Shown here piece by piece: positions 1 to 35,546 of a stretch of 35,546 nucleotides of DNA (position 1 is the stretch's first letter; each line of letters starts with the position of its first letter). The stretch lies in NCBI GenBank assembly GCA_024278555.1, contig JAJRSX010000135.1:1-35546 (forward strand), in the 5' to 3' direction. A program made the translations under genes and the position numbers. The notes beneath the pieces are model-generated. The model made no database searches. It saw only the letters and a list, made by a program, of their open reading frames with translations, and was not told where the DNA came from. The stretch comes from a bacterium (lineage in GTDB: Bacteria; CG2-30-53-67; CG2-30-70-394).

Positions 1-813
1 CGCCGCCCCCTCCCCCACCCCCGGGATCTTGGGCACCTCCACCCCGGCGGCGGCGAGGTCGCGGCCGTAGCGGCGCAGGACCAGCGGCGCGGTGGCCCAG
101 GCGAAGGTGAGCACGGGCGGGGCCACCGCCGCCTGCGCCGCGGCCACCGTGGCGCTGAAGGTGGTGTGGCCGGCGAGGAGCGGCTCGGGGAGGCCGTGGC
201 GCAGGCGGACGAAGGGGATCTCCGCCAGGAGGACCCGCGCCCCGGCGGCGTCCACCGGCCGCCCCTCGGCGGTGTAGATGACCCGCCGCGCCGGCGCCGG
301 GTAGTAGAACTCCGGGTGCGACTCGAACGGCGGCGAGACGAGGACGTGGGAGAGGCGGTCCTGGGGCCGGCCGAAGAGGGAGAGGGCGTAGCCGGCGTAG
401 AAGCCCATGGTCTTGCGGCCGCCGGCGAGGGAGACGTGGAGCGCCGCTTCGGGGTCGGAGGTGAGCTGCCGTACCTGTTCGGTGATGGCGTCGGCCGCCG
501 CCTCGTTGTCGCCCGGGGTGCGCAGGTCGCCCACCCCGGTGTCGGCGCCGATGGTGTGGATGGTGGTCTCATCGAAGCGGATGGCACCGAGGTGGTAGTC
601 GCGGCGGAGGCGCTGAAACCAGCCGGGCTCGCCGGCGAGCAGCGTCAGCCGCGCCCGCTCCGCCCCCTCGGCGGTGGTCAGCAGGTGGACCTCGGTGGGC
701 GTCCACGGCGACTCCGAGGCCACGGCGAGGCCGTAGAGGGTCTCGGTGACTACCTGCGGCGTGAGGCCGGTGGCCACCAGGAGGATGCGACGCGGGTAGG
801 TGTGGGGGTCCAT
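1..813 (-). CDS. CRISPR-associated ring nuclease-like protein, NE0113 / Csm6-like family (C-terminus outside window)
   Basis: Reverse-strand reading from ATG at 813 is open to the window edge: MDPHTYPRRILLVATGLTPQVVTETLYGLAVASESPWTPTEVHLLTTAEGAERARLTLLAGEPGWFQRLRRDY...LHVSLAGGRKTMGFYAGYALSLFGRPQDRLSHVLVSPPFESHPEFYYP. The N-terminal RRILLVxTGLxPQVVTETLY and SLAGGRKTMGFYxGYALSLFGRPQDRLSHVLV motifs are characteristic of this family. GAGGAG ribosome-binding site just upstream. Missing from the ORF track because no stop codon lies inside the window. Confidence 0.85.
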   Translation of the reverse strand, partial: MDPHTYPRRILLVATGLTPQVVTETLYGLAVASESPWTPTEVHLLTTAEGAERARLTLLAGEPGWFQRLRRDYHLGAIRFDETTIHTIGADTGVGDLRTPGDNEAAADAITEQVRQLTSDPEAALHVSLAGGRKTMGFYAGYALSLFGRPQDRLSHVLVSPPFESHPEFYYPAPARRVIYTAEGRPVDAAGARVLLAEIPFVRLRHGLPEPLLAGHTTFSATVAAAQAAVAPPVLTFAWATAPLVLRRYGRDLAAAGVEVPKIPGVGEGAA

Positions 814-1666
814 GAGGGCTCCTCGCGTACCGGTGGGATCAGAGGCCCCGGCAGGTGGGTGGCGGAGAGAGGGAGGGGGCTCCGCCATCAACACCCCACC
901 GGGGCCCAACCATGAGGTGCAGGTAGGTGCTGATCGCCCTCGCCACCCCTACCCCCCCATCTCCCACGAGCAGCCGTCGAGGAGGTACCGGGCGAACCTC
1001 TTTCCATTCCATATAGATCCTCGTGCCATCGCCACCGAATGGCCACCACTCTCCACCCGCCCCATCACCTCCGCACCTGCCGCAAGCTTGCCACTTCGAC
1101 CCTGCCCATACAGCGTCCGGGGTCCGAGGCTACGGAGGACGCAAAGGCTCACGCCGGGGATGAGACGGCAAATGGGCTGGCGGGTGGGTGGGGTGGCGCC
1201 TTGCAGGCCACTGCGTGCGCTCGTTGGTGATCACCTCCGCCACCGATCTCCCGTCATGGCTCCGATCGACCGCGGTGCCGCCAAGATCGGTCGGGATACC
1301 TTTCAGCGGATATCGATAAACGAATGCCACGGAAATCAATAGGTTACATCGTTGTATTTATTGTCTTGTCGTTTTCTTTACATTTTTTCCGCGCATGGCG
1401 CACATTTTTTGCTAAGTTTTGTTAACCATTCGGGCGCGTCGCACGGTACGAACCTTGCGTAGATTCTGGTGAGGTAATCCTCGGAATCAGGGAGAGGAGA
1501 TGGTCGGCCACTCCTCCTACAGGGCGGTTGGAGGCAGATGTCGGCGCAACGGTGGGCGAGGAGTGTGCCTGCACCGCGTGCACGATCCGTCCGGGGCCGC
1601 ACCGCCGGGAGACGCGGCGCGGGCCCTGTTTCGATTCGGGTAGCAACACCGAGAGGAGGAAGGGCC

Positions 1667-4600
1667 ATGAAGGGTGCCCGCCGTCAGCGCAGACTCTTTA
1701 TGACGTGGATCGGGAGCGGCTGGTTCCGGCAGCTTTGCCCCATGGTGGCGCTCCTCTTCTTCGTCGAGGGGCTCGCGGCCGCCACCGGCGGCCTGCCGCG
1801 ACCACCGGTGGCCCTCGACCTCGGGGTGGCGACCGCCGAGGCGGAGGAGGGGGGCGGCGGCTGGCTCACCGCCACCGTGGCGGCGGACTTCCACGACGCC
1901 GCCATCCAGGAGCAGCTCGCCACCCTCGAGCCGGGGGTGGAATCGGCCGCCGCCTTCGTGGCACGGGAGATCGGTTTCGAGGCGTACACCGGCTCCCTGC
2001 GCGGCGCCCGCGGCACCCTGTGGTCGGGCGCCGGCAACAGCCTCGACCAGGCCTCCCTCCTCATCGCCCTCTTGCGCGGCCAGGGGATCGGCGCCCGCTA
2101 TGTGCGCGGCAGCCTGGGGGAGGCGGAGGTCGAGGCGCTCATCGCCTCCATGTTCGACGCCGAACGGCTCGCCAGCGCGGTGGGCTACGTGCCACCCGGG
2201 TGGCTGCGCAGCGACCCCCTGCACGATCCCGAGCTCGCCGCCACCCTCGCCGACCACTGGTGGGTGGAGCTGGAGGATGGGAGCCAGATCGATCCCGCCT
2301 TCGCCGACGGCCTCCCCCGCGGTACGGCGGAGACGCGCTACTTCGAGCTCCCGAACGGGGTGCGCCACACGGTGACCCTGCGCCTGCAGGCCGACCTCCA
2401 GGGCTTCCTCGGCCTCGACGAGACCGAGACCCCCCTGGAGCACACCTTCGATACGGCGGCGGTCTATGGCCGGCCGATCACCCTTGGCCACTTCATCAAC
2501 GTCCAACAGCCGCCGCAGATCATCAATCTGGGGCTCAAGTCGTACACCTACAGCCCCTACCTGGCCGTCGGCGACGGCGACGGCAACCCGGACAACGACC
2601 GGCTCATCCGCGGTCGCGACTACGTGGAGCAGTTCGGCCTCTTCGGCCTGGTGAACGCCACCCTCACCCGCCTCACCCTGGAGATGGAGGTGGACGACCC
2701 GGGGCGCGCGCCCGCCCTCTACCACCGTGTCCTCCTCGACCGGATCGGCTTTGCCGCGCGCCACGGCGGCGGCGCGCCGGTGGCGGTGGCAAGCGATGCG
2801 CCCGCCCTCAGCGAGTACGACCAGACGGTCCTCTACATCACCCCGGGCTTCCTCGCCCCGGAGGCGGTGGCCCCCCTGCAGGCGGCACGCGCCGACCTCG
2901 CCGACCGCCTCGCCCCCCTCACCCCGGTGGTGGCGGGGCTGGCCGAGGTGGAGCCGGCCACCCTCAGCGGGGCCGACCGGGCGGACCTCCAGGCGTACAC
3001 CACCCTCACCCGGCGGCTCCTGGGCGCCGGCGGCGCCGTCGTGGCGGCCGCCTTCCTGCTCGACTCCGACTCCTACACCCGTACCATGCGGGCGAGCCAC
3101 CTCACCCTCGCCTACTACGACTCACCGCGCCTCACCCTCTTCGAGGCGCGCACCCATGGCGAGGGGGCCGACTCCGCCCTGAGCCTCGGCCTCGACCTGC
3201 GGCGCAACGGCATCCATGCCATCCCCTACCCGGGGCAGAACCTCTTCAACCGCCTCGGTTTCAACTTGGTGAAGGGCCACTGGGACGCCCTCCTCGAGCA
3301 CGGCACCGTCGACCACCTCCTGGGCGGCGAGGGGCACCCCGGCGCCTCCGCCGCGGCGGTCTTCAAGGCCGCCGAGGAGCAGGGGGTCCCCATCCTCTCC
3401 CTCCACGGCGAGGCGGCGATCTCCGGCCGCCTGGAGGGGATGCCCCTCTCCGACGAGGCGCGGGCCCGGATCGGCAGCGCCTTGCGCACCGGCAAGCTGG
3501 TGAACCTCCCCGCCGCCCCGGTCACCGTGGCCGGCCGCCCGGCGATCGCCTGGTACGAGGTCGACGCGGCGACCGGCGAGATGGTGGGGGTGGCCGAGGA
3601 CGGCGGCCACCAGTCGATGCTCGAGTTCGCCCTCATCTCCGCGTTGGTCGGGGTGGGCGGCCTCTTCACGATCACCACGCTGGGCCACAATGTCACGGAT
3701 CTCTTCAGCGGTGAGCACAAGGCGATCGAGGACTACCACCCCTACGATCCGACGAACCTCAACTCGACGACCCTCAACTCCGTGGAGGCGCTCACGAGAA
3801 TGGCCACGGAGGAGACCATCCTTGGCATCAACGTGGGGTTTGCCACAGACGGCTCCGCCTCCTCCGGCGTCGAGGGGCAAGAGGTCAACCTCAGGCCCGA
3901 GCTTGATGACCTCTACACCGTGCTCGATGCCGTCGGCGGCTCCGGCAGCGTCATCGACTTCGCCGGGAGCGACACGGAGGTCCTCTCCCTCTACGCCCCC
4001 GGGCCGAGCGACCGCCACGGGGAGCGGGTCGCGGCCCCCGGGGTCACCCTGGAGGTGGTCCCGGACCCCGCCTTTACCACCAAGGCGGGAGAGAGCCCCC
4101 TCCCCACCGCCTTCCGCGCCCGGATCACCAACACCGGCAACGATGGCGCCTTCCGCCTCACCGCCACCCCGCCGGAGGGGTGGGAGCTCCTCACCGCCCG
4201 AGAGGTGAGCCCCATCCCCGCCGGGGTGACCGGCGAGGTGAGCCTCTACCTCCGCCCCCTCCCGGGGACCTCCCTCCCCGCCCCCGGCGCCCCCCTCGAC
4301 TTCGCGGTCACCGTGACGCGCGAGGCGGCGGCCGCGGGTGCAGTGGTGGCGAGCGCGGTGGGGGTGGAGAGCGGCCTCACCCTGGCGGTCGCCTTCACCA
4401 TGCCGCCGGTCCACCGCCTGCGCCTCACCGCCGCACCGGAGGGGCTGGATGCCGCCCCCGACGGCACCGCGTCCACGACACTCACCCTCACCAACGCAGG
4501 CAACGTGGAGGAGGGGGTCGACCTGACCGTCGACCTCCCCGATGGGGTCACCGCCGGCCCCCTCCCGGCCCACCTCGACCTGGCGCCGGGGGAGAGTGCC

Positions 4601-7600
4601 ACGCCCACCCTCGCCCTCACCGCCCACGGTCTGCCCCTGGCTACCGGCCACACGGCCGCCGCGACGGCGACCTACGGCGACCTGGAGGCGAGCGTGACGC
4701 TGCCGCTCCACATCGCCGCCCCCGGGGCCCTGCCGGCCCTGGCCGGGGCCACCGCCGCCGCCACCCTCGGCCGCGACGGCCTCGCCGAGACCCTCCGGAG
4801 CCTCGGCGACGACCTCGGCCGCCTCTACGAGACGCCGGCGAGCGACCTCGCCCGCGACCGCGTGGTGAGCGGCATCGCCACCCTCACCCCCCTCCTCGAT
4901 GACCCCCTCCTCGCCCCCTTCGCCGCCGGCCTCACGGCGGCGGGCGCCGCGGTGGCGGGGGCCGCACCGGCGGAGACGGCGGCCGCCCTCGACCACCTCG
5001 GCCCCCCCCTCACCGCCCTCGCCGAGCGCCTCGGCCACCTCGCCGCCCACGACGTCGAGGTCGCCCTGCGCCCCAACACCGCCGAGGCCCTCCCCGAGAC
5101 CCCCACCCCCTTCAGCCTCTACCTGCGCAACCGCGGGAGTGAGACCACCACCTACCACCTGCGCCTGGAGGGGATCCCGTCGGGGATCGACGCTACCTTG
5201 AGCCGGACGGAGATCACCCTGCCGCCGGGGATGGCGATCGCCCCCGGGGTGAGCGGTGACGACCTCCTCGATGTCGCCGTCGAGGCCACCCTCACCCAGC
5301 CGGCCCACGAGCTCACCGCCTTCAACTTCCGGGTGGTGGCGACCCCCGAGGGGGCGCCGGAGATCGCCCGCACCGCCCGCGGCCGCTTCACCGCCCGTGA
5401 CGAGCAGGTGGGTGTCGTCGCCGTGGAGGTGGAGCCCCCCTTTGTCGATCCCGGCACCCCGGTCCATCTCGCCGCCCGGCTGCTCAACGCGGTGAACCGC
5501 GACCGCTCCATCCTCGTGGCGGCCGTGGTGCGTGGCGCAGACGGCAGCGTGGTCGCCACCCTTCCGGCCCGGGCGGCGCGGCTCACCGTCCTTGCCTCCC
5601 TCGACACGATCGACCTCGGCACCCTCGAGACCGGCGCCCTCGCCCTCGGGAGCTACCGGGTGGAGGTGGCGGTGAGTGAGGCGGACGGGACGCCGATCCC
5701 CGGGGCCACCGCCGGCGCCACCCTCCTCCTGGGCTCACCGGTCACCGCGACCCTCACCGCGAGCCCCGCCGTGGTACCGCCGGGCGAGGGGGAGGTGGAG
5801 GTGCGCCTGGTGGTGGCAGCTACCCTCGACGCCGAGGGCGGCGACCCCCTCCTCGGGGTGCGCGAGACCGCCGGCACCGGGCGGACGGTGGCGGTACGCG
5901 GCGGCTACGCCTACGTGGGCGGCACGGAGGGGGTCTCGGTCCTCGACGTCCACGACCCGCGTAACCCGCAGCTCGTCCACACCTTCGAGTCCCCCGGCGA
6001 GAACCGGATCTCGATCGACGGCGACCGCCTCCTGGTGGCCCACGGCCGCGACCTGCACCTCTACGACCTGACCGATCCGCTCCACCCGGATCCGATCGCC
6101 ACTGCCGCCGGCGGGGTCACCGGCACCCACCCCACCCACCTCGCCGTCCACGGCGACCTCGCCGTGATCAACACGGCGATCTTCGGGTGGAGCGGCTCCA
6201 CCCTCCTCTTCGTGCGCGGCGACGCCCTCCTCTTCGACGTGAGCGACCCAGCGGCACCGCGCCCCCTCGGCCTCCTCTTCGACACCCCCCAGAGCTTTCA
6301 CCCCGAGTGGCCGGGGAGCGACTTCTGGATCGGTGAGGATAGCGCTGCCACCGGTACCACCCTCTACCTGCCGAGTGCCAGCGCCCCGGGGAGCGGCGCC
6401 GGTGGGGTGGGGCGGCTGCGAATCCTCGACGTGACGAGCCCCGACACGGTGGCGGAGGTGGCCCACCTCGACCTGCCGGGGACCGCCCTCCTCCACGCGG
6501 TGGCGGTGAGCGGGGAGCGCGCCCTGGTGGCGGGGAGCACCGGCCCCTTCTCCATCCAGGGCGGCACGCCCCTGGCCAGCGGCGACCTCACCCTCCACCT
6601 CCTCGACCTCCACGACCCGCGCCACCCCACGATCCTCGGCTCCACCACCCTCGATGACGTGGCGACCAGCCGCTACCACCGCCTCTCCCTCACCGCCGGC
6701 CCGGACCACCGCTTCGTCCTGAACGGGGCGACCGTGGCGGGCGAGCCGGTGGTACGCCTGGTGGAGGCGGGCGACCCGACCCACATCGAGGTGGCCGACC
6801 TGCCGGCGACCGCGTTGGTGGCGGACTCGGACCTCGACGCCGGCCTCCTCTACACCGCGTCCACCTCGGGCCTCGCCATCTACGACCTCGGCGCCCTCCT
6901 GGGGGTGGCGGTGGGCGCCCGCATCGACCTGCCCGACGACGGCTCGGCCGACCCCCTCGCCGGCTCCTTCAGTGAGCCCCCGGCGGCGACCCTCGCCGGG
7001 GTGGAGGCCGACACCCTCGTCTGGCCCCTCACCCTCACCGCCGCCCACCCCAGCCACACGGTGACCTGGCAGAGCCGCCTCCCCGGCCTGCAGCCGGGTG
7101 AGGTGCGGGATGTCGCCATCGGCGGCACGGTGGAGTTCACCACCGGCGGGGCCACCTCCACCTTGGCCCTGGCGCCGGTGGTGGTGGCGGTGGAGCAGAT
7201 CCTCGCCCTCGCCCCCGCCGCCGCCGAGGCACGCCCGGGCGCGGCGGCGGCCTACTCCCTCACGGTGAGCAACCCGACCGCCACCGGCGTGACCTACACC
7301 CTGGCGGTGGAGGGGGTGCCGGAGGCGTGGGTGGCGCTGCCGCCGTCGGTCGAGGTGGCCGCCGGGGGAAGGGCCCAGGTACCCCTCACCCTCCGCGCCG
7401 AGCCCTTCGCCGCGGCCGGCGACCACGGCTTCGCGGTGGTGGCCGCCACCGCGGCCGGGGTCCGCGGGGAGGTCCACGGCGACCTCATCCTCAGCGGCGC
7501 CCCGGTGGCGGAGACGGCACGCCACGGGGTGGTTGCAGCGCTCATCCCGCTGCAGCCCACCGCCGGCCAGGGGAGCGAGGCCACCTACCGGGTGCGCCTG

Positions 7601-10117
7601 ACCAACACCGGCAACACCACCGCCACCTTCGACCTCAGCGGCATCTGGCCCGACGGCCTCACCGGCCGATTCGGGACGACGGCCGTGGAGGTGGCGCCGG
7701 GGGCGGATAACTACAGGGAGGTCCCCCTCACCGTCGCCCTGCCGGCGAGACACGATCCCGCGACCCTCCCCTTCACCGTTACCGCCAGCGACCCCCGCGC
7801 TCCGGGCGTGGCGGATGAGGCGGAGGCTCAGGTGGCGATCTCCACCTACGGCGTCGCCGTGGCGATCGCCCCCGAGCGGGGCGGAGCGGGCGACCTCTAC
7901 CACCTGACGGTGCGCAACACCGGGCGCAGGCGCGACACCTTCGACCTCGCCGTGGGTGGCCTCGCCGCGCCCGCGGCGACCCTCGCGGTGGCCGAGGTGA
8001 CCCTCGACCCGGGCGCCGCGCAGGAGCTCCCGCTCACCGTCGGTGACCTCGACTTCGCCCTTCCGGGGGCCACGGACCTGACGGTGGTGGCCACCTCGCG
8101 CGGGGACCGCGCGGTGGCCGGCCACGCCACCGCGGAGGTGGCGGTGGCGACCCGCCACGGCGTGGAGGTCGCCTTCGAGCCCGCCGCCGCCGAGCTGGAG
8201 GGGCCGGGTAGCGCGACCCTCCTCCTGCGGGTACGCAACACCGGCAATGTGGAGGCGGTCTACGGCGCCGCCATCACCGCGACCGGCGGGCCGCTCACCG
8301 CGAGCCTGCGCAGCCTGGCCGGCGGCCACACCCAACGCATCGACAGCTTTCACCTTCCCCCCCTGGCAAGCGGCATCCTGGCGGTGGACGCAACCCTCTC
8401 GACCGCCGGGAAAGGGAGTGTGTCGGCCACGGTCACCGCGGTGGACCAGCCGGGGCTGTCGGCCTCCGACACCGCCACCGTGGTGGCGGGCGGTCTGCCG
8501 CCGGCGGCGGCGGTGCCACCGGTGGCGGACGCCGGGGAGGACCTGCACGCCGGTGTCGGCCGCAGGGTCACCCTCGACGGCAGCGGCTCCTATGATCCGG
8601 CCGGCCGCCTGATCACCTACCGCTGGCAGGTGGCGGCGACCCCCAAGGGGAGTGGCGTCACCACCGGGGATCTGGTGGGGGCGGCCACCCCCGACCCGCA
8701 CCTCACCCCCGACGTGGCGGGCACCTACCGCCTGGAGCTGGTGGTCACGGCAGATGGGGAGGAGAGCGAGGTCGATGCGGTGGAGATCACCGCCGTCTCC
8801 GGCAACGTGCCACCCGACGCACGCGCCGGTCGCGACCGGCGCGGCCGCACCGGTGTGGCCGCGGTGGTCGACGCCACCGCCTCCCGCGACGCGGACGGCG
8901 ATCCCCTCACCTTCACCTGGCGCTTCGCCCAGCTTCCCCCCGGCAGTGGCCTCGACGATCCGGCCCTCGACGGTCGCACCGCGGCGACGGCGAGCTTCGT
9001 CCCCGATGTCGCCGGCACCTACCTCCTGGTGGTGGCGGTCTCCGACGGGAGGGCCACGGACGAGGCAGAGGTGGCCATCGTGGCTGCAGAGGCCGAGGTC
9101 GCTCCGGTGGCGGACGCCGGCACCGACCGGGCCGGCACGGTGGACGAGGCGGTCCGCCTCGACGGCGGCGGGAGCTACGACCCGGACGGCGATCCCCTCA
9201 CCTTCACCTGGTCCTTCGTGTCGCTCCCGGCGGGAAGCCGCCTGACGGACGCGGATATCGAGGCGGCGGCGACCGCCACCCCCCTCTTCGTGCCCGACGT
9301 CGCCGGCGCCTACGTGGTGCGCCTGCGCCTCTCCGACTCGATGCAGGCCAGCTTCGACAACGTGATGGTGGTGGTGACGGAGGCGTTGCCTCCCGCCGCG
9401 GTGCGGGTAGTGGAACTCCACGGCCGCGGGGGGAGCGGCGGCATCGGCGGCGTCGAGCTCCTCCTCCTCCTCGCGTGGCTGGTGTGGAGACGGCGACTGC
9501 GCACGGCCGCACTCGTCCTCCTCCTCGTGCTCCCCCACCCCGCGGCGGCCGGGGAGTGGTACCTCGGGGGTGGCGTGGGGTACGCCCACACGCGCACCAG
9601 CAGCGGCCGGCTGGAGAGCGACCTCGCCGCACGCGGCCACACGGCGGCGGTCACCCTCGACAACGACGAGGTCGGCTGGAGGCTCCTGGCGGGCTACCGC
9701 CCGTCGCCCTACTGGGGGATGGAGGCCACCTACGTCGACCTGGAAGAGGTGACCTCACGGGTTCGCGCCACCACCGACGACCCCCAGGCCCTCGTGGAGG
9801 AGACCTCTGCGGTCCACCCCTTCTCGGTGCAGGGTCTCTCCCTGGCGCCCGTGGTCCGCCTGCCGGTGGGCGAGCGCCTCGCCCTGGAGGTGACCGGGGG
9901 GCTCTTCTACTGGGAGGCCGAGGTCCACGCCGACTTCAACCTGCCGGGCGCCCCCTCGGCCAACCGCAACGAGGAGGGGCTGAACTGGCTCTTCGGCGCC
10001 GGTGCGACCTACGACCTCTCGCACCGCGTCGCCCTCCGCCTCGGCTGGCAGCGCTACCGGACGGATCGCGACGACGTGGACCTCGTCGGCCTCGATCTCC
10101 TCTATCGATTTCCATGA
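1667..10117 (+). CDS. giant secreted multidomain protein: transglutaminase-like domain, CARDB/NEW3-like domains, LVIVD-type propeller, K319/PKD-like repeats, internal GlyGly-CTERM-like signal, C-terminal OmpA-like beta-barrel
   Basis: In-frame ATG at 1667 with GAGGAGG upstream (the track start at 1538 is upstream of it). Signal-like N-terminus (WFRQLCPMVALLFFVEGLAAA). YTGSLRGARGTLWSGAGNSLDQASLLIALLRGQGIGARYVRG resembles transglutaminase-like domains. Repeated (N)TGN beta-sandwich motifs, GGYAYVGGTEGVSVLDVHDPRNPQLV propeller motifs, and three PVADAGxD...LDGSGSYDPxGDPLTFTW repeats. C-terminus is YLGGGVGYAHTR...LRLGWQRYRTDRDDVDLVGLDLLYRF. Confidence 0.9.
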   Translation: MKGARRQRRLFMTWIGSGWFRQLCPMVALLFFVEGLAAATGGLPRPPVALDLGVATAEAEEGGGGWLTATVAADFHDAAIQEQLATLEPGVESAAAFVAREIGFEAYTGSLRGARGTLWSGAGNSLDQASLLIALLRGQGIGARYVRGSLGEAEVEALIASMFDAERLASAVGYVPPGWLRSDPLHDPELAATLADHWWVELEDGSQIDPAFADGLPRGTAETRYFELPNGVRHTVTLRLQADLQGFLGLDETETPLEHTFDTAAVYGRPITLGHFINVQQPPQIINLGLKSYTYSPYLAVGDGDGNPDNDRLIRGRDYVEQFGLFGLVNATLTRLTLEMEVDDPGRAPALYHRVLLDRIGFAARHGGGAPVAVASDAPALSEYDQTVLYITPGFLAPEAVAPLQAARADLADRLAPLTPVVAGLAEVEPATLSGADRADLQAYTTLTRRLLGAGGAVVAAAFLLDSDSYTRTMRASHLTLAYYDSPRLTLFEARTHGEGADSALSLGLDLRRNGIHAIPYPGQNLFNRLGFNLVKGHWDALLEHGTVDHLLGGEGHPGASAAAVFKAAEEQGVPILSLHGEAAISGRLEGMPLSDEARARIGSALRTGKLVNLPAAPVTVAGRPAIAWYEVDAATGEMVGVAEDGGHQSMLEFALISALVGVGGLFTITTLGHNVTDLFSGEHKAIEDYHPYDPTNLNSTTLNSVEALTRMATEETILGINVGFATDGSASSGVEGQEVNLRPELDDLYTVLDAVGGSGSVIDFAGSDTEVLSLYAPGPSDRHGERVAAPGVTLEVVPDPAFTTKAGESPLPTAFRARITNTGNDGAFRLTATPPEGWELLTAREVSPIPAGVTGEVSLYLRPLPGTSLPAPGAPLDFAVTVTREAAAAGAVVASAVGVESGLTLAVAFTMPPVHRLRLTAAPEGLDAAPDGTASTTLTLTNAGNVEEGVDLTVDLPDGVTAGPLPAHLDLAPGESATPTLALTAHGLPLATGHTAAATATYGDLEASVTLPLHIAAPGALPALAGATAAATLGRDGLAETLRSLGDDLGRLYETPASDLARDRVVSGIATLTPLLDDPLLAPFAAGLTAAGAAVAGAAPAETAAALDHLGPPLTALAERLGHLAAHDVEVALRPNTAEALPETPTPFSLYLRNRGSETTTYHLRLEGIPSGIDATLSRTEITLPPGMAIAPGVSGDDLLDVAVEATLTQPAHELTAFNFRVVATPEGAPEIARTARGRFTARDEQVGVVAVEVEPPFVDPGTPVHLAARLLNAVNRDRSILVAAVVRGADGSVVATLPARAARLTVLASLDTIDLGTLETGALALGSYRVEVAVSEADGTPIPGATAGATLLLGSPVTATLTASPAVVPPGEGEVEVRLVVAATLDAEGGDPLLGVRETAGTGRTVAVRGGYAYVGGTEGVSVLDVHDPRNPQLVHTFESPGENRISIDGDRLLVAHGRDLHLYDLTDPLHPDPIATAAGGVTGTHPTHLAVHGDLAVINTAIFGWSGSTLLFVRGDALLFDVSDPAAPRPLGLLFDTPQSFHPEWPGSDFWIGEDSAATGTTLYLPSASAPGSGAGGVGRLRILDVTSPDTVAEVAHLDLPGTALLHAVAVSGERALVAGSTGPFSIQGGTPLASGDLTLHLLDLHDPRHPTILGSTTLDDVATSRYHRLSLTAGPDHRFVLNGATVAGEPVVRLVEAGDPTHIEVADLPATALVADSDLDAGLLYTASTSGLAIYDLGALLGVAVGARIDLPDDGSADPLAGSFSEPPAATLAGVEADTLVWPLTLTAAHPSHTVTWQSRLPGLQPGEVRDVAIGGTVEFTTGGATSTLALAPVVVAVEQILALAPAAAEARPGAAAAYSLTVSNPTATGVTYTLAVEGVPEAWVALPPSVEVAAGGRAQVPLTLRAEPFAAAGDHGFAVVAATAAGVRGEVHGDLILSGAPVAETARHGVVAALIPLQPTAGQGSEATYRVRLTNTGNTTATFDLSGIWPDGLTGRFGTTAVEVAPGADNYREVPLTVALPARHDPATLPFTVTASDPRAPGVADEAEAQVAISTYGVAVAIAPERGGAGDLYHLTVRNTGRRRDTFDLAVGGLAAPAATLAVAEVTLDPGAAQELPLTVGDLDFALPGATDLTVVATSRGDRAVAGHATAEVAVATRHGVEVAFEPAAAELEGPGSATLLLRVRNTGNVEAVYGAAITATGGPLTASLRSLAGGHTQRIDSFHLPPLASGILAVDATLSTAGKGSVSATVTAVDQPGLSASDTATVVAGGLPPAAAVPPVADAGEDLHAGVGRRVTLDGSGSYDPAGRLITYRWQVAATPKGSGVTTGDLVGAATPDPHLTPDVAGTYRLELVVTADGEESEVDAVEITAVSGNVPPDARAGRDRRGRTGVAAVVDATASRDADGDPLTFTWRFAQLPPGSGLDDPALDGRTAATASFVPDVAGTYLLVVAVSDGRATDEAEVAIVAAEAEVAPVADAGTDRAGTVDEAVRLDGGGSYDPDGDPLTFTWSFVSLPAGSRLTDADIEAAATATPLFVPDVAGAYVVRLRLSDSMQASFDNVMVVVTEALPPAAVRVVELHGRGGSGGIGGVELLLLLAWLVWRRRLRTAALVLLLVLPHPAAAGEWYLGGGVGYAHTRTSSGRLESDLAARGHTAAVTLDNDEVGWRLLAGYRPSPYWGMEATYVDLEEVTSRVRATTDDPQALVEETSAVHPFSVQGLSLAPVVRLPVGERLALEVTGGLFYWEAEVHADFNLPGAPSANRNEEGLNWLFGAGATYDLSHRVALRLGWQRYRTDRDDVDLVGLDLLYRFP
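5840..6900 (+). other. LVIVD-type beta-propeller region inside the giant protein
   Basis: Recurrent VAVRGGYAYVGGTEGVSVLDVHDPRNPQLV, ISIDGDRLLVAHGRDLHLYDLTDPLHPDPI, LAVHGDLAVINT...LLFDVSDPAAPRPLG and LRILDVTSPDTVAEVAHLDL units. Confidence 0.65.
8892..8920 (+). repeat. 29-nt exact direct repeat (copy 1; copy 2 at 9183-9211) within tandem K319/PKD-like domains
   Basis: cggacggcgatcccctcaccttcacctgg occurs at 8892-8920 and 9183-9211, offset 291 nt = 97 codons, encoding (D)GDPLTFTW. Confidence 0.9.
9422..9496 (+). other. internal GlyGly-CTERM-like sorting signal (GRGGSGGIGG-VELLLLLAWLVW-RRR)
   Basis: Gly-rich stretch, hydrophobic helix, Arg cluster: the tripartite layout of GlyGly-CTERM (rhombosortase recognition) tails. 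A rhombosortase-like gene lies directly downstream. Confidence 0.75.
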
Positions 10118-10758
10118 GCTCCACTGGCCCATCGAGGGGGAGGCGGCTCGACCCGGCGACCGCCCTCCCCCTCACCCTCGCCGCCGCCGCGGTGGCTGTT
10201 CAGGTCGCCGGCTGGGATCGGGCGCTCTGCTATGACCGTGTCGCCATCCTCCACGGCGAGGCGTGGCGGCTGATCACCGGCCACCTGGTCCACCTGGGGT
10301 GGTCCCACCTGGTGTGGAACCTCGCCGCCCTCGCCCTCATCTGGCCCCTCGCAGGGCGCGCCATGGGCCCGCGCGCCTGGTGGACCACCGCCGTCGTGTG
10401 CGGCGTGGCCACCTCGCTCCTCCTCCTCTGGCGCCTCCCGACCCTCGCCCGGTACGTGGGGCTGTCGGGTCTCCTCCACGGCCTCTTCGCCGCCGGCAGC
10501 CTTACCTGGTGGCGTGCGGGGAGGCGGGAGGGCGGCTACCTCCTCCTCGTCCTCGCGGCGAAGCTCCTCTGGGAGCAGGGGTTCGGCCCCCTCCCCACCA
10601 CCACCGCGATGGTCGGCGCCACCGTCGTGGTGGATGCCCACATCTACGGCGCCATGGCCGGCGCGACCAGTGCCCTCCCTCTGATTTTGCGCAGCAAAAT
10701 CAGCTCGACCAGCCGTCGCCGCCACGGTAGATTCACCCTCCGACAGGAGGAGCCATGA
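10114..10758 (+). CDS. rhombosortase-like rhomboid-family intramembrane serine protease
   Basis: ATG at 10114 overlaps the stop of the giant gene (ATGA). GEAWRLITGHLVHLGWSHLVWNLAALALIW (H-x6-H-x3-N type), YVGLSGLLHGLFAAG (GxSGxLHG active-site Ser motif) and DAHIYGAMAGA (catalytic His) match the rhombosortase layout. Confidence 0.85.
   Translation: MSSTGPSRGRRLDPATALPLTLAAAAVAVQVAGWDRALCYDRVAILHGEAWRLITGHLVHLGWSHLVWNLAALALIWPLAGRAMGPRAWWTTAVVCGVATSLLLLWRLPTLARYVGLSGLLHGLFAAGSLTWWRAGRREGGYLLLVLAAKLLWEQGFGPLPTTTAMVGATVVVDAHIYGAMAGATSALPLILRSKISSTSRRRHGRFTLRQEEP
10681..10703. repeat. perfect inverted repeat / hairpin CTGATTTTGC-GCA-GCAAAATCAG
   Basis: 10-bp perfect arms with 3-nt loop, AT-rich against a very GC-rich background, inside the 3' end of the rhombosortase-like ORF. 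Confidence 0.9.
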
Positions 10759-11003
10759 GAGCGACGAACTTTGTGAAGACCGCCCTGTGGGGGTTCACCA
10801 TCCTCGCCGGGCTCTTTTTTCTCTCGGTACCGCGGATCACCGAGTGGATGGAGCACCACAACGATGCCAAGGTGGAGGCGATGGGCTTCACCCCGAGCTC
10901 GGTCCTGATGGAGGAGGGGCGGATCCCGAAGGCGGAGCTCTCCAAGCGCGCCGCCGGCCGTTTCGGGCCCGATACATTGCAAGGCCGCACCGGCGCCGAG
11001 TGA
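10755..11003 (+). CDS. small membrane-anchored protein of unknown function (82 aa)
   Basis: MRATNFVKTALWGFTILAGLFFLSVPRITEWMEHHNDAKVEAMGFTPSS...; AGGAGG RBS; ATGA overlap with the preceding stop; directly precedes another small membrane ORF and ccoN. Confidence 0.65.
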   Translation: MRATNFVKTALWGFTILAGLFFLSVPRITEWMEHHNDAKVEAMGFTPSSVLMEEGRIPKAELSKRAAGRFGPDTLQGRTGAE

Positions 11004-11167
11004 TGCCCTCTGTTGACTGGATCTACATCGTCGTGGTGGTGGTCGTGGGCCTCTTCGGCGACCTGATCATCCTGTCGGTACGACGGCAGCACCGGGAGGA
11101 GGAGCAGCGTCGGGCCGAGCTCGACGCCACCGACGCCCCCACCCCCGCCTCCGGCGGCCGTTCCTGA
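11003..11167 (+). CDS. small membrane protein (54 aa)
   Basis: MPSVDWIYIVVVVVVGLFGDLIILSVRRQHREEEQRRAELDATDAPTPASGGRS; start codon overlaps the previous stop (TGATG). Confidence 0.6.
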   Translation: MPSVDWIYIVVVVVVGLFGDLIILSVRRQHREEEQRRAELDATDAPTPASGGRS

Positions 11168-11285
11168 ATCGACGGGCCAAACCCCCACCGATTCGGACAA
11201 ATTGCGCCCCGACCGGGCTGCTATAGTCGGGTCTCAAGTTTGATCCATGCCCTGCGGCCGCGCGGGGTCACTCTTGGAGGAGAAG

Positions 11286-12710
11286 ATGAACGCACGCTCG
11301 GAAGCGGACATCCGTGTAATGCGCGCCTACGCCATCTGGACGGTGATCTGGGGGGTGGTGGGGATGGCGGTGGGGGTGCTGATCGCCGGCCAGCTCTTTG
11401 ATCCGGCGCTCAACTTCGCCAACACACCGCTGGGCCCGTATCTCACCTACGGCCACCTCAGGCCCCTGCACACCAACGCCCTGATCTACGGCTTCGGCGC
11501 CGGCTCCTTCTTCTGCATGCAGTTCTACATGGTGCGGCGGCTGTGCCGGGTAAACCTCCTCTCCGCCGGTCTGGCGCGCTTCCAGCTCTGGCTGTGGAAC
11601 CTCACCGTGGTCCTGGCGGCGGTCTCCCTGCTCCTGGGGATGAACACCTCGAAGGAGTACCACGAGCTCGAGTGGCCGATCGATCTGCTGATCGTGGTGA
11701 TCTGGGTCTGCTTCACGATCAACGTCGTGGGCACCATCTACCGGCGACGGGAGCGGGAGATGTACACCTCGCTGTGGTACATGGTCGGGGCGTTGATCGG
11801 GGTGGCGATCCTCTTTCTCGGGAACGGCGCCGAGGTGCCGGTGACTCTGTTCAAGTCGTACTCCGCCTACGCCGGGGTGAACGACGCCAATGTCCAGTGG
11901 TGGTGGGGCCACAACGCGGTGGCCTTCTTCTTCACCTTCACCCCCACGGCGATGGTCTACTACCTCCTGCCGAAGGTGACCAAGGCACCGATCTACTCCC
12001 ACCGCCTCTCCATGTTCGGCTTCTGGGGGCTGATGTTCTTCTACCTGTGGACCGGCGCCCACCACCTGATCCTCACCCCGGTGCCCGAATGGTTGCAGAC
12101 GGTGGCGATCGCCTTCTCCATGATCCTCATCGCGCCGTCGTGGGCGACGGTCTTCAACACCTACATGTCGATGACCGGCCGCTGGGAGCAGATGCGCGAC
12201 AACTACCTGGTGAAGTTCCTCGTCGTCGGGGTCACCTTCTACGGCCTGCAGACGGTGCAGGGGCCGCTCCAGGCGCCGCGCCTCTTCTCGCAGCTCATCC
12301 ACTACACCGACTACGTCCCCGGCCACGTCCACATGGGGACCATGGGCTTCTACGCGATGATCATCTTCGCCGCCCTCTACTACGCGGTGCCGAGGCTGTG
12401 GAAGACGGAGATCTACAGCGAGCCCATGGCCAACCTCCATTTCTGGCTCGCCCTGGTGGGGCAGCTCACCTACAACATCACCATGTGGATCGCCGGCATC
12501 CAGCAGGGCGCCATGCTCAAGCAGATCGGCCCGGACGGCTCCCTCGCCTACACCTTCGTGGAGACGGTCACCCGCATCGTCCCCTACTGGAAGATGCGGG
12601 CCGCCGGCGGGGTGCTCTTCTTCCTCGGGGCGCTGCTCTTCGCCTACAACATCTTCATGACCATCGCCCGGTCGAGAAGCGAGATGGCGGCGGAAGAGGC
12701 GTATGCGTAG
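11286..12710 (+). CDS. ccoN: cbb3-type cytochrome c oxidase subunit I
   Basis: MNARSEADIRVMRAYAIWTVIWGVVGMAVGVLIAGQ...YGHLRPLHTNALIYGFGAG...VQWWWGHNAVAFFFTFTPTAMVYYLLPK...HYTDYVPGHVHMGTMGF; GGAGGAGAAG RBS before ATG 11286. Confidence 0.97.
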   Translation: MNARSEADIRVMRAYAIWTVIWGVVGMAVGVLIAGQLFDPALNFANTPLGPYLTYGHLRPLHTNALIYGFGAGSFFCMQFYMVRRLCRVNLLSAGLARFQLWLWNLTVVLAAVSLLLGMNTSKEYHELEWPIDLLIVVIWVCFTINVVGTIYRRREREMYTSLWYMVGALIGVAILFLGNGAEVPVTLFKSYSAYAGVNDANVQWWWGHNAVAFFFTFTPTAMVYYLLPKVTKAPIYSHRLSMFGFWGLMFFYLWTGAHHLILTPVPEWLQTVAIAFSMILIAPSWATVFNTYMSMTGRWEQMRDNYLVKFLVVGVTFYGLQTVQGPLQAPRLFSQLIHYTDYVPGHVHMGTMGFYAMIIFAALYYAVPRLWKTEIYSEPMANLHFWLALVGQLTYNITMWIAGIQQGAMLKQIGPDGSLAYTFVETVTRIVPYWKMRAAGGVLFFLGALLFAYNIFMTIARSRSEMAAEEAYA

Positions 12711-12847
12711 CCTCGCTGCGCGAGGCGGGATGAGGGGTGATGGATGGGGGATGAGGGAAGGACGGCCCGTTGGGCCGCACAAATAATGCCAATAGAAGCC
12801 ACCCACAAAGAGGTCATCGCCGGCCGCGGGCCGGCACCACCCCGGGG

Positions 12848-12930
12848 AGGAGGGGGTTGTACCCCCGATCCCGGCCCGCGGGGCCGGCCGGTGCCAGAGG
12901 CCCCGGATCGCGGGTGCAACCCGCTCCTAC
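12848..12930. repeat. REP/BIME-like inverted pair
   Basis: aggagggggttgtacccccgatcc ... ggatcgcgggtgcaacccgctcctac; same REP family as 14755, 23681 and 25957. Confidence 0.75.
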
Positions 12931-13064
12931 CACTTCCCTAATCCCTGGCTCACGCAGCGAGCCCCCGGTCGCAGGCCGCCCCCCTCCTAATCCCCAACCC
13001 CTTCGATTTCCCCCACCTCGCACCGCCCTCTGACCTCCTGACCATTGGCCTCCGGAGTCCAGCC

Positions 13065-13949
13065 ATGTACCGCAACCCCACCCTCTTCCTCATCGTTGCC
13101 GTCCTCGCCTTCTCCGTGGGGAGCGTCGTCTCCACCGCGGTCCCCTTCTTCCTCAAGTCGACGGTGCCGCCGCTGACAGAGGAGGAGGGGGAGGTGCTGC
13201 CGTACACGCCGTTGCAACAGGAGGGGCGGGACATCTACATCCGCGAGGGGTGCAACAACTGCCACACCCAGACGGTGCGCCCCCTCTACTCGGAGGTCCT
13301 GCGCTACGGGCCGTATTCGCGCGCTGCCGAGTTCGAGTACGACCGGCCGCACCTGTGGGGCTCGCGGCGCACCGGCCCGGACCTCGCCCGGGTCGGCGGC
13401 AAGTACCCGGACGAGTGGCACTACCGCCACATGGTCGACCCCCAGTCGATCGTCCCCGGCTCCACCATGCCGCCCTTCCCGTGGCTCAAGGATCGCCCCC
13501 TCGACACCTCCCACGCGCGCAAGAAGATGGCGGTCCTCGGCATGCCGGCGAACGCGGATGAGATGGCCGAGCTCGACGGGGTGACCGAGCTCGACGCCCT
13601 GGTCGCCTACCTTCAGGTCCTCGGCACCGCCATCTCCCGCCCCGAGGTCACCGCCCCCGAGGAGCTTTCGAATCCATACGAGAACCTCACCGGTGAGAAG
13701 CGCGACGCGATCCTCGCCGAGGGCGAGGAGCTCTTCATGGACACCTGCGCCGGCTGCCACGGCATCGAGATGAAGGGTGACGAGGGGACCGGGATCACCG
13801 GCGCCCAGCTCATCGACAAGGAGCCCGGCGACGAGGCGGACATCGTCACCACCGCGTGGGAGGGGATGGAGGGCGCCATGCCGAGCTTCGGCCCGAAGCT
13901 CGGCGCGGATCGCCTGTGGAAGATCGCCAACTACATCACCAGCCGGTGA
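13065..13949 (+). CDS. ccoO: cbb3 oxidase subunit II (CcoO) fused to an additional C-terminal cytochrome c domain
   Basis: GRDIYIREGCNNCHTQTVRPLYSEVLRYGPYSRAAEFEYDRPHLWGSRRTGPDLARVGGKY is CcoO; a second heme domain GEELFMDTCAGCHGIEMKGDEGTG...GAMPSFGPKLGADRLWKIANYITSR follows. Confidence 0.93.
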   Translation: MYRNPTLFLIVAVLAFSVGSVVSTAVPFFLKSTVPPLTEEEGEVLPYTPLQQEGRDIYIREGCNNCHTQTVRPLYSEVLRYGPYSRAAEFEYDRPHLWGSRRTGPDLARVGGKYPDEWHYRHMVDPQSIVPGSTMPPFPWLKDRPLDTSHARKKMAVLGMPANADEMAELDGVTELDALVAYLQVLGTAISRPEVTAPEELSNPYENLTGEKRDAILAEGEELFMDTCAGCHGIEMKGDEGTGITGAQLIDKEPGDEADIVTTAWEGMEGAMPSFGPKLGADRLWKIANYITSR

Positions 13950-14150
13950 GCGCGGCTTGGCCGCGCTCGGGGATGGGGGAGGTGAGGGATGGGGGAAGGC
14001 CAGCCCTGCGGGCTGATGAATCTGCCGATGGAAGCCGCCCACGAAACAACCCTCTGGCCGCGCAGCGGCCAACCACTCCCTCATCCCCCATCCCGGGGCG
14101 CGTAGCGCCCCCCATCCCTCACCCCCGCGAGCAACGCGAGCGCACCCCCC
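13950..14150. repeat. foldback/inverted intergenic repeat related to the ccoN-ccoO spacer
   Basis: Left arm gggatgggggaggtgagggatgggggaagg against right arm ccactccctcatcccccatcccgg; the segment gggggaaggccagccctgcgggctgatgaatctgccgatggaagccgcccacgaaa resembles gatgagggaaggacggcccgttgggccgcacaaataatgccaatagaagccacccacaaa in 12748-12813. Confidence 0.65.
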
Positions 14151-14312
14151 ATGTCCGTCACCCTCTACGCCCTCATCACCTTCGCCTGCATCGTCGGTGT
14201 CGCCGCGGTGACCCTCTACTACCTCGGGGCGCGCGGCCGGCGGAAGGAGCGGCTGGAGGCACCCAAGTACAAGATCCTCGATGACGACCGGGACGACTTC
14301 CCGGAGGAGTGA
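14151..14312 (+). CDS. small membrane protein, CcoQ/CcoS-like (53 aa)
   Basis: MSVTLYALITFACIVGVAAVTLYYLGARGRRKERLEAPKYKILDDDRDDFPEE; its PKYxxLxDD C-terminal motif resembles the CcoS at 21388. Too short for the ORF track. Confidence 0.65.
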   Translation: MSVTLYALITFACIVGVAAVTLYYLGARGRRKERLEAPKYKILDDDRDDFPEE

Positions 14313-14315
14313 GCC

Positions 14316-14525
14316 ATGGCGAAAAAGAGAGAGCGCGTCCACGAAGTGGTCGACGGCATCACCGAGCGCAGCGACACCCATCTGCCCGTGGGCTGGATCG
14401 TCCTCGCCCTCGGCCTGATCGCCTTCGCCTGCTACTACCTGCCGGCGAACATGCCCCAGTGGGGCGGCTGGTCCGCCTACACCGCCCTGGAGCAGGCGCA
14501 GCAGGCACACCAGGCGGACCGGTAA
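14316..14525 (+). CDS. CcoP N-terminal-domain-like membrane peptide without heme-binding domains (69 aa)
   Basis: HEVVDGITERSDTHLPVGWIVLALGLIAFACYYLPANMPQWGGWSAYTALEQ resembles the CcoP N-terminal DGIxExDNPLP-TM-YPxxPxWxG segment; no CXXCH. Confidence 0.65.
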   Translation: MAKKRERVHEVVDGITERSDTHLPVGWIVLALGLIAFACYYLPANMPQWGGWSAYTALEQAQQAHQADR

Positions 14526-14836
14526 GCGCGGGCTTATGCCCGCGAGTCGGCGCCGGAGGGCCGGGGGCCGGGGGCGGGCTGAATAGCTCAACGCAAAGGC
14601 GCGAAGACGCCAGGGCGCAAAGGGGGGGAATAATTGGGGGGGAGGCGTCGCCGGCGGCAAACCGGGGAACGGCGGGGGCCCGCAAGGCCATTTCAGCCAC
14701 GGAATCCACGGAAGGGCACGGAAGGGCACGGAAGGGGAGGGCTGCCGGGACAGGGGTAGGAGCGGGCCATGCCCGCGATCCGGCGCCGGAGGCGCCGGCC
14801 GGCCCGGAGGGCCGGGGGCGGGGGCGTGGCCCCCTC
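14526..14836. repeat. composite repeat island: REP-like copies, CAACGCAAAGGCGC element, CACGGAA short tandem repeats
   Basis: gcgcgggcttatgcccgcgagtcggcgccggagg (14526) and gtaggagcgggccatgcccgcgatccggcgccggagg (about 14756); tcaacgcaaaggcgcgaagacgccagggcgcaaag (14588-14622); cacggaatccacggaagggcacggaagggcacggaa (about 14698-14733). Confidence 0.75.
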
Positions 14837-16846
14837 CTATCGGGGGCCGGGCGACGGGGTTTCAATGCCGCCGGCGATCTCCTCGCAGACGGCCATCGCC
14901 GCCTCGGGGTTGTGGAGCGGCCCTGCCCGATCGAGGAGGCGGAGAGCGGTCTCGCTGCGCCGGTGCCAGGCCGCAAGCCGTTCCGACGCCGCCCCTCCCT
15001 CCATCTCCGTGCGCGCACGGTGGCCGCGCGCCAACGCCTGCTCGGCGCGGTCGCGCGCGGCGGCCAGGCGCGCGCGCCACGTCGCCAGGGAGGCCCGGTA
15101 GGTCTCATCGTGGCAGGTGGCGCATGCCTCCCCCACCACCGCCTCCGAGGCGGGGTGGTCCCGCGCGAGGTCGTGGCACCCTTCACACCCCACCGCCCCG
15201 GCCATCGGGCTCGCCGCCACCCGGTAGCCGCGCAGCGCCGGGGCGGTGGCGGCGTAGAGGCCGCTCTCCGCCGCGTGGCAACCGCCACAGGTCGGCTCCA
15301 GGAGCGCCCCCGTGTGGCACCGGTGACACATGACGGTGGCGTGGATGCCGGTGAGCTCGAAGGGGTGAACGAACGCCCCCTTGCGAATCAGCAAGCGCCC
15401 GGCTTCGTGTCGCACCGGGCTGAGGAAGTCGTGGCACAGGGTGCATTCGCGGCGGATCGGGTCGCCGAACCGGTCTCGGTGGCGACCGTCGTGACAGCGA
15501 AAGCAGCCGGGCGCGTAGAGGTGGCCGATGTTGTCCGGATAGGTGCGCCAATCGACCCGCATCCCGGGGAAAACGGTGTAGCCGTAGATCTCCTGGACCC
15601 GTTCGATCGCCACCTCGATATGCCTCCCCTTCGCCGCCCATACCGCCGGGTAGCGCCGGCGGTAGAAGTCGGTGAAGTGCGCGGCGATCTCGCGCCGGGC
15701 GGTGGTGAGGTCGGGGTACTCCGCCACCAGAGTGCGCACCGCCTCGCGCTTGATGTACGGGAGGGAGACGTCGAGGCGGCCGCGTGCCAGGTAGAGGTCC
15801 ACCGCCACCGCGGGTGGGGGAAACTTGTGGGCCGGCCGGTTGTGGCAGTCCATGCAGTCGAGGTGGCGCCGCTCGCCCACCGGCGGCGGCGCCGTCGCCG
15901 GCTCGCCGTCGGCGCGGTAGACCCGCTCCTCACCGTTCGGGCGCGTCCACTTCACCCACGGGATCGTCTGCAGGGAGGCGTCGGTGGCCACGTACTCCAT
16001 GCTCCCGGAGAGGAGCATGTGCATGTGGATCCCCTCCACCCGACCGGTCATCTCGTCGCCGCCGCCGGTCTTCACCAGCATCTGGATGTCGCGGCGGCTG
16101 TTCGCCTCGTCCTCTGCGAAGTGGACCCGCTCCCGGAGCTGGGCACCGTAGAACTTGCGCGGCCAGTGGCACTGCTCGCACGTCTCCGCCGCCGGCCGGA
16201 GGTGTTGAATCGCCGGCGGGATCGGGCGCGGGTAGGTGTCACGGAGGACCGCCACCACCTGCCGCACCCCGGAGACCTTCGCCTTGATGAACCAGCTCGC
16301 GCCGCTGCCGATGTGGCACTCGGCGCAGCGCACTCGGGCGTGGGCGGAGAATGGATAGGTGGTCGCCTCCGGCGCCATCACCCGGTGGCACGGCTGGGTG
16401 CAGAAGGAGACCGAGTCGGTGAACTGATAGCCGTGGTAGCTGCTCACCAACACCACCGGCACCATCAGGGCGACGAAGCCGCCGAGGTAGACGGCGCTAC
16501 GGCGCTGGCGCGGATCGTTGAGGTCGACGCGCGGCAAGCGGTGGAGCCGCGCGGTCGGGTCGAGGCGGCGAATCCGCCAGCGGCGCAACGCCACCCCCAC
16601 CGCCGCCACCAGCAGCCCGACGATGATCAGCCCGGGGATGACCAGATAGCCGAAGAGATCCAGATACGGGTTCGAGGTCGGCGAGACCAGGCTGAAGAGG
16701 CCAAAGGTGACCAGCAGCAACGACCCGAGGAGGACGATCGCCACCCCGGCCAGGACGATCGGCCCGGTCCAGCTCGCCGGCATCCGCCGTACCCCCGCCC
16801 CACCCCCGACGTCTTCCTCCTGTCGTCGCTCGACGTGGTCGCCCAT
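14837..16846 (-). CDS. membrane-anchored multiheme c-type cytochrome, NapC/NirT-type (10 heme motifs, one CX3CH)
   Basis: N-terminal hydrophobic segments, then CTQPCH, CAECH, CEQCH, CMDCH, CFRCH, CTLCH, CHRCH, CGGCH, CEGCH, CATCH; PRPIPPAIQHLRPAAETCEQCHWPRKFYG block typical of NapC/NirT-related multiheme cytochromes. Confidence 0.9.
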   Translation of the reverse strand: MGDHVERRQEEDVGGGAGVRRMPASWTGPIVLAGVAIVLLGSLLLVTFGLFSLVSPTSNPYLDLFGYLVIPGLIIVGLLVAAVGVALRRWRIRRLDPTARLHRLPRVDLNDPRQRRSAVYLGGFVALMVPVVLVSSYHGYQFTDSVSFCTQPCHRVMAPEATTYPFSAHARVRCAECHIGSGASWFIKAKVSGVRQVVAVLRDTYPRPIPPAIQHLRPAAETCEQCHWPRKFYGAQLRERVHFAEDEANSRRDIQMLVKTGGGDEMTGRVEGIHMHMLLSGSMEYVATDASLQTIPWVKWTRPNGEERVYRADGEPATAPPPVGERRHLDCMDCHNRPAHKFPPPAVAVDLYLARGRLDVSLPYIKREAVRTLVAEYPDLTTARREIAAHFTDFYRRRYPAVWAAKGRHIEVAIERVQEIYGYTVFPGMRVDWRTYPDNIGHLYAPGCFRCHDGRHRDRFGDPIRRECTLCHDFLSPVRHEAGRLLIRKGAFVHPFELTGIHATVMCHRCHTGALLEPTCGGCHAAESGLYAATAPALRGYRVAASPMAGAVGCEGCHDLARDHPASEAVVGEACATCHDETYRASLATWRARLAAARDRAEQALARGHRARTEMEGGAASERLAAWHRRSETALRLLDRAGPLHNPEAAMAVCEEIAGGIETPSPGPR

Positions 16847-16945
16847 CTCGCCTCCGCCCCCTCATCCGGAGAGTCTCACCGATTCCGCTGGGGGTGGCGA
16901 GGCGTGACGGCGCCCGGAGGTCGGCCGCCGCGCACACCCTCTGCC

Positions 16946-17044
16946 CTACATGGCATCCGCCTCCACCTTCACCGCGTTGAGGACGAGGTCGATGGCGACC
17001 GCGCCGGTGGCCTCTTCCGGGGGCACTGTGTGGATGATGGGCAT
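16946..17044 (-). CDS. possible 32-aa ORF resembling the N-terminus of carboxymuconolactone-decarboxylase/AhpD-like proteins; possibly a remnant
   Basis: MPIIHTVPPEEATGAVAIDLVLNAVKVEADAM with GAGGAGGT RBS at good spacing; truncated relative to the family. Confidence 0.3.
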   Translation of the reverse strand: MPIIHTVPPEEATGAVAIDLVLNAVKVEADAM

Positions 17045-17246
17045 GGGGAGACCTCCTCGATGGGGGCGTCCGGCCATCGCCGTGCGCCCGGGTTAGGTAC
17101 CGAGCCTCCTGCCGCCGGCCGCACCGCGCAACCGCCGGAGCCCTTCTGGTGTGTCACGGGCTCCGATCTGCTGGCGGCTACCCCATCCCCTCCCCGCCGA
17201 GGGAGAATGGCTCGCCGCGCCCCGTCCACGACTCCCCCCTCCCCCC

Positions 17247-18578
17247 ATGCCCCCCGCCCCCGCCCGCCGGCGCCCTGCGCCGAAGGCCCCGCCGCCCCGG
17301 TGGTACCGGACCGAACGCGGCCGCCGCTGGGCGGTGGCGGGGCTGCTCCTCGCCCTCTACTGCGCCACCCCCTTCATCGAGGTGGGAGGCCACCCGCTCC
17401 TCGGCTTCGACCGCCAGACCCTGCGCCTCTACGTGGGCGGCGTGGGGTTGTGGCTCGACGACCTCTTCATCGTCCTCCTGGCCGCCCTCCTGGCGGTGGC
17501 CTTGATCCTCCTGGTCACCGTGTGGCTCGGCCGGGTGTGGTGCGGCTGGGCGTGCCCGCAGACGGTCCTCCTCGATCTGCGCGACCAGCTCCGCGCCCTC
17601 TTCCCGGTACGCACCGCCGACGGCCGGGCGGTACGGCTGGCGAAGCGGGTCGCGGTGGAGGGCGCCTTTCTCCTCCTCAACCTGGTGGTGGCCACCACCT
17701 TCATCCTCTACCTGGTGCCGCCGCGGGAGCTGGGCCACTACCTCGCCACCGCCACCCTCCCCTTCTGGGTCGGGGCGACCTGGGGGACGATCGTCCTCCT
17801 CTTCTACGGCGACCTCCTCCTCCTCGGCCGCCGCTTCTGCACCCACGTCTGCCCCTACGCCAAGCTCCAGGGGGTCCTCTTTGACCGCGCCACCCTGGTG
17901 GTCGAGTACGACCGCACCCGCGAGGACGACTGCATCGACTGCAAGCGGTGCGTGAAGGTGTGTCCCACGAAGATCGACATCCGCGACGGCCTGCAGGTGG
18001 AGTGCATCGCCTGCGGCGAGTGCGTCGATGCCTGCGACGAGATCATGCGCAAGGTGGGCACGCCGCCGAAGCTGATCCAGTTTCACTTCGGCTCCACCTC
18101 GGCGCCGCCGCCCCGGGTCCTCCGGCCGCAGGTGGTGGTCCTGGCGGCGGCATGCGTCTGCCTCACCGCCGCCCTGGTCCACGCGGCGATAGGCCGCGCC
18201 GCGGTGGAGGCGTCGGTGCTGCGTGACCGCTACCACCTCTTCCACGTGGCCAAGGACGGCCGCCTGATGAACAGCTACACCCTGGTGGCGGAGAACCGCA
18301 CCGCCGAACCCGTCGCCCTCACCTGCTGGGTGGAGGGGGTCGAAGGGCTGGAGCTGGTCATCCCCCACAACCCGGTGACCGTAAAGCCGGGGGCGGTGCG
18401 CAAGACCCGCTTCGTCCTCGTCCTCCCGGCCGGCCACCCCTTGGCCCCCGGCAACCACCCGGTCACCCTCCACCTGATGACCGCCGAGGCCGAGCCGATC
18501 ACCGCCGACGCGGCCACCGCCTTCACCGTACCGGAGGCGGAAGAGCACAAGGTGGAAGAGCACGGGAAGGAGGAGTGA
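17247..18578 (+). CDS. ccoG: cbb3 oxidase accessory protein, polyferredoxin CcoG/FixG
   Basis: VWCGWACPQTVLLDLRDQ, FCTHVCPYAKLQGVLFDRATLVVEYDRTREDDCIDCKRCVKVCPTKIDIRDGLQVECIACGECVDACDEIMRK; C-terminal Ig-like domain. Confidence 0.96.
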   Translation: MPPAPARRRPAPKAPPPRWYRTERGRRWAVAGLLLALYCATPFIEVGGHPLLGFDRQTLRLYVGGVGLWLDDLFIVLLAALLAVALILLVTVWLGRVWCGWACPQTVLLDLRDQLRALFPVRTADGRAVRLAKRVAVEGAFLLLNLVVATTFILYLVPPRELGHYLATATLPFWVGATWGTIVLLFYGDLLLLGRRFCTHVCPYAKLQGVLFDRATLVVEYDRTREDDCIDCKRCVKVCPTKIDIRDGLQVECIACGECVDACDEIMRKVGTPPKLIQFHFGSTSAPPPRVLRPQVVVLAAACVCLTAALVHAAIGRAAVEASVLRDRYHLFHVAKDGRLMNSYTLVAENRTAEPVALTCWVEGVEGLELVIPHNPVTVKPGAVRKTRFVLVLPAGHPLAPGNHPVTLHLMTAEAEPITADAATAFTVPEAEEHKVEEHGKEE

Positions 18579-18733
18579 TGCGTCGTTCGTGGGCCTGGCC
18601 GGTGGGGATCGTCCTCCTCTTTGTCGTCCTGGTAGCGGGGAGTGTCTGGATGGCCCGGGTGGCCTCGCGCGTCGGCGAGGTCCCCATCGACACCCACGCC
18701 CACCCCGCCGCCCGCGGCGGCGTGCGGCGATAG
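18578..18733 (+). CDS. very short FixH/CcoH-like membrane protein (51 aa)
   Basis: MRRSWAWPVGIVLLFVVLVAGSVWMARVASRVGEVPIDTHAHPAARGGVRR*; start overlaps the ccoG stop (TGATG); positional match to ccoH between ccoG and ccoI. Too short for the ORF track. Confidence 0.5.
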   Translation: MRRSWAWPVGIVLLFVVLVAGSVWMARVASRVGEVPIDTHAHPAARGGVRR

Positions 18734-18809
18734 CGGACAGCGGAAACAGCGTCTCCTTCCAACGAGCAAACCGGGGTCCGCAGTACGACCGCAAGCCCCC
18801 CCTCTCCGA

Positions 18810-18921
18810 AAAGCTGAAAGCTGTTCGCTGAAAGCTGAGAACTGAGAGCTGTTCGCTGACCGCTGCAAGCTGTTCGCTGATCGCCATCTCCCTGCTGCGT
18901 CTTTGCGCCTTTGCGTTGAAG
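18810..18921. repeat. AGCTGAAAGCTGTTCGCTG-type degenerate repeat plus inverted copy of the CAACGCAAAGGCGC element
   Basis: aagctgaaagctgttcgctgaaagctgagaactgagagctgttcgctgaccgctgcaagctgttcgctga; then ctgcgtctttgcgcctttgcgttga, the reverse complement of the element at 14588. Confidence 0.8.
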
Positions 18922-18961
18922 CGGTTCTCCCCACCTCGCCGGGTTACCCTCCGCGCCGACC

Positions 18962-21355
18962 ATGGCCCCGCCCGCGACCCGCCCCTGCGCCCACTGCGGC
19001 CTGCCCACCGACGCCGCGACCGAGCCGCCCTTTTGCTGCACCGGCTGCGAGGCGGTCTACCACCTCCTGCACAACGAGGGGCTCGACGCCTTCTACCGGC
19101 GGCTGGAGGAGGGCGAGGGCCACCCGGCGCCGGTCTCGGCGATCGCGGAGGTGGCCCCCCTCGGAATGGAGGAGGTGGAGGTGGTGCGGGAGGGGGGCCA
19201 CGCCACCGCCGCCGTGGCGGTGGAGGGGATCACCTGCGCCGCCTGCGTCTGGCTCCTGGAGCGCGGCGTCGGGCGGCTTCCCGGGGTGACACGCTTTGCG
19301 GTGAGCTTCGCCACCCACCGGGCGCACATCGAGTGGGAGCCCACCACCTGCGACCTCGCCGCCATCGACGCCCGGGTGCGTGCCCTGGGGTACGCCCTCA
19401 GGCCGGTGCGCGCGGCTGCCGGCGGCCGTGCGGAAAAGGGCGCGCTCGCCCGCCTCGGGGTCGCCGCCTTCTGCGCGATGAACGTGATGCTCCTCTCCGT
19501 GGGGCTCTACGCCGGCTACTTCCAGGGGATGACCCCGGCGGTGAAGAGATCGCTCCACCTCCTCAACTGGGGGCTCGCCACCCCGGTCCTCTTCTACAGC
19601 GGCCTCCCCTTCTGGCGCGGCGCCTGGCGCGGCCTGCGCGGCCGCGCCCTGACCATGGACCTCCTCGTGGTCCTCGGCGCCGGCCTCGCCTACGGCCACT
19701 CGGTGGCGGTCGCCCTCACCGGCGCGGGCGAGACCTACTTCGACTCGGTGGTGATGATCGTCGCCCTGCTCCTGACCGGCCGATATCTGGAGCACCGCGC
19801 CCGCGCCCGCGCCTCCGCCGCCACCGACCGCCTCGCCTCCCTCCTGCCGGCCACCGCCCGGGTGTGGCGCGAGGGCGGCTGGGTGGGGCTGCCCCTCGCC
19901 ACGGTGGCGACCGGCGATCGCCTGCAGGTGCGGCCGGGGGAGCGCATCGGAGCGGACGGCCGGGTGGCCGCGGGGGTGACCGAGGTGGACGAGTCGATGC
20001 TCACCGGCGAGTCCCGGCCGGTGGCGAGGGCCGAGGGCGGCCGGGTGACCGCCGGGACCCTCAACCTCGCCGCCCCGATCGAGGTCGTGGTCGAGGCGAC
20101 CGGCGGCGCCACCCGCCTCGCCGCCATCACCCGCCTGTTGGAGCGCGCCCAGAGCGAGCGGCCGCCGGCCACACGCATCGCCGACCGGGTCGCCTCGTGG
20201 TTCGTGGCGGTGGTGGTGGGGGTGGCGGTGGCGAGCTACCTCTACTGGCGCGGCCACGGTCGGCCCGACCCGCTCCTGCCGGCGATCACCTGCCTCATCG
20301 TCGCCTGCCCCTGCGCCCTCGGCCTCGCCACCCCGGTGGCGGTGGTGGCGGCGACCGCGGCGGCGGCGCGCCGGGGGATCCTCTTCAAAGGGGGCTCCGC
20401 CCTGGAAGCCCTCGGCCGGGTGCGGCAGGTACTCATCGACAAGACCGGCACCCTCACCCGGGGCGACCTGCGCCTTACCGAGGCGGTCGCCACCGCGGAC
20501 TTCACCGACGCCTCGGCCGCACTCGCCGCGGCCGCGCCACTGGCGGCGATGTCGCGCCACCCGGCGGCACGCCCCCTCGCCGTTGGCGACCGGGGTGCCA
20601 CCGGCACGACGGTGGCGGAGGTGGCCGGGTACGGCGTGGTGGGCGAGGTGAACGGCCGGCGATGGCGCCTCGGCCGCCCGGCCTGGGCACTGGTCCCGCC
20701 CCCGACCCGGGAGGAGGCGGCGGTGGTCGACCGGTGGCAGAGCGACGGCGCCACGGTCGTCGCCCTTGGCGACGGCGACGGCCACCGCGCCCTCTTTCGC
20801 CTCGCCGACACGGTCCGCGACGGCGCGGCCGAGGCGATCGCCGCCCTGGCCGCGGCCCGGATCGAGGCCACCATGGTCACCGGCGACGCCCCGGCCACCG
20901 CCGCGGCGATCGCCGGCCGCCTCTCCCTCCCCCACTGGGCGGCGGGCCTGTCGCCGGAGGCGAAGCTCGCCCGGGTGGCGGCGGCGCGGGAGGCCGGGCC
21001 GGTGGCCATGGTGGGCGACGGGATCAACGACGCCCCGGCCCTGGCCGCCGCCGACGTGGGCATCGCCCTGGCCCGGGGGCTGGACGTGGCGGTGGAGGCG
21101 GCGGATGTGCTCCTCCTGGGTGAGGACCTGGGTGCCCTGGCCGAAGCGGTGGCGATGGCACGCGCCAGCCGCCGGGTGATCCGCGAGAATTACGCCCTCG
21201 CCGTGGTCTACAACCTGATCACCCTGCCGCTCGCCGCCGCCGGCCTTATGTTGCCGTTGTTCGCCGCCACCGCCATGGCCGCCTCGTCGCTCACCGTTAC
21301 CCTCAACAGCCTGCGGCTGTTGCGGAGACAACCCGCGAATGGATCGAGAGGCTGA
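18962..21355 (+). CDS. ccoI: copper-translocating P-type ATPase for cbb3 oxidase assembly
   Basis: N-terminal CAHCG...FCCTGCEAVYHLL, GITCAACVWLLE (CxxC), CPCALGLATPVAV, DKTGTLTRG, MVGDGINDAPALAAADVGIAL; sits between the ccoG/ccoH-like genes and ccoS. Confidence 0.96.
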   Translation: MAPPATRPCAHCGLPTDAATEPPFCCTGCEAVYHLLHNEGLDAFYRRLEEGEGHPAPVSAIAEVAPLGMEEVEVVREGGHATAAVAVEGITCAACVWLLERGVGRLPGVTRFAVSFATHRAHIEWEPTTCDLAAIDARVRALGYALRPVRAAAGGRAEKGALARLGVAAFCAMNVMLLSVGLYAGYFQGMTPAVKRSLHLLNWGLATPVLFYSGLPFWRGAWRGLRGRALTMDLLVVLGAGLAYGHSVAVALTGAGETYFDSVVMIVALLLTGRYLEHRARARASAATDRLASLLPATARVWREGGWVGLPLATVATGDRLQVRPGERIGADGRVAAGVTEVDESMLTGESRPVARAEGGRVTAGTLNLAAPIEVVVEATGGATRLAAITRLLERAQSERPPATRIADRVASWFVAVVVGVAVASYLYWRGHGRPDPLLPAITCLIVACPCALGLATPVAVVAATAAAARRGILFKGGSALEALGRVRQVLIDKTGTLTRGDLRLTEAVATADFTDASAALAAAAPLAAMSRHPAARPLAVGDRGATGTTVAEVAGYGVVGEVNGRRWRLGRPAWALVPPPTREEAAVVDRWQSDGATVVALGDGDGHRALFRLADTVRDGAAEAIAALAAARIEATMVTGDAPATAAAIAGRLSLPHWAAGLSPEAKLARVAAAREAGPVAMVGDGINDAPALAAADVGIALARGLDVAVEAADVLLLGEDLGALAEAVAMARASRRVIRENYALAVVYNLITLPLAAAGLMLPLFAATAMAASSLTVTLNSLRLLRRQPANGSRG

Positions 21356-21387
21356 AACCTGATCGCCGAAAGCGGTACGCTCCCCCG

Positions 21388-21591
21388 GTGACCTCCCTCG
21401 TCCCCCTCATCGGCCTCTCCCTCTGCCTGGGGCTGGGCTTTCTCATGGTCTTCTTCTGGGCCCTGCGGAGCGGCCAGTTCGACGACCCGGAGGGGCCGAA
21501 GTATCGGATGCTCTTCGATGACGACGAGAGCGAGGAGATCAATGAGCCCGAGCCGGAGCCACGCCATGCCCATCGCCCCCCATCACGATGA
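21388..21591 (+). CDS. ccoS: cbb3-type oxidase assembly protein CcoS
   Basis: (GTG start) MTSLVPLIGLSLCLGLGFLMVFFWALRSGQFDDPEGPKYRMLFDDDE, the classic WALRSGQFDDxEGPxxRxLxDD motif. Confidence 0.93.
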   Translation: MTSLVPLIGLSLCLGLGFLMVFFWALRSGQFDDPEGPKYRMLFDDDESEEINEPEPEPRHAHRPPSR

Positions 21592-22033
21592 CGAGGCCAA
21601 GGAGAGCCGCGTCACCCGCGCCTTGCAGGCGGCCGACCACGGGGTCCACGTGCTGGCGGCGGCGGTCCTCTTCGCCGCCGCCCTGTTGATGATCGGCCAC
21701 AGCGTCGCCGGTTTCCGCGACCCCTCGGCCCACGGCCTGCTCAAGGCGATCAACGACATCCTCTTCGTCCTCATCATCATGGAGGTGGTGGCGACCATCG
21801 TCCGCCACCTCCAGCGGCGCCGTTTCTCCCTCTACCCCTTCCTCTACATCGTCATCATCTCCTCCATCCGACGGATCCTGGTGGTGGAGGCGCAGCTCTC
21901 CATGGAGGTGGGGCTGCAGGAGTCGGTTGCCTTCCGCCACGCCCTCATGGAGGTGGCGGCCGCCGGCGGCCTGATCGTGGCCATGGTGGTCGCCTACTGG
22001 CTCCTGCGCCACGCCGACCACCCGGGTGACTGA
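21542..22033 (+). CDS. PsiE-like (phosphate-starvation-inducible E family) membrane protein
   Basis: HVLAAAVLFAAALLMIGHSVAGFRDP...LLKAINDILFVLIIMEVVATIVRHLQRRRFSLYPFLYIVIISSIRRILVVEAQ; overlaps the 3' end of ccoS. Start could also be 21566. Confidence 0.65.
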   Translation: MSPSRSHAMPIAPHHDDEAKESRVTRALQAADHGVHVLAAAVLFAAALLMIGHSVAGFRDPSAHGLLKAINDILFVLIIMEVVATIVRHLQRRRFSLYPFLYIVIISSIRRILVVEAQLSMEVGLQESVAFRHALMEVAAAGGLIVAMVVAYWLLRHADHPGD

Positions 22034-22105
22034 ACCACAAGGGTGAAGCATCGCGGCGACTGTGCCGATTCCTCACGGGATACCCCATCCGAGGAGACCG
22101 ACATA

Positions 22106-22882
22106 GTGCACGAGAGGATCAGGGCATTTGCGATTCACCTGCTGGCGAGCGCGGTCGTGGCGACCGGGCTCAGCGCCCTGCTCGTCGCCTACTGGTACCC
22201 CCTCCCCTACTTCTTCGCCGACGGCGGCTGGCAGGGGCTGCGGCTGGTCCTGGCGGTCGACTGCGTCCTCGGGCCGCTCGTCACCCTGATCATCTACAAC
22301 CCGAAGAAGTCGCGCCGCCAGCTCTTCGCCGACTACTCGGTGGTGGTCGCCCTCCAGGTGGTCGCCTTCACCTTCGGGACGTGGACCGTCTTCCGCCAAC
22401 ACACGGCGATGGTCGTCTTCGCCGACTCCGCCTTCTACACGGTGGACATGGAGACGGCGCGCAACCTGCCGGCGCCGATCCCCGAATGGGTCGCCAATGC
22501 CGAGCGGTTCCCGATCTACACGGTGGTCGAGATGCCCGAGGATCAGGAGGCGGCGCAGTCCCTGCGCCGCGAGGCCCTGAGCCGCCAGCGCCCCCTCTAC
22601 GTGGTCGCCGCCGGCCGCCTCCGGCCGCTGGACGAATCCACCGCCCACTACCTCACCACCGGCGCCATGACGCCGGACGAGATAGCACGACAGCTCCCCG
22701 CCGAGTCGGTCCACCGCTTCCTCGCCGACCACGACGGCCTGCCGTCGAGCTACTGGTTCATCCCCCTGCGCACCCGCTATGAAAACCTCCTCCTCGCCTT
22801 CCGCCGCGGCCGGCCGAGCCCGGCCGGATGGCTCCCGGCGCCGGTCAGGGTGAGAAGAACCGAGGTGGCGCGGGCGGGGTGA
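22106..22882 (+). CDS. TfpX/TfpZ-like type IV pilin accessory protein
   Basis: (GTG) VHERIRAFAIHLLASAVVATGLSALLVAYWYPLPYFFADGGWQGLRLVLAVDCVLGPLVTLIIYNPKKSRRQLFADYSVVVALQVVAFTFGTWTVFRQHTAMVVFADSAFY; GAGGAGA RBS upstream. Confidence 0.75.
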   Translation: MHERIRAFAIHLLASAVVATGLSALLVAYWYPLPYFFADGGWQGLRLVLAVDCVLGPLVTLIIYNPKKSRRQLFADYSVVVALQVVAFTFGTWTVFRQHTAMVVFADSAFYTVDMETARNLPAPIPEWVANAERFPIYTVVEMPEDQEAAQSLRREALSRQRPLYVVAAGRLRPLDESTAHYLTTGAMTPDEIARQLPAESVHRFLADHDGLPSSYWFIPLRTRYENLLLAFRRGRPSPAGWLPAPVRVRRTEVARAG

Positions 22883-22962
22883 TGCGGGTTACTTCGCAGC
22901 CCGCGAGGTCGGCCCGCCGGCCCCCCCTCGCGGACGGGAGCGCGCTGCCGCCCGGCGACTGG

Positions 22963-23601
22963 CTACGGCAACAGCGGCGCCAGGGGGCAGCGCTCGCACC
23001 GCGGTCGCGGCTTGCAGTGGTGGTAGCCGGTACGGACGATGAGGGCGTGGTACTCGTTGTACAGGGCCACCTCCTCGGGCAGGTGGTCCATGAAGAGGGC
23101 GCGCATCGCCTCGTAGGTCGCCCCCTCGTCGATCAGGCCGTGGCGGGTGAGGAGCCTGCGGGTGTAGGCGTCGCAGACAAAGGTGGGGCGGTTACCGGCG
23201 TACAGGAGGATCGAGTCGACCGTCTCCGGACCGAGGCCGTTCACCTCCAGGAGCTCGGCCCGGCGGGTGGCGAGATCGCCGTTGAGGTAGGTAGTAATCT
23301 CCCCACCGTGGTCATGCAGGTGGCGGAGCAGGTTGCGCAGCCGCCTGGCCTTGACGTTGAAGTACCCCGCCGGCCGCAGGAGCTCGGCGAGCTCCTCGTG
23401 AGAGAGGGCGAGGAGCGGCTCCGGGGCGAGGCAGCCGGCGCGCTTCAGGTTGTCGATCGCCCGCTCGACGTTGCGCCAGGCGGTGTTCTGGGTCAGCACC
23501 GCCCCCACCGCCACCTCGAAGGGCGACTCCCCCGGCCACCAGTGCTGCGGCCCGAAGGCGGCCAGCAGCCGCTGGTAGATGTCGAGGAGGCGGGCGCGCA
23601 T
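22963..23601 (-). CDS. endonuclease III-like HhH-GPD base-excision DNA glycosylase
   Basis: WWPGESPFEVAVGAVLTQNTAWRNVERAIDNL...LLEVNGLGPETVDSILLYAGNRPTFVCDAYTRRLLTRHGL...CKPRPRCERCPL (Fe-S cysteines). Confidence 0.9.
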   Translation of the reverse strand: MRARLLDIYQRLLAAFGPQHWWPGESPFEVAVGAVLTQNTAWRNVERAIDNLKRAGCLAPEPLLALSHEELAELLRPAGYFNVKARRLRNLLRHLHDHGGEITTYLNGDLATRRAELLEVNGLGPETVDSILLYAGNRPTFVCDAYTRRLLTRHGLIDEGATYEAMRALFMDHLPEEVALYNEYHALIVRTGYHHCKPRPRCERCPLAPLLP

Positions 23602-23680
23602 CGGCTGGGAACGGGTTGCATCCGCGCCGCTGGCGCAGAGGGAGTGGGCGCTCAGAGGTACGCAGGTGCTGCCCGCGAAT

Positions 23681-23765
23681 GGTAGGAGCGGGCCATGCCC
23701 GCGACATGGCTCCTCCGGGTCGGCCTGCCGAGGACTCCGGATCGCGGGCATGGCCCGCTCCTACC
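23681..23765. repeat. BIME: two REP elements as a perfect 24-bp inverted repeat
   Basis: ggtaggagcgggccatgcccgcga (23681-23704) and its exact reverse complement tcgcgggcatggcccgctcctacc (23742-23765). Confidence 0.92.
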
Positions 23766-24831
23766 CATTGTCCTCGTAGCTGTTCATGTGCACCTCGCGC
23801 TTTGCCGCCTCCAGGTCCGAGGCGACCATCCGCCGGACCAGCGACGCGAAGGTGACCTGAGGCCGCCAGCCGAGGAGCTTCCGCGACTTGCTCGGATCGC
23901 CGATCAGCAGGTCCACGTCGGTAGGACGGAAGTAGCGCGGGTCGATGCGCACCACCACCCGGTCGCCGCCGGCCACCGCCCCGACCTCATCCACCCCCTC
24001 GCCGCGCCACTCGATGGGCAGCTCCACCGCCGCGAAGGCGTGCTCGACGAACTCGCGCACCGCGTGGGTCTCACCGGTGGCCAGCACGAAGTCGTCCGCC
24101 TCGTGGTGCTGGAGGATCCGCCACATCCCCTCGACGTACTCCGGGGCGTAGCCCCAGTCGCGCTTCGCATCGAGGTTGCCGAGGAAGAGGGTCTCCTCCA
24201 GCCCCAACGCGATACGCGCCGCCGCCCGGGTGATCTTGCGGGTCACGAAGGTCTCGCCGCGCTGCTCCGACTCGTGGTTGAAGAGGATCCCGTTGGACGC
24301 AAAGATCCCGTAGGCCTCCCGGTAGTTCACCGTGATCCAGTAGCTGTAGAGCTTCGCCGCGGCGTACGGCGAGCGCGGGTAGAATGGCGTCTTTTCCGTC
24401 TGGGGCACCTCCTGCACCTTGCCGTAGAGCTCGCTGGTGGAGGCCTGGTAGAAGCGGGTCTTCTTCTCCAGGCCGAGCATTCGGATGGCGTCGAGGAGCC
24501 TCAGGGTCCCGAGCCCTACCGAGTCGCCGGTGTACTCGGGGGTCTCGAAGGAGACCGCCACGTGCGACTGGGCCGCGAGGTTGTAGACCTCATCCGGCTG
24601 CACCTCCTGGATGATGCGGATGAGGTTGGTGGCGTCGGTCAGGTCACCGTAGTGGAGGAAGAAGCGGGCGTTGCGGTCGTGGGGATCGACGTAGAGGTGG
24701 TCGATGCGGGCGGTGTTGAACGACGACGACCGCCGCTTGATCCCGTGGACCTCATACCCCTTCTCCAGGAGCAGCTCCGCCAGATAGGCGCCGTCCTGAC
24801 CGGTGACGCCGGTGATGATTGCCTTCTTCAT
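23761..24831 (-). CDS. gmd: GDP-mannose 4,6-dehydratase
   Basis: [47 protein letters not shown]...[17 protein letters not shown]...[51 protein letters not shown]. Confidence 0.97.
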
Positions 24832-24917
24832 GTCACCCTCCTCCATACGTCGAATCGAGATTGTGCCTGCCGTGTCCCGCGAGGCTGGCCACCATATCGC
24901 ACCGGCCGCCCCGGGGG

Positions 24918-25901
24918 CTAAGGGGCCGGCAGGAGGCGCAAGATCCCACCCTTCGCGTCGACGATGATCGCCTGCGCAACCCCCGCCCGCTTCAGCAGCG
25001 CCATGCCGCGCTCCGGGCCGAGGACGAAGCAGGCGGTGGCGAGGGCGTCGCCGGCCATCGCGCTCGCGGTCACCACGGTGACCGACTCACAGCCACGCGC
25101 CGGCCGGCCGGTGGCCGGGTCGAGGATGTGGTGGTAGCGCACCCCATCCTCGATGAAGTACCGCTCGTAGTCGCCGGAGGTGACCACCGCCGTGTCGGTG
25201 ACGTCGAGCTTGGTGAGCAGCGCCTGCGGGTCGCGCGGGTGCTGGATGCCGATGTGCCACGGCCCGCCGCCCGGCCGCTCGCCGACCACCCGGATGTCGC
25301 CGCCGGCGTTGACGATCGCCCCCTTCACCCCCGCCTTCACCAGCAGCTCGGCGGCGCGGTCCACCGCGTACCCCTTGGCGATGCCACCGAGATCGAGGTG
25401 GGTCCCCGAATAGAGGAGACGGGCCCGCCTCCCCTCGACCACCAGGCGGGGGTAGCCGACCGTGGCCAGCGCCGCCTTCAGGGCCTTCGTCTCGGGGAGG
25501 TGCCCACCTTTCTCACCGAACCCCCACAGGCCGCTTACCGCGCCGATGGTGGGATCGAAGGCGCCCTTGGACAGGGCGGCGACCCGCACCGCCTCGCGCA
25601 GGACCGCGGCGAGGTCGGGAGAGATGGGGGTCCAACGCGGGGCGTTGCGATCGATGGCCGAGACGATGGAGTCGTCGCGGTAGCGGCTCATCTCCCCCTC
25701 CACCCGGTCAAAGAGGGCGAAGACCCCCTGCGCGAGGCCGCGCGCCCGACGCTCCGCCCCGCCGTTCACCGTCACCTCCACCACCGTATCCATGTGGATG
25801 GAGGTGTAGGTGTGCGCCTGTGGCCCGCGGTGGCAGGCGGCGAGGAGGGCCACCGCGGCCATCACCACACCGAGCGGGCGGAAGGGAGATCGCCGGTTCA
25901 T
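24918..25901 (-). CDS. apbE: FAD:protein FMN transferase (ApbE family), predicted lipoprotein
   Basis: Lipobox-like [78 protein letters not shown]. Confidence 0.94.
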
Positions 25902-25956
25902 GGCCACGCAGGGTACCACCCTCCCCGCTCCCCCCCATGGCGCCCCCGGTCCACCG

Positions 25957-26042
25957 GGAGGAGCCGGCTCCTCCCGGCGAACCCGCCCAAAGGGCGGGCG
26001 GGGCCTCCGGCCCCGTTCGCGAGCGGCAGCTCGCTCCTACCG
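25957..26042. repeat. REP/BIME-like inverted pair
   Basis: gaggagccggctcctcccggcgaac ... gttcgcgagcggcagctcgctcctacc. Confidence 0.7.
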
Positions 26043-26088
26043 AAAGACCGTGGGCCGGGCATCTCTGCTTCCGGCCCCGGGTACCGGC

Positions 26089-28656
26089 CTACGGCAGCCA
26101 CCAGCGAATCAGACCGCCGGCGATGTCTTCGCCGAGCTCTACATGGAAGGGGACGACACGCACGGCGTAGCCGAGCTTGCCGCTCGTCCGGCACGGGATG
26201 GCGCCGCGGAAGGTGGTCTCGCCGGTGGCGTCGTCGTCGTCGGGATCGAGCCGATGCAGCGCCCCGTCGGTGATCTCCGCGAGGGGGTCGACGCGGCCAT
26301 AGTAGAGCTGAACGGCGACGTCCCGCGCCGGCAGCCCCGCCAGATCGACAACCACCCGAACGTCGATGTCGTCGCCCACCTGCTGCTCCGGGGCCCCGTC
26401 GCTCTCCACCGAGACGATGCGCAGGCGCGGCCACGCCCGCACCACCTGCGCCCGCCACTCGGCGAGGTCGCGCGCCTGCGTCGCCTCCGCCCCCTCCTCC
26501 AGGACACAGCGGGCGGCGATCGGGGCGTAGTGCTCCTCGGCATACTGGGAGACCATCCGGTGGGAGGAGAAGGTGGGTCCGAGGGTGGCCAGGGAGTGCT
26601 GCATCATCTGGACCCACCCCTCGGGGATCCCGTCACGGCGCCGATCGTAGAAGGCGGGGACCACCTCCTTCTCCAGGAGGTCGTAGAGGGCGGAGGCCTC
26701 GACCCGGTCCTGCTCCTCGCGATCCTCGTACTCCTCGTGGCCGCCGATCGCCCACCCCACCCCGGGCTCGAACGCCTCATCCCACCAGCCGTCGAGGATC
26801 GACAGATTGAGGACGCCGTTCGCCGCCGCCTTCATCCCCGAGGTCCCCGACGCCTCCAGGGGACGCAGGGGGTTGTTGAGCCACACGTCGGCCCCCTGCA
26901 CCAGGTAGCGGGCCACCGACATGTCGTAGTCCTCCAAAAAGACCACGTGGTTGCGCATCCGCTCGTCGCGGGCGAAGTGGAGCCACTGGCGGATGAGCTC
27001 CTTGCCCGCGTGGTCGCGCGGGTGGGCCTTGCCGGCGATGAGCAGTTGCACCGGCCGCTCGGGATCGGTGAGCAACCGCACCAGCCGCTCGGAGTCGTGG
27101 AGCAGAAGCGTCGCCCGCTTGTAGGTGGCGAAGCGGCGAGCGAAGCCGATGGTGAGGGTGTCGATGGAGAGCGACTGGCGCGCCTGACGCACCTGTGACG
27201 GCGGCGCCGACCGATGTTCGAGCTGTTTCGCCAGGTGGCGCCGGGCGAAGGCGACAAGGCGCTCGCGGCGGCGGCAGTGGGTGCGCCACAGCTCCTCGTC
27301 GGGGACCTCTCGGATCCGCGCCCACACCACCTCATCCGCCGGGGCGTACTGCCACTTGGGGCCGAGGTAGCGGTCATAGAGCTCGGCAAGCTCTTTCGAG
27401 ATCCAACTCGGATAGTGGACGCCGTTGGTAACGTGGGCGATCGGCACCTCCTTCTCGAGGGCGCCGGGATAGAGGGAGTGGAACATCTCCCGCGACACAT
27501 GACCGTGCAGGCGGCTGACGCCGTTGGCGTGACGCGACAGGCGGAGGCAGAGGACCGCCATGGAAAAGGGCGAGGTAGTGTTCGTCGGATCCTCGCGACC
27601 GAGGGAGAGGAAGCGGTCACGGTCGATGCCGAGCTCGCCGTAGGTGTTGTGGAAGTAGCGATCGATGAGGGTCGGGTCGAAGATGTCGATCCCCGCCGGC
27701 ACCGGGGTGTGGGTGGTGAAGACCTGCGACGCGCGGGCGAGCTCCACCGCCTGGTCGAAGGTGAGGCCCAGGGTGGTGCACGCCTGGCGGATCCGCTCGA
27801 TGGCGAGGAAGCCGGCGTGGCCCTCGTTCATGTGGAAGACCTTGCAGTCGACCCCGAGCGCCTGCAGCGCCCGCAGGCCGCCGATCCCGAGGACCCGCTC
27901 CTGGCGGATGCGCATCTCCTGGTCGCCGCCGTAGAGCTCGCCGGTGATCCCCCGGTCCTCGGGCCGGTTGGTCGCGACGTTCGAATCCAACAGGTAGAGG
28001 GCGATACGCCCCACCTGGGCGAGCCAGACGTGGAGGTGCACCTCGCCCTTGGGGTCCTGCAGGCTCACGGTGACCGGCTGGCCCGAAGCGTCACGCACCA
28101 GGGTCATGGGCATCTGATCCACCTGGTTGAGCGGATACCGCTCCTGCTGCCAGCCGTCGGCGTTGAGGTACTGGTGGAAGTAGCCCCCCTGATAGAAGAG
28201 GCCCACCCCCACCAGGGGGACACCGAGGTCGGAGGCGGACTTCAGGTGGTCGCCGGCGAGGATGCCGAGGCCGCCGGAGTAGATCGCCAGGCAGTCGGTG
28301 ATCCCGAACTCGGCGCAGAAGTAGGCGACACACGCCTCCGCCTCACCCGACGGGTGACAGCGGTCGTACCACACCGCCTCGGCGCGCATGTAGTCGTCGA
28401 AGTCCTCGCCGACTCGCCGCAGGTGGTTGAGGAAGCGGTCATCGCCGGCCAGCTCCTCCAACCGCTCCTGGCTCACCGCCCCGAGGAGCGCCACCGGGTT
28501 GCGGCCGGTCTGCTCCCACAGGTCGCGGTCGATGCGGAAGAAGAGGCCGATGGTGTCGGCGTCCCACGACCAGCGGAGGTTATATGCAAGCTCGCGCAGC
28601 CGCTCCAACGGCGCCGGCAGGGTGGGCAGGACGTGAAACTGCTGAATCGCCTTCAT
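26089..28656 (-). CDS. glgP: alpha-glucan (glycogen/starch) phosphorylase
   Basis: MKAIQQFHVLPTLPAPLERLRELAYNLRWSWD...YFCAEFGITDCLAIYSGGLGILAGDHLKSASDLGVPLVGVGLFYQGGYFHQ...FHMNEGHAGFLAIERIR...EASGTSGMKAAANGVLNLSILDGWWDEA. Confidence 0.95.
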   Translation of the reverse strand: MKAIQQFHVLPTLPAPLERLRELAYNLRWSWDADTIGLFFRIDRDLWEQTGRNPVALLGAVSQERLEELAGDDRFLNHLRRVGEDFDDYMRAEAVWYDRCHPSGEAEACVAYFCAEFGITDCLAIYSGGLGILAGDHLKSASDLGVPLVGVGLFYQGGYFHQYLNADGWQQERYPLNQVDQMPMTLVRDASGQPVTVSLQDPKGEVHLHVWLAQVGRIALYLLDSNVATNRPEDRGITGELYGGDQEMRIRQERVLGIGGLRALQALGVDCKVFHMNEGHAGFLAIERIRQACTTLGLTFDQAVELARASQVFTTHTPVPAGIDIFDPTLIDRYFHNTYGELGIDRDRFLSLGREDPTNTTSPFSMAVLCLRLSRHANGVSRLHGHVSREMFHSLYPGALEKEVPIAHVTNGVHYPSWISKELAELYDRYLGPKWQYAPADEVVWARIREVPDEELWRTHCRRRERLVAFARRHLAKQLEHRSAPPSQVRQARQSLSIDTLTIGFARRFATYKRATLLLHDSERLVRLLTDPERPVQLLIAGKAHPRDHAGKELIRQWLHFARDERMRNHVVFLEDYDMSVARYLVQGADVWLNNPLRPLEASGTSGMKAAANGVLNLSILDGWWDEAFEPGVGWAIGGHEEYEDREEQDRVEASALYDLLEKEVVPAFYDRRRDGIPEGWVQMMQHSLATLGPTFSSHRMVSQYAEEHYAPIAARCVLEEGAEATQARDLAEWRAQVVRAWPRLRIVSVESDGAPEQQVGDDIDVRVVVDLAGLPARDVAVQLYYGRVDPLAEITDGALHRLDPDDDDATGETTFRGAIPCRTSGKLGYAVRVVPFHVELGEDIAGGLIRWWLP

Positions 28657-28675
28657 GGCGCTCCTCCTCAAAAGC

Positions 28676-28714
28676 GGCCTCTTCACGAGAGGCCCGGCAT
28701 CGATAAAAGATGCC
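28676..28714 (-). promoter_or_regulatory. two adjacent hairpins in the glgP leader; the proximal one abuts a CTTTT tract and the Shine-Dalgarno
   Basis: GGCCTCT-cgtga-AGAGGCC (minus-strand reading), then GCTTTTGAGGAGGAGCGCCATG; second stem GGCATC/GATGCC with 7-nt loop. Confidence 0.5.
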
Positions 28715-28823
28715 AGCGCCCTCGGAGTGGGTCAAAGTTCAGTAGCTCGGTGACGATGAGAGGACGACCCTCCCGACCGTCTTCTCCCATTCGTCGTCCC
28801 CTCCCCATCGCATAAGGTCTCCC

Positions 28824-30125
28824 ATGCCCGCCACCACCGACTTCACCATCGACAGCCTCGGCCCGTGCCACGTCCCGTCGCCGGTCCACACCGATGACTT
28901 CGTCCCCGACGGCGAGCGCATCCTCCACGACGTCTGCCTCGACCGGGTGAGCGACCGGCTCGCCCGCGGCGAGGAGCCACCCTCGTTCGAACGCGCCGGG
29001 CCGCGCCGGGAGATCTACTTCGACCCGACCAAGACGAAGGCGGCGATCGTCTCCTGCGGCGGCCTCTGCCCGGGGATCAACGACGTCATCCGGTCGCTGG
29101 TCATGTGCCTCCACTACCGCTACGGGGTGCGCAACATCCTCGGCATCCGCTACGGCTACCAGGGGCTCATCCCGCGCTACGGCCACGAGGTGATCGAGCT
29201 CTCCCCGTCGGTGGTCGAACGGATCCACGAAGAGGGCGGCTCCTTCCTGTCGTCGTCACGCGGCCACCAGGACGTCGGAGAGATGGTGGACGCCCTGGAG
29301 CGGATGAACTGCTCCATCCTCTTTTGTATCGGCGGCGACGGCACCCTGCGCGGCGCCCGGGCGATCGCCGAGGAGATCCTCGCCCGCCACCTGAAGATCG
29401 CCGTGGTCGGCCTGCCGAAGACGATCGACAACGACATGTGCTACATCGAAAAGACCTTCGGCTTCGAGACCGCCTTCACCGTCGCGGTCAACGCCATCCG
29501 CTCGGCGCACCTGGAGGCCAAGGGGGCGCCCAACGGCATCGGCCTGGTGAAGCTCATGGGGCGCGAGTCCGGTTACCTCACCGCCAACGCCGCCCTGGCG
29601 CTGAACGACGCCAACTTCGTCCTCATCCCCGAGGTCCCCTTCGACCTGGAGGGAGACAACGGCTTCCTGGAGGCGCTGCACCGCCGCATGGCCACGCGCC
29701 ACCACGCGGTAATCCTCGTCGCCGAGGGCGCGGGCCAGGCCTTCTTCGAACACGACGACGCCCGCGACGCCTCCGGCAACAAGCGGCTCCACGACATCGG
29801 CAGCTACCTCAAGGAGCGGATCAACGGCTACTTTCACGACCGCGGCGACGAGGTGAACCTCAAGTTCATCGACCCGAGCTACATCGTCCGCGCCACCCCG
29901 GCAAACGCCTCCGACTCCATCTACTGCACCCTCCTCGGGGTCAACGCGGTCCACGCCGCCATGGCCGGCAAGACCAACATGGTGGTGGGCAAGTGGAACA
30001 ACATCTTCACCCACGTGCCGATCGCCGCGGTCACCTCGCGCCGCAACCAGATCGACCCCGACTCCACCCTCTGGCAGTCGGTCATCGAGGTCACCGGCCA
30101 GCCCCGACGGATGGTCAACGGGTAG
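28824..30125 (+). CDS. 6-phosphofructokinase family protein
   Basis: AAIVSCGGLCPGINDVIRSLV, ILFCIGGDGTLRGARAIAEE, VVGLPKTIDNDMCYIEKTFGFETA, LVKLMGRESGYLTANAALA. Confidence 0.94.
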   Translation: MPATTDFTIDSLGPCHVPSPVHTDDFVPDGERILHDVCLDRVSDRLARGEEPPSFERAGPRREIYFDPTKTKAAIVSCGGLCPGINDVIRSLVMCLHYRYGVRNILGIRYGYQGLIPRYGHEVIELSPSVVERIHEEGGSFLSSSRGHQDVGEMVDALERMNCSILFCIGGDGTLRGARAIAEEILARHLKIAVVGLPKTIDNDMCYIEKTFGFETAFTVAVNAIRSAHLEAKGAPNGIGLVKLMGRESGYLTANAALALNDANFVLIPEVPFDLEGDNGFLEALHRRMATRHHAVILVAEGAGQAFFEHDDARDASGNKRLHDIGSYLKERINGYFHDRGDEVNLKFIDPSYIVRATPANASDSIYCTLLGVNAVHAAMAGKTNMVVGKWNNIFTHVPIAAVTSRRNQIDPDSTLWQSVIEVTGQPRRMVNG

Positions 30126-30185
30126 CCCGTATTTCCGCGCGACGATCACCCAAGTCCGACAGACTCCAAGCCCCGCGGCGACGCC

Positions 30186-31400
30186 ATGGACAGGGTCATC
30201 ATCGAGGAGCGTTACCGGTTCGTACCCCCCTATCGCGGGACCGTCTGGCCGACCCTCTTTCGGGCCCTGGCGCCGTGGCAGGCGCGGCGCAAGTACGGTA
30301 TCGGCGAGGTCCGCTGCTTCGGGGTGGAGCACCTGCGCGCGTCGCTGAGCGCCGGCCACGGGATCCTCCTCACCCCGAACCACTGCCGGCCCAGCGACCC
30401 GCTGATCGTCGGGCGGCTGGCGCAAGAGGCCTCCACCCTGCTCTTCATCATCGCCAGCTGGCACCTCTTCAAGCAGAGCCGCTTCGCCGCCTGGTACCTG
30501 CGCCGAGCCGGCGCCTTCTCCATCTACCGCGAGGGGCTCGACAAGCAGGCGCTGAAGAGCGCCGTCGAGATCTTGAGCCAGGCGACGCGGCCCCTGGTGA
30601 TCTTCCCCGAGGGGGTGGTCAGCCGCGCCAACGACCGCCTCGAAACCTTCATGGAGGGGACCTCCTTCATCATCCGCAGCGCCGCCAAGCGGATGGCCAA
30701 GGAGCGTCCCGACGGCAAGGTGGTCGTCCACCCGGTGGCGATCCGCTACTTCTTCCACGGCGACATCGACGCGACCCTGACGCCGGTCCTGTCGCGCATC
30801 GAGCAGCGCCTGTCGTGGGCGCCGCAGGACCGACTCCCCCTCGACCAGCGGATCGTCAAGCTCGGCTCCGCGCTGATGGCGTTGAAGGAGATCGAGTACC
30901 TCGGCGAGCCCCAGTCCGGCGACCTGCGGCCGCGGCTGCGACGCACCATCCAGGCGATCCTCGAACCGACCGAGGCCGAGTGGCTCGGCGGCCGCGAGCC
31001 CCCCACCGACGACGTGGTCGCCCGGGTCAAGCGGCTCCGCGCCCGGATCCTGCCGGGGATGATCGAGGGGGAGACGAGCGCCGCCGAGCGCGCCCGGCGG
31101 TGGCAACAGCTCGCCGACCTCTACCTCGCCCAGCAGATGTCCCACTACTCCCCCGGCTACATCTTCGAGACCCGGGCGCCCGAGCGGAAGCTGGAGACCG
31201 TCGAGCGGTTCGAAGAGGACCTCACCGACCGCGCCACCGTCCACCGCCCCATGTCCGCCGCCATCCAGGTGGGCGAGGCGATCGAGGTCCGCCACCCGCC
31301 GAACGCCGCGCGCGACAACGACCCGCTCATCGGCGAGCTCCGCAACCGCATCGACGAGATGCTCGCGGCCCTCGCCGACCGCCGCCCGCCTGCCGGGTGA
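30186..31400 (+). CDS. PlsC-like 1-acyl-sn-glycerol-3-phosphate acyltransferase family protein
   Basis: LLTPNHCRPSDPLIVG (NHx4D), AFSIYREG, VIFPEGVVSRANDRLETFMEGTSFI. Confidence 0.85.
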   Translation: MDRVIIEERYRFVPPYRGTVWPTLFRALAPWQARRKYGIGEVRCFGVEHLRASLSAGHGILLTPNHCRPSDPLIVGRLAQEASTLLFIIASWHLFKQSRFAAWYLRRAGAFSIYREGLDKQALKSAVEILSQATRPLVIFPEGVVSRANDRLETFMEGTSFIIRSAAKRMAKERPDGKVVVHPVAIRYFFHGDIDATLTPVLSRIEQRLSWAPQDRLPLDQRIVKLGSALMALKEIEYLGEPQSGDLRPRLRRTIQAILEPTEAEWLGGREPPTDDVVARVKRLRARILPGMIEGETSAAERARRWQQLADLYLAQQMSHYSPGYIFETRAPERKLETVERFEEDLTDRATVHRPMSAAIQVGEAIEVRHPPNAARDNDPLIGELRNRIDEMLAALADRRPPAG

Positions 31401-31415
31401 GGTCGCGTCGCGCGG

Positions 31416-32069
31416 TTACGGTGCGACGTTGGTGTACAGGAGGTCACCGCCGGCGAGGCGGACGCGGTAGATGCGACCCCCGGCGCCGGCGGCCCGGGAC
31501 CACTCGCCCTCCGGGTAGAGGTGGCGCAGCCGCCGGAGGTAGGTGCGGGTCTCCGGGAAGGGGGGGACGCCGCCGTACTGCGCCACCCGGTCGGGGCCGG
31601 CGTTGTAGGCGGCGAGCGCCAGGGTGAGGTCGCCGAAGCGGTCCCACAGGGAGCGCAGGTAGCGGGCGCCGCCGAAGATGTTCTCCTCCGGGTCGTACGG
31701 ATCGACCACCCCGAGGTCGCGGGCGGTAGCCGGCATGAGCTGCATCAGCCCCATCGCCCCCTTGGGAGAGCGGGCCCGCGGGTCGTACCCCGACTCGGTG
31801 GCGATCACCGCGTGCAGGAGATCGGCGGCCAGGCCGGTGGTGTCAGCGGCGCGACGGACGGTGGCGGCGAAGGGGTGGCGGTGGCCACGGGCAGGGGCCG
31901 TCACGGTCGCGAGATGGCGGTTCAGGGTGATCGCCGGTCGGTCGCCCGATCGCCGGGGGGCGTCGGTGAAACAGAGGGAACCGTCGGCGAGCCGGTACCG
32001 GTAGATCCCGCCCGCCGTCACCGGCGAGGCCGTGGCCGCCACGAGAAGGAGGATCAGCATGCGCACCAT
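31416..32069 (-). CDS. lytic transglycosylase (SLT domain) with DUF4124-like motif
   Basis: Signal peptide; GGIYRYRLADGSLCFTDAP; LLHAVIATESGYDPRARSPKGAMGLMQLMPATARDLGV...NIFGGARYLRSLWDRFGDLTLALAAYNAGPDRVAQYGGVPPFPETRTYLRRL. Confidence 0.93.
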   Translation of the reverse strand: MVRMLILLLVAATASPVTAGGIYRYRLADGSLCFTDAPRRSGDRPAITLNRHLATVTAPARGHRHPFAATVRRAADTTGLAADLLHAVIATESGYDPRARSPKGAMGLMQLMPATARDLGVVDPYDPEENIFGGARYLRSLWDRFGDLTLALAAYNAGPDRVAQYGGVPPFPETRTYLRRLRHLYPEGEWSRAAGAGGRIYRVRLAGGDLLYTNVAP

Positions 32070-32106
32070 TCCCCCCTCATCGGCACGAGCGGCCCCATTG
32101 TGTGCC

Positions 32107-35100
32107 TCACGGCTGATCCTCGCGCTCGAGGAGGGCGGTGAGCTCCACCGCCACCCGGCTCACCTCCTCCGCGCCGACCGCCGAGGCGGCGATCGCCGGG
32201 GCGAGGTCGGCGAGGAGGCGGGCACGGAGGGCATCGTCGTCGAGGGGGGGGCGGGGGTCGAGGTATCCCTGCTCGCGCAGGTAGGCGGCCAGGGCCTCGC
32301 GCTTGTTCGCCCGGAAGCCGTGGGTGCGCGCGTCCTTGCCCGGCCCCTTGAGGCGGACGAGGAGGGCGCTACCGTCCCCACCGACCTCGGCGGCGACCTC
32401 GGTGAGGGGGTCGAGGTAGCGGTCGCTCACCGCACCGCTCGCCGCCAGCGCCGCCCGGTCCACCGGCCGGCCGCGCCCCACCCGCCAGGCGGCGAACAGG
32501 GCGACGGCCAGGTCAGCGAGGGCGTCGAGATGGGCGACCTCGTGGTCGCCGACCACTGCTGCGCCGCCGCCGCCGCGCGACAGGGTGCGCCACTGGCCGA
32601 CGGTGGCGACGCGGGCGACGGCGAGGAGACGGTGGAGGAGCCCCAGGTCGTCGCGCAGGAGGTAGAAGAGGTGCAACGCCGCCGGATGGTCCGGATCGGG
32701 CGGCGCCACCCCGAGGGCGGCACCGTACTCCTCGGCGGTGAGGCCGTCGGGCGACGGCGGCAGGGGAGAGGAGTCCACGGTGAGGGCGGAGACGTCGAGG
32801 GCCTGGGCGCCGGTGCGCACCGCCGCCAGATCGATGGTCGGCGGCGGCGACTCCCCACGCGCCGCACAGAGCCGCGCCCAGCGGGCGCAATCATGGGGGT
32901 TGGCGGTGAAATAGAGGATCTGCCGCCCCTCCGCCGCCAGGGCCAGGAGCGCCTCGGCCACCGCGTCGAAGCGGTCCGGGTCGGCGAGGGACAGGGCCTC
33001 GTCGAGCATCAGCGGCACCCTCTCTCCCGCCTCATGGTGGGTGGCAAAGGCGATCCGGCCGGCAAGCAAGAGCTGCGCGCGGGTGCCGTCGGAGAGCTCC
33101 GCCAGGCCGCGCACCGCGCCGGTGTCGCTCTCCTCCGCCACCAGCTCGCCGGTGTCGGCGACCCGCACCGTGTAGCGGTGGTGGGTGAAGGTGGCAAACC
33201 AGCCGCTCGCCCGCTGCAGGACCGGCGGCCGTGCCACCTCCTGGTGCTCCGCCTCCACCAGGTCGAGAAGCAACGCCGCCGCCGCCGCCTCGAAGGCCTC
33301 CTCGCGCCGCGCCCTAAGGGCGTCGCGCGCCGCCGCCTCCGCCGCCCGGCTCGACTCCAACGCATCGCCGCCCTCCGCCTGGCGGATCCGCTCCTCGAGG
33401 GTACCGACCTGCGCGGCGAGGTCGGCGAGGCGGCCCGCCGCCGCCCGCGCCGCATCCAGCCGCGCCGCCGCCTCCTCCTCCGAGAGGGCGGCGAGGTCGG
33501 GGAGGTCGGCGAGACGCGCCTCCAGCTCGGCGATCCGCCCCCCAAGCCGCGCCACCTCCGCCTCCACCTTGCGGTACTCCCCGAGGCGGTCGAGGAGCGC
33601 CGCCAGGGCCGCCTCATCCGCCACCCCGGCGCGATCGAGCAGGCCGCGCGCCTCCTCCTCCGCCGATCCCAACCGCTCCACGGTGCGGGCGCGCCGTTGC
33701 TTCAGCTCGGCGATCTCCCGCACTGCCTGGCGGTAGTCGCGCAACCGCGCCACCACCCCCTCGGTCGCCGCCACCAGGGCCGGACCCGCCACCCCCAAGG
33801 CCGGATCCGGGGCGAGGCATAAGGGGGCGAGAAAGCCCTCCACCGCCGCCCGCTGCTCCGCCACCAACGCCCGCGCCCGCTCCAGCCGCGCATCGGCCCC
33901 GGCGAGGTCGACGGCGGCGCGGCGGCGGGCGTCGAGGCGGTGGCCGAGGTCGAGGAGGTGGAGGCTGCCGCCCTCGGCCAGGCCGAGACGGGCGCGCCAG
34001 CGGCCTACCTCCTCCTCCAGCTCCGCCGCCTCCGCCGCCAAGGCCGACGCCTCCCCCTGGAGCCGCCGCCGCTCCTCCGCCGCTACCCGCGCCTGGTCCG
34101 CACGCGCGAGGTCGGCGCGCAGGTCGGCCAGGCGGGCCTCCACCGCCTGCCGCTCCCACAACGCCGGCGGCGCCAGACGGCTCTCGGCGTAGCGGCCCTG
34201 CGCGACATCCCGTGCCTGACGGTTGCGGCGACCCATGAACTGGGTCCACGTGGCGTAGACGAGTGCTCCGCCACCCGCACCGAGGGGGAGGGCCGCGTAC
34301 GGATGCGCTACCAGGGCAACCCCCGCCACAACAGCCACAACAGCCAGGGCGACCACCCACCGGGGGGGGGGCGGCGGCCCCTCGGAGACCACCAGCCACC
34401 GCCGCAGGGCCGACTCCCCCTGCAGGAGGCGGGCCGGCTCCTCGCCCCCCTCTACGCGCGGCAGGAGGGAGAGGCGGGTCGCCACCTCCTGGGTCCGCTG
34501 GCGGTGGCCGTGGAGCCGACCCACCAGCTCCTCGATCTGCGCCACCTCCTCCGCCGCCAACTCGCCGTCGCCGCCGATCGCCGCCAGCTCGGTGGCGGCG
34601 GCCACCCGCGCCTGCTCCGCCTCGCGGGCCTCCCGCTCCAGCTCCACCACCGCCCGCGCCGACGCCACCGCCCCCTCGGCCGCCACCTCGTCGACCTCGC
34701 CACCGGCCAGCTCGGTGGCGGTCGCCGTCTGGCGCGCGCGGGCGAGGTCGGTCTCCACCGCCACGAGCTCCTCCCGCGCCTTGCCCGCCTCGGCGGCGAG
34801 GCGGGCAAGGCGGTCGCGCTCGTCGCCGGAGAGGTGGGCGAGGGGGGCGGGGAAGGCGGCGAGGCGGGCCGCTGCCGCGCCATGGGCGATGCGCGCCGCG
34901 GCCAGGTCACGGGCGGCGGTGAGGGGGTCGAGCTGTTGCTGCGCGGCCAGGGCCTCCGCCCGCGCCGCCCGTAGCTCCGGCAGGTCGGCGGCCGCGGCGG
35001 CGAGGTCCCGCTGGCGGGCGGCGACCTTTACCCGCGCCGCCTCCGCCGCCTGCAGGTCGCGGCGCTCGCGCAGGCCGTGGCGTGGGCCGAGGGCGGCGTC

Positions 35101-35505
35101 GCGGCGCACCGCCGCGAGGTCGTAGCCCCCCGCCATCTCGACCCGGATCGCCTCGCCGATGGCCCGGTCGCCGGTGGCGGTGGGATCGAGGAGGTCACGC
35201 ACCCCGAGGGTGTAGCCCCGCGCCAGGTGGGAGGGCGGCAGGGTGGGCGGCCTCCCCTCCCAGGTGGCCCGCCGGTCGCGGCAGAGGACACGCAGGCGGC
35301 GGCCGCCCACCTCCCAAACCGCCGCGGCCTCCACCGCCTCGTCCGCCCCCTCCGGCCACAGGGTGGCGGCGATCGCCCGCCGCAGGGACGACTTGCCGAT
35401 GCCGTTCGGCCCCACCACCAGGTTGAGCCCCGGGCGCAACGCCTCGACCGAAAACGGGGCGTCGATCCCCGGCAGGCGCGGACAGTCGATCGAGACGAGC
35501 CTCAC
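32107..35505 (-). CDS. YhaN/SMC-like AAA ATPase with long coiled coil and C-terminal extension
   Basis: (GTG) MRLVSIDCPRLPGIDAPFSVEALRPGLNLVVGPNGIGKSSLRRAIAATLWPEG (Walker A); long E/A/R-rich coiled coil; ELSDGTRAQLLLAGRIAFATHHEAGERVPLMLDEALSLADPDRF (signature and Walker B); about 200 aa after the ATPase core. Confidence 0.85.
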   Translation of the reverse strand: MRLVSIDCPRLPGIDAPFSVEALRPGLNLVVGPNGIGKSSLRRAIAATLWPEGADEAVEAAAVWEVGGRRLRVLCRDRRATWEGRPPTLPPSHLARGYTLGVRDLLDPTATGDRAIGEAIRVEMAGGYDLAAVRRDAALGPRHGLRERRDLQAAEAARVKVAARQRDLAAAAADLPELRAARAEALAAQQQLDPLTAARDLAAARIAHGAAAARLAAFPAPLAHLSGDERDRLARLAAEAGKAREELVAVETDLARARQTATATELAGGEVDEVAAEGAVASARAVVELEREAREAEQARVAAATELAAIGGDGELAAEEVAQIEELVGRLHGHRQRTQEVATRLSLLPRVEGGEEPARLLQGESALRRWLVVSEGPPPPPRWVVALAVVAVVAGVALVAHPYAALPLGAGGGALVYATWTQFMGRRNRQARDVAQGRYAESRLAPPALWERQAVEARLADLRADLARADQARVAAEERRRLQGEASALAAEAAELEEEVGRWRARLGLAEGGSLHLLDLGHRLDARRRAAVDLAGADARLERARALVAEQRAAVEGFLAPLCLAPDPALGVAGPALVAATEGVVARLRDYRQAVREIAELKQRRARTVERLGSAEEEARGLLDRAGVADEAALAALLDRLGEYRKVEAEVARLGGRIAELEARLADLPDLAALSEEEAAARLDAARAAAGRLADLAAQVGTLEERIRQAEGGDALESSRAAEAAARDALRARREEAFEAAAAALLLDLVEAEHQEVARPPVLQRASGWFATFTHHRYTVRVADTGELVAEESDTGAVRGLAELSDGTRAQLLLAGRIAFATHHEAGERVPLMLDEALSLADPDRFDAVAEALLALAAEGRQILYFTANPHDCARWARLCAARGESPPPTIDLAAVRTGAQALDVSALTVDSSPLPPSPDGLTAEEYGAALGVAPPDPDHPAALHLFYLLRDDLGLLHRLLAVARVATVGQWRTLSRGGGGAAVVGDHEVAHLDALADLAVALFAAWRVGRGRPVDRAALAASGAVSDRYLDPLTEVAAEVGGDGSALLVRLKGPGKDARTHGFRANKREALAAYLREQGYLDPRPPLDDDALRARLLADLAPAIAASAVGAEEVSRVAVELTALLEREDQP

Positions 35506-35546
35506 CGCGCCTCCCGCTGCGCCAGGAGCTGCTCCAGCAGGCGCAC
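35502..35546 (-). CDS. 3' end of an upstream co-transcribed ORF (only 14 aa visible)
   Basis: VRLLEQLLAQREAR* with its TGA overlapping the GTG start of the ATPase (GTGA). By analogy with yhaO-yhaN/sbcD-sbcC pairs it may be a metallophosphoesterase nuclease, but the product is not visible here. Confidence 0.45.
   Translation of the reverse strand: MRLLEQLLAQREAR

Follow-up and report, generated by a model that had tools for sequence, protein, structure and literature searches.

A recurrent in-frame fusion of a passenger protein and an outer-membrane barrel through an internal GlyGly-CTERM-like tag: a candidate polyprotein encoded beside a rhombosortase

Anatomy of the fusion gene

The window, i.e., the whole stretch of 35,546 nucleotides that was analysed, carries on its forward strand, like all features described below, a fusion gene (1667–10117) whose product is composed of a putative signal peptide, a passenger, an internal sorting tag, a putative internal signal peptide and an outer-membrane barrel, an assignment based on the open frame, a strong Shine-Dalgarno (SD) sequence and fused homologues. 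A single frame is free of stop codons from 1478 to 10114, and the ATG at 1667, which has the SD sequence GAGAGGAGGAAGGGCC (duplex energy -12.0), is likely the start, yielding a protein of 2,816 amino acids. From 9300 to 9700 the third-position G+C stays at 0.88–0.96 throughout in a single frame, so that a frameshift is not indicated. This bears out the claim of an earlier sequence-only reading that passenger, tag and barrel are joined in one frame of 2,816 codons.

The candidate N-terminal signal peptide (MKGARRQRRLFMTWIGSGWFRQLCPMVALLFFVEGLAAA; 1667–1784) was assigned by sequence inspection. It is followed in the passenger by a transglutaminase-like core (1937–2218; PF01841, 26.6 bits), which may be inactive due to a serine in place of the catalytic cysteine, as judged by eye in the unaligned stretch GNSLDQASLL, by an LVIVD repeat (5873–5986; PF08309, 22.3 bits), by FixG_C-type Ig-like domains, the best of the three stretches being at 7250–7426 (PF11614), and by PKD-like domains immediately ahead of the tag (8531–9217; PF22352, PF18911). 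Two Verrucomicrobia relatives of the passenger (L005, L006) end without tag and without barrel, showing that the passenger by itself does not predict the cassette.

The tag starts with the Gly-rich motif GRGGSGGIGG (9422–9451), the expected rhombosortase site, and continues with a first hydrophobic helix (VELLLLLAWLVW; 9452–9487), supported by hydropathy and by an AlphaFold helix at residues 10–22, and an Arg-rich, acid-free turn RRRLRT (9488–9505) that is common to the tag and the following second signal-like helix (AALVLLLVLPHPAAA; 9506–9550), which ends with AAA as an AxA site. The proposal of an internal GlyGly-CTERM tag thus stands with respect to anatomy, i.e., the tripartite pattern of Gly motif, helix and basic cluster, but not with respect to the family model: TIGR03501 gives the isolated tag 12.5 bits where its cut-off is 15.5, for which reason we call it GlyGly-CTERM-like and count the score against a polyprotein. 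A search of the window's own genome with TIGR03501 gave zero matches at E<=0.001 and only weak ones at E<=10; as this model of 22 positions is too short for E-values, the result does not indicate that such tags are absent. Moreover, GlyGly-CTERM tags form the extreme C-terminus, whereas more than 200 further in-frame residues follow here. The tag is free of cysteine and scores 10.8 bits to the MYXO-CTERM model TIGR03901 (cut-off 20).

The C-terminal part (9551–10114) is an OmpA-type outer-membrane barrel according to Pfam (OmpA_membrane, PF01389, 52.5 bits; OMP_b-brl), AlphaFold and Foldseek. The AlphaFold model shows two short helices followed by an eight-stranded barrel with a mean pLDDT of 84, and its best PDB matches in Foldseek are OmpA (9fzd/1qjp), in agreement with the eight-strand-like barrel suggested earlier. 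By Pfam, the barrel is without the peptidoglycan-binding domain of OmpA, which is present in the fusions L152–L154.

The rhombosortase gene and the distribution of sorting proteases

The stop codon of the fusion gene overlaps, as ATGA, with the start of a rhombosortase gene (10114–10758; TIGR03902, 148.1 bits over positions 3–153 of 154, cut-off 84; Pfam Rhomboid, 46 bits), in the translation of which the catalytic serine (GxSG) and histidine motifs can be recognized by eye as GLSG and AHIYG. Its own SD energy is -0.1, i.e., it has no SD sequence, and translation is likely coupled to that of the fusion gene. The rhombosortase that accompanies GlyGly-CTERM tags in a genome is thus encoded next door. 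Judged from gene arrangement, this overlapping gene, overlooked in the sequence-only reading, is the strongest support for a polyprotein cut by two proteases.

A rhombosortase gene lies immediately downstream of the fusion also in genome G579, in which the excised tag scores 17.2 bits to TIGR03501 (cut-off 15.5), and in G108, in which the gene is cut by the contig edge. In most fusions the neighbouring gene is not a rhombosortase, which counts against a polyprotein. At the genome level rhombosortase was present in 13/13 genomes with GG-type fusions vs 10/24 unfused ones (Fisher p=3e-4; class sample with phylogeny ignored and groups partly picked after the hits were known, six further fused genomes lying outside the count). 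The type II secretion system (T2SS) ATPase GspE was found over cut-off in 14/17 genomes, the window's included. Furthermore, the fusion L155 of genome G450 carries a JDVT-CTERM tag (NF033191, 33.5 bits, cut-off 27) and this genome encodes MrtJ (98.7 bits, cut-off 75); G452 likewise has MrtJ, here with a JDVT passenger and a barrel that form an unfused unit.

Recurrence of the fusion and competing explanations

The in-frame layout was found in 22 genomes besides the window's, from tubeworm symbionts (metagenome-assembled genomes, MAGs) and other Pseudomonadota, and additionally in the one JDVT-CTERM version. In all, it occurs in at least two dozen genomes, and usually the species has the protease that matches the tag. 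Compact members are the fusions of G547, G440 and G403 with 695–783 aa. The passengers are unrelated and comprise propeller+DUF11, Big_1, lectin-like, cadherin/He_PIG and ASPM-TSP3 types, and the C-terminal outer-membrane modules vary between a barrel, a barrel with OmpA peptidoglycan domain and FecR with barrel. The Gly-rich motif is kept in every fusion. All 21 tabulated junctions consist of a helix, at least two R/K, a helix and [A/V]xA at the same place, as expected from the AxA-like site proposed for the second helix, and the R/K-rich turn is without acidic residue in 20 of them. The dN/dS values of 0.04–0.32 at the junction point to purifying selection. A search of 386 genomes related to that of the window, almost all belonging to other classes, brought up no fusion besides the window's, and the type therefore looks concentrated in Pseudomonadota. 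Five further loci (L118, L156, L111, L121, L125) encode barrels that lack the tag-helix-signal unit and are left out of the fusion count.

Whether homologues are fused or encoded as two ORFs has a twofold answer: the window gene has fused homologues (L001, L002, L167), including those of symbionts at about 44% identity, and many other fusions exist, while analogous passenger-barrel units of two ordinary ORFs, overlapping or adjacent, are found in G427, G635 and G452. An 862-aa frame in G427 was rejected as a fusion, since the passenger sits in a different frame, making this an overlapping pair. The unfused neighbours show that the two halves form one unit, and that the fusion, probably derived from such a two-gene unit as far as gene order tells, is not obligatory. 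The barrel tree requires six changes of the fused state, each change being a gain or a loss and three being forced by starred branches, so that a single origin of the fusion is unsupported.

Loss of a stop codon might merely have merged two genes, with internal initiation as the main source of the barrel and the fused chain as minor, unimportant read-through. The existence of unfused pairs and the ease with which lost stops are kept at high G+C fit this explanation; an open junction of 46 codons has a probability of about 0.5–0.6 by chance at the window's G+C and is unremarkable alone. The evidential weight of the open junction comes from the recurrence of the fusion rather than from a single frame: fusions persist at 40–53% G+C, and the product of the probabilities of no stop over 19 junctions, some of them at 40–53% G+C, is 7e-14 before a frame penalty and with the junctions treated as unrelated. 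The internal start suggested earlier, GTG 9482, has an SD energy of -2.8, so that a typical random site pairs better (median -3.5). In L157, L201 and L204 the segment from one helix to the other has zero candidate starts, and most of the remaining fusions have a poor one there. G108, however, has a perfect SD ahead of an in-frame ATG within the Arg codons (AGGAGG-AAGACC-ATG, SD -11.7), making separate translation of the barrel possible there, and a fair SD-ATG (-7.3) is present in G000:C206; the G108 start counts against a polyprotein. Overall, we consider read-through with internal initiation unlikely.

Considerably less probable is an uncut, autotransporter-like protein, in which the passenger stays attached to the barrel and is thereby anchored at the outer membrane. 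An N-terminal passenger and a C-terminal barrel follow the autotransporter order, and related barrels are fused C-terminally without a tag in L118, L156 and L111. However, a chain with two hydrophobic helices and an Arg turn would be retained in the inner membrane, the barrel predicted by AlphaFold is small, with eight strands compared to the 12 of type V translocators, and both the AxA site and the linkage to rhombosortase would be left unexplained. Finally, an artificial joining of two genes through an assembly or sequencing error, conceivable for a draft genome of 211 contigs and in view of the related symbiont MAG locus L003, whose frame is broken within the Gly tract (which also counts against a polyprotein), is of negligible probability and already refuted by the fused homologues, since independently assembled symbiont genomes and large contigs (G140, G547, G1161, G1185) keep the fusion in frame and the codon signal is unbroken across the junction, confirming that the layout is real. 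In L007 the passenger is broken, and the two cassette copies in its genome are both truncated and lie next to an assembly gap.

Proposed processing, known relatives and implications

The two-protease polyprotein put forward in the sequence-only reading has withstood these comparisons and is supported by the many fused homologues and the rhombosortase gene overlapping the stop codon. Further points in its favour are the uniform junctions under purifying selection, the co-occurrence with rhombosortase, the parallel JDVT-CTERM fusion with MrtJ, the presence of GspE, the unfused pairs, and the precedents of TraA/TraB, MXAN_5598 and the chemistry of VesB. We regard it as quite probable that the gene makes a surface protein and its barrel partner, comparable to TraA/TraB, as one chain cut by rhombosortase and signal peptidase. 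The N-terminal signal peptide would direct the passenger through Sec, the helix of the Gly-rich tag would halt transfer with the Arg cluster staying in the cytoplasm, and the second helix would re-start translocation, delivering the barrel into the periplasm. Rhombosortase would cut after GG, upon which the passenger would be passed to the cell surface, with a lipid-linked C-terminus and exit by the T2SS as has been proposed on the basis of VesB studies. The cut after AAA would be made by signal peptidase I, freeing the barrel for BAM-dependent insertion into the outer membrane, and the leftover two-helix hairpin would remain in the inner membrane. Passenger and barrel, made in a fixed 1:1 ratio, would most likely cooperate like TraA and TraB of Myxococcus.

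Polyproteins cut by signal peptidase at an internal signal peptide have a precedent in the fbcH-encoded cytochrome b/c1 of Bradyrhizobium, which consists of respiratory proteins and, unlike the window fusion, involves no sorting-tag protease. VesB of Vibrio cholerae shares the Gly-rich motif, helix and Arg cluster as well as rhombosortase and a genome with T2SS; however, its tag is the extreme C-terminus with nothing beyond (PMC6219818, PMC13393428). In myxobacteria, the gene for the tagged surface adhesin TraA is followed by the gene for TraB, a barrel with OmpA domain, and both are required for one function (PMC3325183, PMC6626042). The barrel gene is coupled to the gene of a tagged adhesin in both cases, by translational overlap in TraA/TraB and by fusion in the window, whereas TraA/TraB are two ORFs with a four-base overlap, a MYXO-CTERM tag and a PA14 domain; the comparison is one of analogy and claims no sequence membership. 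Closest is MXAN_5598 of Myxococcus xanthus, in which a big adhesin-like region, an internal MYXO-CTERM tag and a barrel with OmpA domain form a single ORF, and for which a fusion of two genes and mid-chain processing are proposed by the authors (PMC11980579). This lone example, mentioned in a discussion, has a Cys-containing tag and the glutamic protease myxosortase (PMC11980579), whereas the fusions described here combine a GlyGly-type tag with a rhomboid protease of the serine type, in some cases encoded in the same operon, and occur in many genomes. Given MXAN_5598, the idea of an internal sorting tag ahead of a barrel is not wholly new; new is the widespread rhombosortase version of a kind that is barely described, with this one published precedent. 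The literature search returned no paper combining rhombosortase and polyprotein, and fused or internal tags are unmentioned in the Haft 2011 paper. As sorting tags are usually sought at protein ends, annotation can easily mistake such a fusion for a single odd outer-membrane protein.

If the polyprotein is right, it would add a cellular family using two membrane proteases to the short list of bacterial polyproteins, and for many tagged surface proteins the fusions would reveal which protein is their partner at the outer membrane, making the outer-membrane needs of tagged proteins and the action of a rhomboid protease on a mid-chain helix testable. More tentatively, and with somewhat less than an even chance in our estimate, bacteria repeatedly build pairs of surface protein and barrel as cleavable polyproteins via unrelated intramembrane proteases, namely rhombosortase, MrtJ and myxosortase. 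If this holds true, C-terminal sorting tags can serve as cleavable linkers, and the role of the barrel would be to anchor or cluster the tagged protein as its partner in the outer membrane. In more than one phylum, tagged surface proteins would then come with a hidden barrel partner.

The fusion gene and its downstream rhombosortase

Frame 1478-10114 of the window contains no stop codon, and the fusion gene (1667..10117, +; 2,816 aa) likely starts at ATG 1667, which carries a strong Shine-Dalgarno sequence (-12.0). The passenger comprises a signal peptide, a transglutaminase-like core, Ig-like and LVIVD repeats and PKD-like domains. Behind it, the motif GRGGSGGIGG leads into a helix and RRRLRT; a further helix, with PHPAAA at its end, precedes the barrel. 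The tag scores below the GlyGly_CTERM threshold (12.5 vs. cut-off 15.5). The barrel matched OmpA models in the profile search; its structure prediction, which the sequence-only reading had called for, shows eight strands, and OmpA gives its best fold matches in the PDB. The claim that an internal GlyGly-CTERM-like signal is joined in frame to a second helix and a barrel was borne out by the open frame, by a third-position G+C that keeps the same frame across the junction and by fused relatives. In the transglutaminase-like core (1937-2218), GNSLDQASLL lies by eye at the expected position of the catalytic Cys, and L001, a symbiont relative, likewise has Ser there; judged from the sequence, the core of the window is possibly an inactive enzyme.

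The rhombosortase gene (10114-10758, +; TIGR03902 148.1 bits, cut-off 84) overlaps the fusion stop by ATGA and had gone unnoticed in the sequence-only reading. The enzyme expected to cut the tag is therefore encoded together with its substrate. It has no Shine-Dalgarno sequence of its own (-0.1) and its translation is therefore probably coupled to that of the fusion gene. Beyond the rhombosortase, the neighbors COX1-like (11247-12707), P-type ATPase (18962-21352), phosphofructokinase (28824-30122) and acyltransferase (30186-31397) gave no hints to function.

Recurrence and sorting proteases

Two tubeworm symbiont MAGs (L001, L002) and their close relative L167/G140 encode passenger, tag, second signal and barrel of the window type in one frame, with passengers about 44% identical to that of the window, which rules out an assembly error as source of the fusion. 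The relative L003 is broken by a frameshift within the Gly tract, and the copy in G066 is rearranged. Two long passenger relatives from Verrucomicrobia MAGs (L005, L006) end without sorting tag or barrel.

Further fusions were searched with junction-plus-barrel profiles, which detect only fusions whose barrels resemble that of the window; many of the compared genomes are MAGs. In the class of G108 (369 genomes), in-frame fusions were found in G108, G403, G547, G440, G438, G349, G579, G400 and G344, fusions ending in full OmpA (barrel plus peptidoglycan domain) in G434, G281 and G543, a FecR plus barrel fusion in G426 and a single JDVT-CTERM fusion in G450. A sample of 399 genomes from the phylum of G108 added G1185, G1139, G1161, G1274, G1312 and G1188. 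Together with window and symbionts, the class and phylum samples bring the GlyGly-type fusions to 23 genomes. Related barrels also stand C-terminally, without the tag-helix-signal unit, on an OmpA domain plus cadherin-like, very long cadherin-like and FecR modules (L118, L156, L111).

In the class sample, rhombosortase is present in 13/13 genomes with GlyGly-type fusions vs. 10/24 barrel-bearing genomes without fusion or adjacent pair (Fisher p = 3e-4, counting genomes as independent and ignoring phylogeny). The symbiont genomes encode it as well. In the window, G579 and G108 the rhombosortase gene immediately follows the fusion; in G108 a contig edge cuts it (72 bits). MrtJ scores above cut-off in G450, the genome with the JDVT fusion. 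On one strand of G452 (L182, G452:C76:3000-8775, 9-3262, reverse), the genes for an unfused JDVT-CTERM passenger and a barrel are followed by two more genes and that for MrtJ; the same arrangement therefore occurs in two unrelated tag/protease systems. The L182 gene set is that of the window, but unfused and with an unrelated protease.

The window's own genome encodes a second tag-signal-barrel fusion (L097, G000:C206:4541-8794, -), with a TSP3-like passenger, the Cys-containing tag GGCVATRD...NGRRW, MRALLGSLLLLALCLPRPAEA and a FadL/OMPP1-type barrel in an open frame of 1,417 aa cut by the contig end. Its junction (L064:1600-1860, -) weakly matches NF058595 (17.2 bits vs. cut-off 37), the NCBIfam 'lipo-invert putative C-terminal anchoring domain'. 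Moreover, a beta-propeller-like frame of 486 aa (L186, G000:C189, match 4719-4781, -) ends in GGSGGGGCETVPNGGAAAAWPMLLPLALLPILRRWSSGAR, an ordinary C-terminal tag of the Cys type. This genome therefore appears to use two tag classes.

The junction and its origin

In each of the 21 tabulated junctions, a turn containing two or more R/K links two hydrophobic stretches, and [A/V]xA directly precedes the barrel; in 20 of them the turn lacks acidic residues. The chance of meeting no stop, multiplied over 19 junctions counted as unrelated, is 7e-14, and junction dN/dS values of 0.17, 0.32 and 0.04 in three pairs indicate purifying selection. Most junctions contain no good internal start, except that of G108 (L098, G108:C48:442-2550, -), with AGGAGG within the tag's Arg codons. 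There, CGA AGG AGG AAG ACC ATG forms a perfect Shine-Dalgarno for an internal in-frame ATG.

As to whether homologs are fused or form two ORFs, many are fused, but unfused pairs also exist: in G427 the GlyGly-tagged passenger overlaps the barrel gene in another frame, in G635 the barrel's ATG shortly follows the passenger's stop, and G452 has a further pair. A tree of 41 barrels needs six fused/unfused changes, at least three forced by well-supported branches. The simplest story would be a two-gene unit that loses its stop codon now and then. Such a loss may be tolerated because both new ends would be trimmed: transfer would still be stopped by the tag, whose Arg cluster would serve also as n-region of the barrel's signal.

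Proposed processing and comparison with known systems

In Vibrio cholerae, rhombosortase cuts VesB, exposing a C-terminal Gly that is joined to a glycerophosphoethanolamine moiety, and VesB exits via the T2SS (PMC6219818). GspE is above cut-off in 14/17 fusion-bearing genomes, including that of the window. Rhombosortase and signal peptidase I would cut passenger and barrel apart, and these two products would then act as a surface pair comparable to Myxococcus TraA (MYXO-CTERM) and TraB (barrel plus OmpA domain), whose ORFs overlap by four bases (PMC3325183) and of which TraA requires TraB for adhesin function (PMC6626042). In MXAN_5598, an internal MYXO-CTERM separates an adhesin region from an outer-membrane barrel with OmpA domain; the authors describing this protein liken it to TraA plus TraB and propose that it is processed in its middle (PMC11980579). 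The window fusion is of the same kind, whereas its tag is of the GlyGly type. Among the open-licence papers searched, none treats rhombosortase together with a polyprotein. New here are two versions of this arrangement, GlyGly/rhombosortase and JDVT/MrtJ, the number of such fusions and the diversity of their passengers and barrels, as well as the cognate protease in the operon of the fusion and a conserved junction at which two cuts would be made.
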